A stretch of DNA of 64,000 bases from positions 1 through 64,000 of the forward strand of contig JAEEMP010000038.1 in assembly GCA_016283275.1 (NCBI GenBank), given 5' to 3'. Below, piece by piece: positions 1 to 64,000 of this stretch. Numbering within the stretch: the stretch's first letter is position 1; each line of letters opens with the position of its first letter. This DNA comes from Lachnospiraceae bacterium. GTDB taxonomy: Bacteria > Bacillota > Clostridia > Lachnospirales > Lachnospiraceae. Under the pieces are notes generated by a model. The model was not told the origin of the DNA, did no database searches, and worked only from the letters and a program-made list of their open reading frames with translations. The position numbers and the translations under genes are program-made.

Positions 1-1546
1 AAGCGCCGAGGCAGTAATGCCCGGGTTCATCAATTTAAATCTTAAGGGCGATTTTCTTGCAGACTACGTAAAAGGAATGTCAAAGGCCGATAAGTTCGGC
101 ATGGAAATGCCACAAAAACAGACGATAATCGTCGATTACGGCGGACCCAATATAGCAAAAGCCCTTCACGTAGGACATCTGCGTCCCGCGATAATAGGTG
201 AGAGCATAAAGCGGATACTTCGTTTTGTGGGCCATGATGTGATCGGTGACGTTCACATGGGCGACTGGGGTACTCCCATGGGTCTTGTTATGACCGAAAT
301 AGAAGAAAGAAATCCCAGTCTTGTATATTTTGATGAAAGCTACACGGGAGAATATCCCAAGGAAGCTCCGTTTACCGTAAGAGATCTTGAAGAGATATAT
401 CCAACGGCTTCCAAAAAGAGCAAAGAAGATCCCGCGTACAAAGCGCGCGCGCTTGAGCTTACTCTTAAGCTTCAGTCGGGCGTTCCCGGTATCCGTGCAC
501 TTTGGGATCATATCATAGACCTTTCAGTAAATGATATGAAGCAGATATACAAGCGTTTAAATGTGGATTTCGATCTCTGGAACGGTGAGAGCACGGTTCA
601 GTATCTGATACCGGATATGGTCAAAGATATGAAGGATGAAGGTTATGCCTATGAGAGCGACGGTGCCTTGGTGGTCGATGTCAAAGAAGACACAGACACG
701 AAGGAAGTGCCTCCGTGCATAATCCTTAAATCCGACGGAGCAAGCCTTTACAACACAACAGACCTTGCTACGATCAAAGAACGCGTCATGAAATATGATC
801 CGAACCAGATGATATATATTACCGATAAACGTCAGGATCTTTATTTCATGCAGGTGTTCCGCTGCGCCAAAAAGACAAAGCTTGTGGGTGACGACGTAAA
901 GTTAAGCCATATCGGCTTCGGCACAATGAACGGTAAGGACGGAAAACCTTTTAAGACACGTGACGGCGGTGTTATGCGTCTTGAAATGCTCATAGATGAC
1001 ATTCAGAACAAGATGTACGAAAAGATATCCGAGAACAAGGATATGGACGAAAAAGAAGCAAAGAAGACCGCAGAGATCGTAGGACTTTCCGCACTGTTAT
1101 ACGGTGACTTATCCAATCAGGCCGTTAAGGATTATATTTTTGATATGGACAGGTTTATTTCTTTTGAAGGAAATACAGGTCCTTATATCCTTTATACGAT
1201 AGTAAGGATAAAGTCGATCCTTGATAAATATAAGGCTATGGGTGGAAAGATTGAGTCATGCGATATCGGAAAGGCAAGAAACGCTTCCGAAAAAGACCTT
1301 ATGAAGGCGCTTACGGGCTTTTCCCAGATGATCGAGTCTGCTTCCGAAGAACTTGCACCCCACAGGATCTGCGCATATATTTACGACCTTGCGAATGCGC
1401 TTAATTCTTTCTATCATGAGACAAAGATATTGACCGAGGAAGATGAAAACGCAAAGAGCGAATATATAGCATTGATAGCGCTTACGCAGAAAGTGCTTGA
1501 AACCTGTATCGATCTTTTGGGTTTTGAGGCACCCGAGAGAATGTAG
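1..1546 (+). CDS. argS: Arginyl-tRNA synthetase, 5'-truncated by the window edge
   Basis: Charges tRNA-Arg with arginine in the cytoplasm. The reading frame is open to the window edge (from base 2), and the first ATG at base 17 lies inside the family's conserved PGFIN-type segment, so the true start and the N-terminal domain are outside. The class I signature appears as HVGH about 50 residues in, preceded by PNIAKAL. The second signature has the KMSKS-less form usual in many ArgRS (FGTMNGKDGKPFKTRDGG). The anticodon-binding helical domain follows and the C-terminus is complete. ispF starts 38 bp downstream with no terminator between them, so the two are probably cotranscribed. Confidence 0.95.
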   Translation, partial: SAEAVMPGFINLNLKGDFLADYVKGMSKADKFGMEMPQKQTIIVDYGGPNIAKALHVGHLRPAIIGESIKRILRFVGHDVIGDVHMGDWGTPMGLVMTEIEERNPSLVYFDESYTGEYPKEAPFTVRDLEEIYPTASKKSKEDPAYKARALELTLKLQSGVPGIRALWDHIIDLSVNDMKQIYKRLNVDFDLWNGESTVQYLIPDMVKDMKDEGYAYESDGALVVDVKEDTDTKEVPPCIILKSDGASLYNTTDLATIKERVMKYDPNQMIYITDKRQDLYFMQVFRCAKKTKLVGDDVKLSHIGFGTMNGKDGKPFKTRDGGVMRLEMLIDDIQNKMYEKISENKDMDEKEAKKTAEIVGLSALLYGDLSNQAVKDYIFDMDRFISFEGNTGPYILYTIVRIKSILDKYKAMGGKIESCDIGKARNASEKDLMKALTGFSQMIESASEELAPHRICAYIYDLANALNSFYHETKILTEEDENAKSEYIALIALTQKVLETCIDLLGFEAPERM

Positions 1547-1584
1547 AAAGCTAAAGACCGCACTTTGGAGGCATTAAGAACGAT

Positions 1585-2097
1585 ATGCGAATAGGACACG
1601 GGTACGATGTACATAAACTTGCCGAGGGCAGAAAATGCATTATCGGCGGGGTTGATATACCTTTTGAAAAGGGCCTTTTGGGCCATTCCGATGCGGACGT
1701 GCTTACGCACGCCGTTATGGACGCCCTTCTTGGGGCAGCGGCGCTTGGAGATATCGGGCTTCATTTTCCCGATACCGACGAAAAGTATAAAGATGCGGAC
1801 AGTTTAAAACTCCTTGAAGAAGTCGGGAACATAATAGAGAAAAAACTTTACGTTGTGGAAAACATAGATGCCACGATACTTGCCCAGGCGCCCAAGATGC
1901 GACCTTATATCGATGAGATGAGAGCCAATATAGCCAAGGCTTTAAAGATATCCGTTGAGCTTGTAAATGTTAAGGCCACGACCGAAGAAGGACTTGGTTT
2001 TACGGGCAGCGGTGAAGGTATTGCCGCGCATGCGGTATGCCTTCTTTCATCGCTTCGCGACTCGTCCGGCTGCGGCGGCTGCCCAAGGATGAATTAG
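1585..2097 (+). CDS. ispF: 2-C-methyl-D-erythritol 2,4-cyclodiphosphate synthase
   Basis: Forms 2-C-methyl-D-erythritol 2,4-cyclodiphosphate in the MEP pathway to isoprenoids, which feeds undecaprenyl phosphate and other lipids. The 170-aa length is slightly over the usual 155-160 residues because of a short Cys/Gly-rich tail (CGGCPRMN). Diagnostic motifs are the N-terminal RIGHGYDVH (metal-binding Asp and His), [31 protein letters not shown] and the late [20 protein letters not shown]. An SD-like GGAGG lies 13 bp before the ATG, a longer spacing than usual. A tRNA promoter follows 36 bp after the stop. Confidence 0.95.
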
Positions 2098-2132
2098 AAC
2101 AGATTTATGCTTAAAATATTGCAAAAATATCC

Positions 2133-2161
2133 TTGACATCGGGGCAAGTCTTTTATATACT
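2133..2161 (+). promoter_or_regulatory. Promoter of the tRNA cluster
   Basis: TTGACA and TATACT separated by 17 bp, a near-consensus sigma-A promoter. It ends 33 bp before the first tRNA and fits stable-RNA expression. Confidence 0.85.
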
Positions 2162-2194
2162 AACATGGTCGGCGTTGAAGGCATTCGAAATTGA

Positions 2195-2267
2195 GGGGTC
2201 TTAGCTCAGCTGGGAGAGCATCTGCCTTACAAGCAGAGGGTCATAGGTTCGAGCCCTATAGGCCCCA
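2195..2267 (+). tRNA. tRNA-Val(TAC)
   Basis: Complete cloverleaf: acceptor GGGGTCT pairs with AGGCCCC (one G-T pair), D-arm GCTC, anticodon loop CTTACAA with anticodon TAC, and a T-arm with GGTTCGAGCCC. Discriminator A at the end; CCA is not encoded. First of three tRNAs in one transcription unit. Confidence 0.96.
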
Positions 2268-2281
2268 GTTAACACTAATAT

Positions 2282-2355
2282 GGCGAGATAGCTCAGTTGG
2301 CTAGAGCACGCGGTTCATACCCGCGGTGTCGAGGGTTCGAATCCCCCTCTCGCTA
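2282..2355 (+). tRNA. tRNA-Met(CAT), elongator-type or Ile2
   Basis: Cloverleaf with acceptor GGCGAGA/TCTCGCT, anticodon loop TTCATAC (CAT) and T-loop GGTTCGAATCC. The anticodon stem is CGCGG/CCGCG and lacks the three G-C pairs of an initiator. It is therefore elongator Met, or possibly the lysidine-modified Ile2 tRNA, which has the same gene anticodon. Confidence 0.93.
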
Positions 2356-2363
2356 CTTAATAT

Positions 2364-2436
2364 CGGGGTGTGGCTCAGGTGGTAGAGCGCCACGTTAGGG
2401 ACGTGGAGGCCGCAAGTTCAAGTCTTGTCACTCCGA
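2364..2436 (+). tRNA. tRNA-Pro(AGG)
   Basis: Cloverleaf with acceptor CGGGGTG/CACTCCG, anticodon stem CCACG/CGTGG and loop TTAGGGA, which gives anticodon AGG (codon CCU). The body (GTGGCTCAGGTGG, GCAAGTTCAAGTCTTGT) is typical of bacterial tRNA-Pro. An encoded A34 is uncommon in bacterial proline tRNAs, which are usually TGG, GGG or CGG, and would be a candidate for A-to-I editing by TadA. Confidence 0.9.
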
Positions 2437-2441
2437 CTCGG

Positions 2442-2474
2442 AAAAAGGACATTTCTAAAGAAATGTCCTTTTTT
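2442..2474 (+). terminator. Rho-independent terminator of the tRNA operon
   Basis: A perfect 13-bp stem (AAAAAGGACATTT against its complement) with a CTAAAG loop and a run of T. It closes the tRNA transcription unit. Confidence 0.92.
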
Positions 2475-2501
2475 GTTATCTTTTACATTCGCAGAACCGA
2501 T

Positions 2502-2537
2502 AAAAAAGCCGGGAGCAATCAAAAGATTACTCCCGGC
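2502..2537 (-). terminator. Rho-independent terminator, minus strand
   Basis: Read on the minus strand: a 13-bp GC-rich stem (GCCGGGAGTAATC), a TTTT loop and a T run. It ends transcription of the minus-strand unit to its right, either the 170-aa gene with a long 3' UTR or a separate small RNA. Confidence 0.88.
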
Positions 2538-2600
2538 CCGTGCTTTGTAACCGAACCTCCGCACAACGGGTTTCCGCAGGTTTTTTACAAGACATGCAAA
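2538..2600 (-). ncRNA. Possible structured RNA ahead of the minus-strand terminator
   Basis: On the minus strand the 63 bases before the terminator can fold into a long imperfect hairpin. CTTGTAA pairs with TTACAAAG, inside it AACCT pairs with AGGTT, and the loop holds two copies of TGCGGA. It sits in the roughly 200-bp gap between the 170-aa gene and the terminator; no ORF occupies this gap. It could be a structured 3' UTR or the 3' part of a small RNA. I do not recognise the family with confidence, and I see no convincing promoter. Confidence 0.3.
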
Positions 2601-2734
2601 TTCGTCTGATTATCCAAAACTTTGAACAATTATTAATATGAAACAACGAAAAACAAATAATTCTTTACTATGAACTTAAACTTTTCTGCAATAGAGATAG
2701 AATTATCCCGGTATTGTCTTGCACGGAAAACGTT

Positions 2735-3247
2735 TTAGATATCAATCTCAAACGTTACTGTTTGATTGTATTTGTCCAGCGCAAGCTGCATATCCATAAT
2801 CTCCTTCGAAACGCGCTCGTATTCACCTTTGACGATATCAAGATCATAGTTGATGTATCGATACTCGGGCACCGCGTTGCGTACTCCATAGTGGGGCTCT
2901 TCACGTTCCTTTGGCATATATTTTCGAAGCATATCAAGAAACTCCTTGCGCCTGTTTAACTGCGCCATCTTCACAAGGATGGTGTCGACGCTTAACCGAG
3001 AATCGCCAACCGTAACATTTGCAGTTGCGTTTGTGAGATTTATCGCGTGTTTGATGGCGGCAATTTTTATATCAATCTCCGCAATTGTCCGGTTCACAGT
3101 CGAAAAGTCATATTCGGGGATCACCGGCTCCTCGTTTACCGAAGCCACATATGTGCACGAAGAACGTTCCTTGTTTGTCCAGTAAGCCTTGTCTTCTTCA
3201 AGATTCTTTATCATTTTATTGGCTAATGCCGATGTCATTTGCTGCAT
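2735..3247 (-). CDS. Hypothetical coiled-coil protein, DIP1984/septicolysin-like
   Basis: A 170-aa soluble, largely helical protein of unknown function. The central stretch (AINLTNATANVTVGDSRL, then a charged helix) and the C-terminal pattern (helix ending in KYNQTVTFEID) resemble the DIP1984 family, whose biochemical role is not established. The match is from memory of the family pattern, so it is tentative. The ATG has a strong SD (AGGAGG) that lies inside the end of the upstream regulator gene. The 13-bp overlap suggests translational coupling, so the product probably works with or is controlled by that regulator. Confidence 0.7.
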   Translation of the reverse strand: MQQMTSALANKMIKNLEEDKAYWTNKERSSCTYVASVNEEPVIPEYDFSTVNRTIAEIDIKIAAIKHAINLTNATANVTVGDSRLSVDTILVKMAQLNRRKEFLDMLRKYMPKEREEPHYGVRNAVPEYRYINYDLDIVKGEYERVSKEIMDMQLALDKYNQTVTFEIDI

Positions 3248-3585
3248 TCTTTTTTCCTCCTGTAATTGTTATCTTTGTTACGAGAAAAAGCATACGGCAT
3301 ATTATATCGGATGTCATTGAACCGTGAGTTTAAAAGGAAATAAAAAAGAACATCCCCGTCTATGACGAGGATGTCTTCCATTGATCTATTAAGAAGTTTG
3401 CTCAAGATTACAAGATTATCCAGACTCGGCAGAGATTTGCCGGAAATCCATTTATATACTGCCTGCGGGTTTTCAAAGCCCATAGCCGATTGGATATCTT
3501 TTACCGTGTAGCCGTTTTCATAAAGTAATCCTTTGATCCTATTACCGGTTTCTTTTTGCCGGATCGACAAATAAATTGGTTCCAT
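3235..3585 (-). CDS. XRE-type helix-turn-helix regulator
   Basis: A 116-aa protein with one DNA-binding HTH_3 domain over roughly residues 10-70 (KGLLYENGYTVKDIQSAMGF, then NPQAVYKWISGKSLPSLDNL). The domain is typical of Cro/C1-type repressors. The C-terminal 45 residues are basic and not recognised. I place the start at the internal ATG at 3585, because GGAGGG lies 8 bp upstream; the track's ATG 33 bp earlier has none. It overlaps the downstream 170-aa gene, so the pair forms a small bicistronic unit, possibly autoregulated. Confidence 0.85.
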   Translation of the reverse strand: MEPIYLSIRQKETGNRIKGLLYENGYTVKDIQSAMGFENPQAVYKWISGKSLPSLDNLVILSKLLNRSMEDILVIDGDVLFYFLLNSRFNDIRYNMPYAFSRNKDNNYRRKKECSK

Positions 3586-3825
3586 ATTTATCCCTCCATG
3601 TTGTATTATCCCGAACACACATAAGGTAGTATTTTAATATATCATACAGATTATGTTTTGTCATTAAACCGGCAGTTTAAAATTCTAATGAAAAAACACA
3701 TATCAATCTTATGCAATATGTATGTATTCATAGGTTTTTATATTATCTGAATTTACCCATGCCGGGAATCGTGTATAATGTTATTGTATTTAAGGGATCA
3801 ATAAAGTTTATGGGGGTAATCGGCT

Positions 3826-4473
3826 GTGTCCGGAACAGCTCTTGATGTATTGGGGTATATTAATTACAGAAAGCGACTGACAAAGGATGGGTATAACGAA
3901 TCCACGCTTTCCAAAATAATCGATCACAGGGATGCGATCCTGTCAAAATATTCGGACTGCGATGACAGATCCGTTTATAGGACCGCAGGAATGTGCTATA
4001 CAAAAAACATGTTTTTCCCAATAGATTATGATGGCGTGGTGGTCGACTGTAACAGTGTATTTGCTGCAGCTTATAATATTTGTTATTCCAAAGGAGTCTG
4101 GAAAAAGAGAAACGAGAAGCATGCATTCTGGGTGCTTTTTACAAATGATCCGTACATTCCGGTCATGCCGATGGTATACATTCAGTCATATTCAACGTTT
4201 GAAAGGATATTCGGAAAAGAAAAGAATGAATTAAAACCGGTGATAGAAAGACTCTGCCGGAATCTTAAATATCCGATATGCACAACAGAGCATTTAAAGG
4301 AAATGATAGAGCATCAATATTCCGTGAACGGAAGCCTTAAAAAAGAATTTGTGTCAGAGCAATTGTATAATGTGGATAAGGAACTCGGTTTCTTTGATAT
4401 CAACACCATTTCTTGCGAACCGGGTGAAAAAACATTAAAGATATTGAAAGAACACGGATACGTTAACGACTGA
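3826..4473 (+). CDS. Hypothetical protein
   Basis: A 215-aa soluble protein with no signal peptide or membrane segment and no family I recognise. Its composition is ordinary (Lys/Glu-rich helices, several Cys and Tyr), and it ends in a helical stretch (EKTLKILKEHGYVND). Translation most likely starts at GTG 3826 behind GGGGGT; the ATG at 3810 is out of frame. A possible -10 TATAAT is at about 3774 with only a weak -35. It stands alone between the divergent regulator unit and the AT-rich transferase. Confidence 0.7.
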   Translation: MSGTALDVLGYINYRKRLTKDGYNESTLSKIIDHRDAILSKYSDCDDRSVYRTAGMCYTKNMFFPIDYDGVVVDCNSVFAAAYNICYSKGVWKKRNEKHAFWVLFTNDPYIPVMPMVYIQSYSTFERIFGKEKNELKPVIERLCRNLKYPICTTEHLKEMIEHQYSVNGSLKKEFVSEQLYNVDKELGFFDINTISCEPGEKTLKILKEHGYVND

Positions 4474-4534
4474 CAATGTTTGATCGCCTGCATCGTCAGA
4501 AAGACAGATTTTAAACCTTAAAAGGAATGATTTC

Positions 4535-4573
4535 ATGGTTCGTAAGCTTGCAAAAGAGATAATCCCTTTTTAA
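4535..4573 (+). pseudogene. Fragment of the downstream YgjP-like gene (12-codon remnant)
   Basis: An ATG behind AAAGGAA opens a 12-codon frame (MVRKLAKEIIPF) whose residues 3-11 are identical, at DNA level and in the same frame, to RKLAKEIIP inside the YgjP-like peptidase 1.5 kb downstream. It is too short to be a normal gene and looks like a rearrangement scar or the end of a decayed copy. Confidence 0.55.
4539..4567 (+). repeat. 29-bp direct repeat, copy 1
   Basis: Identical to bases 6038-6066 (TTCGTAAGCTTGCAAAAGAG and nine further bases). Copy 1 is in the intergenic region before the AT-rich transferase; copy 2 is inside the peptidase gene. The two copies bracket the transferase gene. Confidence 0.9.
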
Positions 4574-4644
4574 TTATTCTGCGCTATAATATTTATAAAA
4601 CAATTATATCTTATATCCTATAAATGGATAAATACATATAAATT

Positions 4645-5757
4645 ATGAAAAAAACAACTATAGACTCTATTAAAAAAACAGTATTTCTTATATTTCGTTC
4701 TATTTTTAGATTGTTTTACAGAAGACATATATGGCTGATATGTGACCGAAAAAATGAAGCCGGCGATAACGGTGAAATATTTTTTGAATATCTGCAAAAC
4801 AAACCGATAAAAAGTTATTTCGCAATCAGTAAATCTTCTCCTGAATATGATCGGCTGAAACAAATAGGAAAAGTGATCGATTATGATTCCTTATTTCACA
4901 AATTTCTGTTAATTGTTTGTGATGCCCACATAAGCAGTCAGGATAATCATATGCGTAATCACATCGAAACTCCTCAGTTTTTTCTTCAGCACGGAGTTAT
5001 AAACAATGATCTTCATAATTATATCAACTCTTTCGCTCACGATAATTTATATATACATGCCTCAGCTGCACCTGAAGCAGAATCTCTGGAACATACTCCG
5101 TACAATATCAAAGAAGGGCATGTGCTTCTTACCGGAATGCCTCGTTATGATATATTGGAGAATGATCCGCAAAAGTTGATCTTATTTGCTTTTACATGGA
5201 GATCGTATTTAAATATTTCTGACTCAAAATCATTTTTTGAAAGTGATTATTTTTTTAACATAAAGAATATATTTACAGATAAAGATATCATTGAAACAGC
5301 AGAAGCAAAGGGGTATAAACTGTGTTATAAAGTGCATCCGGTATATAAAGATTTCTGTAAACGTCTGGATTTACCGAAATGTATAGAAGAATATACTGGT
5401 CCGTATAAAGATTTTTTCAAATACGGAAACTTACTTATTACCGATTATTCGTCTGTAGCATTTGATTTCGCCTATCTGCATAAACCGGTATTGTATTATC
5501 AATTTGATAAGGATGCTTTTTATCACAGTAATATAGTGGAAAAAGGTTATTTTGATGTTAATACGATGGGATTTGGTCCTGTAACAGAGACCTTTGAAAC
5601 TTTTAAGAAAGAATTCATCAATCTCATAAATAATGATTGTAAAATGGATCCTAAATATGTTGAGAGGGCAGACAATTTCTTTGCGTTTCGGGATAAAAAT
5701 AATTGTAAACGGGTATATGATGAAATCTATTCCATATTATATAAAACTGAAGTATAG
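4645..5757 (+). CDS. CDP-glycerol glycerophosphotransferase family protein (TagF/TagB-like)
   Basis: Predicted to transfer glycerol-phosphate or a related polyol phosphate from a CDP-linked donor onto a wall or capsule polymer at the cytoplasmic membrane face. The 370-aa protein has the Glyphos_transf pattern: FFLQHGV and, near the C-terminus, LLITDYSSVAFDFAYLHKPV, the nucleotide-binding segment of the family. It is one domain, shorter than fused TagF proteins, so either TagB-like priming or single-unit transfer is possible. The N-terminus is basic and hydrophobic (membrane association). The gene is visibly richer in A/T than its neighbours, has no clear SD, no other teichoic acid genes around it and a 29-bp repeat on both sides, all hinting at acquisition. 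Confidence 0.87.
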   Translation: MKKTTIDSIKKTVFLIFRSIFRLFYRRHIWLICDRKNEAGDNGEIFFEYLQNKPIKSYFAISKSSPEYDRLKQIGKVIDYDSLFHKFLLIVCDAHISSQDNHMRNHIETPQFFLQHGVINNDLHNYINSFAHDNLYIHASAAPEAESLEHTPYNIKEGHVLLTGMPRYDILENDPQKLILFAFTWRSYLNISDSKSFFESDYFFNIKNIFTDKDIIETAEAKGYKLCYKVHPVYKDFCKRLDLPKCIEEYTGPYKDFFKYGNLLITDYSSVAFDFAYLHKPVLYYQFDKDAFYHSNIVEKGYFDVNTMGFGPVTETFETFKKEFINLINNDCKMDPKYVERADNFFAFRDKNNCKRVYDEIYSILYKTEV

Positions 5758-5796
5758 CGTTCATGCTTCAGCTTTTTGTCACTAAAAGCCGGGGTT

Positions 5797-6360
5797 GTGA
5801 AATTGATTGATCTCATGGAATACACACTTATCCGCTCGGACAGGAAGAGCATAGCGATAGAACTTAAGAATTCGCAAGAGATTATAGTGCGTGCACCGAG
5901 GCGCATGCCGGATGCAAAGATAAGAGCTTTTCTGCGGGAAAAGACCGAATGGATTTTGGCCGCGCAGGAAAGATTGAGGATCCGTGAGGCTGAAAATGCG
6001 GGAAGGGAAGAATTATCCGAAAATGAGATAAAGAAGCTTCGTAAGCTTGCAAAAGAGATAATCCCTGTGCGGGTATCGCATTACGCAAATTTATTGAAAG
6101 TTACATATGGGCGTATCGCCATAAGGACCCAGAGATCAAGATGGGGCAGCTGCAGCTCAAAAGGTAATCTGAATTTTAACTGTCTTCTTATGAGGGCCCC
6201 GCTTGAGGTTATAGACAGTGTTGTGGTGCATGAACTTTGCCACCGCATAGAAATGAACCATTCAAAACGCTTTTACGACCTTGTCCACAGCGTATTTCCC
6301 GAATATGATAAGTGGCACGGCTGGCTTAAAAAGAACGGAAATTCACTTATGTATAAGTAA
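5797..6360 (+). CDS. YgjP-like zinc metallopeptidase domain protein
   Basis: A predicted metal-dependent hydrolase of the YgjP (DUF45) family. The zinc site is VVHELCHRIEMNHSKRFY, the HExxH-like motif HELCH with a third histidine six residues later. It is preceded by the family signature RSRWGSCSSKGNLNFN. The N-terminal half (YTLIRSDRKSIAIEL...VRAPRRM) also fits. No secretion signal, so cytosolic; substrates of the family are not well defined. The start is uncertain: the track begins at TTG 5776, whereas GTG 5797, TTG 5803 and ATG 5815 are closer to the usual family start. GTG 5797 is used here. An internal 29-bp stretch is repeated 1.5 kb upstream. Confidence 0.88.
   Translation: MKLIDLMEYTLIRSDRKSIAIELKNSQEIIVRAPRRMPDAKIRAFLREKTEWILAAQERLRIREAENAGREELSENEIKKLRKLAKEIIPVRVSHYANLLKVTYGRIAIRTQRSRWGSCSSKGNLNFNCLLMRAPLEVIDSVVVHELCHRIEMNHSKRFYDLVHSVFPEYDKWHGWLKKNGNSLMYK
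6038..6066 (+). repeat. 29-bp direct repeat, copy 2 (inside the YgjP-like gene)
   Basis: Identical to bases 4539-4567. This copy is the native coding sequence for RKLAKEIIP, so copy 1 was most likely derived from it. Confidence 0.9.
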
Positions 6361-6368
6361 AAGGACTT

Positions 6369-6400
6369 AAAGCAACACAGATATATTGTGTTGCTTTTTT
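6369..6400 (+). terminator. Rho-independent terminator
   Basis: Stem AAAGCAACAC/GTGTTGCTTT with an AT-rich loop, followed by a T run directly after the YgjP-like gene. Confidence 0.85.
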
Positions 6401-6432
6401 CTTTACACCAATCTTCAAAAACGCTAATATAT

Positions 6433-6447
6433 TCTTAGATTCTAAGA
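6433..6447. promoter_or_regulatory. Short palindrome upstream of the acyltransferase
   Basis: TCTTAGA-T-TCTAAGA, a perfect 7-bp inverted repeat with a one-base centre, 6 bp before the GGGGGA ribosome binding site of the next gene. It could be an operator or a small mRNA hairpin; no other copy was noticed. Confidence 0.35.
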
Positions 6448-6463
6448 TTCTTGGGGGATCAAA

Positions 6464-7672
6464 GTGAGCAGGAAAAATCCCAAATGGATACGGACAAGAC
6501 ATAAAGTGGTAAGGAAGCTTCTTTGGCCTTACTTCTATTTGACTGCCCGCTTTAAGTATCATGCCAAGATAGTTAAGTATGACGGGCCGGATGAGCCGAT
6601 GGTCGTGCTTTTTAATCATGTCACATCATACGATCAGTTTTTTGTGAGTCTTTCATTTAAACAGCCGGTTTATTATGTGGCGATGGAAGACCTTTTTTCA
6701 AACGGTTTTCTTTCTAAATTGTTAAGCTATCTCGTAGCACCGATCCCGATAAAAAAACACTCTACGGATCTTCAGGCCCTTAAGACGATAATAAGTGTTG
6801 CAAAAGAAGGCGGGACAATTGCCATAGCTCCCGAGGGCAACAGAACCTACAGCGGCAGAACGGGACGCTTAAAATCCGGCACCATCAGCCTTATAAAGAA
6901 ACTCAATCTTCCGGTAGCATTATATAAGATAACCAACGGATACGGGGTAAAGCCCAGATGGAGCGACAGCATTCGCGACGGCCGTATGTATTGCGGAATA
7001 ACCCGTATCATAAGACCCGATGAATATAAAGATCTTTCAACGGATGAATTGTCCGAACTGGTCAAAAAAGTATTATATACCGATGAAGCCGTGGATACCG
7101 AGGCTTTTTCGGGCAAAGCAAAGGCCGAATACCTTGAAAGATGTATGTACGTCTGCCCGGATTGCGGATTATCGCGTTTTAAAAGCACCGGAGATACAGC
7201 CGAATGTCTGACCTGCTGTAAAAAGATAAAGTATTGCGATGACACTCATATCGAGGGTGTCGGTTTTGAATTTCCGTATAGATTCCTGGCAGACTGGTAT
7301 GATCATCAGGAAGCGTTTGTGAACGGACTGGATCCGGACAGTATGTGCGATAAGCCGGTTTACGAGGACCGTGTAAATGTATTCGATGTGATCCCAAAGA
7401 TAAAGAAAAGGCGCATATCAAAAGGAACTGCGCTGAAGCTGTATGGTGACAGAGTGGAGTTTGACTTAAACGGTCAAACAAAGATCTTATCGTTCGACAA
7501 GGTCATCGGTGCCGCATGCGTGGGTGATAACAGGCTTAATATGGAGCAGGACGGAAAACTGTTTCTGTTTAAAGGCGATAAACGGTTCAATCCGCTTAAA
7601 TATGTAAATTTCTACTATAGATACAATAATCTTCATAAAGGAGACGGAGATGGAAAATTTTTGGGACTTTAG
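6464..7672 (+). CDS. PlsC-like 1-acylglycerol-3-phosphate acyltransferase with zinc-ribbon tail
   Basis: Predicted to acylate lysophosphatidic acid or a related lysolipid in membrane phospholipid synthesis. The acyltransferase domain (about residues 20-190) has block I FNHVTSYDQFF (the NHx4D motif) and block III PEGNRTYSGR. Beyond it the 402-aa protein carries a four-cysteine zinc-ribbon (CPDCG ... CLTCC) at about 228-250 and a further C-terminal domain of about 130 residues, an extension absent from standard 240-aa PlsC. Start GTG with GGGGGA 6 bp upstream. It overlaps the symporter gene by 23 bp, so the two are coupled. Confidence 0.88.
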   Translation: MSRKNPKWIRTRHKVVRKLLWPYFYLTARFKYHAKIVKYDGPDEPMVVLFNHVTSYDQFFVSLSFKQPVYYVAMEDLFSNGFLSKLLSYLVAPIPIKKHSTDLQALKTIISVAKEGGTIAIAPEGNRTYSGRTGRLKSGTISLIKKLNLPVALYKITNGYGVKPRWSDSIRDGRMYCGITRIIRPDEYKDLSTDELSELVKKVLYTDEAVDTEAFSGKAKAEYLERCMYVCPDCGLSRFKSTGDTAECLTCCKKIKYCDDTHIEGVGFEFPYRFLADWYDHQEAFVNGLDPDSMCDKPVYEDRVNVFDVIPKIKKRRISKGTALKLYGDRVEFDLNGQTKILSFDKVIGAACVGDNRLNMEQDGKLFLFKGDKRFNPLKYVNFYYRYNNLHKGDGDGKFLGL

Positions 7673-9032
7673 TGTATGGGGCGGTCTGGTACTTGTGGGC
7701 GCACTTTTAGGCAGTATGCTTATCGGAAATGTCATAAAAAAGCTGACTCCGGGTTTAAGATCGTCACTTATCCCGACTTCCGTTATCGGAGGCTTGCTCC
7801 TTCTGATTATTTCCGAAATATATCATGCCGTTACCGGAAGTGTTCTTTATAATACCGAGCTTTTTGGCGGTAACGGAGCGGCCCTTCTTGAGGGGATCAC
7901 ATATCACTGTCTGGCACTTGGTTTCATAGCTTCAACATTTAAGTCAAAAAGCGGAAAACTGAGCAAAAAGCGTACGACCGAGATATTTAATACGGGCGTG
8001 ACTACGGTGGCAACCTATTTGATACAGGCAATTTTCGGTTTTGGGATCACACTTGTAGCCGCAAAGATAATGGCAGATTTCTTTCCCGCAGCGGGTATCC
8101 TTCTTCCGTTCGGTTACGGTCAGGGTACCGGTCAGGCCATGAATTACGGTCAGATCTATGAGAATCAGTACGGATTTACAGGTGGGAAGAGTTTCGGGCT
8201 CACCATTGCCGCCCTTGGCTTTTTGTCTGCAAGCATAGGCGGAGTCATATATCTTAATGTCAAGAAAAGACGCGGAACACTTAAGATCGCAAGTGAAAAA
8301 AGAGATAATTACAAGGCTGAAGACATTCAATCGGAAAATGAGATCCCGATGCAGGAAAGCATAGATAAGATGACCATTCAGGTAGCGCTCGTGATCTTTG
8401 CTTATCTTATCGCTTATGGGATCATGTATGTGCTCGGGCTTTTACTTCCGGGCATGAAGGCGGTCGTATACGGATTCAATTTCCTGTTCGGTGTACTTGC
8501 TGCCGTTCTTGTGAAGTTCTGCATAAAGCATTTAAGAAGAAGCAATACGATGAAAAGGGACTATGTCAATAATTTCCTTATGACCCGTGTGAGCAACTTT
8601 TTCTTTGACCTTATGGTTGTTGCGGGCATAGCGGCCATAAGACTTGATATTCTTGAAAATTACTGGGGGCTCATTCTCATCCTTGCCGCAGTCGGAATGA
8701 TAATTACTTTCTTTTACGACAGGATGGTCGCAAAAACGCTGTTTAAGGACTACTATGAAGAGCAGTTCCTTATGATGTACGGTATGCTGACCGGTACGGC
8801 AAGTACGGGTATCATTCTTCTTCGTGAGATTGACGGAGAGTTTACCACCCCTGCAGCCGACAACATGGTATATCAGAACTTCCCCGCAATAGTATTCGGC
8901 TTCCCGATGATGCTGCTTGCGACAATGGCGCCGGTGAAGCCGCTGATCACATACGCTGTTTTTCTCGGATTTTTCATTCTGATGAATCTGATCCTTTTCA
9001 GAAGTCTTATATTTAAGCGCAGAAAAAACTAA
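7650..9032 (+). CDS. Sodium/glutamate symporter family protein (GltS-type)
   Basis: A polytopic inner-membrane transporter predicted to take up glutamate or a related acidic substrate with Na+. The 460-aa protein has about eleven hydrophobic segments and the GltS pattern: a first repeat with GYGQGTGQAMNYGQ followed by YGFTGGKSFGLTIAALGF, a charged cytoplasmic loop around residues 200-235 and a second repeat (MYGMLTGTASTGIILLREID). Relative to E. coli GltS (about 400 aa) the central loop is longer. ATG with GGAG 6 bp upstream, overlapping the end of the acyltransferase gene. It converges on the minus-strand glycosyltransferase with 23 bp between the stops. Confidence 0.85.
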   Translation: MENFWDFSVWGGLVLVGALLGSMLIGNVIKKLTPGLRSSLIPTSVIGGLLLLIISEIYHAVTGSVLYNTELFGGNGAALLEGITYHCLALGFIASTFKSKSGKLSKKRTTEIFNTGVTTVATYLIQAIFGFGITLVAAKIMADFFPAAGILLPFGYGQGTGQAMNYGQIYENQYGFTGGKSFGLTIAALGFLSASIGGVIYLNVKKRRGTLKIASEKRDNYKAEDIQSENEIPMQESIDKMTIQVALVIFAYLIAYGIMYVLGLLLPGMKAVVYGFNFLFGVLAAVLVKFCIKHLRRSNTMKRDYVNNFLMTRVSNFFFDLMVVAGIAAIRLDILENYWGLILILAAVGMIITFFYDRMVAKTLFKDYYEEQFLMMYGMLTGTASTGIILLREIDGEFTTPAADNMVYQNFPAIVFGFPMMLLATMAPVKPLITYAVFLGFFILMNLILFRSLIFKRRKN

Positions 9033-9055
9033 AAATGAGCAAACGGTATAACCGG

Positions 9056-10699
9056 CTATTTAGCATATATTCCGGACAGTTCGACGCCGAACCGGTTGAT
9101 GGAAAAGAGCTTTTCGTGGTCATCTTTTTCAAGCCAGTCATAACTTCCGGAGGGATTGAATATAAGATAATCGGCATCTTCCGGAGAAGTAATGACCACC
9201 TTTTTATTGTCGAACATTCCGTCTTCGATACCGTGTACTTCAAACAGTACGCAGCCGACTTTAAGCGGACGCCCGCCGTCATAATAGATATCCGCAAACT
9301 CATTTATTGCGGGAATAACGGAGACCATCCAGTAATCACCTTCATAACCGTTAACATCTGTAATCTGTCGGCTTAAAGCATTGTAGTAAACGTATTCATA
9401 GGATCTGTTTAAGATCATTTCGCCTGCACAGATCAGGAAAGAGATTGCGGTAAATGCTGATACAAAAGCCAGTATTGCTTTGTCTTTCTTTGAATGGCCG
9501 TTTAAATATTTATTTATAAGCAAGTGCGGAAGATATAATGTTCCGGGAAGCATAAAGGCGTACAGGAAATAAAGATGCCGCCATGAATTGTACAGGATCA
9601 TGGAATGAGATTTCAATACAACAAAGCAAAACGGTGCACCAAAACCGATAAGCAGCATCAGGAAAAAGAGGTCGCTGTCTTCTTTTATCAGATTCTTACC
9701 TTTTTCTCGGATCGATCTTATCACAAAAGCAATAACGGATGAAATAAATAAAACCGTGATATATACCGGTATTGTTATGAGCATCCATATAGGCAGATAG
9801 GACATCGGCATACCGATCTCTGCGGGTCTGAACAATGTGCCCCTGAAACGCAGAGAACTGTCCCATTCTGCGTAATGTACGGCATTTTGGAAAAGATATT
9901 TAAAAAAGTCGGCTACACCCGCCCAACTTGCCGGGGTGAGCAGGATATAGAACAAAAGCGAAAGTATTGCGGCAAAAATGATATTTACAATGGCTTTCGG
10001 ATTTTTCTTTTCCTGTCTGGTCATTAAATATATGATGGTAAAAATGCCCGTAAGTCCCCATATGGCTACTCCGATGATCTTAACGTTCATCATGAAACCG
10101 GATGTCATACAAAAGAAGATTATGTCTGCCCGGGCATTCTTTCTTATAGCAAGTTTTTTGGCAGACCGAATGGCAAACAGCATACATGTCATTACAAGCC
10201 CCATGAAAACAATATCTTTGTCGTTAAAGTGTCCTTCTCCGAAAAAGCGCGGAGTAAAGAAGTAAAAAAGCATTCCCGCCACGGATATCGGATAAGATCC
10301 GTAAATTTCGTAAAGCAGGAAAAATACTACGATAACACTTAAGAAAAAAAGACAGAAGGTATAGCTGTGCCAGGCATATACCAATGCTGCTTTGTCGTCA
10401 TGAAACATTTTGTATAAAGGGATAAACGCATAATATGGTGCACACCCGTGATCTTTTTCAAAGTTTTCGCTGATCGGAATTATTCCGGACTCATCGGCCC
10501 AATTTCTCGGTGCACTGCCTTCGGGAAACAGTCTTTGGGCGTATTCGACCCAGTTAGACTCAAGGATGAATACCGCGTAAGGTTCATCCCATGACCGTCC
10601 GTATTCTTTGGTGTTTGAAATTCCGTATATGAACAGTATGATAAAAAGAAAAATAATTGCTATGCAAGCGACCTTGTTAACTTTAAATCCGGACGTCAT
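9056..10699 (-). CDS. GT-C type membrane glycosyltransferase (family 39/ArnT-like)
   Basis: A large integral membrane protein (547 aa from the chosen start, about 10-12 hydrophobic segments) of the polyprenyl-phosphate-sugar-dependent glycosyltransferase superfamily. The first outer loop after TM1 holds the acidic motif SWDEPYAVF, matching the DE-type catalytic loop of PMT/ArnT-like enzymes. A later loop has FFGEGHFNDKDIVFMGLV. The C-terminal 100 residues are soluble and probably outside the membrane. It would transfer a sugar to a surface acceptor, unidentified here. The start ATG 10699 has AGGAG 6 bp upstream, better than the track's 10738. It is monocistronic with its own strong promoter. 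Confidence 0.8.
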   Translation of the reverse strand: MTSGFKVNKVACIAIIFLFIILFIYGISNTKEYGRSWDEPYAVFILESNWVEYAQRLFPEGSAPRNWADESGIIPISENFEKDHGCAPYYAFIPLYKMFHDDKAALVYAWHSYTFCLFFLSVIVVFFLLYEIYGSYPISVAGMLFYFFTPRFFGEGHFNDKDIVFMGLVMTCMLFAIRSAKKLAIRKNARADIIFFCMTSGFMMNVKIIGVAIWGLTGIFTIIYLMTRQEKKNPKAIVNIIFAAILSLLFYILLTPASWAGVADFFKYLFQNAVHYAEWDSSLRFRGTLFRPAEIGMPMSYLPIWMLITIPVYITVLFISSVIAFVIRSIREKGKNLIKEDSDLFFLMLLIGFGAPFCFVVLKSHSMILYNSWRHLYFLYAFMLPGTLYLPHLLINKYLNGHSKKDKAILAFVSAFTAISFLICAGEMILNRSYEYVYYNALSRQITDVNGYEGDYWMVSVIPAINEFADIYYDGGRPLKVGCVLFEVHGIEDGMFDNKKVVITSPEDADYLIFNPSGSYDWLEKDDHEKLFSINRFGVELSGIYAK

Positions 10700-10751
10700 T
10701 TTATTCTCCTGGAAACTGTATTTGTGAGGTTTTGACAACTTTGCCTTCAGT

Positions 10752-10781
10752 ATTATAATATTTGTTTTAAATGAGTGTCAA
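10752..10781 (-). promoter_or_regulatory. Promoter of the GT-C glycosyltransferase gene
   Basis: On the minus strand TTGACA and TATAAT, both perfect matches to consensus, separated by 18 bp. It lies about 52 bp upstream of the ATG at 10699, in the divergent gap to the PAP2 gene. Confidence 0.85.
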
Positions 10782-10816
10782 TTCGTATGTTTGTGTATAA
10801 AAACGGGGGAAATTGA

Positions 10817-11743
10817 ATGGGAAGAATATTTTATTATGAGTGGGAAATTGCATTGATGGAGTGGCTCCAAAGCTTCGCTAATCCCGTTCTTGTTAAGATC
10901 GCATCGATAATAACGCTCTGCGGGGAGCAGATGGTACTTGTGGGAGTGTTCGGGTTCTTTTACTGGTGTTACGACAAAGAACTTGCGAAGAAGACGGCAG
11001 TCGGTCTTTTGGCGGCACTTGTATGGAATCCCGGGATAAAGAACATTTTTTTAAGGCGGAGGCCGTATTTTGACAACCCATCCATTGCCTGTTTAAAACC
11101 CGTTAATAGTGAAGGTGGTATAATGGATATCACTTCACAGGGGTATTCGTTCCCAAGCGGACATTCGACCAATTCTGTCACGGCTTTTACGGCACTTGGG
11201 ATCAATATCGGGAAGAAGTGGTCGGTGATCGTCGGGATCATTATCCCGCTTTTTGTGGGTATCTCAAGATTTTTCCTGGGTGTTCATTATCCGACCGATG
11301 TTTTCTTCGGCTGGATGCTCGGAGCATTTATCATATTCCTTGCGAACTTCCTTCAGGAGAAGATCGAAAACAAGGCGATATTGTACGGATTGTTTGCATT
11401 AACGGCCATACCGGGATTTTTCTTTTGCAAGAGCAATGATTATTACACCGGCGTGGGTCTTATGATCGGAGTATTCGGAGCGTTCTTATTCGAAGAAAGA
11501 TACGTGAATTTTGAAGGGACAAAAAACGTGATCCGCTGTATTTTGAGACTTGCCGGAGCTTTCATTATATATATGGGCTTAAATGAGCTTCTTAAGGTTC
11601 CTTTTCCGGACGAATTTTTAAAGTCGGCGACAACGGGGCAGTTTCTTGTAAGGACTCTAAGATACGCCGTGGTTTCTTTTACCGCTATAGGCGTATATCC
11701 GATGCTTTTTAAAGTTACGGCGAAGATAGGCAGAAAGGCATAG
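10817..11743 (+). CDS. PAP2 family membrane phosphatase
   Basis: Predicted lipid phosphatase, for example on phosphatidate or undecaprenyl pyrophosphate, with its active site at the outer membrane face. The three-part PAP2 signature is complete: KNIFLRRRP, PSGHS (residues 113-117) and SRFFLGVHYPTDV. The 308-aa protein has the usual core plus extra C-terminal membrane helices. The SD GGGGGA precedes the ATG. The following 61-aa gene starts 3 bp after the stop, beginning a tightly packed run through 16246. Confidence 0.9.
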   Translation: MGRIFYYEWEIALMEWLQSFANPVLVKIASIITLCGEQMVLVGVFGFFYWCYDKELAKKTAVGLLAALVWNPGIKNIFLRRRPYFDNPSIACLKPVNSEGGIMDITSQGYSFPSGHSTNSVTAFTALGINIGKKWSVIVGIIIPLFVGISRFFLGVHYPTDVFFGWMLGAFIIFLANFLQEKIENKAILYGLFALTAIPGFFFCKSNDYYTGVGLMIGVFGAFLFEERYVNFEGTKNVIRCILRLAGAFIIYMGLNELLKVPFPDEFLKSATTGQFLVRTLRYAVVSFTAIGVYPMLFKVTAKIGRKA

Positions 11744-11745
11744 AT

Positions 11746-11931
11746 ATGGCAACAAAATTCGGAGATTGCGACAGCTGTTCAAACTACATATACGATGAGG
11801 AATATGACGCATACGAGTGTATGGTCAATATGGACGAGGATGATTACGGGCGCCTTATGGCGGACTCAAGATTTCAGTGTCCTTACTATTCCGAAGACAA
11901 CGAGTATGCGATTGTGAGGAAGCAAAACTGA
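11746..11931 (+). CDS. Small cysteine-rich acidic protein (DUF6472-like)
   Basis: A 61-aa cytosolic protein, strongly acidic, with four cysteines in the arrangement CDSC...C...C (residues 8, 11, 25, 45), suggesting a small metal-binding or Fe-S fold. It resembles a family of short Clostridia proteins annotated as DUF6472; function unknown. It is embedded between the PAP2 and guanine deaminase genes, and its TGA overlaps the next ATG by one base, so it is translated as part of the operon. Confidence 0.75.
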   Translation: MATKFGDCDSCSNYIYDEEYDAYECMVNMDEDDYGRLMADSRFQCPYYSEDNEYAIVRKQN

Positions 11932-13217
11932 TGGTAAGGCAAAATTTTGTGCTTAAAGGGGATATCTGTTACAGTCCTTCTTTAAAGGAAATTAAGTGCG
12001 TTAAAAACGGTTACCTGGTCTGTAAGGACGGTATATGCGAGGGAGTTTATGAAAAACTTCTTCCCGAATACATAGAATTTCCGCTTATAGACTGTTCAGG
12101 TATGCTTGTGGTGCCGGGTATGGTCGATCTTCACATCCATGCGCCTCAGTTTACTTTCCGCGGAATGGGAATGGATCTTGAACTTCTTGACTGGCTTAAG
12201 ACCTACACTTTCCCCGAGGAGACCAAATACGCCGATGTGGATTATTCGCGTATGGCATACAGGGAGTTTGCGCATACGATGAAGAACAGCGCGACCACCA
12301 GAGCGGTCGTATTTGCGACTGTACACAGGGCAGCGACCGTGATGCTTATGGACCTTCTTGAAGAGACAGGGCTTATCACTTATGTCGGAAAGGTCAACAT
12401 GGACAGCGACGCCCCGGACGATCTCAGAGAAGAAAGTGCCGAGATTTCCGCTTTTGATACCGTAGGCTGGCTTGAAGACATCGAAGGCCGCTATGAGCGC
12501 ACAAAGCCCATAATCACGCCGAGATTTCTTCCGAGCTGTTCGGAAAAACTTTTAAATGAATTAAAAGAGATCCGCGAAAAATACGATCTTCCCGTACAGT
12601 CGCATCTTTCGGAGAATCCCGATGAAGTGGCTCTTGTAAAAAAACTCTTTCCGAAAGCCGCTTTTTACGGCGACGGATATGACAGATACGGACTCTTCGG
12701 TAAAGAAGCAAAGACAGTAATGGCACACTGTGTCTACTGTACTGACGATGAGGTTGAAAGGATATACAATAACGGTGTATTTGTGGCCCACTGTCCCACA
12801 TCGAACATGAATCTTTCTTCGGGAATCGCCCCGATAAGAAGATTCCTTGAAAAAGGTATCAGGGTAGGTCTCGGTACCGATGTCGGTGCAGGCGAATGCG
12901 AGTCGGTGTTCAGGGCGATAGGGGATACTGTCCAGGTATCGAAACTTTATTGGAGATTGGCATCCAAAGACAGTGCACCGCTTTCTTTTGCCGAAGCCTT
13001 TTATCTTGCGACCGCAGGCGGCGGAGAATTTTTCGGAAAGGTCGGAAAGTTCGAAAAGGGTTTTGAATTCGATGCGGTCGTGGTCGACGATTACGAGCTT
13101 TCGGGCTTAAACGAGATACCGATAATAAGCAGGCTTGAACGAGCCATTTACCTTGAGGCCGACAATAAATACATTTACAAGAAATATGTCGGCGGAAACG
13201 AGATAGATCTTGACTAA
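11931..13217 (+). CDS. guaD: Guanine deaminase (amidohydrolase)
   Basis: Hydrolyses guanine to xanthine and ammonia in purine salvage or catabolism. The 428-aa protein has the amidohydrolase metal site DLHIH (His68 and His70 from this start). The guanine-deaminase-specific HAPQFTFRGMGMDLELLDWL follows it, then SHLSENPDEV, the HCVYCTDDEV histidine and GLGTDVGAG (metal-binding Asp). The ATG at 11931 overlaps the stop of the small Cys-rich gene. The track's start at 11877 would run through that gene and lacks support. Confidence 0.92.
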   Translation: MVRQNFVLKGDICYSPSLKEIKCVKNGYLVCKDGICEGVYEKLLPEYIEFPLIDCSGMLVVPGMVDLHIHAPQFTFRGMGMDLELLDWLKTYTFPEETKYADVDYSRMAYREFAHTMKNSATTRAVVFATVHRAATVMLMDLLEETGLITYVGKVNMDSDAPDDLREESAEISAFDTVGWLEDIEGRYERTKPIITPRFLPSCSEKLLNELKEIREKYDLPVQSHLSENPDEVALVKKLFPKAAFYGDGYDRYGLFGKEAKTVMAHCVYCTDDEVERIYNNGVFVAHCPTSNMNLSSGIAPIRRFLEKGIRVGLGTDVGAGECESVFRAIGDTVQVSKLYWRLASKDSAPLSFAEAFYLATAGGGEFFGKVGKFEKGFEFDAVVVDDYELSGLNEIPIISRLERAIYLEADNKYIYKKYVGGNEIDLD

Positions 13218-14421
13218 AGAAAATGTGATCAAAAACAACGCTGAAAAAGCCTGCCCCGTATCCGATAAATGCGGGGCATGTCGTTATACCGAAATATCCT
13301 ATGAAGAGCAGCTTAAGAGCAAACAGCGTATGTCGGAGCGGCTCTTTTCAAAGTTTTGCAAGGTCGAACCCATCATCGGCATGGATGATCCTTTTCATTA
13401 CAGAAATAAGGTCCACCACGTTTTTTCACGCGACAAGGCGGGTAATGTCATTACAGGGTCTTACGAGGAAAAGTCGCATCGTCTTGTGGAGATCCCGACA
13501 TGTCTTATCGAGGATGAATCAAGCCAGAAGATAATAAAAACCGTGGCAAAGCTTTGCAAGTCTTTTAAGATCCTTATTTACAATGAAAAAAGCGGTTACG
13601 GGCTTCTTCGTCATGTCCTTGTACGCCGCGGTTTTACAACCGGTGAAGTCATGGTCGTTTTGGTGCTCACAAGCCCGATACTTCCCGGAAAGAACAACTT
13701 CGTAAAAGCTTTGTTAAAAGAACACCCCGAGATCACGACGATCGTCATAAACGTAAACGATAAGGATACGACAATGGTACTCGGACCGGTCAACAAACCG
13801 ATCTACGGGCCCGGATTTATAAAGGATAAGCTTTTAAACTGTACATTCAGGATATCGCCTTCTTCGTTTTATCAGATCAACCCCGTACAGACGGAAAAGT
13901 TATATAAGACCGCACTGGAATTTGCGGATCTTACCGGAACGGAGACGGTCATCGATGCATATTGCGGCATCGGTACTATAGGATTAAGCGCCGCTTATAA
14001 GTGCGAAAACGTGATCGGTGTTGAATTAAACGGCGATGCGGTCGGGGATGCGATAATAAATGCCAAAGAAAACAGGATAAGCAATGCCCGTTTCTTTAAG
14101 GGCGATGCCGGTGAATTTATGGATAAAATGGCATCGGACGGCGCAAGCGCGGACGTGGTCTTTATGGATCCGCCCAGGTCGGGAAGCACGGAAAAGTTTA
14201 TGGACAGCGTTTTAAGGCTTAAGCCTTCGCGCGTTGTATATGTATCGTGCGATCCCGATACTCTTAAGCGTGATCTTGAATACTTTACGAAAAAAGGTAT
14301 GCATGTAAAGCGCATCCGCCCGGTCGATATGTTCCCAATGACGGAAAAATGCGAGACAGTGGCCTTGGTGGTCCCTGTTTTGGAGAAAAGGAGAGTTTGC
14401 AATGGAGAAACCTTCATTTAA
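13210..14421 (+). CDS. 23S rRNA (uracil-5-)-methyltransferase, RlmD/RlmCD type
   Basis: SAM-dependent methylation of a uracil C5 in 23S rRNA. The 403-aa protein starts with the Fe-S cysteine pattern CPVSDKCGACRYTEISYEEQL, whose fourth cysteine is probably the one in EIPTCLIE. The SPSSFYQINPVQ segment before the Rossmann domain is family-typical, as are DAYCGIGTIGL (SAM site), VFMDPPRSG and YVSCDPDTLKRDL (catalytic cysteine). The N-terminal TRAM domain of RlmD is absent, as in many Firmicutes homologues. Start TTG 13210 overlaps guaD by 8 bp; GTG 13225 is possible. Which uridine is modified cannot be told from sequence. Confidence 0.9.
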   Translation: MTKENVIKNNAEKACPVSDKCGACRYTEISYEEQLKSKQRMSERLFSKFCKVEPIIGMDDPFHYRNKVHHVFSRDKAGNVITGSYEEKSHRLVEIPTCLIEDESSQKIIKTVAKLCKSFKILIYNEKSGYGLLRHVLVRRGFTTGEVMVVLVLTSPILPGKNNFVKALLKEHPEITTIVINVNDKDTTMVLGPVNKPIYGPGFIKDKLLNCTFRISPSSFYQINPVQTEKLYKTALEFADLTGTETVIDAYCGIGTIGLSAAYKCENVIGVELNGDAVGDAIINAKENRISNARFFKGDAGEFMDKMASDGASADVVFMDPPRSGSTEKFMDSVLRLKPSRVVYVSCDPDTLKRDLEYFTKKGMHVKRIRPVDMFPMTEKCETVALVVPVLEKRRVCNGETFI

Positions 14422-16246
14422 AGAACGTTTCAGATATTGGTTCGATAATCGTATGGCTAAGGGAAGCCTTGCGCTCATAAGACTTCTTGCGATCGCCACT
14501 ATAGCGGTAATATTGCTGATAGCGATACTCATTATGGCCTTTGGATTTAATGAAGACGGTGATGCGGCATCTTCTTTGTGGGACAGTTTTGCCACGGTCA
14601 TAAACGCGTGGATGCCGTACTATGAAGACGGAAACGCGGGATATCTTGTGTTGATGTCGATAGGTGCCGTTTTCGGCATACTCTTTACCAGTGTTTTGAT
14701 CGGTATCTTCTCGACCGCGATCGAAGACAAGATCGACAGTCTTAAAAAAGGTAATTCCAGGGTCCTCGAAAGCGATCATTATGTAATACTCGGCCAGAAG
14801 AACGGCGATCATACTCTTTTGCGCCAGCTCGTCATGGCTGCGGGGGACAGACCGCGCTGCATAGTCATAGCCTCAGACATTGCCAAAGATGAGATGGAAG
14901 AGGATATAAAGGGTAATCTTGAGCTACCTAAGAAAGTTAAGATCATATGCAGATCTCTTGATATCAATAACCCGACGGAACTTGAGAAGTGTTCGATAGC
15001 CACATGTAAGTCCGTGATAATAAGTCCTATGGACGATCTCTCCACCACGAAAGCTTTACTTGCAGTGACAGGGATCATTCGAAATAATCCCGACTCCGGG
15101 GCACGAGTCGCTGCCATCGTATCGGATGAAAGATACAGACTGCCGCAAAATATTGCGGATCGCCTTAATGTCAGTCTTTTCAGGACCAGGGAGATACTTG
15201 CAAGGATAATAGCGCATTCCTGTACTCAGGTATGCCTTTCACAGGTCTTTGAACAGATATTTAATTTTGAAGGCTCCGAAATGTATATAGTGGATCTTCC
15301 GGGTATTGAAGGAAAGACGTTCCTTGAACTTTCCTCCTGCGTGGATAACGGGGCTTTGCTCGGAATATACAACAGATCGGAAGGCATTGTGCTGTCACCC
15401 GATCCAAAGTATATTGTCGCAAACGGAGATAAGGTCATAGTATTTGCCGAAAATGAAGAGAGCGTTAAGACAGTTGACCCTGTCGATATAAGTAAGGTAA
15501 CATCAGATTCTTTCCGAAGCATTTCGCCCAAAAACGAGGGGAAAACCGTTATAATAGGAAGCAATGAAGTTATCGATCTCATCATTAACGAACTGCCCGA
15601 TAACACCGAAGAGATCGTTCTTTCAAATATCTCCGAAGCGGAAGCGGAGAATGTAAAGCATCGCGTTATGAGCGAAAAACGTGCAAAGATCACGTATTCG
15701 GATCTTGATGCGTGGGATGAAGATGCACTTTTAAAACTTGTAAAGGAAGCATCTCATGCAGTCATTTTAAACGATCACTGTGCGGATATTGATGAATCCG
15801 ATATGCGCTGTATCATGCTGGTGCTTAAACTCAGAGACCTCCGCGAACGTTATTCCTTAAAATATAATATTACCGCAGAGATCAATGATGAAAGAAACAT
15901 GAACCTTATTTCGTTCGGAAGCGATTCAACCGATTATATAGTCACATCCAATATGATCTCACTGTTTCTGGCGCAGCTTGCCGAAAATCCGAAGCTATAT
16001 CACATATTCAAAGAGATACTGTCAAACGAAGGAAATGAGATATACTTAAAGACTGCCGAAGAAATGCAATGCGCGGGAGAATATAACTGTGCCGAACTGA
16101 GGGCGATATGTCTTTACCACGGTTATGTATTCTTGGGTATCAACAAGATCCGCGGTACGGAATCTTTAAATTTCTTTAATCCGCGCCTTGAAGAAACGGT
16201 AAATCTTGACCCCGCGGACAGACTTATAGTGATGGGTGACAATTGA
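14402..16246 (+). CDS. CASTOR/POLLUX-like ion channel with RCK/TrkA-N-type domains
   Basis: A putative potassium- or cation-channel subunit. The N-terminus has two membrane helices (about 22-47 and 80-106) separated by a re-entrant segment with YYEDGNAGY, which resembles the ADxGN filter of plant CASTOR/POLLUX proteins rather than the TVGYG of K+ channels. The remaining 500 residues are two cytosolic nucleotide-binding-like units (HYVILGQKNGD; KTVIIGSNEVI). These are typical of RCK gating-ring proteins. The bacterial role of the family is not well established; ion homeostasis is inferred. It overlaps the methyltransferase gene by 20 bp and is the last gene of this run. Confidence 0.82.
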   Translation: MEKPSFKERFRYWFDNRMAKGSLALIRLLAIATIAVILLIAILIMAFGFNEDGDAASSLWDSFATVINAWMPYYEDGNAGYLVLMSIGAVFGILFTSVLIGIFSTAIEDKIDSLKKGNSRVLESDHYVILGQKNGDHTLLRQLVMAAGDRPRCIVIASDIAKDEMEEDIKGNLELPKKVKIICRSLDINNPTELEKCSIATCKSVIISPMDDLSTTKALLAVTGIIRNNPDSGARVAAIVSDERYRLPQNIADRLNVSLFRTREILARIIAHSCTQVCLSQVFEQIFNFEGSEMYIVDLPGIEGKTFLELSSCVDNGALLGIYNRSEGIVLSPDPKYIVANGDKVIVFAENEESVKTVDPVDISKVTSDSFRSISPKNEGKTVIIGSNEVIDLIINELPDNTEEIVLSNISEAEAENVKHRVMSEKRAKITYSDLDAWDEDALLKLVKEASHAVILNDHCADIDESDMRCIMLVLKLRDLRERYSLKYNITAEINDERNMNLISFGSDSTDYIVTSNMISLFLAQLAENPKLYHIFKEILSNEGNEIYLKTAEEMQCAGEYNCAELRAICLYHGYVFLGINKIRGTESLNFFNPRLEETVNLDPADRLIVMGDN

Positions 16247-16348
16247 TCTGTCGGGATGGAAATCGTTGTTCTGACTGTTTTTGTTAACCCCTTGTTATTA
16301 TCATGTTGATATAATTTTAGTTGTTTTAGTAATATTTTCTGTTATTTT

Positions 16349-16366
16349 TCTAACATTTTTGTTAGA
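16349..16366. promoter_or_regulatory. Inverted repeat TAACA-N4-TGTTA upstream of the leader-bearing protein
   Basis: TCTAACA-TTTT-TGTTAGA lies about 5 bp upstream of a weak -35 (TGGTTT) and 27 bp before a TATAAT at 16393-16398. The same TAACA-N4-TGTTA design is found at 39580-39593, also just upstream of a -35. The placement suits an activator site. Confidence 0.5.
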
Positions 16367-16490
16367 TTATGGTTTTTTTTCGAAGTTTATATTATAATCA
16401 GTTTACAATAACAAATAGAAGTTGAAGTTTGTATGTAGGGGAATAACGAATTTATCAATAATTCGGCTTATCTTATAGGAGGTTTGGAAT

Positions 16491-16916
16491 ATGAAGACAT
16501 TTGAAGCACCTCAGTTAATGGAACTTGGTGTTGAATTTACTGCAGAAGGAGCTTTTGGCGAAAGCGGAAGCAATACTTACAATCCGCCCAGTGCTTGGCT
16601 TAATGATGATAATAACAATGGTGGTTCGCATACCGATGTAAGAGTACACTTTCAGAATCCTTTAAATCAATCATGTGAGAAATACAGAATTTATATTGAC
16701 TCCAGTATTGCGATCAAAGAGTTCCAGAGTTCTGAATTCTCGATCACAAAGGAATCTGATACATCATGGTATATTGATGTAAATCGTCATCTTAATGCAA
16801 ATGAATGGACAGATTTTATGTTCCAGGTTGCTGTTGAGGGCGGTTCTATTCGCGAGTCGGGTACAAGCGGCACTATGACAGAACTTAGTATAAGATCTGT
16901 TCAGCCCATTTATTAA
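16491..16916 (+). CDS. Leader-bearing secreted-type protein with a beta-rich domain (RiPP-like substrate)
   Basis: A 141-aa protein with no Sec signal. Its first 20 residues (MKTFEAPQLMELGVEFTAEG) fit the lasso-type leader pattern Y/F-x-x-P-x-L-x-x-x-G. They also align without gaps to the two precursors at 56.7 and 62.0 kb (shared M1, K2, F4, E11, L12, T17). After a Gly/Asn-rich link comes a 100-residue segment with alternating beta-strand pattern, vaguely like carbohydrate-binding modules; that likeness is weak. It has no acidic residue at core position 7-9, so it is not an obvious lasso core. Strong SD (GGAGG). A terminator separates it from the ABC exporter, a layout that gives high substrate and low exporter expression. 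Confidence 0.75.
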   Translation: MKTFEAPQLMELGVEFTAEGAFGESGSNTYNPPSAWLNDDNNNGGSHTDVRVHFQNPLNQSCEKYRIYIDSSIAIKEFQSSEFSITKESDTSWYIDVNRHLNANEWTDFMFQVAVEGGSIRESGTSGTMTELSIRSVQPIY

Positions 16917-16944
16917 TTATCGGTTTTTCTGGAAAATTTTATTT

Positions 16945-16975
16945 GGAACACCACCTGTGTGGTGTTCCTTTTTTT
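16945..16975 (+). terminator. Rho-independent terminator between substrate gene and exporter
   Basis: Perfect 10-bp stem GGAACACCAC/GTGGTGTTCC, loop CTGT, T7 run. It ends 5 bp before the ABC exporter ATG, so the exporter is reached only by read-through or by a promoter inside the preceding gene. Confidence 0.9.
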
Positions 16976-16980
16976 GAAAA

Positions 16981-18759
16981 ATGGGAAAATTAAAATATTA
17001 TTTCAACAAGATAAAAGAAGGAAAACTTAAGAATAAGATCTCAATACTTAAATGGATATACGGTTATGCTGTAAAGCATATACCTGCCATCATTATTTAT
17101 ACTTTGCTGGGAATGACCGGTATTGTACTGGGGCTATTTACGAGTCTTAATTCCCGTGACCTTGTCGATATCATTACAGGACACAGGACGGGAGAACTTC
17201 TTAGGACTTTTATAATAATGATAGTATTGACCGTTGTTAATACTGTTGTTTCGCAGACATCCAATTTTCTTTCTACCAAGATCAGCCTTAAAGTAAATAA
17301 TGAGGTAAAGGCGCAGATTTTTGAAGGTATATTAAAGACCGACTGGCAGGCTTTATCAAAATATCATTCGGGTGATCTGGTCATGAGATGCGGAAGTGAT
17401 GCCGCGAATATTTCTTCGGGTATACTTACTCTTATGCCCAATCTTGTGATCTATATTTTCAGGTTCGCCTCCGCACTTTATATGGTATGCAGATATGACT
17501 GGACATTTGCGATATTTGCCCTTGCCAGTATTCCGGTTACCCTGATCAGTTCGCGTTATTCCATGAGAATGATGCGCAAAAGCGGTATGGGTACGATGAC
17601 GGCTGCCGCAAGCATGAACAGTTTTAATCAGGAAACTTTTTCAAATATACAGACCATCAAAGCTTTCGATATGCTTACATATCATATGGACAGGCTCAGG
17701 GAGATCCAAAAAGCTTATTCGGCTGCCACTCTTAAATATCAGAGGATTTCGATCGTAAATACATTTATCATGACATTTGTATCCATGCTGGTTTCCTATT
17801 CGGCTCAGGCATGGGGCATATATAAGGTGTGGAGCGGAGCCATAACTTACGGTACCATGACCATGTTTATAGGTCTGTCAAGTTCACTTACCGGAGCGGT
17901 TTCCAATCTTATAAGTTTTGTGCCGAGTTCGCTCAGTCTGTTTAACTCTGCGGAGCGTGTGAAGAATATTATGGATCTTCCGAGAGATGATTATTCAAAT
18001 TCCGAAGAAGTCGAGAGATTCAGGATAGAGCAATCCGGAAAGGGCATCGGTGTTAACGTTAGCGGAGCATCATTTGCTTATGACGGCGGCGAAAATGTAT
18101 TCTCGGGAGCGGATTTTGAAGCCAATCCTCACGAGACGGTGGCTTTTGTGGGGCCTTCGGGTGAAGGAAAGACTACCATGTTAAGGCTTTTGCTTGCGAT
18201 CATAAGGCCCGTGGAAGGACAGATACGAATAAACGGTGAGACTGAAGGTTCAAAAGAAAAAGATGAATACTTAAATGTTTCTGCCGCTTCAAGATGCCTT
18301 TTCGCATATGTACCGCAGGGTAATACCATGTTTTCGGGATCTATAGCTCAGAACATGAGAAATGTCAAGAAAGATGCTACGGACGAGGAGATCATCAAAG
18401 CGCTTAAGATGGCATGTGCATGGGATTTTGTCAATAAACTCCCGGATGGAATAGACAGTGAGATAGGAGAGCACGGAGGCGGATTTTCCGAAGGACAGGC
18501 TCAGAGACTGTCGATCGCCAGGGCTATTTTAAGACGTTCGCCGATCCTTCTTTTGGATGAGGCAACATCTGCACTTGATATATGGACGGAAAAGGAAGTA
18601 CTTAAAAATATCATGGCGGATGAATATCCCAGAACGACCATTATTACTACACACAGGCCGTCCGTATTAAGGCAGTGCGACAGAGTGTATGCGATACGCG
18701 GAGGCTCCTGCGTACGGCTTTCCGATGAAGAGATCAGCGAGATGGAGAATATGGGCTGA
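16981..18759 (+). CDS. ABC exporter, fused permease and ATPase (RiPP-type)
   Basis: A 592-aa half-transporter of the ABC-B type with six membrane helices (residues about 30-330) and a C-terminal ATPase. The ATPase has Walker A GPSGEGKTT, signature SEGQAQRLSIARA (Glu replacing the usual first Gly) and Walker B ILLLDEATSALD. There is no C39 peptidase domain, so leader removal would need another protein. It begins MGKLK like the partial exporter at 62.6 kb and shares its PQGNT(M/L)FSG Q-loop, so the two are paralogues. It probably exports the neighbouring leader-bearing protein. It converges with the PqqD-kinase fusion gene with 11 bp between the stops. Confidence 0.88.
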   Translation: MGKLKYYFNKIKEGKLKNKISILKWIYGYAVKHIPAIIIYTLLGMTGIVLGLFTSLNSRDLVDIITGHRTGELLRTFIIMIVLTVVNTVVSQTSNFLSTKISLKVNNEVKAQIFEGILKTDWQALSKYHSGDLVMRCGSDAANISSGILTLMPNLVIYIFRFASALYMVCRYDWTFAIFALASIPVTLISSRYSMRMMRKSGMGTMTAAASMNSFNQETFSNIQTIKAFDMLTYHMDRLREIQKAYSAATLKYQRISIVNTFIMTFVSMLVSYSAQAWGIYKVWSGAITYGTMTMFIGLSSSLTGAVSNLISFVPSSLSLFNSAERVKNIMDLPRDDYSNSEEVERFRIEQSGKGIGVNVSGASFAYDGGENVFSGADFEANPHETVAFVGPSGEGKTTMLRLLLAIIRPVEGQIRINGETEGSKEKDEYLNVSAASRCLFAYVPQGNTMFSGSIAQNMRNVKKDATDEEIIKALKMACAWDFVNKLPDGIDSEIGEHGGGFSEGQAQRLSIARAILRRSPILLLDEATSALDIWTEKEVLKNIMADEYPRTTIITTHRPSVLRQCDRVYAIRGGSCVRLSDEEISEMENMG

Positions 18760-18770
18760 TAATAATTGTT

Positions 18771-19928
18771 TTATCGGATCGTTTTATCGATCTCCGCTTT
18801 GATGCATGCAGCCGCATCATCAGTCATATTGCAGTTATAATTCCATATCGGAATGGCGGAAGAAAGGCCTTTTGTAAAATTAAGGACATCTTCTGCCATT
18901 TTTTGTGTCCACATCGGAGATATGATCCTGTTTAATGATGCAAGTGCTTTGGCTTCGGGCTTCATGTGGCTTATGCTGTTCTTCGGATCCTGTCTTAACA
19001 GCACTATACCGATAATATCGTAGGTTTTTTTATCATAGATCCCGGAAGTTCCGCACCAGGGCATTCCGTATACATGATATGAACCGTTTTCGTTCCTGCC
19101 CAAAAGGTTCAGGTCGCCGTTTATCTGTTTTGTGCCATAAAGTCTGGTCCATATTGCTGCGTGTGTGCTTTTGCCTATACCCGAGCCTGCGGAGAACATA
19201 AGAGCTTTATTATCATATTCGACCGACACGGAATGAAGAGCATATAATCCATGTAAGCCCGCAAAATATAAGAACGCATGACGGATCGCCCAGAATACTT
19301 CGTCCTTGGCATTCTCGGGATCATTCACATATATTGAGACATCGGTTCCGTCAAAAGATATCTGTACTTCTTCGACATATTTCCAAAGAGGGAAGGTTAT
19401 TATATATTTATCATCAGTCTTTATGACTGTCACTTCTTTATCCCGCATTATCAACTCACCGTTTTCATGAAATACGGGTGCTATATGATACACATATATA
19501 TTCTGGATCCTGTCTTCTGAGCATGAGAAGGAATCATCCTCAAAATCTTTGAAACTGTCATCAAATAATCCGGATTTTCCGTATAGATTTAGACATAGCC
19601 CGGCGATATTGAGCTTTAAATGCTTTTTTAAATCAAATTTCTGATAAAAATCTCTGTCGATTACCATTCCCGAATAACAGAGAGTATCCATATAGCTTTG
19701 AATGGAACGCCTGGCATTAGGGCGCTCGTCTTCGGGTATTTCAAAGTATTCATAGCATTTATTGAAGATGTCTTCTATTGCGATGTCATCGGAAAGAAGA
19801 TTCCATATGAACACGCCGGTTTCATTTAAAAATGTACTTTTCTTTCTGTCGGCGGCGCATTGACCATGCGCAAGAAGACACGGAAGATTATTGATATATT
19901 CAAGAGAAAAATCATTATTTCTTATCAT
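18771..19928 (-). CDS. PqqD-like domain fused to an HprK-like kinase
   Basis: A 385-aa two-domain protein. Residues 1-90 match the PqqD/RiPP-recognition fold (LNETGVFIWNLLSDDIAIED, then a second helix pair), the part that binds leader peptides in RiPP systems. The C-terminal half is an HPr-kinase/PEPCK-type P-loop domain: LHSVSV, SAGSGIGKSTHAAIW (about residues 246-260) and INGDLNLL at the position of the family's DD motif. It would bind a leader and phosphorylate the attached peptide, combining two proteins that are separate in lasso clusters. The start ATG 19928 has GGAG 6 bp upstream. It sits convergent to the exporter and belongs to the same accessory locus by function. Confidence 0.82.
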   Translation of the reverse strand: MIRNNDFSLEYINNLPCLLAHGQCAADRKKSTFLNETGVFIWNLLSDDIAIEDIFNKCYEYFEIPEDERPNARRSIQSYMDTLCYSGMVIDRDFYQKFDLKKHLKLNIAGLCLNLYGKSGLFDDSFKDFEDDSFSCSEDRIQNIYVYHIAPVFHENGELIMRDKEVTVIKTDDKYIITFPLWKYVEEVQISFDGTDVSIYVNDPENAKDEVFWAIRHAFLYFAGLHGLYALHSVSVEYDNKALMFSAGSGIGKSTHAAIWTRLYGTKQINGDLNLLGRNENGSYHVYGMPWCGTSGIYDKKTYDIIGIVLLRQDPKNSISHMKPEAKALASLNRIISPMWTQKMAEDVLNFTKGLSSAIPIWNYNCNMTDDAAACIKAEIDKTIR

Positions 19929-20134
19929 AGTTGTCTCCATTATGAGCATTTGCTTATAACATCTTTAGTAATACATTAACAACTTATTATAGCATAAATA
20001 ATTATAAATAATGTGATCTAAACAGTATTTTTGATTCCATATAACAGAAATGCTGTCACGTTTATTGACGGGATAATATGGCCTGAAGTATATTCATATG
20101 AGAAAAGGGGTATATCATATGAGAGGAATTTGCA

Positions 20135-21034
20135 ATGGGAATTATAAAGAGAACGATCCGATTCTTTGAAAGAATATGGTATTTAATATCACGATTATTT
20201 TCGAAGGGAAATAATAAGATCTTTGGAAGCTTTCCGTTGATGTATAAATCAAAAATAGTGTTTAAAGGGGAAAATAATATTTTATATTGTGAACCCAATG
20301 TATATCTGAAATCATGCTCGTTTCATTTTGAAGGCAGTAATTCGGTCATATATCTGGGAAGCAATGTTTTTCCATATTGTATGGAGGTTTATATTTATAA
20401 CAATTCCGCATTTAATATGGGAGAAGATAATTATATTAATTTCATACAAAATAAGCGGCTGTCGGTAGGTGTTGCGGAAGGAAAGAATATTTATGTGGGC
20501 GATAACTGCATTATTTCGTACGGAACATATATTAAAACTTCGGATGCTCATCTTATCTATGACTGCAGTACTATGAACAGGGTTAATCACTCAAAAAGTG
20601 TTTATATAGGTGATCATGTCTGGCTGGGACAGGATTGTTCTTTGCTTAAAGGCACAAAAATAGATTCGGGGAGTATTTTAGGTTCCGGAAGCGTAATTTC
20701 GGGTAAACATGTAAAACATAATGAAATATGGGCAGGGGATCCGGCAAAAATGATAAAAAACAACGTTTTCTGGGATGGGAAATATGTTAACGAATGGATG
20801 CCCCAAATAACAGAGGCTAACAATAATTATGCCGATCATGTTAAAAGAAGATCAAACAGTGACATGGGAAATATAACTGCAGACAGGTGGATATATGAGT
20901 ATGATCACGAAAGTTATAAGGATTTTGACATGATTGACAATATGCTGTGCGAGGCAGACGGAAGTACAGAAAGAATTGAAATTTTAAAGAAAATAAATTC
21001 CGATAAAGAAAAAAACAGATTTGTGAGTCAATAG
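20135..21034 (+). CDS. Hexapeptide-repeat acyltransferase (left-handed beta-helix)
   Basis: Likely an O-acetyltransferase acting on a cell-surface sugar. The 299-aa protein has LbH hexapeptide turns (IYVGDNCIISYGTYIKTSD, VYIGDHVWLGQDCSLLKG, SGSILGSGSVISG) and the family catalytic His region HLIYD...NHSKSVYIGDHVWLG. The C-terminal 80 residues are an extra charged helix. The N-terminus is basic and hydrophobic. Monocistronic, AT-rich, with AGAGGAA 6 bp before the ATG. It could modify the exopolysaccharide made by the 38-55 kb genes, but it is not linked to them. Confidence 0.85.
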   Translation: MGIIKRTIRFFERIWYLISRLFSKGNNKIFGSFPLMYKSKIVFKGENNILYCEPNVYLKSCSFHFEGSNSVIYLGSNVFPYCMEVYIYNNSAFNMGEDNYINFIQNKRLSVGVAEGKNIYVGDNCIISYGTYIKTSDAHLIYDCSTMNRVNHSKSVYIGDHVWLGQDCSLLKGTKIDSGSILGSGSVISGKHVKHNEIWAGDPAKMIKNNVFWDGKYVNEWMPQITEANNNYADHVKRRSNSDMGNITADRWIYEYDHESYKDFDMIDNMLCEADGSTERIEILKKINSDKEKNRFVSQ

Positions 21035-21141
21035 GGAATAACCGATTATTTATGCATATTTTATATAATGTTAATTGATTTACGCTATCCTCGCTCATAT
21101 CATATAGTGTAGATTTATATGCTTGCTATGAGGAGGACATT

Positions 21142-22338
21142 ATGCAGTACAGAAAGGATAAACATGGCGAAGATCTGTCGGTATTGGGCTTTGGCTGTAT
21201 GCGCTTTACCAAAAAGGGAAATGCCATTGATATCGACAAAGCGGAAAAGGAGATAATGGCCGCGTACAATTCGGGTGTCAATTATTTCGATACGGCCTAT
21301 GTATATTCGGGCAGCGAAGTTGCTTTGGGTGAGATACTTTCAAGGAATGGGATCAGAGAAAAGGTCAAGATCGCAACAAAGCTTCCGCAGTATCTTATAA
21401 GCAACCGCGCAGCTGTCGACCGCTATTTTAACGAAGAACTTTCACGGCTTAAGACGGATTATATAGACTATTATCTTATGCATCATGTAACTGATGTCTA
21501 TATGTGGGAAAAACTTAAAGCCGTCGGCATAATCGAATGGATCGAGTCAAAGAAAGCTTTAGGAGCGATAAAAAACATAGGTTTTTCCTATCACGGCAAT
21601 ACCGAAAATTTCCTTAAGATATTAAATGACTATGACTGGGATTTTTGCCAGATCCAATACAATTACATCGATGATGTCTCCCAGGCGGGAGTAGATGGAC
21701 TTAAGGCGGCTTATTCAAAAGGGATCCCGGTCGTGATAATGGAGCCCTTAAGAGGCGGAAAGCTTGTGGATCTTCTTCCTCAGGATGCAAAAAAAACGAT
21801 AGCCGAAAACGAAAGAGGCTGGACTCCGGCTCAGTGGGGTTTAAGATGGCTTTATAACCAGCCCGAAGTTACGGTTGTGCTTTCGGGAATGAATTCGATC
21901 CCGATGGTCGAAGAAAACTGTAAGACCGCATCGGAAGCGCTTCCCGGTCATCTTACAGAAGACGATTTTAGACTTATAGAAAAGGTCAAGGAACAGATCA
22001 AGGCAAAAGAAAAAGTCGGCTGTACGGGATGCCGTTATTGTATGCCGTGTCCTAAAGGGGTTGATATCCCGGGTACTTTCAGATGTTATAACACCATGTA
22101 TTCGGAGTCAAAAAGCGAAGGAAGATTTCAGTTTGCCCAGACTGTAGGTCTTACAAGGGAACCGGCTTTTGCAACGCAGTGTATAGAATGCGGAAAATGT
22201 GAGAAGCATTGTCCGCAGAATATTGAGATAAGGGCAAAGCTTAAAGAGGCCGATAAGGCATTGAGACCTCTTCCCTATAAGATCGGCATTAATGTGGTAA
22301 GAAAGTTCATGTTCAGAAAAGTAAAAACAAAAAAATAA
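21142..22338 (+). CDS. Aldo/keto reductase with C-terminal 4Fe-4S domain
   Basis: An NAD(P)H-dependent oxidoreductase fused to a ferredoxin-like tail, common in anaerobic Clostridia; the physiological substrate is unknown. The AKR barrel covers residues 1-290 with FDTAYVYSGSE (catalytic Asp and Tyr), KIATKLP (Lys) and YLMHHV (His). The tail carries two cysteine clusters, CTGCRYCMPCPKGVDIP and CIECGKCEKHCPQNIEI, which would bind Fe-S centres. Strong SD GAGGAGG. Single-gene unit. Confidence 0.92.
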   Translation: MQYRKDKHGEDLSVLGFGCMRFTKKGNAIDIDKAEKEIMAAYNSGVNYFDTAYVYSGSEVALGEILSRNGIREKVKIATKLPQYLISNRAAVDRYFNEELSRLKTDYIDYYLMHHVTDVYMWEKLKAVGIIEWIESKKALGAIKNIGFSYHGNTENFLKILNDYDWDFCQIQYNYIDDVSQAGVDGLKAAYSKGIPVVIMEPLRGGKLVDLLPQDAKKTIAENERGWTPAQWGLRWLYNQPEVTVVLSGMNSIPMVEENCKTASEALPGHLTEDDFRLIEKVKEQIKAKEKVGCTGCRYCMPCPKGVDIPGTFRCYNTMYSESKSEGRFQFAQTVGLTREPAFATQCIECGKCEKHCPQNIEIRAKLKEADKALRPLPYKIGINVVRKFMFRKVKTKK

Positions 22339-22390
22339 ACCCGGTCGGATAATTCTTTATTAATTCCCACATGTTATATTAAAGGGTGGA

Positions 22391-23815
22391 ATGGAAAATA
22401 GGGCTTATAAGGAGAACAGTACAGTGGAAGAGAATAAAGAAGAAACCTCAAAAAGAGGTATAAGGCTTAAATCGCTTGTATATGTATTACTTGCGGTCAC
22501 GGTTATTTTTTCGTGCTTAAACATTTACGGCATGAGTAATGTAAATAAAAAGTATAATGCCGTTACAACTTCGGTCAAAGATTACAGCCGTGTTCGTGAC
22601 AGTGTCGATAATCTTCAGGCCGGATCGGATTATCTTACCGAGCAGGTAAGACAATATGTTATTACCGGAAATACGATTTACAGGGATAACTACTTTTATG
22701 AAGTGGAAGTCACACAGAGAAGAGATATAGCTGTCGAATCGATAATCAGCGAAGTACAGATCGGGGACGCTACGGTAGAAAACGTCAGACAGGCGCTTAT
22801 AAGTTCGATAGAACTTATGGACGCTGAGTACTATGCGATGAGGATCATTGCATATCTTAACAATGAAGACGAGAGTAATCTTCCCGATGAAGTCAGAGAT
22901 GTCACACTCAAACCCGAAGATCTTTCGAAAAGCGAATCGGAACTTAAAGATTATGCTTATAATCTTGTGTTCGGAAATGAATACGCCGAATCGAAAGCCG
23001 ATATAAACGAAAAACTCGGTAACGCCATTTCGGAAGTTAAAAAGCAGATTTCCTCGGATCTTGATAACAGTACGGACAATCTTAAGCAGACCCTTGCGGT
23101 TCAGGTCATACTGACGATCATCATCATGGTTTTGGTGGTCGTGTCGGTTGTTATCCTTATCATACTGGTCATTTGGCCGCTTTCGACATACGACGAGAAT
23201 ATAAGAAAGGGAGAGCCGCTTAAAGTATCGGGATCTCAAGAATTTAAGAGACTTGCTAGCACATATAATGATATGCTCGCTCAGAGTACAGTGCGTAAAA
23301 ACCGCTTAAAGTATAAGGCCGAGCACGATGAACTTACCAGGCTTTTAAACAGAGCCGCATTCGATAAGCTTTGTGAAAGCCTTACCGATACAGGTGAAGA
23401 TATAGCACTGCTTATGATCGATCTCGATCAGTTTAAGCATATCAACGACAGTTACGGCCACATAAAGGGCGACAATGCATTAAAGATAGTGGCGGATGCG
23501 TTGATCAATACTTTCAGAAACGATGATTATTGCATAAGGTACGGCGGAGATGAATTCGTGGTGATCATGTCCGATATCACCGAACAATCCGCATATACGA
23601 TAAGTTCCAAGATAAGACAGATCAATCTTGCACTCAAGAAAGCAAGCGAGGAATATATCGCATTGACAGTGAGCGTGGGCGTTGCATTCTCGGATAACGG
23701 TTACACGCCGGAACTTCTGGAGAAGGCCGATAAAGCACTTTATCATTCGAAAGAAAACGGAAGAAACGGATATACATTCTACAGTGATACGGAAATGCGT
23801 TTTCACGCAGGCTGA
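22391..23815 (+). CDS. Membrane-bound diguanylate cyclase
   Basis: Makes cyclic di-GMP. The 474-aa protein has TM1 (about 27-48), an extracytoplasmic helical sensor of about 180 residues, TM2 (about 236-260), a short HAMP-like linker and a GGDEF domain. The active site RYGGDEF is at residues 385-389 and the product-inhibition site RNDD lies five residues before it, so feedback control by c-di-GMP is expected. The sensor domain ligand is unknown. The gene is followed by a short hairpin and the CDF transporter gene. Confidence 0.92.
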   Translation: MENRAYKENSTVEENKEETSKRGIRLKSLVYVLLAVTVIFSCLNIYGMSNVNKKYNAVTTSVKDYSRVRDSVDNLQAGSDYLTEQVRQYVITGNTIYRDNYFYEVEVTQRRDIAVESIISEVQIGDATVENVRQALISSIELMDAEYYAMRIIAYLNNEDESNLPDEVRDVTLKPEDLSKSESELKDYAYNLVFGNEYAESKADINEKLGNAISEVKKQISSDLDNSTDNLKQTLAVQVILTIIIMVLVVVSVVILIILVIWPLSTYDENIRKGEPLKVSGSQEFKRLASTYNDMLAQSTVRKNRLKYKAEHDELTRLLNRAAFDKLCESLTDTGEDIALLMIDLDQFKHINDSYGHIKGDNALKIVADALINTFRNDDYCIRYGGDEFVVIMSDITEQSAYTISSKIRQINLALKKASEEYIALTVSVGVAFSDNGYTPELLEKADKALYHSKENGRNGYTFYSDTEMRFHAG

Positions 23816-23830
23816 TAAGAATAACTTCTT

Positions 23831-23855
23831 AAGGCAGAGGTTTTACCTCTGCCTT
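23831..23855 (+). terminator. Hairpin, possible weak terminator
   Basis: An 11-bp stem AAGGCAGAGGT/ACCTCTGCCTT with a TTT loop, but only a short T tract follows. It is possibly an attenuator before the CDF transporter gene. Confidence 0.5.
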
Positions 23856-23873
23856 TACTAATGAGAGGGAAAT

Positions 23874-25061
23874 ATGGATACGATCAAAGAAAAAGAAAGC
23901 AATGTGACTGAATCGGTCAGCGGATCCAAAATCCCGCGCGGAGAAACAGGGCGCGATACAATAATAGTAAGGACAAGCATAATAGGTATTCTTGCAAACG
24001 TATTTCTTGCAGCATTTAAAGCCGCGGTCGGAATGTTGACCCATTCGATCGCCATTGTGCTCGATGCCGTCAACAATTTAACGGATGCTATCTCATCGGT
24101 CATAACAATAATAGGTACCAAATTTGCATCCAAAAATCCTGACAAAAAGCATCCGTTCGGATACGGAAGAATAGAATATCTGAGTGCGATGATCATCGCG
24201 GTGCTCGTATTATATGCGGGAGTAACATCATTAACCGAATCGGTCAAGAAGGTATTTAACCCCGATATACCCGATTACAGTGTTGTGTCGTTGATCATTG
24301 TCGCAGTTGCGGTCATAGTTAAGATCGTACTTGGGAAGTATGTTAAAGTCACGGGTGAAAAGGTCAACTCCGATTCTTTGATAAATTCCGGAAAAGATGC
24401 AATGCTCGACTCGGTCATTTCGGCATCAACACTTGTGGCTGCGGGAATTTTCATATGGAAGGGCTTTAAGCTCGAAGCTTATCTCGGTGCAGTTATAGCA
24501 TTGGTGATCATCAAATCGGGTTTCGACATGTTAAAAGAGACCCTTTCGAAGGTACTTGGTGAAAGTGCGGATCCGGATCTTGTAAGGTCTATCAAGAAAA
24601 CGGTCCTTTCTTTTGACGATGTTTCCGGTGTTTACGATCTTGTACTTAACAATTACGGTCCGGACGCATTTAACGGATCCGTTCATATCGAGATCCCGGA
24701 CACGTATTCGGTCAATAAACTTGATGAACTTGTAAGAGCGATAACCGAAAAAGTTTATGAAGTGCATGGGGTCTACCTCACGGCGATCGGATTTTATACG
24801 GTAAATACACAGAAAAACATATCGGCAGATATAAGAGACAGGATTTACGGATATGTCATGTCCTGTGAGTATGTGACCGGAATGCACGGCTTCTATGTAA
24901 ACCCGAATGAAGATAAAAAGGTAATAAGATTTGATGTTGTGGTAAGCTTTGATGCAGGCGACAGGGAAGAAGTATACAACAAGATCAACAAAAAGGTTCA
25001 TGAGATGTATCCCGATTACACGCTTATGATAGCTCTCGACACGGATTTTTCGGAAAAGTAA
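23874..25061 (+). CDS. Cation diffusion facilitator efflux protein, Mn-type motif
   Basis: A proton-coupled divalent metal exporter of the CDF family, 395 aa, with six membrane helices and a cytosolic C-terminal metal-binding domain that here seems duplicated or extended (about 130 residues beyond the core). The metal site motifs are N-x-x-x-D in TM2 (within LDAVNNLTDA) and DAMLD (D-x-x-x-D) in TM5, the pattern associated with Mn2+-selective members; Zn2+ members use HxxxD. Mn2+ efflux is therefore inferred. It ends at a clear terminator. Confidence 0.88.
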   Translation: MDTIKEKESNVTESVSGSKIPRGETGRDTIIVRTSIIGILANVFLAAFKAAVGMLTHSIAIVLDAVNNLTDAISSVITIIGTKFASKNPDKKHPFGYGRIEYLSAMIIAVLVLYAGVTSLTESVKKVFNPDIPDYSVVSLIIVAVAVIVKIVLGKYVKVTGEKVNSDSLINSGKDAMLDSVISASTLVAAGIFIWKGFKLEAYLGAVIALVIIKSGFDMLKETLSKVLGESADPDLVRSIKKTVLSFDDVSGVYDLVLNNYGPDAFNGSVHIEIPDTYSVNKLDELVRAITEKVYEVHGVYLTAIGFYTVNTQKNISADIRDRIYGYVMSCEYVTGMHGFYVNPNEDKKVIRFDVVVSFDAGDREEVYNKINKKVHEMYPDYTLMIALDTDFSEK

Positions 25062-25098
25062 ATTGTTAAAAAACAATCATATAAATTATTAAAAAATT

Positions 25099-25118
25099 CC
25101 CCGCTTTTGCGGGGTTTT
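25099..25118 (+). terminator. Rho-independent terminator
   Basis: CCCCGC-TTTT-GCGGGG followed by TTTT, 38 bp after the CDF gene. Confidence 0.8.
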
Positions 25119-25157
25119 ATGTTATAATCTGACTATATATCGAATTGGAGAAAAATT

Positions 25158-26294
25158 ATGGGAGAATTGGACAAAGTCAAATTAAAGGAATATCTCGACG
25201 GGATCGTGGCAAAAGGCGTACCGTCAGTGGACTTAATAGTATACAAAGACCACAAGGAGGTCTTTCGATACTTAACCGGCACGGTAGACAAAGAGCATAA
25301 GACAGCGGTATCAAAGGATCAGTTATATCTCATGTTTTCAATGACCAAGGTTCAGACGATGACTGCCGTGCTAAAGCTCATCGAAGAAGGAAAACTTTCA
25401 CTTGAAGATGAGGTGGGAAAATATCTTCCGGCTTACAAAAATCTATCCGTTGAAACGGATGGGAAGATCGAGCCGCTTAAAGAACCTTTAAAACTTTGGC
25501 AGCTTGTATCGATGCAATCGGGGCTTGATTACGATCTGAGCCGCCCGGGCATAGTGAGAGTGCTTAAAGAAAAGGGGATGAAGGCAAGTACTAAAGAGAT
25601 TGTGGATTCTTTTGCCGAAAGCCCTCTTAAATTTGAGCCGGGTACACATTTTCTGTACAGTTTAAGCCATGATGTTGCCGCAGCTATAGTGGAAGTAGTA
25701 AGCGGTATGAGATTTTCCGAATATCTTGATAGGACGATATGGAAACCGCTTGACTTTAAGCACACATTCTTTGCAAAACCCGACAATTCGGGATTGGAGG
25801 GGCTCGCTCAGCAATATATCTGTGATGATAACGGACGTATTGTTCTTATGGAGCAGACCTGTAATTACCAGCTTTCGGACAATTATGAAAGCGGAGGTGC
25901 GGGACTTATAAGCTGTACCGAGGATTATGCAAAACTTGCGGATACACTCGCCTGCGGCGGTATATCAAAAGAAGGGGTCAGGATACTTAAACCCGAAACG
26001 GTCGAACTTATCAAGAATAATCTTTTATGCGAAGCGTCTTTGAATGATATAGCAACATCTATGGGACGAGTCGGATACGGATACGGAATAGGGATGCAGG
26101 TTCTTTTACATCCGGAAAAGATCGGCTCAACTTCACCCAAAGGAGTTTTCGGATGGGACGGGGCTGCGGGAAGCTGTGTTACCATGGACAGCGCATCGAA
26201 GACAAGCCTTGTATATGTGCAGCATGTAAGAAATCACGGTGAATCATATGCCATGATCCACCCGACATTAAGGGATATGGTCTTTGGAAAATAA
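25158..26294 (+). CDS. Serine beta-lactamase-like hydrolase/esterase
   Basis: A 378-aa protein of the class C beta-lactamase / penicillin-binding-protein-like superfamily, more likely an esterase or D-aminopeptidase-type enzyme than a true beta-lactamase. The nucleophile motif is SMTK; the second motif is YSLSH in place of YxN; the third region is GWDGAAGS (WDG for HxG). No signal peptide, so cytosolic. Monocistronic between terminator and chemotaxis gene. Substrate unknown. Confidence 0.85.
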   Translation: MGELDKVKLKEYLDGIVAKGVPSVDLIVYKDHKEVFRYLTGTVDKEHKTAVSKDQLYLMFSMTKVQTMTAVLKLIEEGKLSLEDEVGKYLPAYKNLSVETDGKIEPLKEPLKLWQLVSMQSGLDYDLSRPGIVRVLKEKGMKASTKEIVDSFAESPLKFEPGTHFLYSLSHDVAAAIVEVVSGMRFSEYLDRTIWKPLDFKHTFFAKPDNSGLEGLAQQYICDDNGRIVLMEQTCNYQLSDNYESGGAGLISCTEDYAKLADTLACGGISKEGVRILKPETVELIKNNLLCEASLNDIATSMGRVGYGYGIGMQVLLHPEKIGSTSPKGVFGWDGAAGSCVTMDSASKTSLVYVQHVRNHGESYAMIHPTLRDMVFGK

Positions 26295-26467
26295 TTTTCG
26301 GAAAAATCAAAATTTTGTGAAAAAAGTTTTTGGGTTTATTTTTCATTAATAATTGCGGGGTATAATATTTTCCGTACGTAAAACAAACGAGGAAACATAT
26401 AATTTATCTATCGGTGGGGGAGCGTAGCAGTTACTGCGCCGTGCACAATATCAAAGGAGAAGATATT

Positions 26468-27952
26468 ATGAGAGAAAAGCATTTATTGAGGACCAACAAA
26501 CTGATTCTGATCATTCACATTATTATCACATTCTTTGCCGTAATGGGTATTATGAGCCAGTTTACGGCAGTTGATGACGATATGAATCTTACGCCCGCTA
26601 AAATAATGATGCCTGCGATCGTGGCCATCATCGTTTTGATCGGTGCGATCGTGATGTACGTTAAGCACAAAGGAGACATTATCTTTACAAGATATATAAT
26701 GTGCGGTTATTCGGTTTTGTATTTCTTTATGCTGGTCATGGGAGCTTCAGGAAGACCGTTCCCTTATATGATCCCTTATCTTGTATTTATGATCTTTGCA
26801 CTTGATGATCTGGGTGTAAGGATAGGTTGTATAGTATTTGTTGTTACAAATATCATCAGGATCATCCAGACTTTTGCAACTGCGGCTGTTCCCACCGATA
26901 TTCTTGAAGAGGTAATGATCGAAGCCATTATCACGATAGTAATGACGATCGTTGCTTTGAAGGGCGTTAAGCTTCTTAAACAGTTCTTTGATGAATCACT
27001 TGCAGAAGTTTCCGCAGTTTCCGAACATAATGAAGCGGTTACAAAACAGATCATCGAAGTTGTACGTTCCGTAGAAGAAAACAGTGCCGAAGTCGAAGAG
27101 AACTTACAGGATATCAAGGAGATCACGGATCTTGTAAGCGAATCCATGAATAATATTTCCGTCGGTGTTAACAGCAATGCCGAAGCATTTGTAAGCCAGA
27201 CCCAGCAGACGAAAGAGATCCAGGAGATCATGGATGAAACCCATGAGAGAACTGAAGCGATACTTACCATCACCGAGGACGCAAAGAACGCGCTCGATAC
27301 CGGTACAAGTATCATGAATTCGCTTTTCGATCAGGTTAATCATACCATCAAAAATACAGGCGATATGGAAGAAGCTTCCAAGAGGCTTCTTGAGAACTCC
27401 AACGAGATGCGTGGTATTACCAGCATAATCCTTGGTATTTCGACTCAGACAAACCTTCTTGCACTTAATGCTTCTATCGAGGCAGCCCGCGCCGGTGAGG
27501 CAGGACGCGGATTCGCAGTTGTTGCCGAAGAGATCAGAAAGCTTGCCGAGCAGACAAAAGAAGAGACAGAGCATATCAGTACTCTTATCGATGAGCTTTC
27601 CGAGAATGCTCAGCTTATGACCGACAAGGTTTCAGTTACGGTTGAAAACTCCAATAAAGAGAATGAAGCAGCCAAAGAAGCATCCGCTAAGTTTGCTGAT
27701 ATTACCGAAAAGGTTAACGAACTTACCGGCCACGTACGTGATGTGGATAACAAGATGAAGAATCTTCTTTCCGCAAACAATGCGATCGTCGACAGTGTTT
27801 CAACTCTTTCCGCCACGAGCGAGGAGATCAGCGCAAGTGCTCAGGAAGCTTACAGTACGACAGAAAGAAATGTTAAGGCTGTTGATACTTTCTCATCTCT
27901 TATCAAGGGTATATTCGATCAGATGGAAAAACTTCAGGAGTATACAAACTAA
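26468..27952 (+). CDS. Methyl-accepting chemotaxis protein
   Basis: A 494-aa chemoreceptor with about six closely spaced membrane helices (residues 8-185) and almost no extracytoplasmic domain, so it probably senses a membrane or energy signal. The cytoplasmic part is a long coiled coil with the signalling tip [20 protein letters not shown] followed by [18 protein letters not shown], which contacts CheA and CheW. The start ATG 26468 has AAAGGAGAA 8 bp upstream; the track's earlier start does not. Single gene with its own terminator. It implies that the organism is motile. Confidence 0.93.
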
Positions 27953-27972
27953 AACGGTTCAGGATAATGATC

Positions 27973-28006
27973 AAGGCATGTTCCCGAAAGGGGACATGCC
28001 TTTTTT
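27973..28006 (+). terminator. Rho-independent terminator
   Basis: AAGGCATGTTCCC-GAAA-GGGGACATGCCTT followed by T6, just after the chemotaxis receptor gene. Confidence 0.92.
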
Positions 28007-28087
28007 GATCTCGCATCCGCTTTTATTGAAATAATCTTCCGATTATTGTATAAAATAGTAAGTGTGCCTGCACATAAGGAGGAGAAA

Positions 28088-29692
28088 GTGGAAAGACCTA
28101 TACTCAAAAATAAGATATATCTGTATCTGACGGAATTCTTTGCCGGAATGTCGGTAATGGCGGTAGAACTTGGGGCGAGCAGACTGCTTGCGCCGTATTT
28201 CAGTTCTTCGCAGATCGTGTGGACCATAATCATAGGCACGATAATGATAGCCATGGCACTGGGCAATTTATACGGAGGTAAAAAGGCGGATAAGGATCCA
28301 AATCCCGACAAGCTTTACGGTCGTATCATAATAGCGGCGATCTGGATAGCAATGATCCCTGTTGTGGGCAAGTACATCATCATACTTATCTCGGGACTTT
28401 TAGTGCTTGCCGTTAATAACAATTTCCTGATAATAGCAGGCTTTGTGTCCTGTATGGTCATATTTGTGTTTCCCCTGTTTTTGCTCGGTACGGTCACACC
28501 GTCTCTTGTAAAGATAACGGTGGACAGCCTTGATGATTCGGGAAGTGTTGTGGGTAAACTTAATGCATCCAACACGATAGGCAGTATCATAGGTACTTTT
28601 GTTCCTACATTCATAAGCATCCCGGCAGTCGGTACTTCTATCACGTTTTTGATCTTTGCGGGGATATTGCTTATTCTTGCGATCATATATTTTGTTACGT
28701 CCAAAATAAATTTTAAAGAGGCCAAAAAGGTTCCGGTATCTGTAATATTGTTCCTTGTATGTTGTCTTTTTGGCCACAATTCAAGCTTTGCGTTCTGGCA
28801 AAACGACTTAACATACGAGGGTGAGTCCGTATATAACTACTTACAGGTTTATGAGGATTCAAGAGAGGTGGTCCTTTCCACCAATGTTCTTTTCGGTGTT
28901 CAGTCCGTGTATATGAAAGAAAAAGGACTGACCGGCATGTATTACGACTACGCCATGGCTGCACCCTATATGGCGGGTATCAATGAAAAGGACACGATAG
29001 ATATCTTGATACTGGGTAACGGCACGGGCACATACGCAACCCAGTGCAAGAGATATTTTGATCATGTAAACATCGAGGGTGTCGAGATCGACGGAAAGAT
29101 CACCGACCTTGCCGTAAAATACTTTGATCTTCCCGCGGACGTTCCCGTTACGGAATATGACGGAAGAGCATATTTGAATGCGACAGACAAGACTTACGAC
29201 GTTATCATGGTGGACGCATATCAGGATATAACGATACCTTTTCAGATGTCTTCGGTCGAGTTCTTTACCCTTGTAAAAGAACACTTAAACGAAAACGGCG
29301 TAATGGTCGTAAATATGAATATGCGTGGCAGTTCTGAAGGTAATATAAATCAATATCTTGCCGACACGATATCGCATGTTTTTGATGAAATATATACCGT
29401 AGACGTAACCTGGTCCACGAACAGGGAACTGTTTGCGTCGAATGATCCGGATATGCTTTTAAGGTTCGATGAAAATGTTATAATTGAAGACGATGAGGAA
29501 CTTATCGCATCGATGAACCGTATCAGAGCCGGTCTTGAGAAGTATATCCCGGGCGATTACCTTATGACCGATGATAAGGCTCCCGTAGAACTTTTGGGGA
29601 TGAGAGTGATCGACGAGATAATAAGCGATGAGGTGACTTATTACAGGAAGGTATTTAAAGAGCAGGGTCTTGAGGGACTGCTCGGAAACTAA
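28088..29692 (+). CDS. Membrane protein fused to a spermidine-synthase-like domain
   Basis: A 534-aa protein. The N-terminal 240 residues form about seven membrane helices starting TEFFAGMSVMAVELGASRLLAPYF, the pattern of the so-called fused MFS/spermidine synthase proteins. The C-terminal part is a SAM-type Rossmann domain of spermidine synthase type (ILILGNGTGTYATQC, VEIDGKITDLA, VIMVDAYQD). Polyamine synthesis has not been shown for such fusions generally, so I keep the function open. Start GTG 28088 behind AAGGAGGAG. It is followed by a small membrane protein gene 11 bp later, probably an operon of three with the esterase. Confidence 0.85.
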   Translation: MERPILKNKIYLYLTEFFAGMSVMAVELGASRLLAPYFSSSQIVWTIIIGTIMIAMALGNLYGGKKADKDPNPDKLYGRIIIAAIWIAMIPVVGKYIIILISGLLVLAVNNNFLIIAGFVSCMVIFVFPLFLLGTVTPSLVKITVDSLDDSGSVVGKLNASNTIGSIIGTFVPTFISIPAVGTSITFLIFAGILLILAIIYFVTSKINFKEAKKVPVSVILFLVCCLFGHNSSFAFWQNDLTYEGESVYNYLQVYEDSREVVLSTNVLFGVQSVYMKEKGLTGMYYDYAMAAPYMAGINEKDTIDILILGNGTGTYATQCKRYFDHVNIEGVEIDGKITDLAVKYFDLPADVPVTEYDGRAYLNATDKTYDVIMVDAYQDITIPFQMSSVEFFTLVKEHLNENGVMVVNMNMRGSSEGNINQYLADTISHVFDEIYTVDVTWSTNRELFASNDPDMLLRFDENVIIEDDEELIASMNRIRAGLEKYIPGDYLMTDDKAPVELLGMRVIDEIISDEVTYYRKVFKEQGLEGLLGN

Positions 29693-29703
29693 AGGAGGAT
29701 AGG

Positions 29704-30108
29704 ATGTTTAAAAACAAGGCAAATGATTCTGTGGTATTTTTTGTGGGTCTTTTGATGGCGATAGTCGGAGGCTACTTCTTTATGCACAATGTGCAGGTGG
29801 ACACCTCTGTGCTGTTCCGCTTTTCACTTTTCGGAAGACGTATGGACGGACTTATTTTTGTGCCGCTTATCGCAAGCGTTATTTTTCTTTTCTATAAATA
29901 CAACACGGCATCAAAGGTATGCTGCCTTGTAAGTCTGTTGCTCATATTTGCCAATGTGATTGCCAACTTAAGGATGTACTGGCTTTCCACGACGCTTTTT
30001 TCAACGATAGTGATCTTCGTTCTTTTCTTCGGAGGTCTCGGGCTCGTAATGAGAAGTGTTTTTGTAAATCCGGAAGGAAAGCACGGGAAAAATTATAAAG
30101 AACAATAA
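29704..30108 (+). CDS. Small integral membrane protein, unknown
   Basis: A 134-aa protein with four hydrophobic segments and a basic C-terminus (GKHGKNYKEQ). I recognise no family. It has an AAAGGAGG ribosome binding site and sits 11 bp after the spermidine-synthase-like gene and 16 bp before the esterase gene, so it is very likely cotranscribed with both. Confidence 0.75.
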   Translation: MFKNKANDSVVFFVGLLMAIVGGYFFMHNVQVDTSVLFRFSLFGRRMDGLIFVPLIASVIFLFYKYNTASKVCCLVSLLLIFANVIANLRMYWLSTTLFSTIVIFVLFFGGLGLVMRSVFVNPEGKHGKNYKEQ

Positions 30109-30124
30109 AACGGAGGGTTATAAG

Positions 30125-30904
30125 ATGGCAAATTTTAACATAAGAATGTATTCGGATACGCTTAAAAGAACGATCTCTTTTCTCATGTATATTCCAAACG
30201 ACAAGCGTCCGCCCATGCCGGGCACACCGGTCAAAGAAGAAAAGCCGATAAAGACAATGTTTTTGTTGCACGGTTATACGGGAGATGCGTTTAACTGGAT
30301 ACCGGAGTGGGTACTTGAGGAGCATGATATCGCACTTGTGATCCCTAACGGCGAGAACGGCTTCTGGCTTGACGGTTTATCGACAGGGCATATGTATGAT
30401 ACCTTTGTGGCGATCGAACTTATGGATTACGTAAGAAAAACATTTAATTTGGCGCTCACGGCCGAAGATACTTCCGTTATGGGCTTTTCTATGGGTGGTT
30501 TCGGAGCGCTTCATTTCGGCCTTGCCCATCCGGACAGATTCAGTAAGGTATTTGCACTTTCAAGCGCCAATATAGTCAAAGGACTTCAGGGGATGACGGA
30601 AGAGACCGAAAATCCCGTTGCCAATTATGCATATTATCATGAGTGTTTCGGAGATCTGAACACTGTTCTCGAACGTGACACCAATCCCGAAGTGCTTGTA
30701 AAGAAGTTAAAAGAAGCAGGCACAAAACTTCCCGATATCTACATGGCATGCGGTACCGAGGATTCGCTTATCCATGCAAGCCGTGAGTTTCATGAGTTCC
30801 TCGATAAGGAAAATGTAAAGCATGTTTATCTTGAGGGCCCCGGCATTCATGATATGAACTTCTGGGAAGAGTATGCCAAGAAATTTATCGATATGGCTTT
30901 CTGA
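30125..30904 (+). CDS. Alpha/beta-hydrolase esterase (esterase D/tributyrin esterase type)
   Basis: A 259-aa serine esterase without a signal peptide. The nucleophile elbow is GFSMGGFGALHFG, the oxyanion region LLHGYTGDAFNW, the acid CGTEDSLIH and the catalytic histidine GIHDMNFW near the C-terminus. The domain is of the putative-esterase family that includes tributyrin esterase and S-formylglutathione hydrolase. Acyl or acetyl sugar esters are plausible substrates in a fibre-degrading anaerobe; this is inference. Confidence 0.88.
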   Translation: MANFNIRMYSDTLKRTISFLMYIPNDKRPPMPGTPVKEEKPIKTMFLLHGYTGDAFNWIPEWVLEEHDIALVIPNGENGFWLDGLSTGHMYDTFVAIELMDYVRKTFNLALTAEDTSVMGFSMGGFGALHFGLAHPDRFSKVFALSSANIVKGLQGMTEETENPVANYAYYHECFGDLNTVLERDTNPEVLVKKLKEAGTKLPDIYMACGTEDSLIHASREFHEFLDKENVKHVYLEGPGIHDMNFWEEYAKKFIDMAF

Positions 30905-30955
30905 TCATTAAAAAACAGAAAAATTTGCATTTCATCCTTTGGAATTTGCAACTCA

Positions 30956-30984
30956 CCCGGGCAGGTATTGCCCGGGCTTTTTTT
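30956..30984 (+). terminator. Rho-independent terminator
   Basis: CCCGGGCA-GGTAT-TGCCCGGG followed by C and T7, 52 bp after the esterase gene. Confidence 0.92.
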
Positions 30985-31062
30985 ATGTTTTATGGTGAGA
31001 TCACAGAAGAGGAACAAAACAAAAAAACGCTGGATCGATTTTAAGATAAAGGAGATAAAAAA

Positions 31063-31977
31063 GTGAAAGCCATTGAAGTAAACAACTTACACAAAAAGTA
31101 CAAAGAGACGACCGCACTTAACGGAATATCGTTTGAGGTCGATGAAGGAGAATGCTTCGCGTACCTGGGCGAGAACGGAGCGGGAAAGTCCACAACGATC
31201 AACATCTTAAGCACGATACTTGAAAAGACCGCAGGAGATGTAGAAGTATTGGGAGCTAAGCTGGGTGTCGATGATGCAAAGATAAGAGAGAATATCGGGA
31301 TCGTTTTTCAGAATTCGGTTCTTGATGCAAAGCTTACGGTAAAAGAAAACTTATACACAAGAGGTTCATATTACGGATACACAAAGTCGGAAATAACCAA
31401 AAGACTTTCGGAGTTGGGCGGAGCACTCGGGCTTGACGAGATCATGAACAGAAGATACGAAAAGCTGTCGGGCGGACAGAGGCGAAGAGTCGACATAGTA
31501 AGGGCGCTGATAAATAAGCCCAGGCTTCTTTTTCTGGATGAGCCCACAACGGGACTCGATCCGATGTCCAGAAAGCTTGTATGGGACTATATAGATTATC
31601 TCAGAAAAGAAGCGGGCCTTACGATCTTTTTAACGACTCATTATATGGAGGAGACAAGAGACGCAGACAATGTAATAATCATAGATCACGGCAAACTGAT
31701 AGCAAAAGGAACTCCGAACGAGCTTAAGAGTAAGTATACAAGCAACAGGCTGGTCTGGTACACCGGGGATGTTCAGGAATCCAGGACTTTATTAAGACTT
31801 AACGGATTCTCCGAAAAGGTTGATTACGAAAAAGATCATTACAATGTATCTTTTGCGGGAGACATAACCGAGTTCTTATATAAGAACCGTGAAAGGATCA
31901 CAAATTTCGAGATAATAAAAGGCACAATGGACGACGTATTTTTAAATCTTACGGGAAAGGAACTTAATTATGAATAA
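31063..31977 (+). CDS. ABC transporter ATP-binding protein (drug/antibiotic exporter type)
   Basis: Energises the ABC-2 permease encoded next. Walker A is GENGAGKSTT, the signature LSGGQRRRVDIVRAL, Walker B LLFLDEPTTGLD and the switch histidine TTHYMEE. The 304-aa protein has the C-terminal extension typical of DrrA-like ATPases. GTG start with AAAGGAG upstream. It overlaps the permease gene by 8 bp. LytTR and DUF3021 genes follow, a frequent arrangement in which the regulator controls the exporter. Confidence 0.92.
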   Translation: MKAIEVNNLHKKYKETTALNGISFEVDEGECFAYLGENGAGKSTTINILSTILEKTAGDVEVLGAKLGVDDAKIRENIGIVFQNSVLDAKLTVKENLYTRGSYYGYTKSEITKRLSELGGALGLDEIMNRRYEKLSGGQRRRVDIVRALINKPRLLFLDEPTTGLDPMSRKLVWDYIDYLRKEAGLTIFLTTHYMEETRDADNVIIIDHGKLIAKGTPNELKSKYTSNRLVWYTGDVQESRTLLRLNGFSEKVDYEKDHYNVSFAGDITEFLYKNRERITNFEIIKGTMDDVFLNLTGKELNYE

Positions 31978-32881
31978 ATTTATGGGATTTACAAGAAGAA
32001 ACATTTTAATATATTTCAAAGACAAAAGTTCGATCATCTTTTCAATGATCACACCTATCATAGTTTTTCTGCTTTATGTTCTTTTCCTTAAAGGAACATT
32101 CGTAAACGGTTTAAACAACGCGGCAGCACCGATAAAGGATTTTATAAAGGCCGGCGATATCGACAGCCTCGCAAACGGTTTTCTGCTTGCGGGCATCCTC
32201 GGATCATCGCTTATAACGGTTCCTTATAACTGCCTTATAACGATAGTAAACGACAGGGAGCGTAAGGTCGATTACGATATACTGTCCACACCCTTAAGCC
32301 GTGTCGAGATCATTTTAAGCTACTTTGCGGGAGCCGCAGCGTGCGCATTTATCATGAGCACGGTCATCTTAACGGTGGGTCTTACTGCTTTATCACTTAG
32401 CGGGGAGATGTATTTAACGGGAAAGGTCATTGCAATGCTCTATCTTACAGCACTTTTGGGATCACTTTCCTCAACGGCGATCTTTATGATAGTGGTAATG
32501 TTCTTTAAGACAAACGCAAGTGTCGGTGCTTTCATGGGCATAATCTCGGCGGCAGCAGGCTTTATTATCGGAGCATTCATTCCGCTTTCGGATTTTTCGA
32601 AGGGTGTTCAAAACTTCTGTTTTCTTTTCCCTGCGACCGCAGTTACGATACTTTTGAGAAGAAATATTTTATCGGGCGTTCTTTCAAACATCGACAATTC
32701 GCTTAACGGACTTGACGGCGGATTGTTTAAACAGACAGTGGAAGATGCATTTGACTTCAAATTTAAATTTATGGGAAATCTTTTGTCTGAAGCAGGGACA
32801 TGTTATTATATATTGGGTGTGACGCTTCTTGCGGTTATCGCGATAGGCGTGATTTATCCCAAAGTATACAAAAGAAAGTAA
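31970..32881 (+). CDS. ABC-2 type transporter permease
   Basis: A 303-aa membrane protein with six helices and the ABC-2 architecture (one TM, a large loop, then five TMs). Partner of the upstream ATPase through overlapping genes. Probable export of a drug, lipid or peptide; the substrate is unknown. Confidence 0.88.
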   Translation: MNKFMGFTRRNILIYFKDKSSIIFSMITPIIVFLLYVLFLKGTFVNGLNNAAAPIKDFIKAGDIDSLANGFLLAGILGSSLITVPYNCLITIVNDRERKVDYDILSTPLSRVEIILSYFAGAAACAFIMSTVILTVGLTALSLSGEMYLTGKVIAMLYLTALLGSLSSTAIFMIVVMFFKTNASVGAFMGIISAAAGFIIGAFIPLSDFSKGVQNFCFLFPATAVTILLRRNILSGVLSNIDNSLNGLDGGLFKQTVEDAFDFKFKFMGNLLSEAGTCYYILGVTLLAVIAIGVIYPKVYKRK

Positions 32882-32890
32882 AGGACAAAG

Positions 32891-33325
32891 ATGAAAGTTA
32901 CCGTCAATAAGATTCCGGAAGGTTCACAGGAGAATGCCGTTATAAATGCGGTCAATATCGATGACAATATAAGTGCGGCGGTCTCACTTCTTGAAAACGG
33001 TGAAAGAACGCTTGTGGGATACAGAGACGGAGATAAGTTCCTTATAAAAGAACCTGCTGTCTATTATGCAGAAGCGGTTGATGAAAAATGCTTTGTATAC
33101 ACAAAAGACAGCTGCTACGAACTCAAACAGAAACTTTATGAACTTGAGGCTATACTTGATTTCAGGTTTGTAAGGGTTTCAAAGTCAATGGTACTCAACA
33201 TCAAAAAGATCAAAAGTGTTAAGACCGCGGAGAATGCGCGCATGAATGCGGCTCTTCTTAACGGGGAACAGGTTGTGATATCAAGATCGTATGTAAAAGA
33301 TCTTAAAAAGAGGCTCGGATTATGA
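32891..33325 (+). CDS. LytTR-family DNA-binding regulator
   Basis: A 144-aa regulator whose C-terminal 100 residues form a LytTR domain (ELKQKLYELEAILDFRFVRV, then SKSMVLNIKKIKSV and VVISRSYVKDLKKRL). There is no receiver domain, as in stand-alone LytTR regulators paired with DUF3021 membrane proteins. Its stop overlaps the start of the DUF3021 gene by 4 bp. It probably autoregulates and controls the preceding ABC exporter. Confidence 0.9.
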   Translation: MKVTVNKIPEGSQENAVINAVNIDDNISAAVSLLENGERTLVGYRDGDKFLIKEPAVYYAEAVDEKCFVYTKDSCYELKQKLYELEAILDFRFVRVSKSMVLNIKKIKSVKTAENARMNAALLNGEQVVISRSYVKDLKKRLGL

Positions 33326-33753
33326 AAAGTACAGTAAAGGTTTTGATCGAACAAAGCAGTCTTATCGCTTTTTTAATACTGGTAGGAATAAGTATCGAGG
33401 AATTCATCGAATTTTTAAACGGTGAGCCTTTTTATCTGGATTGGTTCATACCGATCTCGATCGTGATCGTAAGCGTTCTTTCAAGTCTTCCGTCACTTTT
33501 GATCCTGAAAGAGAGGGAAACGGACGGATCCAATTCCAAATGGTTCCTGATACTTCATTTTCTTTTGGTATATGCCATTGTAATGGGGGCCGGGTACTTC
33601 TTTAAATGGTATACGACTTTTCAATACTTTGTATATACGAGTTTGATCTATGTATGTATATATTTTGCTGTCTGGTTCGTAACGCTTCTTTTTTACAGGC
33701 ACGATGAAAAGATGATAAATACGGCATTGGAAAGTTTTCGTGACGATGAATGA
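33322..33753 (+). CDS. DUF3021 family membrane protein
   Basis: A 143-aa protein with four hydrophobic helices and charged ends, partner of the LytTR regulator by 4-bp overlap. Members of the family are thought to restrain or tune the LytTR protein at the membrane; that is known from genomic pairing more than from biochemistry. Confidence 0.85.
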   Translation: MKSTVKVLIEQSSLIAFLILVGISIEEFIEFLNGEPFYLDWFIPISIVIVSVLSSLPSLLILKERETDGSNSKWFLILHFLLVYAIVMGAGYFFKWYTTFQYFVYTSLIYVCIYFAVWFVTLLFYRHDEKMINTALESFRDDE

Positions 33754-33823
33754 AAATAACTGATTGCACTTGAAGCCTATGGCATGATATAGTTTTTCAT
33801 GTGGGGTCATAAGGAGCTTTTAA

Positions 33824-36205
33824 ATGACGTACGATGAAATTATCTTTAACAGGTTCGCAGGACCTGCGATCATTCTTCAATATGACGGTGAAACCGTTAA
33901 AAATCTTAAAGTCAATGATAAATATCTTCCCGAACTGGGTATGAATATTGCCGAAGAGGACTACTTAAATGCGGATCCGCTTGACGCTTTTGGCGATGCC
34001 GATAAGGCGGTGTATTTAAGTGCGCTTCACAGATGTGTGCTGACCGGAAAAGATACGACCTGTGAAACATGGCGAAAGCTTATGTCCAATTGCTGCGGAG
34101 CGGATATGATATATATCAAAAGCCGTTTTGTTTTTGTGGAAAGCAGTAACGGATTGGCTGTCGTATATGAGACGATAAGAAACATCACTCCCGAGCAGCG
34201 CACTCTTGAGGCTCTGACCGACAGTGAGAGAAGATATAAGCTTGCGAGCGAACAGATCAATATATACAACTGGGAATATACTATCGCCACCAAGGAGATG
34301 CGCCCCTGCTACAGGTGCATGCGCGATCTGGGTCTTCCCGCACTCGTAAGAAATTATCCCGAGCCTGCGATCGAGATGGGGATCTTTCCTCCCGACTATG
34401 CGGATATGTATCGTGAGATGATGCGTAAGGTCGATGCAGGTATCCCGGAGATCGAGGCTGACATTCCGCTTACCGTGGGCCGTGTTCCGTTCAGAGTAAA
34501 GTACACGACAGAGTTTGATGAAAACGGAAAGCCGGTAAAGGCGTTCGGTTCCGCTACTCTTATTTCCGAGACCGAGCTTAAGCAGATAAAGCTTGACAAT
34601 AATATCATAGAAACGCTCGCGGAAGAATATACCTGTATTTATCTTGCGGATCTGTACAAGAAAGATCTTAAGGTCATTAAGCAGGATGATCTTTTTGATA
34701 TTGAAAGATCGGGAAAGACTTATATCGATATAGCCGATCTTATAGTACCCAAACTTGTGGTATACAGCGGTTCGTATGCAGAGAAGCTTCTGGATATCGA
34801 TCATGTTCAGAAAGTTCTCTTTACCGATTGCGACAGAAGAGAGTTTAATTATAAGGATGACAGTATCGACCGCTGGATAAGAGTCAATTTCCAGGTGGTA
34901 GAGCGTGTGGACAACGATGTATCGATGCTTCTTATCACATGTTCGATAATTGACGACTTAAGAGCCAAAAAGATGGATGCCGACCGCCTTATAGCGGTAC
35001 AGAAGCAGGAACTTGAAGCCCGTCAGGAGATGCTTATAAAAGCCGTTGACGAAGCCAACCGCGCCAATTCCGCAAAGACGGCGTTCTTTTCCAATATGTC
35101 CCATGACATACGTACTCCGATGAGTGCCATCACCGGATTTTCAAAGCTTGCACTTGAGGAGATCGATGATAAAGAGCATGTAAAGGATTATGTCGAGAAG
35201 ATAATATCCGCCAGCGACCATCTTTTGAGCCTTATCAACGATATCCTCGATATGAGCCGTATCGAAAGCGGAAAGATGGATATCACTCCGGTTCCTTCAA
35301 ATCTTAAAAAACTTTGCCGTGACTGTGCGGAAATGATAAAGGATAGCGTTATCGACAAGGGTCTTGAATTTGAAGTCGATATAGACGGAGTCGGTGACGA
35401 TAACGTATACTGCGACAAGTTAAGGTTCAGGCAGATAGTTTTAAATCTTCTTTCGAATGCATACAAGTTTACTCCTAAGGGCGGAAAGGTTTCTTTTACC
35501 GCAAAGAAGATATCGGACAAAGACAAGCCTTTGTATGAGATAAAGGTTAAAGACACCGGTATAGGCATGTCTAACGAGTTTAAGGAAAAGATCTGGGAAG
35601 CATTTTCGAGAGAAGAAAACGATGCTGTTCGCGAGACCCAGGGAACGGGGCTTGGAATGCTGATCGTAAAGAATATCGTAAACTTAATGCAGGGAACGAT
35701 AAGTCTTGAGACCGAGCTTGGTAAAGGAAGTGAGTTTACCGTTGTGCTTCCTTTGGAATTATGTAAAGAGGACGGCGTATCGGTCGAGAAAACAATAGGG
35801 AAGTCGGCTGCTCTTGATAAGAGATATGACGGAAAGACGATCCTTTTGGTCGACGATACAAATGTAAACCGTACTCTTGCGACTCTTGTGCTTAAAAAGT
35901 TCGGTTTTACCGTAAAAGAAACCTCGAGCGGTATTGATGCCGTTGAGATCATAAAGAATTCAAAGCCCGGAGATATCGACCTCGTTCTTATGGATATTGA
36001 GATGCCTGTAATGAACGGTCTTGAAGCCACGCGCAAGATAAGAGCGCTTGAAGATCCGGTTATTTCAAAGATACCGATAGTGGCTATGACGGCCAATGCT
36101 TTCGAATCCGATATTCAGGCCACAAAAGAAGCCGGCATGAATGCTCACGTCACGAAGCCGTTTGTAAAAGATGATCTGATTAGTAAGATAGATGCAAACC
36201 TGTAA
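33824..36205 (+). CDS. Soluble hybrid sensor histidine kinase/response regulator
   Basis: A 793-aa cytosolic signalling protein. N-terminal PAS-like sensing regions (about 1-390, no membrane helix) and a coiled coil precede the HisKA domain with phospho-acceptor His427 in FFSNMSHDIRTPM. The HATPase domain has NLLSNAYKFTPKGG and GTGLGMLIVKN. A C-terminal receiver has Asp724 in LVLMDIEMP and the switch Lys in HVTKPF. No separate output gene lies beside it. The terminator hairpin overlaps the stop codon. Confidence 0.92.
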   Translation: MTYDEIIFNRFAGPAIILQYDGETVKNLKVNDKYLPELGMNIAEEDYLNADPLDAFGDADKAVYLSALHRCVLTGKDTTCETWRKLMSNCCGADMIYIKSRFVFVESSNGLAVVYETIRNITPEQRTLEALTDSERRYKLASEQINIYNWEYTIATKEMRPCYRCMRDLGLPALVRNYPEPAIEMGIFPPDYADMYREMMRKVDAGIPEIEADIPLTVGRVPFRVKYTTEFDENGKPVKAFGSATLISETELKQIKLDNNIIETLAEEYTCIYLADLYKKDLKVIKQDDLFDIERSGKTYIDIADLIVPKLVVYSGSYAEKLLDIDHVQKVLFTDCDRREFNYKDDSIDRWIRVNFQVVERVDNDVSMLLITCSIIDDLRAKKMDADRLIAVQKQELEARQEMLIKAVDEANRANSAKTAFFSNMSHDIRTPMSAITGFSKLALEEIDDKEHVKDYVEKIISASDHLLSLINDILDMSRIESGKMDITPVPSNLKKLCRDCAEMIKDSVIDKGLEFEVDIDGVGDDNVYCDKLRFRQIVLNLLSNAYKFTPKGGKVSFTAKKISDKDKPLYEIKVKDTGIGMSNEFKEKIWEAFSREENDAVRETQGTGLGMLIVKNIVNLMQGTISLETELGKGSEFTVVLPLELCKEDGVSVEKTIGKSAALDKRYDGKTILLVDDTNVNRTLATLVLKKFGFTVKETSSGIDAVEIIKNSKPGDIDLVLMDIEMPVMNGLEATRKIRALEDPVISKIPIVAMTANAFESDIQATKEAGMNAHVTKPFVKDDLISKIDANL

Positions 36206-36223
36206 AGGTTTGCATCTTTTTTT
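36191..36223 (+). terminator. Rho-independent terminator overlapping the kinase stop codon
   Basis: GATGCAAACCT-GTAA-AGGTTTGCATC followed by T7. The left arm is coding sequence of the hybrid kinase and the stop codon lies in the loop. Confidence 0.92.
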
Positions 36224-36249
36224 GTGAAAGCAGGGTATAGGATCGGCCG

Positions 36250-37218
36250 TTAACGGAATATAACGGGGCAATCGATGTCATGCAGAAAATCGGTGTCGGA
36301 ATCTTCGGCGGAGTTAACGCTTAAGGTACCGTTGTCGTCAGTTTCGATATAAAGCATGATCTCAAACGGCATTCCCGCATGGCCCACACGTTCGGATAAT
36401 ACACGGATGGAATTTTCGGATTCGACATTTACTCCGTAAGCCCCGACATATATTTCGACGGGTTCGCCTTCGGTTTTCCTGTAAAGTTGTGCATATCCGT
36501 TGTCACAGAAAGTAAATTCAAGATGCACAGGCTTGCCGTTTTTGTCGGTCACGTCGGAAAAATACATTCCGTTTCCCGCATATTCGGGGATAATGTCACT
36601 GTTATATATACCGTCAGAATAAATGTATTCTTTTAAAGTGTCATGATCGCTGTGAATACCGAAACGGGTAAGATCGGTTTCGCCTTCAAAAACTTTTTCG
36701 CCATCGATCGCGATCGTAAGGACCGTGTCGGGAAAGTTAAAGAAATCCGACAGTGTTATTTCGGTGATGCCGGGTTCGTCCCAGTATTCTCCGAAATTTG
36801 AAAAACTTGAAAATCTTAAGGTCTTTCCTTTGATCGTAAAACCGTGTTCGGGCTGATCATTAAGCTCTGAAGGATTGTCCGGTATAAATTCACCTGCCCA
36901 GTACGCATTGGCGTCCGACATATATTCCATGTAAAGAGTATCGTTCATATGATAGAAGGTAAACCATTCGCATAAACCGTCTGCGTCTTCGCATTTAAAA
37001 TCAATGCAAAGCTGATCGTATACAGGGTTTATGTAATAAGAACCGGGACCGTCCAGAATGATTATATCGTCTTCCCCCGGATCGGGTTCGGGAACTTGGG
37101 CCGGATCCGTAACGGGAATATCGGGTTTTACGGTTTCGATACTCTCGGGTACCTTTACGCATCCCGTCAAAGAACACATAAGGCTTAAAAGCCCGATGAA
37201 CATCAGCGTTTTTTTCAT
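36250..37218 (-). CDS. Lipoprotein of unknown function
   Basis: A 322-aa membrane-anchored protein with a type II signal peptide: basic MKK, a hydrophobic stretch and lipobox LTGC, then an acidic Pro-rich linker (VPEPDPGEDD). The rest is a beta-rich extracellular domain with many aromatic and acidic residues; no family recognised. The start ATG 37218 has AGGAG upstream. Single gene on the minus strand, divergent from the phosphoribosyltransferase-like gene. Confidence 0.8.
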   Translation of the reverse strand: MKKTLMFIGLLSLMCSLTGCVKVPESIETVKPDIPVTDPAQVPEPDPGEDDIIILDGPGSYYINPVYDQLCIDFKCEDADGLCEWFTFYHMNDTLYMEYMSDANAYWAGEFIPDNPSELNDQPEHGFTIKGKTLRFSSFSNFGEYWDEPGITEITLSDFFNFPDTVLTIAIDGEKVFEGETDLTRFGIHSDHDTLKEYIYSDGIYNSDIIPEYAGNGMYFSDVTDKNGKPVHLEFTFCDNGYAQLYRKTEGEPVEIYVGAYGVNVESENSIRVLSERVGHAGMPFEIMLYIETDDNGTLSVNSAEDSDTDFLHDIDCPVIFR

Positions 37219-37377
37219 GATAAAATTCTCCTTTGACCTTAAAACTATATGATATTCTATCACAAACCCATGAGTATTTGACTGCTTTTTATTAATATTT
37301 GCGAAATTGTGCGAATATTCTTTTCTTTCGATGCAATTTGTGGTAAAATTGTAACATCAAAACAGGAGGGATAAGGA

Positions 37378-38016
37378 ATGCAGGATTACAAGAAAATTGA
37401 CTACTATAAAAATAAGGATGTTGTGCTCCGTTATATACCGGGGCATTTTGTAACCCCGAATTCACATGTTAATTACTATATGGACTTAACGGATATGAAG
37501 TCCAGACAGCGTGAGGCGAGAGCTACCGGCGAAGAACTTGCCGAAATGTATATCTCGACAGAGATCGTGGATACGGTTCTTTGTCTTGATAATATGGAAG
37601 TTGTGGGTGCATATCTTGCCAACAAGCTTACAAAAGCCGGCATAGTATCCATGAATTCGCATAAAACGATATATATAGCATCCGCCGAGCAGGATGCATA
37701 CGGACAGATAGTGTTCCGTGAAAACACCAAGCATATGGTCAAAGGGAAGAGGGTTCTGATCCTTCTTGCCACAGCGACTACAGGTACATCTTTGATGGGT
37801 GCGATCAAGTCGGTTGATTATTACGGCGGTACCGTTATGGGTATTTCCTCGATATTCTCTGCAGCCACAAAGGTAATGGGAATCCCGATCAACTCACTTT
37901 ATTCCACCAACGATCTTCCCGATTACAGAAGCTACAATCCTGCGGATTGCCCTATGTGTAAGGAGCGTATGCCGATCGATGCGCTCTGTAACGGCTTCGG
38001 TTATTCCATAGTATAA
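37378..38016 (+). CDS. Phosphoribosyltransferase-like protein
   Basis: A 212-aa soluble protein of the PRTase fold, resembling orotate phosphoribosyltransferase in layout (TVLCLDNMEVVGAYLANKL, then KRVLILLATATTGTSLMGAI). The PRPP-binding loop normally carries two acidic residues before TTG(T/S)S. Here they are replaced (LLATATTGTS), so catalysis by the usual mechanism is doubtful. A C-terminal CPMCKERMPIDALCNGFGY adds possible metal-binding cysteines. SD AGGAGGG. It stands alone just before the exopolysaccharide genes. It could be a regulator or an enzyme with another substrate. Confidence 0.7.
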   Translation: MQDYKKIDYYKNKDVVLRYIPGHFVTPNSHVNYYMDLTDMKSRQREARATGEELAEMYISTEIVDTVLCLDNMEVVGAYLANKLTKAGIVSMNSHKTIYIASAEQDAYGQIVFRENTKHMVKGKRVLILLATATTGTSLMGAIKSVDYYGGTVMGISSIFSAATKVMGIPINSLYSTNDLPDYRSYNPADCPMCKERMPIDALCNGFGYSIV

Positions 38017-38063
38017 ATTTTATCAAAAACACCGATTTTTCCAAAGAATTTTATGTAAATCTA

Positions 38064-38092
38064 TTGATTTGCATAAGATTCTTTGTTATGAT
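38064..38092 (+). promoter_or_regulatory. Promoter of the exopolysaccharide-initiating gene
   Basis: TTGATT and TATGAT separated by 17 bp, 50 bp before the ATG of the sugar-phosphate transferase. Confidence 0.6.
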
Positions 38093-38141
38093 TTTTAAAT
38101 CCGAGTGATAAAAAATGCAATAAATTTCTTTAGGGGAAAAA

Positions 38142-39545
38142 ATGGGAAAATCGAATAGGCACGCCAATACGAACCTGTTGTACATGGTTTTTGATGTGCT
38201 TTACGGTCTTTTGGCTTATGTCATATCTGCTTTGATATACAACGGCGGACGTGGGCTGTTTAATCCGTATCAGCTCACGCTTTGTGCGTGTTTTATCATT
38301 GTCTATATAGCTGCAAATCAGAATAAGAACATCTACTCTACAACTCTGTTCTTTTATACCGACAGGATCATAAGGTTTATTACGCGTTCTTTTATCTTTA
38401 CGGCTGTACTTATGTGCGTCGTTGCTTTTTATGTGGGAAGCGCTTCCAATGTGGTACCCGTCAGATTCATTATCATTTTCCTGATTTCGGATTATATATT
38501 GATGCTGCTCAGCGCCTTCATAACAAGGAGAATTTCCAGAGAAGTCGGCCTTTTTGCAAGAAATTCCGTATTTGTGGGCAGTGAACAGCGCTATGAACGG
38601 GTCAAGCATTTTCTTTCGCGTAACAACATGAGCATAGTTTTAAAAGGCTATGTAATGGAAGGCGAAGAACCTGAAAATGCCGACGATAAGACGGAATATC
38701 TCGGAAAAATGTCGGATCTTGAGCAGATTGTTCATGATCACGCCATAGACCAGGTATTCTTTATGCAGCACAGGGAGCATCCGATAGATTTTACCGATGC
38801 CATAGGTCTCTGTATGACACTTGGAGTAACGGTAAGAATGCTCCATCATCCATACAAAATGGGTAATGTTCAGAATTTCGTATGCAGTATCGGTACTTAT
38901 CCGATGATCACATATCACAGAGTGGTCCTTGATGTTTATTCACGTGCGTTAAAACGATTCTTTGACATAGTAATGAGCATTATCGGGATCATCCTTTCAT
39001 CCCCTATCATGCTTATCACTGCGATCGCGATAAAACTTGAATCAAAGGGTCCGGTCATATTTAAACAGAAGCGTGTGGGAAGATACGGAAGAATGTTCTA
39101 TATGTTTAAGTTTAGGAGCATGGTCAGCAACGCAGAACAGTTAAAGGCCGATCTTCAGTCCAAGAATCAGGTACAGGACGGCCTTATGTTCAAGATAAAG
39201 GACGATCCCCGTATTACAAAAGTAGGCAAGTTTATCAGAAAGACTTCGATAGATGAACTTCCGCAGTTCTTCAATGTTCTTATCGGACAGATGAGCCTTG
39301 TGGGCACAAGACCGCCGACACTTGACGAAGTTACAAGATATCAGACCAAACACTGGAGACGTCTTTCGATCCGTCCCGGCATTACGGGAATGTGGCAGGT
39401 GAGCGGGCGAAGTACCATCACGGATTTTGACCGGGTAGTTGCGCTTGATACCGAATATATTGATAATTGGTCATTGTGGCTTGATATAAAGATATTGTTC
39501 AAGACGGTATTTCAGGTTTTTGCAAAGGAGAAGGGGGCTTTTTGA
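38142..39545 (+). CDS. Undecaprenyl-phosphate sugar phosphotransferase (exopolysaccharide initiation)
   Basis: Transfers a sugar phosphate from a nucleotide sugar to undecaprenyl phosphate, the first step of polysaccharide unit assembly. The 467-aa protein has four N-terminal membrane helices, a CoA-binding-like middle domain and a fifth membrane segment (FDIVMSIIGIILSSPIMLIT). The conserved catalytic domain follows: KQKRVGRYGRMFYMFKFRSM, KIKDDPRITKVGKFIRKTSI, DELPQFFNVL and IRPGITGMWQVSGR. This full-length architecture is typical of WbaP/CpsE-type enzymes. Confidence 0.93.
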   Translation: MGKSNRHANTNLLYMVFDVLYGLLAYVISALIYNGGRGLFNPYQLTLCACFIIVYIAANQNKNIYSTTLFFYTDRIIRFITRSFIFTAVLMCVVAFYVGSASNVVPVRFIIIFLISDYILMLLSAFITRRISREVGLFARNSVFVGSEQRYERVKHFLSRNNMSIVLKGYVMEGEEPENADDKTEYLGKMSDLEQIVHDHAIDQVFFMQHREHPIDFTDAIGLCMTLGVTVRMLHHPYKMGNVQNFVCSIGTYPMITYHRVVLDVYSRALKRFFDIVMSIIGIILSSPIMLITAIAIKLESKGPVIFKQKRVGRYGRMFYMFKFRSMVSNAEQLKADLQSKNQVQDGLMFKIKDDPRITKVGKFIRKTSIDELPQFFNVLIGQMSLVGTRPPTLDEVTRYQTKHWRRLSIRPGITGMWQVSGRSTITDFDRVVALDTEYIDNWSLWLDIKILFKTVFQVFAKEKGAF

Positions 39546-39579
39546 TTTTTTTAATTTGTTGTTAATAATTCCTAATTTC

Positions 39580-39593
39580 TAACAATATTGTTA
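39580..39593. promoter_or_regulatory. Palindrome TAACA-ATAT-TGTTA
   Basis: A perfect 14-bp palindrome 7 bp upstream of a -35 element (TTGTTA). It has the same design as the inverted repeat at 16349-16366, suggesting a shared activator. Confidence 0.5.
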
Positions 39594-39600
39594 CAATTTC

Positions 39601-39629
39601 TTGTTAAGTTTTCGACCTATGTGTACGAT
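39601..39629 (+). promoter_or_regulatory. Candidate promoter of the 68-aa membrane peptide gene
   Basis: TTGTTA and TACGAT with 17 bp between, about 76 bp upstream of the ATG. Confidence 0.45.
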
Positions 39630-39705
39630 ATATAGTGTGTAGAGGGAATACAGGGGAATGCGATAAATCTCTAAGACGTATCGAGAAGAACGGGAGTACA
39701 CTTAG

Positions 39706-39912
39706 ATGAAGAAGACGAAAAGCAAATTATTTGTATGGCTCTACATGTGTGTGCTATGTTGCTTTATAGCAGTTGGTGTGGCATTATGTATTGCAATGTC
39801 CGGTGCTGGTCCGGCGGATTTATCTACACAGAAGGCGGATGTACAGCAGGTTTTCGAAATTACGACAGTGGAGGATGCGCCCGTTCCCATGACGGACAGC
39901 GTATCGAAGTAA
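39706..39912 (+). CDS. Small single-pass membrane peptide
   Basis: A 68-aa protein: basic N-terminus (MKKTKSK), one hydrophobic helix rich in Cys (YMCVLCCFIAVGVALCIAM) and an acidic outer tail ending in TDSVSK. SD GGGAG lies at about 10 bp. It has its own probable promoter and terminator between two exopolysaccharide transcription units, so it is expressed separately. It could be an uncleaved signal-anchor peptide; no family recognised. Confidence 0.6.
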   Translation: MKKTKSKLFVWLYMCVLCCFIAVGVALCIAMSGAGPADLSTQKADVQQVFEITTVEDAPVPMTDSVSK

Positions 39913-39940
39913 TTATCGATTGCACACAGATGAAATTAAA

Positions 39941-39967
39941 AAGGGTGCTTAAAGCGCCCTTTTTTTC
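39941..39967 (+). terminator. Rho-independent terminator
   Basis: AAGGGTGC-TTAAA-GCGCCCTT followed by a T run, after the small membrane peptide gene. Confidence 0.85.
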
Positions 39968-39981
39968 ATGCGATCATATTT

Positions 39982-40010
39982 TTGCAATTATCTGAATATT
40001 TTTATATAAT
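39982..40010 (+). promoter_or_regulatory. Promoter of the long exopolysaccharide operon
   Basis: TTGCAA and TATAAT separated by 17 bp, 35 bp before the first glycosyltransferase gene. From here genes run in one direction with gaps below 90 bp up to 56583. Confidence 0.75.
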
Positions 40011-40045
40011 ATTGATATCTAAATTTTTCGGATTCAGGTATTTGT

Positions 40046-41212
40046 ATGCAAAAAACTATGAAAGAAAAACAAGGTAAACGCATAAAAGAAATATTCATTT
40101 ATTGCGATTACGTATACGGCGGAGGCTGCGAACGCGTTTTAAACGAGGTTGTCAGTTATCTTGCAGATTTTGAAAAAGTTATCGTATGGGGAGAAAAATG
40201 TACACTTAAAGTCTTTTACGAACATTATCCTCACTCTGTAAAATATCTTAACGTTGATCCGTTATTTCATTTATCCGAAAAGCATCCGTTTTTACGAAAG
40301 ATAAGTTCCGTTGTTAAAAAAGGGATAAAAAGCGCTCTTTTGGTATGGTCATGGATAGCTTGTCCCGATGTTTTTGTTGCCTTCAGAGAGGGATCCGTGA
40401 CACGATATGTATCGCATATTCGTTCAAAGGCGAAATACGCCTGGATCCATTACGATCTAGGTTATTATCATTGGACTGAAATGATATTTAAATCGACGGA
40501 GAAAGAACTCGCCTGCTTAAAAAAATACGATAAAGTGATCTGCGTTTCCGAAACCGTAAAGGATTCGGTGATCAGGACCATAGGGGATTCAAAGAATCTT
40601 TGTGTCAGATATAATCCGATAAATGTAAAGAGCATTATTGAGCAGTCCCATAAAGAGTGCGACTATGCTTTTGCCAAGGACAGGCCCTCCATTGTTACCG
40701 TCGGAAGGCTGGCTCCCGACAAAAATCTGGGCATATTGATCGATGTATGTCATGAACTTGAAAAAGACTACCGTTTTGAAATGATCATAGTAGGAGACGG
40801 AGGACACAAAGAAAAGCTGCTTAAGCAAATAAAAGATCTTGATGTAAAGTGTGTAAAATTGCCGGGTTATAAAGATAATCCATATCCGTATATACTTAAC
40901 TCGGTTTTTTATTTAAGCACGTCGAACAGTGAGAGCTACGGCCTTGCCATTCAGGAGGCGCTTATTCTCGGAAAGCCCGTCGTTGCCGTAAATTGTGCGG
41001 TATTAAAAGAAGTATTTGATAATAGATTCGGAATTGTTGCGGATAATTCCAAAGAATCGATCAAAGCCGCAATAATTACCATGCTGACGGATAAGGATAA
41101 ACGATCGGAATATTGCCGGAATATTGAAAATTACTACAAAAAAGATGATATGTATGAGAGCAGATTGGAAGATATTAAAAGTCTGTTGATCGATGATCCG
41201 AAAAGTGTTTAA
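40046..41212 (+). CDS. Glycosyltransferase family 4
   Basis: A GT-B fold sugar transferase of 388 aa. The N-terminal domain has a loop GGGCERVLNEVV. The C-terminal nucleotide-sugar domain starts PSIVTVGRLAPDKNLGILID and includes SNSESYGLAIQEALILGKPVVA, the EX7E motif. Cytosolic, acting on undecaprenyl-linked intermediates; donor and linkage unknown. First gene of the long operon. Confidence 0.9.
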   Translation: MQKTMKEKQGKRIKEIFIYCDYVYGGGCERVLNEVVSYLADFEKVIVWGEKCTLKVFYEHYPHSVKYLNVDPLFHLSEKHPFLRKISSVVKKGIKSALLVWSWIACPDVFVAFREGSVTRYVSHIRSKAKYAWIHYDLGYYHWTEMIFKSTEKELACLKKYDKVICVSETVKDSVIRTIGDSKNLCVRYNPINVKSIIEQSHKECDYAFAKDRPSIVTVGRLAPDKNLGILIDVCHELEKDYRFEMIIVGDGGHKEKLLKQIKDLDVKCVKLPGYKDNPYPYILNSVFYLSTSNSESYGLAIQEALILGKPVVAVNCAVLKEVFDNRFGIVADNSKESIKAAIITMLTDKDKRSEYCRNIENYYKKDDMYESRLEDIKSLLIDDPKSV

Positions 41213-41300
41213 AATGCTGTGTTTTTTTGACACATATTTATCAATATGATAGAATTAAATATTGATTTATACACAAAAATCAAGGACAGGAAAAAGGGAA

Positions 41301-42476
41301 ATGGAGCGCATACAACATGTTTTTATAGTGGGGTCCAAAGGTATACCCGCAGCTTACGGAGGATATGAATCATTTGTGGACAGGCTTACGCTTTTTCAAA
41401 AGTCGGATGCCATAAAATATCACGTGGCCTGTGCGGTTGATTCAGTGCCTGAGGAAAAGACTTTTGAGTACAACGGTGCAAGATGCTTTAATGTTCTTCG
41501 CAAAAATATCGGCCCCGCGAAAGCAATTTTTTACGATGTTGATGCGATCAGGGAATGTATCGCATACATAAAAGCCAATAAAATAAAGGCGCCTATTGTA
41601 TATATACTTGCCTGTCGTATAGGACCGTTTATGCGCGGCATGGTTAAAAAGATCCATAAACTCGGTGGCAGGGTATATATAAATCCGGACGGCCATGAAT
41701 GGAAAAGAGCAAAGTGGGCAAAACCGGTCAGAAGATACTGGAAGGCTTCCGAAAAGATGATGGTAAAGCATGCTGATCTTATTATCTGCGACAGCATCAA
41801 TATCGAGAGATACATCAGGGAAGAATATCCTTCATACGATCCCAATACCACATTTATAGCATACGGTGCCGAGACATCTAAGTCGACGCTTTCCGATGAT
41901 GATGAGAAACTATTGAAATGGTATGAGGAAAAAGGGGTCAGGCCGCATGAATATTATCTTGTGGTAGGCAGATTCGTACCCGAGAATAATTACGAGACAA
42001 TGGTAAAAGAGTATATGAGATCGGATTCAAAGAAGGATTTTGTACTCGTGACCAATGTTGAAAAGAACAAATTTTATGAGGCGCTTCTTGAGAGCACTCA
42101 TTTTGACCAAGATAAACGTATCAAGTTTGTCGGAACGGTGTATGATACGGAACTTCTTAAAAAGATAAGGGAAAATGCTTACGGGTATTTTCACGGACAC
42201 GAAGTCGGAGGTACAAACCCGTCGCTTTTGGAAGCGCTCGGAAGCACGAAATTGAACCTTCTTTTAAATGTGGGGTTCAACAGGGAAGTTGGCGAAGAAG
42301 CTGCCCTTTATTGGGACAAGGAACAGGGTTCTCTTTCATCTCTTATCCATAAAGCCGATTCGCTTGAGGCCGGCGAGATAGAGGCGCTCGGCTTAAAGGC
42401 AAAGTCAAGGATAGAAACCGCCTACAGCTGGGATCACATTGTTGACAGATACGAAGAGGTATTTTTAAAACAATGA
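41301..42476 (+). CDS. Rhamnosyltransferase-like glycosyltransferase (Cps2T/DUF1972 type)
   Basis: A 391-aa GT-B enzyme with the DUF1972 N-terminal domain (VFIVGSKGIPAAYGGYESFV) that marks beta-1,4-rhamnosyltransferase-type proteins of capsule clusters. It also has YYLVVGRFVPENNYETMV and VGGTNPSLLEALG in the donor domain. Transfer of rhamnose is inferred from the family. The start ATG 41301 has AAAGGGAA immediately upstream; the track's TTG start at 41262 has no support. It overlaps the next gene by 4 bp. Confidence 0.88.
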   Translation: MERIQHVFIVGSKGIPAAYGGYESFVDRLTLFQKSDAIKYHVACAVDSVPEEKTFEYNGARCFNVLRKNIGPAKAIFYDVDAIRECIAYIKANKIKAPIVYILACRIGPFMRGMVKKIHKLGGRVYINPDGHEWKRAKWAKPVRRYWKASEKMMVKHADLIICDSINIERYIREEYPSYDPNTTFIAYGAETSKSTLSDDDEKLLKWYEEKGVRPHEYYLVVGRFVPENNYETMVKEYMRSDSKKDFVLVTNVEKNKFYEALLESTHFDQDKRIKFVGTVYDTELLKKIRENAYGYFHGHEVGGTNPSLLEALGSTKLNLLLNVGFNREVGEEAALYWDKEQGSLSSLIHKADSLEAGEIEALGLKAKSRIETAYSWDHIVDRYEEVFLKQ

Positions 42477-43705
42477 AAATTTTAATGGCAAATAAGTTTT
42501 TTTATATAAAGGGCGGAAGTGAGACTTATTATTTTGCATTAAAACGTCTGCTTGAGTCGAAAGGACACGAGGTTATCGATTTTTCCATGAAAGATGATAA
42601 AAATCTTGAGTCCGATTATTCCGATTATTTTGTGGAAGGCGTTGACTATAACGGGAAAATGAGTAAGTCGGCCCAACTTAAGGCTGCCCGCAATATCATT
42701 TATTCAAAAGAGGCCAAAAAGAAATTCGAAAGGCTTGTAAAGGATACAAGTCCGGATCTGGTGCATCTTAATATATTTCAGCATCAGTTGTCGCCTTCCA
42801 TACTTGATATATGTAAGAAATACGATCTTCCGACAGTTTATACCGCTCATGACCTTAAGATGCTGTGTCTTAATTATGTGATGATGACACACGGCGAGAT
42901 ATGCGAGAAGTGTAAAGGCGGAAAGTATATAAACTGCTTAAAGAATAAATGTGTAAAAGATTCTTCGGCGAAGAGTCTTATTAATGTTATCGAAGGCTAT
43001 TTTCATAAATGGCGGAAAAGCTATGATGCCATAGACGAGATAATAACTCCGAGTAATTTTTACAGAGATAAATTTATCAATTTTGGCGTAAACCCCGAAA
43101 GAGTTACGCATATTCCCAATTTTCTCGATAAAGAAAAGCCTTCGGTCAACAAGACAGATGACAGTGAGAAGTATTTCCTTTACTTTGGAAGATTGTCACG
43201 TGAAAAAGGAATAATGACGCTTGTAAAGGCTGTAAAGGATACGGACAGATCGTTATATATAGTCGGTTCGGGACCCTGCAGGGAAGAGATAGAGGATTTT
43301 ATAAAGGCTGATAAGGTCGATAACGTTAAACTCCTGGGCTTTAAGAGCGGGCAGGAGCTTACGGATATAGTGGGCAATGCCAAAGCGGTGATCCTTCCGT
43401 CGGAATGGTATGAAAACGGTCCGTATTCAGCCATAGAATCTCTTCAGCTTTCCAGGCCCATAATAGGTTCGGATATAGGAGGGATACCGGAACTTATAGA
43501 CGGAAACGGTTATTCTTTTGCCAAAGGGAATATAGATGAACTTAAGGATATATTGTTAAATTTCCCGGAGCCGGGAAGTGAAGAATATGCAATGCTTTGC
43601 AAAAGATCCGAAGAAATGTTTAACGAGCGTTACACTTCCGGATATCATTACGAAAAATTAATGAACATATATGACAAGGCTCTAAAAGCACATTGTTCAA
43701 AATAA
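42473..43705 (+). CDS. Glycosyltransferase family 4
   Basis: A 410-aa GT-B enzyme: KFFYIKGGSETYYFALK at the N-terminus, TVYTAHDLKMLC, a cysteine cluster CEKCKGGKYINCLKNKC (a likely metal-binding insertion seen in some capsule GT4 enzymes), FLYFGRLSREKGIMTL and GPYSAIESLQLSRPIIGSD. Overlaps the upstream gene by 4 bp, implying coupled translation. Confidence 0.9.
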   Translation: MKILMANKFFYIKGGSETYYFALKRLLESKGHEVIDFSMKDDKNLESDYSDYFVEGVDYNGKMSKSAQLKAARNIIYSKEAKKKFERLVKDTSPDLVHLNIFQHQLSPSILDICKKYDLPTVYTAHDLKMLCLNYVMMTHGEICEKCKGGKYINCLKNKCVKDSSAKSLINVIEGYFHKWRKSYDAIDEIITPSNFYRDKFINFGVNPERVTHIPNFLDKEKPSVNKTDDSEKYFLYFGRLSREKGIMTLVKAVKDTDRSLYIVGSGPCREEIEDFIKADKVDNVKLLGFKSGQELTDIVGNAKAVILPSEWYENGPYSAIESLQLSRPIIGSDIGGIPELIDGNGYSFAKGNIDELKDILLNFPEPGSEEYAMLCKRSEEMFNERYTSGYHYEKLMNIYDKALKAHCSK

Positions 43706-43740
43706 TAGAGAATGATCGCATATAACGATCGGAGACCTAA

Positions 43741-45573
43741 ATGAAAAAAAAGATTTTTACTATCACATCTTTCATATTGATATCGACATTACTGTGCGCA
43801 TGCGGTGATACAAAGGATTATTCCGCATGGATGCCGAAAGACGGCTATAAGCCGGTCTCGCATAATGATCAGGATACAGAAGGCAATTCTTTCATTACGA
43901 CCGCCGCCGGGTCGTTTTCCGCGAATGATCTTACGAAGGCTTTTTTGGACGAAGATGACTCTCTGGCGGATAAACTGTGGCAGACCCAGATCACCAACGA
44001 GATATATTCGGTTACTCAAAAAGAACTGAAAAGGAATTCAATGGTATATTACGTTTCATCAAGTGAGGGCGATGATGAAAATCTTGGCTTGTCACCGGAA
44101 GCGCCGAAAAGAACATTGACCGGATTTTCGGGCGTTTCAAATGTTACGATACTCTTAAAATGCGGTGATTCTTTTGAAATGGACCAGTCTTTTTCGGCGG
44201 GGAACAAGTGTGTTTACGCAACTTACGGAAGCGGTCCGAGGCCTGTGCTTGATTATTATAAGCCATTAGACGTGAAATTTACCGAAGAAGCCGAATATGC
44301 CCATGTTTGGAAGGCAGATCTCTCGAAGATATTCAAGGTCCGACATTCATCTGACGATGAGGAACAGAGTGTTCGGTTTTCGGATTGCAACATAGGGCAG
44401 CTTCTTATAGACGGTAAGGTTAACTGGAACAGACTGCTTCTAAATATAATCGGGAACGAAGCGCCGGATTACGCAAAGTATCTTGAAGAGGATGCATGTG
44501 AAAGTTGGGCTGTGGACTGGATGTCTTCAACGCTGTACCTTTATTCCAAAACGGATCCGAATAAGAAGAATATCAAATACGCAGATTTTACAAATGCTGT
44601 ATTTATGAGCGGGATCAAGAATACTGTTTTAAAAGGATGGGAAATAAAAGGTGCCGGTACGAGCGGCTGTACGATAGAAAACTGTACGGAGGTCACTATT
44701 GCTTCCTGCTATTTTCATGATATCGGAGGTACTCTGGCGGGCAGTCCGACCTCCAGGACCGGAAATGCCATTCAGGTTGTAGGCCAGGCAAAAGATGTTA
44801 TGGTCGAATACAATTTTGTGTCATGGATATTTAACGGTTGTTTTGTGGATCAGGTAGTTTCAACTTCGGAAGAAGACAGCAATCTTACAGTCAGGAACAA
44901 TATCGGAACGCGCTCCTATGTAGGCATTGATACGATAGGAGATGCTCTTGCCGAAAAAGGACATGTAAATATTGTCTATTCGGGTAATATTTTGAGTAAT
45001 ATGTGTGATATTACCGATCCCGATGAAAAACTTTATGCCGATGAGTTGGGCGGATTGTTACGTAACACTGTTCCCGAACCGGTTGAAGAGCCTGTGAAGG
45101 ATACAAAAAAGCCTAAGGACTCCAAAGATCCAAAGAATCCGGAAGACCTGTCGGTTTCCGGGACAGAAGAAAACGGGACAAGTGATAAACCGGATGTATA
45201 CTTATCATACAGAGGATCCGGCAATTACACAGGCATATCATGTATATGTAATTATTCGTCCAAGAATCCGGAAGGACTCGTAATGAATAATAATGTATGC
45301 TGGAATACGAGCCGATTATTAATCCTGTACACGAAGTCCGGTCCCAAGGCATATTTTAATGATAATCTTCTTTATTCGGAAGATGCACCGGGAGATGCGT
45401 GCATGTATCTGGTCGTTGATAAGGATATGAATATTGATTATTCAAATAAAAATCCTTTCCCCGGGAACAAAAATTATCTGGGTTATGATACAAGCGGAAA
45501 CGATATCGAGCCAAATGATGCGGTTGATATCCTGAAAAGTACGATCGGAGGCATTTCCGGATATGACAAATGA
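43741..45573 (+). CDS. Beta-helix lipoprotein in the exopolysaccharide operon
   Basis: A 610-aa surface lipoprotein. Signal peptide type II with lipobox LLCAC. The body has the look of a right-handed parallel beta-helix (CTIENCTEVTIASCYFHDIG, VMVEYNFVS, LTVRNNIG), the fold of pectate lyases and alginate epimerases, so a polysaccharide lyase, epimerase or binding role is plausible. A Pro/Lys/Asp-rich insert (PEPVEEPVKDTKKPKDSKDP) at about residues 444-470 interrupts the helix. No catalytic triad was identified. The operon location suggests action on the secreted polymer. Confidence 0.75.
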   Translation: MKKKIFTITSFILISTLLCACGDTKDYSAWMPKDGYKPVSHNDQDTEGNSFITTAAGSFSANDLTKAFLDEDDSLADKLWQTQITNEIYSVTQKELKRNSMVYYVSSSEGDDENLGLSPEAPKRTLTGFSGVSNVTILLKCGDSFEMDQSFSAGNKCVYATYGSGPRPVLDYYKPLDVKFTEEAEYAHVWKADLSKIFKVRHSSDDEEQSVRFSDCNIGQLLIDGKVNWNRLLLNIIGNEAPDYAKYLEEDACESWAVDWMSSTLYLYSKTDPNKKNIKYADFTNAVFMSGIKNTVLKGWEIKGAGTSGCTIENCTEVTIASCYFHDIGGTLAGSPTSRTGNAIQVVGQAKDVMVEYNFVSWIFNGCFVDQVVSTSEEDSNLTVRNNIGTRSYVGIDTIGDALAEKGHVNIVYSGNILSNMCDITDPDEKLYADELGGLLRNTVPEPVEEPVKDTKKPKDSKDPKNPEDLSVSGTEENGTSDKPDVYLSYRGSGNYTGISCICNYSSKNPEGLVMNNNVCWNTSRLLILYTKSGPKAYFNDNLLYSEDAPGDACMYLVVDKDMNIDYSNKNPFPGNKNYLGYDTSGNDIEPNDAVDILKSTIGGISGYDK

Positions 45574-46105
45574 CGGTGTTAACAAAAAACCGAATATCGT
45601 ATTGTTTGCCTCTGTTACATCGCTTTTGCTTCTTTTGCTGCTTGTTGGGATATTCTTTTTTCACAGAGCCGATAAAACGGGAACATATGCAGCAAAGGCG
45701 CATGAGACTTATGATGTATCGGGTATATCCGCCTCAAACATTCCGGATGATCTTTCCGCTATGGTCTTAAACAGCATGGATCCGTGGGAATCAGGGGATT
45801 TTGATGAATATACGGGAGAAAAGATAGATCACAGAAGGCGGCTGAGACTTAAAGAATACATAGTGGCAAGGAATGAAAAGTATATAGTAAAGCTTTCTGA
45901 AGGTTTTACATTTTCTGTATTTGAATATGATCCATCGGGTGCTTTTTTGAAATCGGATGATTATATCAATGGTGAGATCATTGCCTTAAGTCCTCAAACA
46001 GCTACATTCTGCGTGAGCATTAGAAGAGATGAGGACGAAAAAAAACTTTCGCCAGGACAATGGGGCAGATTTATACGTGAGTTGGATATAATGTTGTTGT
46101 ATTGA
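45563..46105 (+). CDS. Single-pass membrane protein, unknown
   Basis: A 180-aa protein with one N-terminal membrane helix (IVLFASVTSLLLLLLLVGIF) and a mixed extracellular domain of about 140 residues (QTATFCVSIRRDEDE). No family recognised. It overlaps the beta-helix lipoprotein gene by 11 bp and precedes the polymerase gene by 12 bp, so it is likely an accessory assembly factor. Confidence 0.75.
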   Translation: MTNDGVNKKPNIVLFASVTSLLLLLLLVGIFFFHRADKTGTYAAKAHETYDVSGISASNIPDDLSAMVLNSMDPWESGDFDEYTGEKIDHRRRLRLKEYIVARNEKYIVKLSEGFTFSVFEYDPSGAFLKSDDYINGEIIALSPQTATFCVSIRRDEDEKKLSPGQWGRFIRELDIMLLY

Positions 46106-46117
46106 TCGGAGAAAGAT

Positions 46118-47431
46118 TTGAAGGTAGCAGTAAATAAAAAGCATTTAATATTTTCAATTGCATACTTTTTTACGATGTTAACGCTTCTTCTTAACCAGAT
46201 AGAGGCGCTGCCGTTTGCTATCGTATTTCGAAAGACGAAATATGCCTACGTTGCGCTTGTACTTGTGCTTTGGATGACCGGCAACAGGATAAGACGCGGA
46301 TCTTGGCTTGCGATATGTAGCTGGAGTTTGTTTTTTATACATGCCGTGTTCTTTGGATATGTATTTAATACTACAGAGGGTGCGCATATAGCGGCAGAGA
46401 ATATTTCGGTTAATGTTACGCAGATGATATGGTATCTTTTGATGGTTCTTGCCACATACCTTTATGTGTCGCAAAACGGAATTTTTAAACTGTTTATTAC
46501 ACTCAGTTTTTATGTGACCGGGCTCCAACTGTTAATAGCTGCTGCATTACATCGACAGGATTTTGTGAATCCTGTCTGGGGACTTATCCAATCCTTTACG
46601 GCTGATATAAGATATAAAACGCAATTTGGATTTATCCATGCAGGATATCTTTCAAATGCAACATATCTTGTTGTCGTTCTTTCGTTGTTCTTTTTCGAAT
46701 TGTACAGACATGATCCGGATAAGCGTATCAGAAGTATCATGTGGATAAGTCTTATATTTTTAGATGTTCTGGCACTTGAGATGCTGATGTGTGCTGCCGA
46801 AAGGGCGGGTATCATATCAACAGTCATTCTTTTGTTCATATATTTTATATTTGTGTTTTTAAGAATAAGACTGGAAGCAAGAACAACCATTTTATTGATA
46901 ATGGCCGGCGTATTTTTCGTTTTTGTCATGGCTTCGGCGGGAGTGTTTACCCATATATGGGATAAGTCTAACAGAGCGCTGAATATTACGGTCAATTATC
47001 CTATTTTTTTGAAACTTGGTAATATCTGGACGGGGATGGGCTTTGTGGACAGTTCAGGTTTTCACGAAGATATTCTTGCTTTTGGTGACAGAACAAGCTC
47101 ATTGGATATGTATTATGTATATATCTTCTTTACCACAGGTATAATAGGTTGTATTTTAATAGGTTTAGGGCTTATGACCATACTCGTAAAACTGTTTTCG
47201 TTAAAGAAAACGGACCTTAATATAACTGCTATTGCATTATATGTCTCATGGCTTTTCTTTGCTTTTTGGCAATGTAATATGGTGACTTACAGATATCCGT
47301 CGCCGACTATTTTATATACAATTCTTTTGTGTGCCGTAAGCAGAGGATTCTGCAAGGATGAGAATACTTTGGGAATGGTAAAAGAGAAGGTTAAAACAGA
47401 TTATCCTGTTGAAGATATTTTGGTAGTATAA
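46118..47431 (+). CDS. Polysaccharide polymerase (Wzy/O-antigen ligase-like)
   Basis: A 437-aa membrane protein with 10-12 hydrophobic segments and one larger outer loop (about residues 295-340, GMGFVDSSGFHEDILAFGDRTSSLD), the layout of Wzy polymerases and O-antigen ligases. Sequence conservation in this group is low, so the assignment rests on topology and operon context. TTG start with GGAGAA 6 bp upstream. Confidence 0.75.
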   Translation: MKVAVNKKHLIFSIAYFFTMLTLLLNQIEALPFAIVFRKTKYAYVALVLVLWMTGNRIRRGSWLAICSWSLFFIHAVFFGYVFNTTEGAHIAAENISVNVTQMIWYLLMVLATYLYVSQNGIFKLFITLSFYVTGLQLLIAAALHRQDFVNPVWGLIQSFTADIRYKTQFGFIHAGYLSNATYLVVVLSLFFFELYRHDPDKRIRSIMWISLIFLDVLALEMLMCAAERAGIISTVILLFIYFIFVFLRIRLEARTTILLIMAGVFFVFVMASAGVFTHIWDKSNRALNITVNYPIFLKLGNIWTGMGFVDSSGFHEDILAFGDRTSSLDMYYVYIFFTTGIIGCILIGLGLMTILVKLFSLKKTDLNITAIALYVSWLFFAFWQCNMVTYRYPSPTILYTILLCAVSRGFCKDENTLGMVKEKVKTDYPVEDILVV

Positions 47432-47449
47432 TTATTTTTTAAGGGTGAG

Positions 47450-48553
47450 ATGAAAAACGCAGTTTTACAGATAATGAATTATGCCGCGGTTTATCGTGGT
47501 AATTTTATGGAATCATTGACGGCTTTGGACGAAAGGCTTAAAGAGAAAGATACTGTTACAATATATCTTTTTTGTAAAGACGCCGAGAAGGCCGCAAAGA
47601 TATGGATCGATGATATGGTCAGTGCAGGGGATATTGTACGGTTTTTGAGCGACGATCATAAAGCTGATGTGAGACTCATTAAAGACCTGATAAGGGAGTA
47701 CAATGTAAAACTGATACATACGCATTTTTTGACAATGCCGCAGTTTTTGTCGATATACTGCGCCAACAGACGATCAAATCTGCCGATAGTTATGCATATG
47801 CATAATCATTCTAAAAAAGCCGGTAACATAATTAAGAGAAAAATTTCTCATTTCATTTACCGGAAATGTTATATGGTTGCCTGCAGCAAGTCTGTGTATG
47901 ACAGTCTTATAAGGGATTACCCGAAGAATAAGAAATGCTATATTGACAACGGGGTCTATTTTGAAAGACTTGAAAAATTTGAAACATTGGATAAAAGGGA
48001 TTTCGGGGTGTCAGAGGATGAAAAACTTCTGCTTATCTTTGGCTTTGATTTTTACAGAAAAGGAGTAGATCTTGCCATAAAGGCTGTTTCCGATCTTCGA
48101 AAAGCAGGTTTAAAGTATTCTTTACTTGTATCACTTTCTACCAATTTCGAAGAAGCGGAGTCCAATGTAAAGAAAATATTGGGAGAAGTACCTGATTGGA
48201 TAAAGCTTATAAAAGCACGGAGTGATGTTGCATCGTTTTACAATGCGGTCGATATGTTTTTATCACCTTCGAGGGAGGAAGGTCTTCCGTATTCGGTCAT
48301 TGAAGCAGAGTATTCAAGGTGTAATGTTGTTCTGAGCAATATTTCCGCGCAGATACATCTTAAACTTAAGTATGGGGTCTGGTTTAAAAAGGATGATCCG
48401 GAAGATTTAAAAAACGCTATACTTAAGGCTGAGAAGTTAAGAGAAGAAAAACTTAATAATATGGATAGTGTAAAAGAATTTATGAGGGAGAATTATTCTC
48501 TTTCAAAATGGGTGGATGAAGTTGTTGAGTTATACGGAAGTATTTTATCATAA
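47450..48553 (+). CDS. Glycosyltransferase family 4
   Basis: A 367-aa GT-B enzyme. The N-terminal domain includes LIHTHFLTMPQFLSIYC and MVACSKSVYDSL. The donor domain has LLIFGFDFYRKGVDLAIKAV and FLSPSREEGLPYSVIEAEYS (EX7E-type). The nearby polymerase and chain-length genes place it in repeat-unit assembly. Confidence 0.9.
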   Translation: MKNAVLQIMNYAAVYRGNFMESLTALDERLKEKDTVTIYLFCKDAEKAAKIWIDDMVSAGDIVRFLSDDHKADVRLIKDLIREYNVKLIHTHFLTMPQFLSIYCANRRSNLPIVMHMHNHSKKAGNIIKRKISHFIYRKCYMVACSKSVYDSLIRDYPKNKKCYIDNGVYFERLEKFETLDKRDFGVSEDEKLLLIFGFDFYRKGVDLAIKAVSDLRKAGLKYSLLVSLSTNFEEAESNVKKILGEVPDWIKLIKARSDVASFYNAVDMFLSPSREEGLPYSVIEAEYSRCNVVLSNISAQIHLKLKYGVWFKKDDPEDLKNAILKAEKLREEKLNNMDSVKEFMRENYSLSKWVDEVVELYGSILS

Positions 48554-48589
48554 ATGTAAAGGAATAATTGAATTATCCTAGGAGGAGCC

Positions 48590-49918
48590 ATGGTTAAAGA
48601 AAAGAATGATTATATTTTGATAGACTTTACGGGGTTGATCAAAGCTATGTTTAATAGCTTGTGGTTTTTGATCGCAGTTGGAGTTTTGGGTGCTGTGCTG
48701 ACTTATGCCGTAGGCTATATATACACGAGTAATATCCAGTATACGCCCATGTACTCGTCTACCGTAAAATTATATTCAACTTCTGCGTATTCAAGTGCAT
48801 CAAGAACGGCATCAACTCAGATGAATGATTATTATGAAATAATGAGGACAAGAAGAGTGGCTAATCAGGTCATTTCCGATTTTAACCTCAATATGACATA
48901 CAGGGAATTTACCGGCCAGATAAGCAGATCGATGGTAACGGATACCAATATGATGTATATTACCGTAATGTTTCCAAATGCGGAGGTAGGCAAAGAAATT
49001 CTGGATGACCTGATAACAGTAACATCTGCTTATGCCCTTGAGATAATGGGAACGATTCCGGTAGAAGTATACGATGAAGCACAGGTTGCCGAAAGACCGT
49101 CAAATGTACCCGTATTGCCCACCAAAAAACTTCTTGTATTTGGTTTCGCAGGCAGTTTTCTTCTGGCATTCCTCATAGTTTTATTTTTGTTTTTATCCGA
49201 CAATAAGGTCAGAACCTCCGAAGATGTTAAAGCAGAATCCAAACTCGATGTTCTGTCTGCGGTTCTGGATAAGAAAAACAAGAAAAGTCCCGGGATAAAT
49301 AAAGCATCCATGCAGAGTCTGTACGGAGAACTTCGAATGATCAAGCCGGATGCGAAAACCATATGCTTCTACACATTCTCTGATGAAAATAAGGGAAGCG
49401 TTATCAAAGATTATCTGTCATTCCTTACGGAAGCAGGCAAGAAAGCCGTATACCTTGATACGGAGATCACCAATCCAAAGTGGGGCATAGAAGTATCGGA
49501 GGAAAGTAAAAACTCACTTAACGACTATCTTGAAGGCAAGGTTAATGATATTGCCAAGATAACTTCCAAAGATGATGGCGGAAATTATATTAAGCCGGTT
49601 CAGGCAAACAATACTATTGAACTGCTTACCGGCAATTCATTTGATACCCTTATCGATAAACTGAGGTCCGAGTATGATGTAATTCTCGTAGATACTGCCC
49701 CTTTTGCATATTCCGCTGAAGCCAAAGTAATAAGAGGAAAGTTTGATGTAACCATAGTCGTTGCTCAACTGGGCAAGACAAAACGTGAAGATTGTGCTTC
49801 TCTTTCAAACAGTTTTAAAGAGAACGAGCTTGACGGCGTTATCGTTACAAATGTAAAAGGAAATATAAAGAAGAAGGCATTTAAGCGTGAATACGGTCGT
49901 TTCATGGGGTTATATTAA
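48590..49918 (+). CDS. Chain-length determinant protein fused to a degenerate BY-kinase domain
   Basis: A 442-aa Wzz/CapAB-like protein controlling polymer length. TM1 (about 20-45) and TM2 (about 183-205, preceded by Pro-rich ERPSNVPVLPTKK) flank the extracytoplasmic domain. The C-terminal 185 residues have the fold pattern of a bacterial tyrosine kinase, but the Walker A GxxGxGK(S/T) is missing: the matching place reads YTFSDENKGSVIK. The Walker A' Asp is also altered (VYLDTEITNP), and there is no C-terminal tyrosine cluster. Walker B-like VILVDTAPF remains. It is probably a catalytically dead scaffold. No separate phosphatase gene was seen. Confidence 0.85.
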   Translation: MVKEKNDYILIDFTGLIKAMFNSLWFLIAVGVLGAVLTYAVGYIYTSNIQYTPMYSSTVKLYSTSAYSSASRTASTQMNDYYEIMRTRRVANQVISDFNLNMTYREFTGQISRSMVTDTNMMYITVMFPNAEVGKEILDDLITVTSAYALEIMGTIPVEVYDEAQVAERPSNVPVLPTKKLLVFGFAGSFLLAFLIVLFLFLSDNKVRTSEDVKAESKLDVLSAVLDKKNKKSPGINKASMQSLYGELRMIKPDAKTICFYTFSDENKGSVIKDYLSFLTEAGKKAVYLDTEITNPKWGIEVSEESKNSLNDYLEGKVNDIAKITSKDDGGNYIKPVQANNTIELLTGNSFDTLIDKLRSEYDVILVDTAPFAYSAEAKVIRGKFDVTIVVAQLGKTKREDCASLSNSFKENELDGVIVTNVKGNIKKKAFKREYGRFMGLY

Positions 49919-50685
49919 TGGAAGAATCAAGAAAGATTCCCAAAATAATACATTATTGCTGGTTTGGCAGGGGAGAGAAGCCTGGTAATATTAAGGCTTT
50001 TATCGCAGGCTGGAAGAATTTACTTGATGATTATGAATTTATCGAGTGGAATGAAGACAATTTTAAGATAGAAGAGGCTCCGATCTATGTACAGGAGGCA
50101 TACAGTGTCAGAAAATTCGCATTTGTAAGCGACTATGCAAGAATAAAAGGACTGTATGAAAAAGGCGGAGTATATCTTGATACGGACATTGAGATAGTAA
50201 GGCGGTTTGATGAACTTTTGCCCGGCAGGGATCTGGTTCTCGGATTTGAAAGCGACAGATCGCTTGAAACTGCATTTATGGCAGCTACACCGGAAAATGA
50301 ACTGATCGGTGGATTTCTTAAGACATATGAGAACAGAAAGTTTATAAACGAAGACGGCTCATACGATATGTCGGTGATCAATGAACATTTCAGTTCTTTT
50401 ATGAGTCAGAATACCGATATAGATCTTGATGATGAGAGGTTAAGAGAATTTGAAGAGGGAAAAATAGTTGTATATCCAAGAGACTATTTTGCTGCGTTTG
50501 ATATAAGTAACTGGCATATAAAACCCACTGAAAATACTTATACCATTCATCATATGAATGCCAGCTGGAGCTCAAAGAAAAAGAAACTTTATTTTTCGAC
50601 CATAAAGGCTCTGCAGCGGATTCTTGGAATAAAGGGTTACGATAAGCTTAAAGGGGCTTATGACAAATTAAAGAAAAAAGGCTAA
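49918..50685 (+). CDS. DXD-containing glycosyltransferase (GT32 type)
   Basis: A 255-aa sugar transferase of the capsular polysaccharide/GT32 group: KIIHYCWFGRGEKPGNIKAF at the N-terminus and GLYEKGGVYLDTDIEIV, where DTD is the metal and nucleotide-binding DXD. ATG overlaps the stop of the chain-length gene by one base. Confidence 0.9.
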   Translation: MEESRKIPKIIHYCWFGRGEKPGNIKAFIAGWKNLLDDYEFIEWNEDNFKIEEAPIYVQEAYSVRKFAFVSDYARIKGLYEKGGVYLDTDIEIVRRFDELLPGRDLVLGFESDRSLETAFMAATPENELIGGFLKTYENRKFINEDGSYDMSVINEHFSSFMSQNTDIDLDDERLREFEEGKIVVYPRDYFAAFDISNWHIKPTENTYTIHHMNASWSSKKKKLYFSTIKALQRILGIKGYDKLKGAYDKLKKKG

Positions 50686-50700
50686 ACTGATTATTTGATT

Positions 50701-52917
50701 ATGGGGAAAGATCAGATGGATGAAATCACAAGTCAGGTATTGACAGCGGTAAAGGCTGCAATTGCAAAAGAGAAGGCGGTATTTGAGGGCGATGTTGACT
50801 GGTATAAGTTAAGAGATTATCTGAAATTCGGCATACTCGACGGTATGTCATTTTCAGCTGTTTTGCCGAAGACTTTTAAAGATGATACAGAAGCCTCATT
50901 TTTGAACAACTGGAAACAATATTCTTTCCAGAGAGCAGTCAAGCAGATGGCGTCTGTGGGTTCTCTTTATAATGTACTAAAAAAGGGTGAAGAAGCAGGT
51001 GCAAAACCTGTAATATTTAAAGGAATAGTGCTGGCCTCTTTGTATCCGGAACCTTTTATGAGGTTTTCATCGGATGCCGATATATATGTGACACCTTCTG
51101 ACAGAAAAATAATGGAAGGTGTTTTTGATGAACTTGGATATAAGCTTATACCTGAAGTTTCCAAGGAACACGTTCCGCATTATGTGGGAACGGGTAATAA
51201 TGCCGCATTCCATATAGATCTTCATGACTGCCTCTGGGAGGACTATGAGGGAAAGCAGGCAAAACTTTTGGATTCCCTTAAATTGACCGATCCCGATACT
51301 TTTATTGAAGTTGAAGCCTGTGGGATAAAAGTCAGAACGCTTGGCATTACCGAACATCTGATTTTTCAGGTATTTCATGTAGTTAAGCATTTTGCGACCG
51401 AAGGGCTTCCTTTACGTTTTGTTACCGATCTTGCGCTTTATTCAAGGAAGTATGCTGACGAGATTGACTGGAAACGCTTTTGGAGCACTATGATGCTTTT
51501 GAAGTACGACGTGTTCTATAAATCGATCATGGAAGGGGCCAAAATATATCTTGGGATCGATGCTGATATTAAAGCACCCGAGAATATGAAACCCGGAAAT
51601 GTTGAGCTGCTTTTTGAAGAAATAGTGGCTTACGGACACAGAAAAAGCGATAACATTGAACATTATTTCGCGATCGGCTTTATATCCGGTTATTTTATGC
51701 GAAACAATACAAAGCAAAAAGGTCGTCTTTCTCAATTTCGTGCCAGATATTTTCCTTCAAGATCTGAACTTAAGGAAAAGTACGGATATGCCAAAAAGCA
51801 TGGCATATTACTCCCGATCGCATGGATACACAGATTGTTTGGCGCTTTAAGATTTTCTTTGATAAGTCGCAATAAAGGTATAGCGACAAAAGAAGTGCTT
51901 GAAAAGGCCAATGAAAGAGTAGGATTAATGAGCAAATACGGTCTGCTGGAAGAAAAGGGAGAAGAGAAGGCTTTTAACCCCGAAGACGTTTTGGTAAGTG
52001 TTGTAATCCCCACTTATGCAACTTCCGATTCGCTTAAAAGAGCGCTCGATTCCATACTCAGCCAGACACATACAAAACTCGATATTATCGTTGTGGACGA
52101 TAATCCTGCGGATTCCGATTACAGAAAAAAAGCCGAATCGGTGATGGATGCATATAAATATAATGATAATATCCGTTATATTAAAAATCCTCAAAATCTG
52201 GGCGGTTCCGGAGCACGAAATGTCGGTATTGAGGCGGCTAAAGGTGATTATATAGCTTTCCTCGACGATGATGATTATTATTATCCCACAAAAATAGAAA
52301 AGCAGCTCAATGTTTTTCTTAATACCGGGTTTTCGGAACTTGCACTTGTTTATTGTGATGTAGCTTATGAAGATAATTATGGCCGCATTACTTATATCGA
52401 GAGAAAGAGAATAAGAGGCAATTCGCTGTATAAGGCTTTAAAAGACGGCTGTATTGCCGCAACATCTCAGTGGCTTGTAAAAAAGAAAGCATTGCTCAGC
52501 GTGGGCTGTTTTACGATATTGCCGTGCAAACAGGATTCAACTGTTTTATTAAAACTATTGCGCGCAGGTTACGAAGTTGATTATGTGCCTGAGATATTAA
52601 GTATCTATCATGATGGTGTGGGAGAAGTCAGGATAAGTTTGGGATCCCGAAAAGTCGAAGGAGAGCTTACTTATGCCAACGCGTGTCGTGAATGTTACGG
52701 TGAGTTTACCAAACACCAAAGAAAACAGGTAGAATTCGGTATCGCCAAAAGGCTTTATGAAATATGGGCATATAAAGCGAACGGTGAAGGTGAATGTAAG
52801 AAATATTTATCGGTGATGAGAAAATCCGCACCGTTTAGAACATTTAAATTTCTTATAAGAACAAGACTGAGGTTGATTAAGAGGAAAGTGATCAAATGGT
52901 CAAAACAGCACTTATAA
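50701..52917 (+). CDS. NTP_transf_5-like nucleotidyltransferase fused to a GT2 glycosyltransferase
   Basis: A 738-aa two-domain protein. Residues 1-400 fit the uncharacterised nucleotidyltransferase family PF14907 (PVIFKGIVLASLYPE, FMRFSSDADIYV with the catalytic Asp pair, FHIDLHDCLWED). Residues about 435-700 form a GT-A family 2 enzyme (VSVVIPTYATSDSLKRALDS, IIVVDDNP, AFLDDDDYYYP). PF14907 proteins accompany lasso clusters; in the pseudomycoidin system the homologous protein adds sugar to the phosphorylated peptide. The gene could therefore serve either the exopolysaccharide or the RiPP 5 kb downstream. ATG 50716, behind GGGGAAAG, is an alternative start. Confidence 0.85.
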   Translation: MGKDQMDEITSQVLTAVKAAIAKEKAVFEGDVDWYKLRDYLKFGILDGMSFSAVLPKTFKDDTEASFLNNWKQYSFQRAVKQMASVGSLYNVLKKGEEAGAKPVIFKGIVLASLYPEPFMRFSSDADIYVTPSDRKIMEGVFDELGYKLIPEVSKEHVPHYVGTGNNAAFHIDLHDCLWEDYEGKQAKLLDSLKLTDPDTFIEVEACGIKVRTLGITEHLIFQVFHVVKHFATEGLPLRFVTDLALYSRKYADEIDWKRFWSTMMLLKYDVFYKSIMEGAKIYLGIDADIKAPENMKPGNVELLFEEIVAYGHRKSDNIEHYFAIGFISGYFMRNNTKQKGRLSQFRARYFPSRSELKEKYGYAKKHGILLPIAWIHRLFGALRFSLISRNKGIATKEVLEKANERVGLMSKYGLLEEKGEEKAFNPEDVLVSVVIPTYATSDSLKRALDSILSQTHTKLDIIVVDDNPADSDYRKKAESVMDAYKYNDNIRYIKNPQNLGGSGARNVGIEAAKGDYIAFLDDDDYYYPTKIEKQLNVFLNTGFSELALVYCDVAYEDNYGRITYIERKRIRGNSLYKALKDGCIAATSQWLVKKKALLSVGCFTILPCKQDSTVLLKLLRAGYEVDYVPEILSIYHDGVGEVRISLGSRKVEGELTYANACRECYGEFTKHQRKQVEFGIAKRLYEIWAYKANGEGECKKYLSVMRKSAPFRTFKFLIRTRLRLIKRKVIKWSKQHL

Positions 52918-53942
52918 CTATCTGGATGGGCGGAAACTTTCCCGAATGGTTTCCTTTGTGGGTAAGATCTGCTTCTTTAAATCCTGAATTTGATTATTAT
53001 GTCGTAACAGACAGAGAATGGACATGGGATATTTCCAATATTCATTATATTTCGATGAATTTAAAAGAGGCAGAGTCTGTTTTTGAAAAAGTTATCGGTA
53101 TGAAGATCTGTTTGAAGACACCGTATAAACTTTGTGATTATAAACCCGTCTGGTGGGCAGTAATAGGCGAAGCCATTAATGATTATGATTACTGGGGACA
53201 TATAGATACCGATGTAATATACGGCAATTTAAGCAAGTTTTTAACCGAGGATTTGCTGAGCGATCATACAAAGATATTCGAACAGGGAAATCTTACAATT
53301 TACAAAAATACCGAAGAAATAAGGAATATCTATAAAAAGAGTGCCCTTAAGGATAATATGGCTTATTCTTACAAAAAGGCATTTCGTACAAATTGGGCCT
53401 GTTATTTTGATGAATATATGGGTATGAATCTCTTGGGAGATAAGTATTTTAAGGTGTTAAGAGACCAGCTTACCGAGAATTATATTCAGGATTTCTCGTG
53501 GCAGCATTTAAATTTTACATCTTATATTACCAAAGAGGATTTCATTTTCAAATGGGATAACGGCCATCTGTTCAGGTATATCGTGGATGGGGAAGGCAGG
53601 CTGAAAACGGATGAGACCGGTAAGCTTATCGTGAAAGAGTTTTTACTCTGCCATATACAGAAGCGCCGGATGGAAATAGTTTCGGAGCTTAAAGATGATT
53701 TTGCGGATATTACAAATATAAGCGGATTCTGGATAATTCCGAATAAGTTTACCGTAAAAGAACCCGAGGGCGCTTTATATACCGAAAAAGACAAGGTCGA
53801 ATATGAGGAGCTTATCAGGGTAAAAGATAAGCAGCGTCAGATCGACAATATGAAGCGAAACGGGATATTCTCATATATTCCCCACAGGTTAAGGACTAAA
53901 AAGATAGTTGGTTATATAAGAAAAGAAAAAGGCTTTTTCTAG
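52896..53942 (+). CDS. Glycosyltransferase-like protein (DUF6625 type)
   Basis: A 348-aa protein with a GT-A-like N-terminal half (LITIWMGGNFPEWFPLWVRS, DYDYWGHIDTDVIYGNL with a DXD-type DTD) and a basic C-terminal tail. It resembles the DUF6625 family found in capsule clusters; donor and acceptor unknown. It overlaps the upstream fusion gene by 22 bp with the SD GAGGAAAG inside that gene. Confidence 0.8.
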   Translation: MVKTALITIWMGGNFPEWFPLWVRSASLNPEFDYYVVTDREWTWDISNIHYISMNLKEAESVFEKVIGMKICLKTPYKLCDYKPVWWAVIGEAINDYDYWGHIDTDVIYGNLSKFLTEDLLSDHTKIFEQGNLTIYKNTEEIRNIYKKSALKDNMAYSYKKAFRTNWACYFDEYMGMNLLGDKYFKVLRDQLTENYIQDFSWQHLNFTSYITKEDFIFKWDNGHLFRYIVDGEGRLKTDETGKLIVKEFLLCHIQKRRMEIVSELKDDFADITNISGFWIIPNKFTVKEPEGALYTEKDKVEYEELIRVKDKQRQIDNMKRNGIFSYIPHRLRTKKIVGYIRKEKGFF

Positions 53943-53960
53943 AAGTTGGGGAGGGTAGAT

Positions 53961-54959
53961 ATGGATGATATTAAGAATGCGATCATAAGTGTTATAGTAC
54001 CGGTATACAATACCGAAAAGCATTTAAATAATTGCCTGGAAAGCATTATCGGTCAGACTTATAAAAACCTTGAGATAATCATTGTGGATGACGGTTCGAC
54101 CGACGGATCGCTCGATCTCTTAAAAGAGTGGGAAAAAAAGGATGAACGTATAAAGCTATTTCATAAGGAGAATGGGGGAGCTGCTTCCGCCAGAAATATC
54201 GCGCTTGAACATGCAACAGGTGAATATATTTCGTTTGTGGATTCGGATGATATCATTACGGAAAATATGTTTGAGTACATGCTGGAAACACTTGAAAAGT
54301 ATGATGCTGACATCTGTCAGTGCGGTATGGAAGAAATCCGTGAAAGCGGGTCCAAAATGGTATTATCGGGCAATGAAGAGTTTGTGGCCACGGATAAAAG
54401 GTTCTGGGAACTGGTAAGTAACGGAGATATGCCTTCTGTTTGTATATGGACTAAGTTATATAAAAGCGCATTATGGGAAAAGATCCGCTTTCCCGAAGGG
54501 CATGTTTTTGAGGATGAAGCCATTATCCTTCAAATGTTAAAGAATAAACCGAGGATCGTTATCGTTCCGATGCCGTTTTATAATTATCTGCGTATGAATT
54601 CCACAGTCATGCGTAATCTTAAAAGTGAAGACGAATTGTATAAGAGCAGTGTACTTTTCGAAAGAATGGATTATCTCTTCGAGCAAAAATACGCAAAATG
54701 TGTCCGTAGATCTTTTGCATACGGAATAAGGTTATTGTGCAAGTGTTATAAAGATAAAGCATTCATGAGAAGTGCATCCGGTTCGGATGATTTTTATAAA
54801 CTTAAAGCTGCCTGGGTCAGCAAAGCCAAAGAAGCATCCAAACTTGTGGACGATCCCCAATTTAAATTTATGATGTTTTTGTTAAGGGTTAATTGGCCTT
54901 TGTATGTATTTATTCAGCAAATATTCAGTCCTATACACGACAGAAAGGCCGGAAAATAA
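53961..54959 (+). CDS. Glycosyltransferase family 2
   Basis: A 332-aa GT-A enzyme with ISVIVPVYNTEKHLNNCLES, IIIVDDGSTDGSLDLL, NGGAASARNIALEHATGEYI and FVDSDDIIT (DXD-type). A helical C-terminal tail may contact the membrane. The start ATG 53961 has GGGGAGGG 5 bp upstream. It is the last clear glycosyltransferase of the operon. Confidence 0.9.
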   Translation: MDDIKNAIISVIVPVYNTEKHLNNCLESIIGQTYKNLEIIIVDDGSTDGSLDLLKEWEKKDERIKLFHKENGGAASARNIALEHATGEYISFVDSDDIITENMFEYMLETLEKYDADICQCGMEEIRESGSKMVLSGNEEFVATDKRFWELVSNGDMPSVCIWTKLYKSALWEKIRFPEGHVFEDEAIILQMLKNKPRIVIVPMPFYNYLRMNSTVMRNLKSEDELYKSSVLFERMDYLFEQKYAKCVRRSFAYGIRLLCKCYKDKAFMRSASGSDDFYKLKAAWVSKAKEASKLVDDPQFKFMMFLLRVNWPLYVFIQQIFSPIHDRKAGK

Positions 54960-54987
54960 CAAATAACAGGGATGAAGAGGTAATCAG

Positions 54988-56115
54988 GTGTCTGAGAAGA
55001 ATAGTATGTGGGCTCATTATATTGTCGATCTTAAAAAATTTAAGGCAAACTGTGATGAAGTAACAGTTCATTTTAACAATGAATGGAATAATAACGTAAT
55101 ATACGGATACTCCGTAAAGACGAACAGAGACAGTAAATTGTTAAAGTATGCTGTCGAAAAACTGGGCTGGTATGCCGAGATGGTAAGTCCCGATGAATAT
55201 GATTATTGTAAATCGGAAAATATCTCTGCGGGCAGAATGATCTTGAACGGTCCGTGTAAAGAATCAATGATATCGGAAGGCAATTATCGGGTAAAATATA
55301 TTAATCTTGATAATTTAGATGAAGTTTCAGTTTTCTGCAGCAAAGAAAAGGCAGATTTAAATGTCGGTTTAAGAATTAATTTTGATCTGGAAAAATTATG
55401 TCCGGGCGAGACTACTGCGGGCGATGAAGTGAGCAGGTTCGGTATAGATGCAGAGAGTGAGGATATAAAAAAAGCTGCCAAAATGCTTAAAGATGCAGGG
55501 TATGATAAGTTTGGCTTACATCTTCACACAAGCACCAAGACCAGAAGCTTAAAAGTTTTTGAATCGCTGGCAAAAGAGGCGTTAAAGCTTAAAGAAGAAC
55601 TGAATATCGATTTTTCTTTTATAGATATGGGAGGAGGTTTCTTTGGTGGACAGGTGGTAAGCGGAAAGCCTTCAATGCGAGATTATGCTGATACGATCTG
55701 CACTGTGTTAAGAAACGGATTTGATCCTGCCAAAACTACGCTAATTTTGGAGCCCGGTGCTTCGGTATTGGCTACCTGTGTATCGTATAAAGCCCAAGTA
55801 ATAAATGTAAGGAAGATAAGAGGGATAAATGTTGCCACTATCAACGGCACTTTGCTTCATTTAAACCCTTTTATGTCAAAAAGAAATCAGCCTTATGTGA
55901 TCTGTTCGGATGTCGGTTCACGAAAAAATGCAGAAAAGCAGATCATCTGCGGAGCAACGTGTATGGAAAATGACAGACTGGCTGTTGCCATAGATTCTCC
56001 GGAACTTGAAAAAGGCGATGAGCTCCTTTTTGGTAATGTCGGAGCTTATACAATGACATTTAATGCATATTTTATTCTTGATCCTCCAAAGACCGTTTAT
56101 ATAGGAGACGAATAA
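54988..56115 (+). CDS. PLP-dependent group IV decarboxylase (ornithine/diaminopimelate type)
   Basis: A 375-aa alanine-racemase-fold decarboxylase. PLP lysine is Lys44 in YGYSVKTN, the phosphate site is DMGGGFFGG, and the second-subunit catalytic cysteine is Cys325 in ICGATCMENDRL. It is shorter than LysA (about 415 aa) and lacks its typical ends, so the substrate may be a carboxy-amino acid other than meso-DAP. It sits 28 bp after the GT2 gene and 9 bp before the B2 peptidase gene, so it is coexpressed with both. A role in a tailored or conjugated amine building block is possible. Confidence 0.85.
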   Translation: MSEKNSMWAHYIVDLKKFKANCDEVTVHFNNEWNNNVIYGYSVKTNRDSKLLKYAVEKLGWYAEMVSPDEYDYCKSENISAGRMILNGPCKESMISEGNYRVKYINLDNLDEVSVFCSKEKADLNVGLRINFDLEKLCPGETTAGDEVSRFGIDAESEDIKKAAKMLKDAGYDKFGLHLHTSTKTRSLKVFESLAKEALKLKEELNIDFSFIDMGGGFFGGQVVSGKPSMRDYADTICTVLRNGFDPAKTTLILEPGASVLATCVSYKAQVINVRKIRGINVATINGTLLHLNPFMSKRNQPYVICSDVGSRKNAEKQIICGATCMENDRLAVAIDSPELEKGDELLFGNVGAYTMTFNAYFILDPPKTVYIGDE

Positions 56116-56124
56116 GGCAAAATC

Positions 56125-56583
56125 ATGGTATCTATTATCAGTTTTATCAAGCATAATGACAATAAAATGATGACTGTCCAAGCATGGGCATATGCTGCCT
56201 GGTACAGGTTTTTGATAAGATTCAGGTCCCGTAAACATCTTGAGAAACATTGGGGTGTTTTAGGCGAGGAAACCGGTCAGACTCTTACGCTTGAACAGTA
56301 CAAATATGCACGGCTTGTGTCACGACAGGTTAACCGTATCGCCAATCATACACCGTGGGAAAGTAAGTGTCTGGTTCGTGCACTTGCTGCCCGACGCTTT
56401 TTGTGTAAGAAAAAAATATCCAATACTCTTTATCTGGGTGTGGGGAAAGATGAGACAGGAAAGATGGTGGCCCATGCATGGATCCGTGCGGGCTCTGCGT
56501 ACGTAACAGGCGGAGACGGCTCTGAGTATGCGACCGTAGCAATGTTTAAGAACGAATTTAAGGATGAAAGTCAAAGCGATTAA
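56125..56583 (+). CDS. Lasso peptide B2-type leader peptidase (transglutaminase-like)
   Basis: A 152-aa protein of the transglutaminase-like B2 family that removes the leader from lasso precursors. The catalytic Cys82 is in WESKCLVRALAARRFL and His117 in VAHAWIRAG; Asp131 in GGDGSEYAT is the probable third residue. The N-terminal 70 residues are a basic helical part typical of B2. No B1 domain is fused to it. It is the last gene of the long polysaccharide operon, 9 bp after the decarboxylase gene, and 130 bp before the precursor gene. Confidence 0.9.
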   Translation: MVSIISFIKHNDNKMMTVQAWAYAAWYRFLIRFRSRKHLEKHWGVLGEETGQTLTLEQYKYARLVSRQVNRIANHTPWESKCLVRALAARRFLCKKKISNTLYLGVGKDETGKMVAHAWIRAGSAYVTGGDGSEYATVAMFKNEFKDESQSD

Positions 56584-56643
56584 ATGAATATCTTACAGTT
56601 TTGATAGAATCTGTTGCTATTTTATAGGACTCAAGTAATATGT

Positions 56644-56659
56644 TTATTGTAAACAATAA
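56644..56659. promoter_or_regulatory. Inverted repeat upstream of precursor 1
   Basis: TTATTGT-AA-ACAATAA, 7-bp arms with a 2-bp centre, 54 bp before the precursor ATG and about 15 bp after a weak promoter-like pair (TTGATA-N16-TATAGG at 56601-56628). It is placed like a repressor operator. Confidence 0.4.
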
Positions 56660-56712
56660 TTAAGTCTTAAATGAAAGAGACAAATATGACAACAGAAAAA
56701 GGAGAATTAAAA

Positions 56713-56916
56713 ATGAAGAAGTTTAACAATGCTGAAGTCGTAGAACTTAGTCTTGACAAGACAGAAAATGGTCTTTGGGATAGCGATATCGAGACAAATG
56801 TATGCGGTGGAGGTTGGAATCCCTTTTATTTATTCACAGAGAATGATAGTAAAAAGCCTGAACAGCCTACAGATCAGAAGCCTGTAACACCTGCTGATGA
56901 GACTTCACTTTCATAA
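56713..56916 (+). CDS. Lasso-like precursor peptide 1
   Basis: A 67-aa precursor. The leader MKKFNNAEVVELSLDKTENG aligns without gaps to the peptides at 16.5 and 62.0 kb. If cut before Gly20, Glu27 is at ring position 8, so a Gly1-Glu8 macrolactam is possible. The conserved Thr17 would then be at -3 instead of the usual -2. The core would be 48 residues, far longer than known lasso cores of about 15-26. It contains CGGGWNPFY, a Pro/Lys/Thr-rich tail and a C-terminal Ser (TSLS), the residue type phosphorylated by lasso kinases. The start ATG 56713 has AAGGAG upstream; the track's earlier start does not. It is followed by a terminator. Confidence 0.82.
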   Translation: MKKFNNAEVVELSLDKTENGLWDSDIETNVCGGGWNPFYLFTENDSKKPEQPTDQKPVTPADETSLS

Positions 56917-56931
56917 TAATGAATAGTAACG

Positions 56932-56970
56932 TCGGCCAGATCATATTTGATTTGGCCGATTTTTTTTTTT
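56932..56970 (+). terminator. Rho-independent terminator between precursor 1 and cyclase 1
   Basis: Stem TCGGCCAGATC/GATTTGGCCGA (one G-T pair) followed by T11. This would make precursor transcript more abundant than enzyme transcript. Confidence 0.9.
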
Positions 56971-56999
56971 GTAGTAATATGTATATGAGAGGTGACAAA

Positions 57000-58925
57000 A
57001 TGAGCGGGATATACGGTTATTTTTCGACATTATCTGAAAATAATACAGATATCAATAAAATCTATGCGTGGAATAAGGCATATGGGATAAAAAACGAAAC
57101 GGTAAAAGAAAAAAACTATGGAATGGGTTGCTGTCTCGATTTATTGAGTAATAAATCCACACCCGACAGATGTGTAATATGTAACGATACATATTCTTCT
57201 GTTTTTGATGCCTTGATATATAACCGTAATGAACTTATAAAAAAATATGATCTGCAGGAATCCTTATCTGACGAGGATATTATTTTTTTTATAGTGACCC
57301 GAAGCGGATTGGAAGATTTGAAATATATAAACGGAGATTTTTGCGGAGCCGTATATAATGTTAAAAAAAATGAATTGATCCTTTTCAGGGATCATATGGG
57401 TGTGAGACCGCTCTTTTATTACTATGACGGATTACGCGTTCTTTTTTCAACGGACATACGCGGCATAATATCACAAAGTTCTTTGAATCTGGAACTTGAT
57501 GAAAAGTCTTTGTTTATTGATTGTAAAGGGTATTCAAAGATAACCAGAGAGCGGACGGAATTTAAAAACATTCATATGGTTAGGTCATCCAATTATATTG
57601 TTTTCAAATTGACTTTGGATAAGATAACCATGTCATCATATCCTTATTGGAAATTTGCAACCCGTAAAGTAAGGTTTTCATCGGAAGAGAAATACTATAA
57701 TGAACTTCGAAGGCTTATAGAGGATTCTGTAAAAAGGCGACTGGATGTTCTTGACGACCCGGTTGGAAGTGAATTGTCCGGAGGACTTGATTCAAGCGTA
57801 ATCAGCATTCTTATAAACAGATTCGGACGTAAATGTTTTTATTTTTCGTGGTCGAAATCTCCGGAAGAAAAGCCGTTTGTAGATAATGATGAGAGATATA
57901 AGATTAAAGATATCTGTGACCGTGAAGGAATATCTTGTATGTATACAAGGCTTGGAGAAGGACTGGACGATGAGAGTATCATTGCCGAAAAAACCAGAGC
58001 CATAGGAATCGGGACAGAAGAAAGTGCTGAAGGATTATTCATGAAATATGCTTTACCTTCGTATATAAATACAACACTTATCAGTATCACGGCTCAGGCA
58101 TTAAGAAGAAAGGGCTCGAGAGTTGTTTTTTCGGGGCATGGAGGCGATGAAGGCGTAAGCCATCGTTCAAGACCGTATGAAATGCTCAATTATCATGAAT
58201 ATTATCGGTATTTCAGATATATGTTCTCGTTGACACACGGAAAGAAACACAGAATTATAAGAACGATAAAAAATTGCAGAAGCGAAATAAAAGAAGCAAG
58301 AGTAAAATTAAGGGAAGCCGCCGTCTTTAAAGAGTCGGAATATGAAATATTAAACAGAGATTTTACGGAGCGGATGAAAAACGAGCACTTCTTATCACAC
58401 ATGTTTACATACTCTCCGAAAGAGTATATTGAAAACGGTGGGAGCGAGAACAGACTGTATAACACGGCAATTCAGGGTGCTTATTCGGATGTAAGGTATA
58501 TTTTTCCTTATCTCGACTACAGAGTTGTGGATTACGCTTTATCGATCCCACGTTATCTGTATTTAAAAGGCTGGATGAACAGATATACTTTCAGATCCGC
58601 ATTTAAGGATATCCTTCCTGAATCCGTGTATCGTGAAAAATCAAAGAAAGATTTAAGTTGGATCAATTCACAAGGCGGTGAGGAACCTGACTTTTCGGCA
58701 TTAAGTGAATATTATCGTCAGAGAAAGGCTGATATCGTTAAAGGTCTGTCACGTGATTATTGGGATAAATATCTTGATTTTGAAAGGATAGATAAATGGG
58801 TAAAAAGAACATATACATCCCAACAGGAAATTGATATTGACAGTGAGATTGCGGATTTTTTAGGTCATTGTGTGCTTATAGAAAATATGGTAAGAAAATC
58901 ACAAGCTGTATCTTCAAATGTGTAG
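57000..58925 (+). CDS. Asparagine-synthetase-like lasso cyclase 1
   Basis: A 641-aa homologue of asparagine synthetase B that in lasso systems activates the ring Asp/Glu with ATP and closes the macrolactam. The N-terminal class II amidotransferase-like domain starts MSGIYGYF, without the catalytic Cys2, so glutamine is not used. The ATP-pyrophosphatase loop is LSGGLDSSVIS (Ser260-Ser266) and a GHGGDEG segment follows. The start ATG 57000 has GAGAGGTG upstream; the track's start 81 bp earlier would run through the terminator. It is followed by the kinase gene, 46 bp later. Confidence 0.9.
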   Translation: MSGIYGYFSTLSENNTDINKIYAWNKAYGIKNETVKEKNYGMGCCLDLLSNKSTPDRCVICNDTYSSVFDALIYNRNELIKKYDLQESLSDEDIIFFIVTRSGLEDLKYINGDFCGAVYNVKKNELILFRDHMGVRPLFYYYDGLRVLFSTDIRGIISQSSLNLELDEKSLFIDCKGYSKITRERTEFKNIHMVRSSNYIVFKLTLDKITMSSYPYWKFATRKVRFSSEEKYYNELRRLIEDSVKRRLDVLDDPVGSELSGGLDSSVISILINRFGRKCFYFSWSKSPEEKPFVDNDERYKIKDICDREGISCMYTRLGEGLDDESIIAEKTRAIGIGTEESAEGLFMKYALPSYINTTLISITAQALRRKGSRVVFSGHGGDEGVSHRSRPYEMLNYHEYYRYFRYMFSLTHGKKHRIIRTIKNCRSEIKEARVKLREAAVFKESEYEILNRDFTERMKNEHFLSHMFTYSPKEYIENGGSENRLYNTAIQGAYSDVRYIFPYLDYRVVDYALSIPRYLYLKGWMNRYTFRSAFKDILPESVYREKSKKDLSWINSQGGEEPDFSALSEYYRQRKADIVKGLSRDYWDKYLDFERIDKWVKRTYTSQQEIDIDSEIADFLGHCVLIENMVRKSQAVSSNV

Positions 58926-58971
58926 CAAGATTTGATATACGAAAACAGCAAATTGAAAATGGAGCATAATA

Positions 58972-59853
58972 ATGTATCAGTATCGTGCGTATGGTATAGG
59001 AATACATTCCGATTTTAAACTTTATAATTTTGATGAGACAAAGACAGATGCGGATGTATATATCCGCAAGATCCACTCGGGACTTGACAGAGCGGAATGT
59101 GCGCAAAAGAAAAAGTGGATAGAATATAATGACGATAATGCGTGGGTTATGAGTACTTTCGCCCAGTTTTTTATCAGGGAAGGAAAATATATTGATGTCT
59201 TTGTGGAAAAAGAGGCCACTTACATTGAAATTGCTGCTTTTATATGTGGCTGGTGCATGGCTTTTTTATTTACACAAAGGGGTTATTCCGCTATTCACTG
59301 TGCCGCTCTTGAGTTTGGCGATGGCTGTGTTCTTGTTTCGGGCACAAGCGGTGCGGGCAAAACGACGACATCTCTGGAGCTCATTAAGCGTGGGCACAGG
59401 TTTTTGGCAGATGATATAGCCATGATCCGCCCTGAAGATGATTTTCTGGTCCGGCCGGCTTTCCCTATGCAGAAAATATGCCGGGATGTTGCAGAAGCGA
59501 CACAGAATAAAGACTTACTTTATATAGATGCCGATAAGGATAAATTTGCAAAAATGAATTATGAAGACTTTTGTGACATACCTAAACCGCTAAAGGGAAT
59601 GGTAATGTTAAATAAGAGTTATGACGGCGATCTGGAGGTCACGGAGTACAAAGGGTTTGATAAATATTTAAAAGTATTCAGTTCGCTGTTTATTGGGAAA
59701 TTGTTTATAGATAACGGTGTAGATAAAAATGAACAGTACCGGATGTTAAAGCTGGCTGAGAAGATTCCTTATCTTTCGATAACCAGGCCGCTTAACAGTG
59801 ATACGCTTAATGAAGTTTGTGATGCCATAGAAGATTTTTACGGTCGGGAGTAG
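58972..59853 (+). CDS. HprK-like peptide kinase (lasso tailoring)
   Basis: A 293-aa P-loop kinase related to HPr kinase. Motifs: AIHCAALEF, Walker A SGTSGAGKTTT (residues 123-133), HRFLADDIAMI with the family DD. In lasso clusters such kinases phosphorylate the C-terminal serine of the precursor (paeninodin type). Precursor 1 ends in Ser, precursor 2 in Gly, so precursor 1 is the likely substrate. Cyclase 2 starts 5 bp after the stop. Confidence 0.88.
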   Translation: MYQYRAYGIGIHSDFKLYNFDETKTDADVYIRKIHSGLDRAECAQKKKWIEYNDDNAWVMSTFAQFFIREGKYIDVFVEKEATYIEIAAFICGWCMAFLFTQRGYSAIHCAALEFGDGCVLVSGTSGAGKTTTSLELIKRGHRFLADDIAMIRPEDDFLVRPAFPMQKICRDVAEATQNKDLLYIDADKDKFAKMNYEDFCDIPKPLKGMVMLNKSYDGDLEVTEYKGFDKYLKVFSSLFIGKLFIDNGVDKNEQYRMLKLAEKIPYLSITRPLNSDTLNEVCDAIEDFYGRE

Positions 59854-59858
59854 GAAAA

Positions 59859-61778
59859 ATGTCTGCAATATGGGGAATAATCGGACGAAACGGTAATAAT
59901 GTCGAATCTCTTTTTAAGGATATGACCGATATTACTAAAAAATACAGGATCGACAGAACGGATTGCTTAAGCATCGGTAATGCATATTTTGCGTGTGGTC
60001 ATGCTCACATTACAAAAGAGGCCTTTCGTGATGTTTCTCCGGTTTATGATAAAAAGCGCGAAATATTGTTTACTGCGGATGCATTTCTCACAAACAGAGA
60101 TGAATTGACGGCAGAATTGTCACAAGCCGGTTCGACCTCTGATCCTGAAGAAGCGGGAGATGCATTTCTCTGTTATACAGCGTTTTTAACTTTTGGCCGT
60201 GATTTTGTAAAACATATCAAGGGCTCGTTTTCAGTTGCAGTGTATGATATCAATGCAAATAAACTGTCACTGTATGCGGATCCTATGGCAAGACGCTATC
60301 TTGCTTATCATATAGGGGATGGATCGGTATGCTTTTCCACAACATATGATCCCATTAAGAAATGCATGGGCAAGGTAGAATTAAATGAACAAGGTATAGT
60401 TGAATATTATACAAGTATTACGCCCAGGACATTCAGATCCCCCGATCTGACCGTATATAAAGACATATATCATGTTAATTGCGCACAGGTAGTGGACATT
60501 GATATAGCCTCGGGAAAGAAAATTCAAAAAACATATTACGAGGTGGGAAAAGGCTGTAAAACATTTAAGAACATCAGTGATGAAGAATGCAAAAAAATGT
60601 TTGTGGATACATATCGCAAATGTGTAAAGAGTATGTTAAGGTCTTCGGGTGAAACTGCTGTTTTATTGAGCGGGGGTCTGGATTCATCTTCGGTTGCGGC
60701 ACTTGCGGCTGAAGAACTTGCAAAAGAAGGCAAAGATCTTTACAGTTATACAATGCTTCCGGCATCCGGATACAAATATACCAACAGCCGGACGATTTCC
60801 GAAAACGAAAAGCCTCACGTTGAAGCTCAAAAAGAAATCCATCCGAATATAATTACCAATTATGTTACCGGTGACGACGGTTGTATCTTTACAAGACTTG
60901 ATGAATATACGGATCTTTTTGAATGCCCTGTAAAGGTTAGTAATATCGATAATATAATAAGAATGGTCAAGGAAGCCGATAAAGCAAATTGCAAACTGAT
61001 CATGGGCGGGGCAAACGGTAATGCCTCTGTTTCTTACGGCAGCATAATGTTATTGCTGTCGCATCATATTTTAAGATTCAGGTTTGTTAAAGCATATAAG
61101 GCACTTACCGAGTTTTGCCGGGCCAGACATATTCCCCGCAGATATATGGTAAAGTATTATCTTGAAAATGCAGTGAGATATTTTACTTCATATTTCAATT
61201 TCGGCTTATACGGATTGGTAAAAAAGGAGTATAGAAAAAAATATAATTTATTAAAACGCGAGAGAAAAGAGCTTCATGCGTACGGATCGGACATTTTCTC
61301 GACCAAACGCCAGCGGAGGGCATTCATTTATAATCGATATTTCTTTCAGCATATCGGATTTTATGATACTTATGTAAGCCTGCTGTATGGAGTATATACG
61401 GTCGATCCGACAGAAATGTTAGATATGATAGAGTTTTGTCTGAGGATTCCGATCGAATATCAGGTAAAGGGTGATATTGAAAGACGAACCATAAGAGAAT
61501 ATATGAAAGAATACTTACCGGAATGCGTATATTCAAATCGCGTAGGGCGCGGTATTCAGTGTGCGGATATAGATTACAGAGTTAATCGTGACTGGGAAGA
61601 TGTAAAAGAAGGGATCAGGAATGATCTGAGCAATCCTTTGCTTAAACATTATCTGGATAATGAAGAAATACGATCGTTGCTGAAACTTACAGAGGAAAGT
61701 AAAGATCCCATTTCCAGGATGGATGTTTTAAGATTATATGCGGTCTCTTCTTTGGGTTCATTTTTGAATAAACAATAA
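59859..61778 (+). CDS. Asparagine-synthetase-like lasso cyclase 2
   Basis: A 639-aa second cyclase-type protein (MSAIWGIIG, again no Cys2; LSGGLDSSSVAA at Ser271-Ser277). Where cyclase 1 has GHGGDEG this protein has LIMGGANGNASVSYGS, a variant like the GNxTxS form seen in other lasso cyclase-type proteins. The two cyclases are therefore not recent duplicates and may act on different precursors. The gene is 5 bp after the kinase gene and ends at a bidirectional terminator. Confidence 0.88.
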   Translation: MSAIWGIIGRNGNNVESLFKDMTDITKKYRIDRTDCLSIGNAYFACGHAHITKEAFRDVSPVYDKKREILFTADAFLTNRDELTAELSQAGSTSDPEEAGDAFLCYTAFLTFGRDFVKHIKGSFSVAVYDINANKLSLYADPMARRYLAYHIGDGSVCFSTTYDPIKKCMGKVELNEQGIVEYYTSITPRTFRSPDLTVYKDIYHVNCAQVVDIDIASGKKIQKTYYEVGKGCKTFKNISDEECKKMFVDTYRKCVKSMLRSSGETAVLLSGGLDSSSVAALAAEELAKEGKDLYSYTMLPASGYKYTNSRTISENEKPHVEAQKEIHPNIITNYVTGDDGCIFTRLDEYTDLFECPVKVSNIDNIIRMVKEADKANCKLIMGGANGNASVSYGSIMLLLSHHILRFRFVKAYKALTEFCRARHIPRRYMVKYYLENAVRYFTSYFNFGLYGLVKKEYRKKYNLLKRERKELHAYGSDIFSTKRQRRAFIYNRYFFQHIGFYDTYVSLLYGVYTVDPTEMLDMIEFCLRIPIEYQVKGDIERRTIREYMKEYLPECVYSNRVGRGIQCADIDYRVNRDWEDVKEGIRNDLSNPLLKHYLDNEEIRSLLKLTEESKDPISRMDVLRLYAVSSLGSFLNKQ

Positions 61779-61802
61779 AAACGATCATTTTTGAGATAAT
61801 AA

Positions 61803-61836
61803 AAAAACCTTATGGAATAGTTTCCATAAGGTTTTT
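61803..61836. terminator. Bidirectional terminator
   Basis: A 15-bp stem AAAAACCTTATGGAA/TTCCATAAGGTTTTT with T runs on both strands. It serves the plus-strand cyclase 2 and the convergent minus-strand precursor 2. Confidence 0.9.
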
Positions 61837-61857
61837 GCTTTTGTTTCGGTTTTAAAC

Positions 61858-62052
61858 TCAACCAGGCATGTTAATGTGCATTCCTTCTTCGTCTCCGCTG
61901 GGATAAGGAATACCATCTTGGATGGTGCTCTTATCGATTATTCTTGCATCCTTGTCTGCCCACTGAGCATCAAGACCTGTAGGATTGGGATCAGCCTGTG
62001 CGGTAGCCTTAAGACTAAGCTCGATAACTTCTGCATTGACAAACTTCTTCAT
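61858..62052 (-). CDS. Lasso-like precursor peptide 2 (minus strand)
   Basis: A 64-aa precursor, leader MKKFVNAEVIELSLKATAQA, nearly the same as precursor 1. After Thr17 the core could start at Ala20 with Asp28 as residue 9, or at Gly26 (after Thr25) with Asp33 as residue 8; either would allow a ring. The remaining sequence is acidic (DGIPYPSGDEEG) and ends in MPG, without the C-terminal Ser of precursor 1. The start ATG 62052 has AAGGAGG 8 bp upstream. Divergent from the B1-ABC genes and convergent with cyclase 2. Confidence 0.82.
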   Translation of the reverse strand: MKKFVNAEVIELSLKATAQADPNPTGLDAQWADKDARIIDKSTIQDGIPYPSGDEEGMHINMPG

Positions 62053-62077
62053 TTTAAATTCCTCCTTATAATGTACC

Positions 62078-62106
62078 TTTATAGTAATTGTTATTATTTT
62101 TGTCAC
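62078..62106 (-). promoter_or_regulatory. Promoter of precursor 2
   Basis: On the minus strand GTGACA and TATAAA separated by 17 bp, 26 bp before the ATG. Confidence 0.65.
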
Positions 62107-62114
62107 ATCTGACA
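62101..62114. promoter_or_regulatory. Inverted repeat over the -35 of the precursor 2 promoter
   Basis: TGTCA-CATC-TGACA, 5-bp arms with a 4-bp centre, overlapping the -35 element. The position suits an operator. Confidence 0.4.
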
Positions 62115-62313
62115 GTTGTAATATTATCGTATGTCAACCAAAGAGTAAAGGATTGTAACAAAATTGATAGAAATTGCTTGATATCCATAAGATCAACATT
62201 TCATGCGTACAATAAAGTATTTTAAGTTTACAGAAAATAGTATATAATATCTGTGTATGTGTCAAACAGTTTGGGGTACTTTACAAGACACAAAAACAGG
62301 AGGGTAATTTTTT

Positions 62314-62580
62314 ATGGATCGTTCAACAGTGGTAAGGCTTACAAAACAGTTAAATGTTACTGACCTTTCGGGTGAAAAGGTTATGGTTGACTTTGAATCC
62401 GGTAAATACTTTTTAATCAAAGGTGTCGGTAATGACATATGGGAGCTTATACAGAATGAGATCACGGTAGGCGAGATCATAGATAAGCTTATGTCGGAAT
62501 ATGAGGTTGAAGAGGCTGTCTGTGAAAAGTCCGTTTATGACTTTTTGGATCGCCTTAAAGAGTTGGGGTTCATCGGATAA
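62314..62580 (+). CDS. PqqD-like lasso B1 protein (RiPP recognition element)
   Basis: An 88-aa winged-helix PqqD-family protein that binds the precursor leader and presents it to B2 and the cyclase. The fold pattern is a three-stranded sheet (VMVDFESGKYFLIKGVG) then helices (NDIWELIQNEITVGEIIDKL) and a C-terminal helix (FLDRLKELGFIG). AGGAGGG precedes the ATG. The stop is directly followed by the ABC exporter ATG, so the two are translated together. No kinase domain is attached, unlike the PqqD protein at 18.8 kb. Confidence 0.92.
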   Translation: MDRSTVVRLTKQLNVTDLSGEKVMVDFESGKYFLIKGVGNDIWELIQNEITVGEIIDKLMSEYEVEEAVCEKSVYDFLDRLKELGFIG

Positions 62581-64000
62581 ATGGGAAAACTAAAATCATT
62601 ATGGGATGACAGGAACAATCAGTATAAATATTTTAAATGGCTGATGTACTATTCAAAGCCTTATTTTTGGCGCATCGTACTTATGATGAGTTTCTCAATG
62701 ATAGGTACGGTGTTTTCACTTTGGATGGTAACCATATCCAAAAACATCATCGATCGAGCAACGGAATCGAACGGTACGGTGGGTGTCTTTGATAAGGGCG
62801 GATTTGGATATCTTATAATCCTGTATGTCAGCCTTATGCTTATCATGCAGGTTGTTAATATAGTTGCTTCCCTGTTAAGCCAGATAATTGTTGAGAAATT
62901 TTCATTCGGTATACGTAAACAGGTATATGAGAAGATCATCAATTCCACTTGGCTTGATATCACAAAGTATCACACCGGGGATCTGATGACCAGACTTACC
63001 AGTGATGCGGGAGCCATTGCCGACGGTATTGTAGGAACCATTCCGGGGATCATTCAGTTGATGATAGAACTTGTTATGGTCTTTTTTACTTTGTTTTATT
63101 ATTCTCCGATGCTTGCAATACTTGCATTGTGTATCGCTCCTGTAGCCGGGATCACATCCTGGTTTCTGGGACGTAAGATGAAGCGCCTTCAGGTTAAGGT
63201 TCAGGAATCCGAAGCCGCATATCGTTCTTTTATACAGGAAAGTCTTGCAAATGTTTTAATTGTTAAGTCTTTTGCCAATGAAGGTTATTCGGCTGACAGA
63301 CTTACAAAGCTCAGAGAGAACAGATTTTATTGGATATTTAAAAGAGCAAAACTGTCGCTTGCCAGCGGAACGGTTCTGGGTCTTGGTTTTCAGATCGGTT
63401 ATATTTCCGCATTTGCTTACGGAGCATATCAGATTTCCAGAAAACTTATTACTTACGGTACAATGTCGGTATTCTTAACATTGGTAAACCGTGTGCAGTC
63501 GCCTATAATAGGTCTTGCAAAGCAGATCCCGCACATAGCTTCCATACTTGCGTCCGCAGGACGTGTCATGGAACTTCAGTCTATTCCTTTGGAAGAAAAA
63601 CTGCCTGAAAATATCAATTCCGATGAAATAGGTATCAAGATCGACAATCTTACTTTCGGTTATACCGACGAGACGGTCTTCGAAGATGTATCGCTTGATA
63701 TCAAACCCGGCGAATTTGTGGCAATAATAGGTGAGTCCGGTATAGGAAAGACCACTTTGGTGCGTATCATAATGTCATTTATGAACGGACTTAAGGGAAA
63801 TGTAGCGTTTTATAACGGAAACGGAGATGTAGAGCGTGCAAATGCTTCCACAAGAGAATTTATAGCATATGTGCCGCAGGGTAATACGCTGTTTTCCGGT
63901 ACCCTTCGAGAGAATATTAGAATGGGTAATCTTAATGCGACCGAAGAAGAGATGTGGGATGCATTAAAACTTGCCGCAGGCTATGATTTTGTAAAAGATC
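62581..64000 (+). CDS. ABC exporter of the lasso-like cluster, 3'-truncated by the window edge
   Basis: The first 473 codons of a fused permease-ATPase exporter, beginning directly after the B1 stop. Six membrane helices over about residues 25-310 and an ATPase part with Walker A GESGIGKTTL and Q-loop YVPQGNTLFSG; signature and Walker B lie beyond the window. No C39 peptidase domain at the N-terminus. Paralogue of the exporter at 16.98 kb. Probably releases the mature peptide and gives self-immunity. Confidence 0.9.
   Translation, partial: MGKLKSLWDDRNNQYKYFKWLMYYSKPYFWRIVLMMSFSMIGTVFSLWMVTISKNIIDRATESNGTVGVFDKGGFGYLIILYVSLMLIMQVVNIVASLLSQIIVEKFSFGIRKQVYEKIINSTWLDITKYHTGDLMTRLTSDAGAIADGIVGTIPGIIQLMIELVMVFFTLFYYSPMLAILALCIAPVAGITSWFLGRKMKRLQVKVQESEAAYRSFIQESLANVLIVKSFANEGYSADRLTKLRENRFYWIFKRAKLSLASGTVLGLGFQIGYISAFAYGAYQISRKLITYGTMSVFLTLVNRVQSPIIGLAKQIPHIASILASAGRVMELQSIPLEEKLPENINSDEIGIKIDNLTFGYTDETVFEDVSLDIKPGEFVAIIGESGIGKTTLVRIIMSFMNGLKGNVAFYNGNGDVERANASTREFIAYVPQGNTLFSGTLRENIRMGNLNATEEEMWDALKLAAGYDFVKD

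Follow-up and report, generated by a model that had tools for sequence, protein, structure and literature searches.

An open reading frame of 740 codons in the window (the whole stretch of 64,000 nucleotides that was analysed, from a gut Lachnospiraceae bacterium) is, judging by its sequence, a genuine fusion of a PF14907-type nucleotidyltransferase (NTase) domain with a GT2 glycosyltransferase domain, both of them intact. We propose, at a rough probability of 0.45, that it encodes a two-domain tailoring enzyme that glycosylates a phosphopeptide, as part of a phospho-RiPP pathway residing within a polysaccharide island. The basis of this proposal is the domain make-up, the intact motifs, the gene order, the conserved linkage and the co-segregation with the lasso B2 gene.

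The fused open reading frame and its surroundings

The frame spans positions 50695-52917 of the plus strand, its 740 codons being counted from the first TTG. Since the best ribosome-binding sequence (ggggaaag) lies 5' of the ATG at 50716, translation probably starts there rather than at 50701. Pfam places the PF14907 domain (NTP_transf_5) at residues 35-286 and the PF00535 domain at residues 435-546, with scores of 117.9 bits (curated cut-off, 31.2) and 109 bits (cut-off, 23.3), respectively; together with a DxD-type motif in the second half, these scores assign the two halves to the NTase and GT2 families. Stand-alone NTase homologs stop at about residue 420, and stand-alone GT2 homologs commence at about residue 429, in fusion numbering, so that the join appears to be end-to-start, through some 10 linker residues. 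From residue 412 to the GT2 core there is no in-frame ATG or GTG, and the sole candidate, a TTG at residue 433, lacks a Shine-Dalgarno sequence. An AlphaFold model of the entire product has two domains (pLDDT 83.5), with its weakest, flexible stretch at residues 422-429. The Pfam matches, the homolog boundaries and the in-frame linker therefore bear out the initial annotation, which had described a PF14907-type domain fused to a GT2 domain.

In alignments, the NTase half keeps K109-G110, Y117, R123, D127-x-D129, H177, H228, H232 and D245, and has D175 as the third carboxylate, where E is usual. Modelled alone with AF2 (pTM 0.89), it is predicted to adopt a polymerase-beta-type fold, which agrees, together with the KG...R...DxD...(E/D)xH positions, with its assignment as a nucleotidyltransferase. 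The structures closest to this model are ANT(2'')-Ia and MenT1 (Z 11.3); LnuA was also matched, and there is a weak likeness to FKRP, a ribitol-phosphate transferase (Z ~7). A sequence search of the PDB with this half gave no relevant match. In the GT2 half, the motifs VVDDN, NLGGSGARN, FLDDDD and CKQDS are all present, the latter two being conserved across homologs, and its structural neighbours are K4CP, TarP, RmlT and WrtF; it resembles glycosyltransferases of capsule and teichoic-acid synthesis.

The fusion belongs to a run of genes of about 15 kb (41262-56583), all on the plus strand and separated by no more than 36 bp, which closes with the lasso B2 gene (Table 1). The order within this run is GT4, GT4, beta-helix protein, small ORF, Wzy-like, GT4, Wzz-like, Gly_transf_sug, fusion, DUF6625, GT2, PLP decarboxylase and B2; on the 3' side of B2 follow A1, a hairpin, C1, the HprK-like kinase, C2, A2 in the opposite orientation, PqqD and an ABC transporter. 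As the co-directional run reaches from the fusion to B2, the two genes are predicted to share an operon, as originally suggested, and the kinase and the Ser-ended precursor said to lie nearby are indeed found.

Table 1. Features of the fusion locus, in window coordinates, and fusions in related loci, in coordinates prefixed by locus.
Feature	Coordinates	Strand	Evidence or remark
Polysaccharide backbone: three GT4, beta-helix protein, Wzy-like, Wzz-like	41262..49918	+	syntenic in seven relatives
Gly_transf_sug/Caps_synth glycosyltransferase, immediately 5' of fusion	49918..50685	+	71% / 69% identity in L086 / L087
PF14907 NTase half of fusion	50716..51975	+	residues 8-427 of the 740-codon frame; Pfam E 7e-34, alignments, AF2 model
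GT2 half of fusion	51976..52917	+	residues 428-740; Pfam E 3e-31, stand-alone homologs, structural neighbours
DUF6625 protein	52896..53942	+	22-bp overlap with 3' end of fusion
Second, separate GT2 glycosyltransferase	53946..54959	+	domain match
PLP-dependent decarboxylase, LysA-like	54988..56115	+	between polysaccharide genes and B2; profile matches
Lasso leader peptidase B2	56125..56583	+	NF033537, 81.9 bits (cut-off 33)
Precursor A1	56713..56916	+	MKKFNNAEVVELSLDKTENG...DETSLS, Ser-ended; Shine-Dalgarno aaaggag; leader family
Terminator-like hairpin with T10, just 3' of A1	56931..56960	+	consensus scan
Lasso-cyclase-like asparagine synthetase C1	56919..58925	+	profile matches
HprK-like kinase	58972..59853	+	PF07475 above cut-off; NCBIfam HprK models below cut-off
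Second lasso-cyclase-like asparagine synthetase C2	59859..61778	+	profile matches
Precursor-like A2	61858..62106	-	internal start MKKFVNAEVIELSLKATAQA...HINMPG; leader pattern as in A1
PqqD/RRE protein B1	62314..62580	+	NF033536, 81.8 bits (cut-off 80)
MsbA-like ABC transporter	62581..64000	+	extends past window end; 67-68% identity in L085-L087
HprK-like kinase / PF14907 NTase fusions, both orders	L039:8921-10993; L120:8718-10799; L121:8747-10834; L122:8629-10719	+; -; +; +	
Lasso-cyclase-like AsnB-GT2 fusions, two diverged species	L115:8040-11138; L123:9312-12290	-; -	adjoin precursors with near-identical cores

The gene set of a paeninodin-like, kinase-bearing lasso cluster is thus present, namely, a precursor, split B1 and B2 genes, a cyclase, a kinase and an ABC transporter, although the cyclase-like AsnB proteins C1 and C2 reach 151 bits with NF033535, below its lasso cut-off of 525; the fusion shares with PsmN-type enzymes its location with kinase and lasso genes. 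The W/YxxP leader motif does not occur in the window precursors, which have FNNAEV and FVNAEV instead; many relatives have WxxP. A1 and A2 were judged not to be of a single precursor type, since their C-termini differ. By its sequence and position, the hairpin, a strong one, is probably an attenuator between A1 and C1, and because it lies downstream of the annotated start of C1, this start is likely too early, the true one being located further 3'. Beyond the window, at about 76.0-77.0 kb of the same contig, a second HprK-like kinase homolog (L032:12017-12958, minus strand; 33% identity to the window kinase) adjoins a histidine kinase and a response regulator.

Related loci

The claim that PF14907-type proteins occur with kinases in lasso clusters was evaluated in a phylum sample of 398 Bacillota genomes, 46 of which have PF14907 matches (32 above the cut-off), and is supported: 16 of the 20 best loci have an HprK-like kinase at a distance of no more than 10 kb, and tight same-strand adjacency of NTase and B2 genes was observed 11 times against 0.66 expected, by within-locus permutation over 80 pooled NTases. 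The same procedure gave 13 adjacencies with the ABC transporter, against 3.4 expected. Of the 80 NTase genes, 54 have at least one of the kinase, PqqD, B2 and cyclase genes within 10 kb; this pool is a non-random sample, because it includes loci picked by similarity to the window NTase and others picked for long frames, and the HMMs for RiPP genes were themselves derived from the loci under study. PF14907 is also matched by the NTases that accompany B2, kinase and cyclase genes in other Bacillota, and ten out of 25 precursors are Ser-ended. Adjacency of NTase and GT2 genes equals the locus background (8 observed, 7.95 expected), and the idea that RiPP NTases generally have a GT2 partner was therefore rejected as a rule. 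Two PF14907 frames of 949 and 906 residues (L152:7349-10198, minus strand, and L153:8785-11505, plus strand) carry some 500 extra residues, N- or C-terminal, which match no Pfam family, so that neither has a second Pfam domain.

Full-length homologs of the GT2 half, with 45-55% identity, were found in seven species (G790-G796), where they share the contig with the best NTase homolog (35-42%) but are encoded, in all seven cases, by a separate gene. The polysaccharide backbone is syntenic throughout these species. The lasso genes form one block with the NTase and GT2 genes in G793-G795, and in G796 this block is distributed over two contigs, its gene order unchanged. In G790-G792, the NTase (40-42% identity to the window half) and GT2 (52-55%) homologs lie in the polysaccharide locus, from which kinase, PqqD, B2 and cyclase genes are absent; these genomes have lasso B2 on other contigs, and G791 additionally retains a kinase and a Ser-ended precursor elsewhere, so these NTases could act in trans. 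In an ML tree, the three NTases from polysaccharide-only loci group together as a derived subclade nested within lasso-linked NTases; the window NTase joins this group through a weak innermost node (83/41), within a strong nine-row clade (100/98), and most members of its own clade are lasso-linked.

A scan of genome contigs with a close four-row NTase alignment gave 24 related NTase loci, none of which has the two domains in one frame, and no second NTase-GT2 fusion was found in 397 family genomes, 398 phylum genomes, 18 genus genomes and plasmids. As regards the concern that the fusion might occur mainly in polysaccharide clusters without RiPP genes, the only fusion found sits with RiPP genes, and its halves, as separate genes, accompany lasso genes in four of the seven relatives. 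Within the GTDB genus of the window, the NTase and GT2 homologs, the GT4 backbone and lasso B2 (above cut-off) occur in the same four out of 18 species, the remaining 14 having none of them (Fisher 3e-4, which is optimistic because of shared ancestry, as the species are not phylogenetically independent; several of the genomes are incomplete). One named member of this genus, Lachnospiraceae bacterium YSD2013, was matched through the loci.

Other fusions were encountered in these genomes. According to Pfam, G096 encodes a kinase-NTase fusion, and G791, G792 and G799 encode fusions with the reverse domain order, which occupy a separate branch of the ML tree; the fusions of G791 and G792 are each adjoined by a precursor-like peptide that has the same leader. 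In G793 and G797, a cyclase-like AsnB is fused to a GT2 domain, with 46% identity between the two proteins over 991 positions. That peptide-tailoring enzymes and sugar enzymes have been joined independently is, in qualitative terms, the strongest indirect argument for coupled pathways. In L120 and L121 a precursor-like peptide adjoins the kinase/NTase fusion, with B2 and cyclase genes absent nearby. Large Transglut_core proteins also recur next to the cyclase gene (L115:11359-13830, minus strand; L117:13870-15819, plus strand; L123:12294-15368, minus strand; L033:8738-11203, minus strand).

Proposed function and its alternatives

The model for our proposal is PsmN, an annotated nucleotidyltransferase encoded beside a kinase in the pseudomycoidin lasso cluster (PMC9266682, a review of Zyubko et al. 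2019), which is needed for the phosphorylated C-terminal Ser to receive one or two hexoses, the sugar being added either by PsmN or by a host enzyme. In the window, the HprK-like kinase would phosphorylate a precursor Ser, probably the C-terminal one of A1; the PF14907 domain, by analogy with PsmN, would next load hexose or hexose-phosphate onto that Ser phosphate; and the fused GT2 domain would then add one or more further sugars, drawing on the NDP-sugar pool of the polysaccharide genes. The peptide substrate, the order of these steps, the identity of the sugar and the shared product of both domains are what we infer. If the proposal is true, it would help to account for RiPP clusters that reside in capsule or exopolysaccharide loci.

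The strength of the proposal differs between the two halves, and the original claim that the fusion tailors the lasso-like peptide stands accordingly in part. The NTase half is probably a RiPP-type tailoring enzyme, as its family is associated with HprK-like kinases, PqqD and lasso genes, its clade is mostly lasso-linked, and it co-segregates with lasso B2 in four of the 18 genus members. That the GT2 half acts on the same peptide is plausible, but this half forms part of the polysaccharide section of the island, its adjacency to NTases is at background, and the G790-G792 loci lack kinase, PqqD, B2 and cyclase genes. The singleton nature of the fusion, the position of its GT2 half within the polysaccharide block, and the C1 and C2 scores below the NCBIfam lasso cut-off also count against the proposal. 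More far-reaching, and in our view quite improbable, is the idea that the island makes a conjugate of a lasso-type phosphopeptide, a phosphate-linked sugar and a growing glycan or exopolysaccharide, which the NTase-GT2 fusion would join; in that event, the cyclase-GT2 and kinase-NTase fusions of relatives would be further signs of the same coupling.

The main rival is that the fusion serves the polysaccharide pathway, with the GT2 half adding a repeat-unit sugar, the NTase half placing a phosphate-linked group, either sugar-phosphate or nucleotide-derived, on the same glycan, and the lasso genes as mere neighbours. The closest homologs, those of G790-G792, have such a setting; the fused GT2 is located among capsule-type glycosyltransferases, resembling K4CP, TarP and RmlT; and the NTase fold has its weak likeness to FKRP. 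We nonetheless regard this rival as less likely than our proposal: the NTases of polysaccharide-only loci branch, as a derived subclade, from within lasso-linked ones and could act in trans in genomes that keep lasso genes elsewhere, and two genomes (G390 and G208) have the polysaccharide backbone without these NTase and GT2 homologs.

A slightly less probable alternative is that the two domains have no shared product, the NTase tailoring the peptide and the GT2 building the polysaccharide, after a chance loss of the stop codon between co-expressed neighbours. Loci rich in GT2 genes, where NTase-GT2 adjacency is at background, a minimal end-to-start linker, and a single fusion throughout the family, phylum and genus searches, all agree with an accident of this kind. 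However, the same GT2 group travels with the NTase in 7/7 nearest relatives, the motifs are kept in both halves, the GT2 has lost its separate start, and other fusions, of kinase with NTase and of cyclase with GT2, have arisen independently. As for an assembly or sequencing artefact that made one gene out of two neighbours, the source genome is fragmented (130 contigs, 86% complete) and the fusion is a singleton known from that one assembly; yet the linker is in frame without a stop, there is no plausible GT2 start and the domain boundaries are clean, which makes such an artefact highly improbable.

Comparison with described systems

PsmN and the fusion are alike in that a nucleotidyltransferase adjoins a kinase in a lasso cluster, but the description of PsmN, on which the comparison is based, mentions no GT domain (PMC9266682). 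Linear polyphosphorylated peptide (LPP) clusters and paeninodin-like clusters inside capsular loci were reported in Bacillota in 2026 (PMC13381572). As in the window, an NTP transferase, an HprK-like kinase, an RRE and an MsbA-like transporter come together in LPP clusters within capsular polysaccharide loci, but there the leader is removed by a SipW-like signal peptidase, not by B2, and the NTP transferase is a separate gene (PMC13381572). Inspection of portions of the window contig brought no archaeal-type (SipW-like) signal peptidase to light. LppN showed no activity when expressed heterologously; the speculation of the authors is that it needs a partner encoded outside the core cluster (PMC13381572, 2026). 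The natural glycosyltransferase fusion supplies, in one polypeptide, a candidate partner for the PF14907 enzymes associated with phosphorylated lasso peptides and with LPPs, and it can be expressed together with its own peptide and kinase.

Within the same bacterial family, the excerpted text of a 2020 report places nucleotidyltransferase, HPr kinase, GT2 and EpsH genes beside the lasso genes of rumen Butyrivibrio and Lachnospira (Lachnospiraceae; PMC7533575). The kinds of genes are those of the window, but that excerpt lists them as co-occurring only and reports no fusion (PMC7533575). The link between NTase, kinase and lasso genes is thus already published, as co-occurrence of lasso, kinase, nucleotidyltransferase and glycosyltransferase genes in rumen Lachnospiraceae (2020, PMC7533575). 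The NTase-GT2 fusion, as well as the kinase-NTase and cyclase-GT2 fusions of relatives, appear to be new; no description of an NTase-GT2 fusion was found in the literature searched, where the Pfam name as query gave no match.

A similar arrangement is found in plasmid pNP243 of Butyrivibrio fibrisolvens D1 (NZ_CP146964.1), with B2, kinase, cyclase-like, NTase and PqqD genes followed by a second NTase, which lies 23 bp 5' of a GT2 gene. Here, unlike in the window, NTase and GT2 are separate genes, and the GT2 is not an ortholog of the fused one (33% identity over 131 residues). On this plasmid of 243 kb, the lasso genes are accompanied by two PF14907 NTases, two PqqD genes and an S24/S26 peptidase, so that lasso-type and possibly also LPP-type modules lie next to each other.

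What the first reader, a model, noticed from the sequence alone, without database searches (positions are those of the whole stretch)
56713..56916. Precursor 1 has an unusually long core and a serine C-terminus
Cut before Gly20, the core is 48 residues with a Glu at ring position 8 and a Pro/Lys/Thr-rich tail. Known lasso cores are usually 15-26 residues. The conserved leader Thr is at -3, not -2. Either the peptide is trimmed after cyclisation or this is a new subclass with a long tail. The terminal Ser fits the neighbouring kinase.
Basis: partly seen in the sequence, partly recalled or inferred. Interest (0 to 1): 0.7.

Follow-up and report, generated by a model that had tools for sequence, protein, structure and literature searches.

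The report
Long-tailed Glu8 lasso peptide precursor
A gut bacterium carries a gene for a knotted ("lasso") peptide whose tail is about twice the usual length; relatives show that the ring residues and the final serine are strictly conserved, that a dedicated ring-closing enzyme travels with it, and that published lasso surveys of rumen bacteria overlooked this subclass.

Summary
Precursor 1 (56713-56916, 67 aa) has a 19-residue leader, Gly20 as core residue 1, Glu27 at ring position 8, Thr at -3, and a terminal Ser: a 48-residue core. A scan with its adjacent cyclase C1 found 36 Clostridia loci. In 33 aligned C1-linked precursors, window included, Thr17 and Glu27 are invariant (33/33), Gly20 nearly so (32/33), and Ser is last in 31/33, while predicted core length runs from 21 to 53. 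So the "new long-tail subclass" option is supported; later trimming cannot be excluded.

C1 forms a clade deeply separated from the cluster's second cyclase C2. C1-linked precursors carry Glu8; C2-linked ones, including window precursor 2, carry Asp at ring position 9 (rarely 8). One B1/B2 pair appears to serve both.

One inference is probably wrong: the neighbouring kinase groups with C2-linked kinases. The terminal-Ser-type kinase is more likely a second one 17 kb downstream, outside the window (moderate support).

Thr(-3), long cores, C-terminal-region Ser and kinases were already reported for rumen lasso precursors (PMC7533575), but all listed cores are Asp8/9 type. The Glu8 subclass is not described in the papers I could read.

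The parts
56713..56916 (+). Precursor 1 (A1), 67 aa, Glu8-type lasso precursor
   Evidence: homologues
56713..56769 (+). Leader peptide, 19 residues, Thr17 at -3
   Evidence: Leader length and Thr17 invariant in 33/33 aligned C1-linked precursors
56770..56793 (+). Predicted 8-residue macrolactam ring Gly20(1)-Glu27(8)
   Evidence: G20 32/33, E27 33/33
56794..56910 (+). Post-ring segment: variable loop/plug region and disordered Asp/Glu/Pro/Thr/Asn/Lys-rich tail
   Evidence: P,E,D,S,T,Q,K,G,N make up 80% of pooled tails; pooled dN/dS 0.21 in related pairs
56911..56913 (+). C-terminal Ser67, conserved terminal residue
   Evidence: 31/33 homologues end in Ser
56931..56970 (+). Terminator-like hairpin plus T-run between precursor 1 and C1
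   Evidence: 13-pair stem; similar hairpin in 25 of 31 loci at the same place
56125..56583 (+). B2 leader peptidase
   Evidence: NF033537 E 5e-23 above cutoff, PF13471 E 1e-20; Cys82 and His117 with a downstream acidic residue; only B2 over the cutoff found in the genome
57000..58925 (+). C1, dedicated Asn-synthetase-like cyclase of the Glu8 subclass
   Evidence: PF00733; NF033535 E 3e-44, 151.6 bits, below its cutoff of 525; own clade 100*
58972..59853 (+). K1, HprK-like kinase, C2-linked type
   Evidence: PF07475 E 1e-10; groups with L020/L017 C2-linked kinases 100/98
59859..61778 (+). C2, second cyclase, of the Asp9 type
   Evidence: NF033535 E 4e-44 below cutoff; separate clade 100*
61858..62052 (-). 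Precursor 2 (A2), 64 aa, predicted ring Ala20(1)-Asp28(9), ends MPG
62314..62580 (+). B1/PqqD-like leader-binding protein (RRE)
   Evidence: NF033536 81.8 bits over cutoff 80; related to the TbiB1 and TfuB1 structures
62581..64000 (+). ABC exporter D, runs past the window end
   Evidence: PF00664/PF00005; full ORF 572 aa in L053 582-2300
50695..52917 (+). NTP_transf_5 plus GT2 fusion; possible tailoring of the phosphoserine (inferred)
   Evidence: PF14907 E 7e-34, PF00535 E 3e-31; membership in this pathway not shown

Best explanation
Precursor 1 is the substrate of a subclass of lasso-peptide pathways in Lachnospiraceae and related Clostridia. Shown by sequence: the A1-hairpin-C1 cassette, the invariant Thr(-3)/Gly1/Glu8 register, the variable-length tail with a fixed C-terminal Ser, and the separation of C1 from C2. 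Inferred: B1 binds the leader, a kinase of the terminal-Ser type (best candidate the kinase at contig 76017-76958) phosphorylates Ser67 on the linear precursor, B2 cuts before Gly20, and C1 closes the amide between the Gly20 amine and the Glu27 side chain around the threaded segment just after the ring. The remaining 20-30 residues stay as a flexible acidic tail ending in the (phospho-)Ser, and the ABC transporter exports the product. The same B1/B2 pair serves precursor 2, whose Asp9 ring is closed by C2. Least certain steps: retention of the full tail, which kinase acts on Ser67, and whether the product is truly threaded.
For: B2, B1 and ABC exporter next door, with B1 and B2 above curated cutoffs. 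36 C1 loci: 30 of the 32 with sequence upstream of C1 hold a precursor directly upstream with Thr17 and Glu27, 29 of these with Gly20; L037 holds a likely further one elsewhere in its locus. Thr17 and Glu27 33/33, Gly20 32/33, terminal Ser 31/33; core 21-53, median 41. Position 19 is N/D/G/H and others, so Gly20 rather than residue 19 is core residue 1. C1 and C2 are two clades, 100*; the 21 C2-linked precursors collected carry Asp at ring position 9 (18) or 8 (3). Tail dN/dS 0.21, close to leader 0.17 and ring 0.13 (synonymous sites partly saturated). Hairpin between A1 and C1 in 25/31 loci. [quoted passage not shown]
Against: C1 and C2 score well below NCBIfam's lasso-cyclase cutoff (152 and 151 against 525 bits), and no precursor model in Pfam or NCBIfam matches. 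Thr is at -3, not the usual -2. No chemistry is known for any member of this subclass. The adjacent kinase is not of the terminal-Ser-linked clade, and the alternative kinase lies 17 kb away. Two sister loci (L015, L016) end in SGK instead of Ser, and L036 has a C1 homologue without a recognised Glu8 precursor.
Confidence: 0.72

Rival explanations
1. The long core is trimmed after cyclisation: a carboxypeptidase or other protease removes most of the tail, leaving an ordinary lasso of about 20 residues.
For: L013 encodes the same architecture with a 21-residue core, so about 21 residues suffice for the pathway. Carboxypeptidase-truncated lasso peptides are seen on expression in cells (PMC13352647).
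Against: The terminal Ser is conserved in 31/33 across tails of very different length and the tail is under purifying selection (dN/dS 0.21). If the tail were discarded without a role, loss of the Ser would be expected. A dedicated trimming peptidase was not sought systematically.
Confidence: 0.25
2. Cleavage is before Asn19, Thr17 is at the classical -2, and the ring is a 9-membered Asn1-Glu9 macrolactam.
For: Thr(-2) is the textbook position (PMC10368454). Asn is the commonest residue at 19 (17 of 33), and 9-membered rings are common.
Against: Position 19 is variable (17 N, 7 D, 3 G, 3 H, others) while Gly20 is 32/33. Sabino et al. assign Thr(-3)/Gly(+1) to the related rumen precursors (PMC7533575).
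Confidence: 0.06
3. The neighbouring kinase K1 (58972-59853), not the distant K2, phosphorylates Ser67 of precursor 1.
For: It is 46 bp downstream of C1 and has a His/P-loop/Asp-Asp arrangement like known lasso kinases. Forcing it into the terminal-Ser clade is not significantly worse (p-AU 0.083).
Against: It groups at 100/98 with kinases placed 36-42 bp before C2 in L017 and L020, whose C2-linked precursors end in K. Among C2-linked precursors a terminal Ser goes with having only a terminal-Ser-clade kinase nearby (3/4 against 1/14, p 0.019, counted after seeing the tree).
Confidence: 0.25
4. Not a lasso: C1 makes an unthreaded branched-cyclic or otherwise different amide product.
For: C1 is far from known lasso cyclases in sequence (below cutoff); the closest solved structures are asparagine synthetases. 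Threading cannot be read from sequence.
Against: Bona fide lasso B1 and B2, the Gly1/acidic-8 spacing, and the two-cyclase cluster context are all lasso hallmarks.
Confidence: 0.12

Closest known systems
Putative rumen lasso precursors of Butyrivibrio, Lachnospira and Lachnospiraceae (Sabino et al. 2020, PMC7533575)
   Same: Same leader type (MKxWNxPE...T17), Thr at -3, Gly +1, long predicted cores (21-42 in the text; a 44 in Table 3), kinases and PqqD-like B1 in the clusters, conserved Ser in the C-terminal region
   Different: Their listed cores were selected for Asp at 8/9. The Glu8 subclass with C1 was not listed, although Butyrivibrio sp. MC2021 and VCD2006, in their set, encode it (L034, L033)
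Paeninodin / pseudomycoidin group (PadeK, ThcoK, PsmK, PsmN)
   Same: Split B1/B2, HprK-like kinase, C-terminal Ser on the precursor; pseudomycoidin also has a nucleotidyltransferase-like gene, as is found upstream here (50695-52917)
   Different: There Thr is at -2 and one cyclase is used; cores are about half as long and closed through Asp (own knowledge for the individual sequences). No NCBIfam precursor model matches here
Pandonodin and achromonodin-1
   Same: Lasso peptides with long tail or loop (33 aa with an 18-aa tail; 30 aa with a 20-aa loop; PMC13352647)
   Different: Both are proteobacterial (own knowledge for achromonodin-1) and much shorter than 48; pandonodin has a tail disulfide, while precursor 1 has a single Cys

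Membership tests
Lasso peptide (RiPP) | B2-type transglutaminase-like leader peptidase in the cluster | tested here: met
   NF033537 81.9 bits, cutoff 33
Lasso peptide (RiPP) | PqqD-like B1 (RRE) | tested here: met
   NF033536 81.8 bits, cutoff 80
Lasso peptide (RiPP) | Asn-synthetase-like lasso cyclase C | tested here: inconclusive
   Best NCBIfam match is the lasso cyclase model, E 3e-44, but 152 bits against a cutoff of 525; SGGLDS ATP motif present
Lasso peptide (RiPP) | Core residue 1 small (usually Gly) and Asp/Glu at 7-9 | tested here: met
   Gly20/Glu27 conserved 32/33 and 33/33
Lasso peptide (RiPP) | Thr at leader position -2 | tested here: not met
   Thr at -3 in 33/33. Exceptions to Thr(-2) are already reported: Ile(-2) (PMC10368454) and Thr(-3) predicted in rumen precursors (PMC7533575), so this usual but not strictly defining feature does not by itself exclude the class
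Lasso peptide (RiPP) | Threaded lariat topology | not testable with these tools
   Needs product isolation
C-terminally phosphorylated lasso peptides (paeninodin type) | C-terminal Ser on the precursor | tested here: met
   31/33
C-terminally phosphorylated lasso peptides (paeninodin type) | HprK-like kinase in the cluster, His-Lys-Asp-Asp type motif | tested here: met
   K1 in the window, K2 at contig 76017-76958; both with H, P-loop and downstream Asp-Asp pairs
C-terminally phosphorylated lasso peptides (paeninodin type) | Precursor matches a curated lasso precursor family model | tested here: not met
   0 NCBIfam or Pfam families for precursor 1

The most novel reading that the evidence does not exclude
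A distinct lasso subclass in gut Clostridia in which one leader peptidase feeds two cyclases that read different ring codes (C1 Gly1-Glu8, C2 residue1-Asp9). The Glu8 product keeps a tail up to about 40 residues beyond the ring, far beyond any isolated lasso, and presents a phosphorylated or glycosylated C-terminal Ser at its end as a functional handle.
Probability: 0.45. Interest if true: 0.72.

Novelty: new variant of a known kind. Interest (0 to 1): 0.58.

Why it matters
It defines a coherent Glu8/long-tail lasso subclass that surveys requiring Gly-x6/7-Asp would miss. It supplies naturally paired cyclases with different ring-size and acceptor specificity behind a shared leader peptidase, useful for studying cyclase selectivity, and raises a testable question: what a long disordered tail with a fixed C-terminal Ser is for.

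Tried and rejected
Precursor 1 against phages by tblastn and C1 against viral contigs: nothing. C1 against plasmids: only distant Asn-synthetase-like proteins at 21-27% identity among the rows listed. Solved structures for precursor 1: nothing; for C1 only asparagine synthetases and a hydroxyamidotransferase. Single-residue alternatives for the ring were checked: D23 and D25 are not conserved, E27 is. Asn19 as core residue 1 was rejected on variability. An alternative upstream start at 56671 was rejected because the RBS and homologues support 56713. No structure prediction was run: it would not decide threading or cut site. Tietz 2017 and Zhu 2016 were not held, so novelty is against the readable literature only.

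Full report
The ORF is real and is as described. Window 56713-56916(+) encodes a 67-residue peptide preceded by AGGAG; the stop is TAA at 56914. The window is part of a 90,784-base contig of a 2.46-Mb draft genome (85.8% complete); every related locus of the C1 family whose order of organism is named is Clostridia, mostly Lachnospiraceae. Around the ORF lie B2 (56125-56583), C1 (57000-58925), an HprK-like kinase K1 (58972-59853), a second cyclase C2 (59859-61778), precursor 2 on the minus strand (61858-62052), B1 (62314-62580) and an ABC exporter. B2 and B1 exceed their curated NCBIfam cutoffs. C1 and C2 have the lasso cyclase model as their best match but lie far below its cutoff.

Homologues were found in two ways. 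A weak tblastn with the peptide itself already gave three precursors beside C1 homologues (L003, L004, L009). A profile of those C1 proteins then found 36 loci (L011-L046) in Lachnospiraceae and other Clostridia, mostly gut and rumen assemblies plus Butyrivibrio isolates. Of the 32 loci that still hold DNA upstream of C1, 30 have a small ORF directly upstream with the same leader. L037 has a similar ORF elsewhere in its locus, with a TTG start, and L036 has none recognised.

In the 33 aligned C1-linked precursors the leader is 19 residues without indels. Thr17 is 33/33, Gly20 32/33 (Val in the divergent L046), Glu27 33/33. Positions 21-26 between them are hypervariable. Position 19 varies, so the +1 residue is Gly20 and Thr is at -3. 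Predicted core lengths run from 21 to 53 (median 41). The last residue is Ser in 31; L015 and L016, sister sequences, end SGK. Tails are 80% P,E,D,S,T,Q,K,G,N and the post-ring part is net acidic in nearly all. In related pairs the post-ring part has pooled dN/dS 0.21 against 0.17 for the leader and 0.13 for the ring; synonymous sites are partly saturated, so these are rough. The nearest homologues (L003/L023, L004/L012) share G-x-x-D-S-x-x-E-T and NDSKKP with the window but lack most of the VCGGGWNPFYLF stretch.

A terminator-like hairpin lies between the precursor and C1 in the window (56931-56960, 13 pairs, then ten T) and in 25 of 31 loci by a simple fold-plus-T-run test. The likely role is to keep precursor transcripts in excess over the enzyme (inference).

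C1 and C2 proteins fall into two groups separated by a long branch with 100% support. C2-linked precursors, from the same loci and from an independent search with C2, carry Asp at ring position 9 in 18 of 21 and at 8 in 3, counting from the residue three after Thr. One of them (L088) also has Glu at 8. Window precursor 2 is Ala1-Asp9 in this register. Thus the cluster has two precursor/cyclase pairs with different ring codes and a single B1/B2; no second B2 over the cutoff is seen in the 85.8% complete genome.

Kinases. A search of the genome gave a second HprK-like kinase, K2, at contig 76017-76958(-), beside a two-component system and outside the window. In the kinase tree a 23-row clade (100/97) holds nearly all kinases near C1 and includes K2; K1 sits with the C2-adjacent kinases of L017 and L020 (100/98). 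C2-linked precursors end in Ser in 3 of 4 loci that have only 23-clade kinases, and in 1 of 14 with another kinase (Fisher p 0.019). This comparison was framed after the first tree was seen, and L019/L042 were counted once. AU tests: K1 inside the terminal-Ser clade p 0.083, K2 with the K1 trio p 0.036. So the assignment of Ser67 to K2 is favoured, not shown.

Mechanism. From established work, HprK-like kinases phosphorylate the C-terminal Ser of the linear precursor before B2 and C act, and PsmN, a nucleotidyltransferase homologue, adds hexose to the phosphoserine of pseudomycoidin (PMC9266682). The window has an NTP_transf_5/GT2 fusion at 50695-52917, a candidate for such a step, but it lies among glycan genes and its link to this pathway is inference.

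Known and new. Sabino et al. 2020 (PMC7533575) reported Thr(-3), cores of 21-42 residues, a conserved Ser in the C-terminal region and kinases in rumen lasso precursors, selected for Asp at 8/9. Their list gives only Asp-type precursors for Butyrivibrio sp. MC2021 and VCD2006, both of which encode Glu8 precursors (L034, L033). The 2026 Hungate survey required Gx7D (PMC13289728). The longest isolated lasso peptides named in a 2026 review are 30-33 residues (PMC13352647). I found no description of the Glu8/C1 subclass, with the caveat that Tietz 2017 and other subscription papers could not be read.

Open: whether the full tail is kept, whether the product is threaded, and which kinase acts. The subclass is uncommon: C1 homologues in 5 of 392 genomes sampled across the order, all in the same family.

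Noticed in passing
L017:11046-11282, L021:4378-4611, L038:1683-1895: A third precursor kind with the same leader but Gly-rich core, in L017 and L021 with CRCxGGTSPCxxHH; those two have their own tightly paired kinase (clade 100/100) and a nearby NTP_transf_5/GT-like gene. Not an obvious Gly1-Glu8 or Asp9 lasso core.
   Followed up: partly
L025:13358-13588 and L044:12126-12347: Conserved small ORFs (MKKAY..P.VE.L.F..T...ILSSTGE) downstream of C1 with divergent C-terminal halves; perhaps another RiPP precursor.
   Followed up: no
61858-62052 (-): Precursor 2 is a C2-linked Asp9 type with Ala in place of Gly at core residue 1; it has an internal Ser-Gly found in most C2-linked precursors, possibly the K1 target.
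   Followed up: partly
43741-54959 and contig 67420-74442 (L053:5421-12443): The lasso genes sit inside a long run of glycan-synthesis genes (glycosyltransferases, Wzx-like flippase, ATP-grasp, aminotransferase, acetyltransferase).
   Followed up: partly
54988-56115: A PLP-dependent decarboxylase (LysA/FslC-like) ends 9 bases before the B2 start; its role here is unknown.
   Followed up: no
contig C58:74509-76958 (L053:12510-14959, -): Histidine kinase, response regulator and kinase K2 in one direction, outside the window; similar to the WalK/SrrA plus HPr kinase association reported in PMC7533575.
   Followed up: partly
L083:11277-11480, L084:7922-8125, L087:8646-8837: A small C2-linked group with TAH[NAR]W and D-G-G-Y-I-G-D-G core, Asp at position 8, non-Gly residue 1, all ending in Ser.
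   Followed up: partly
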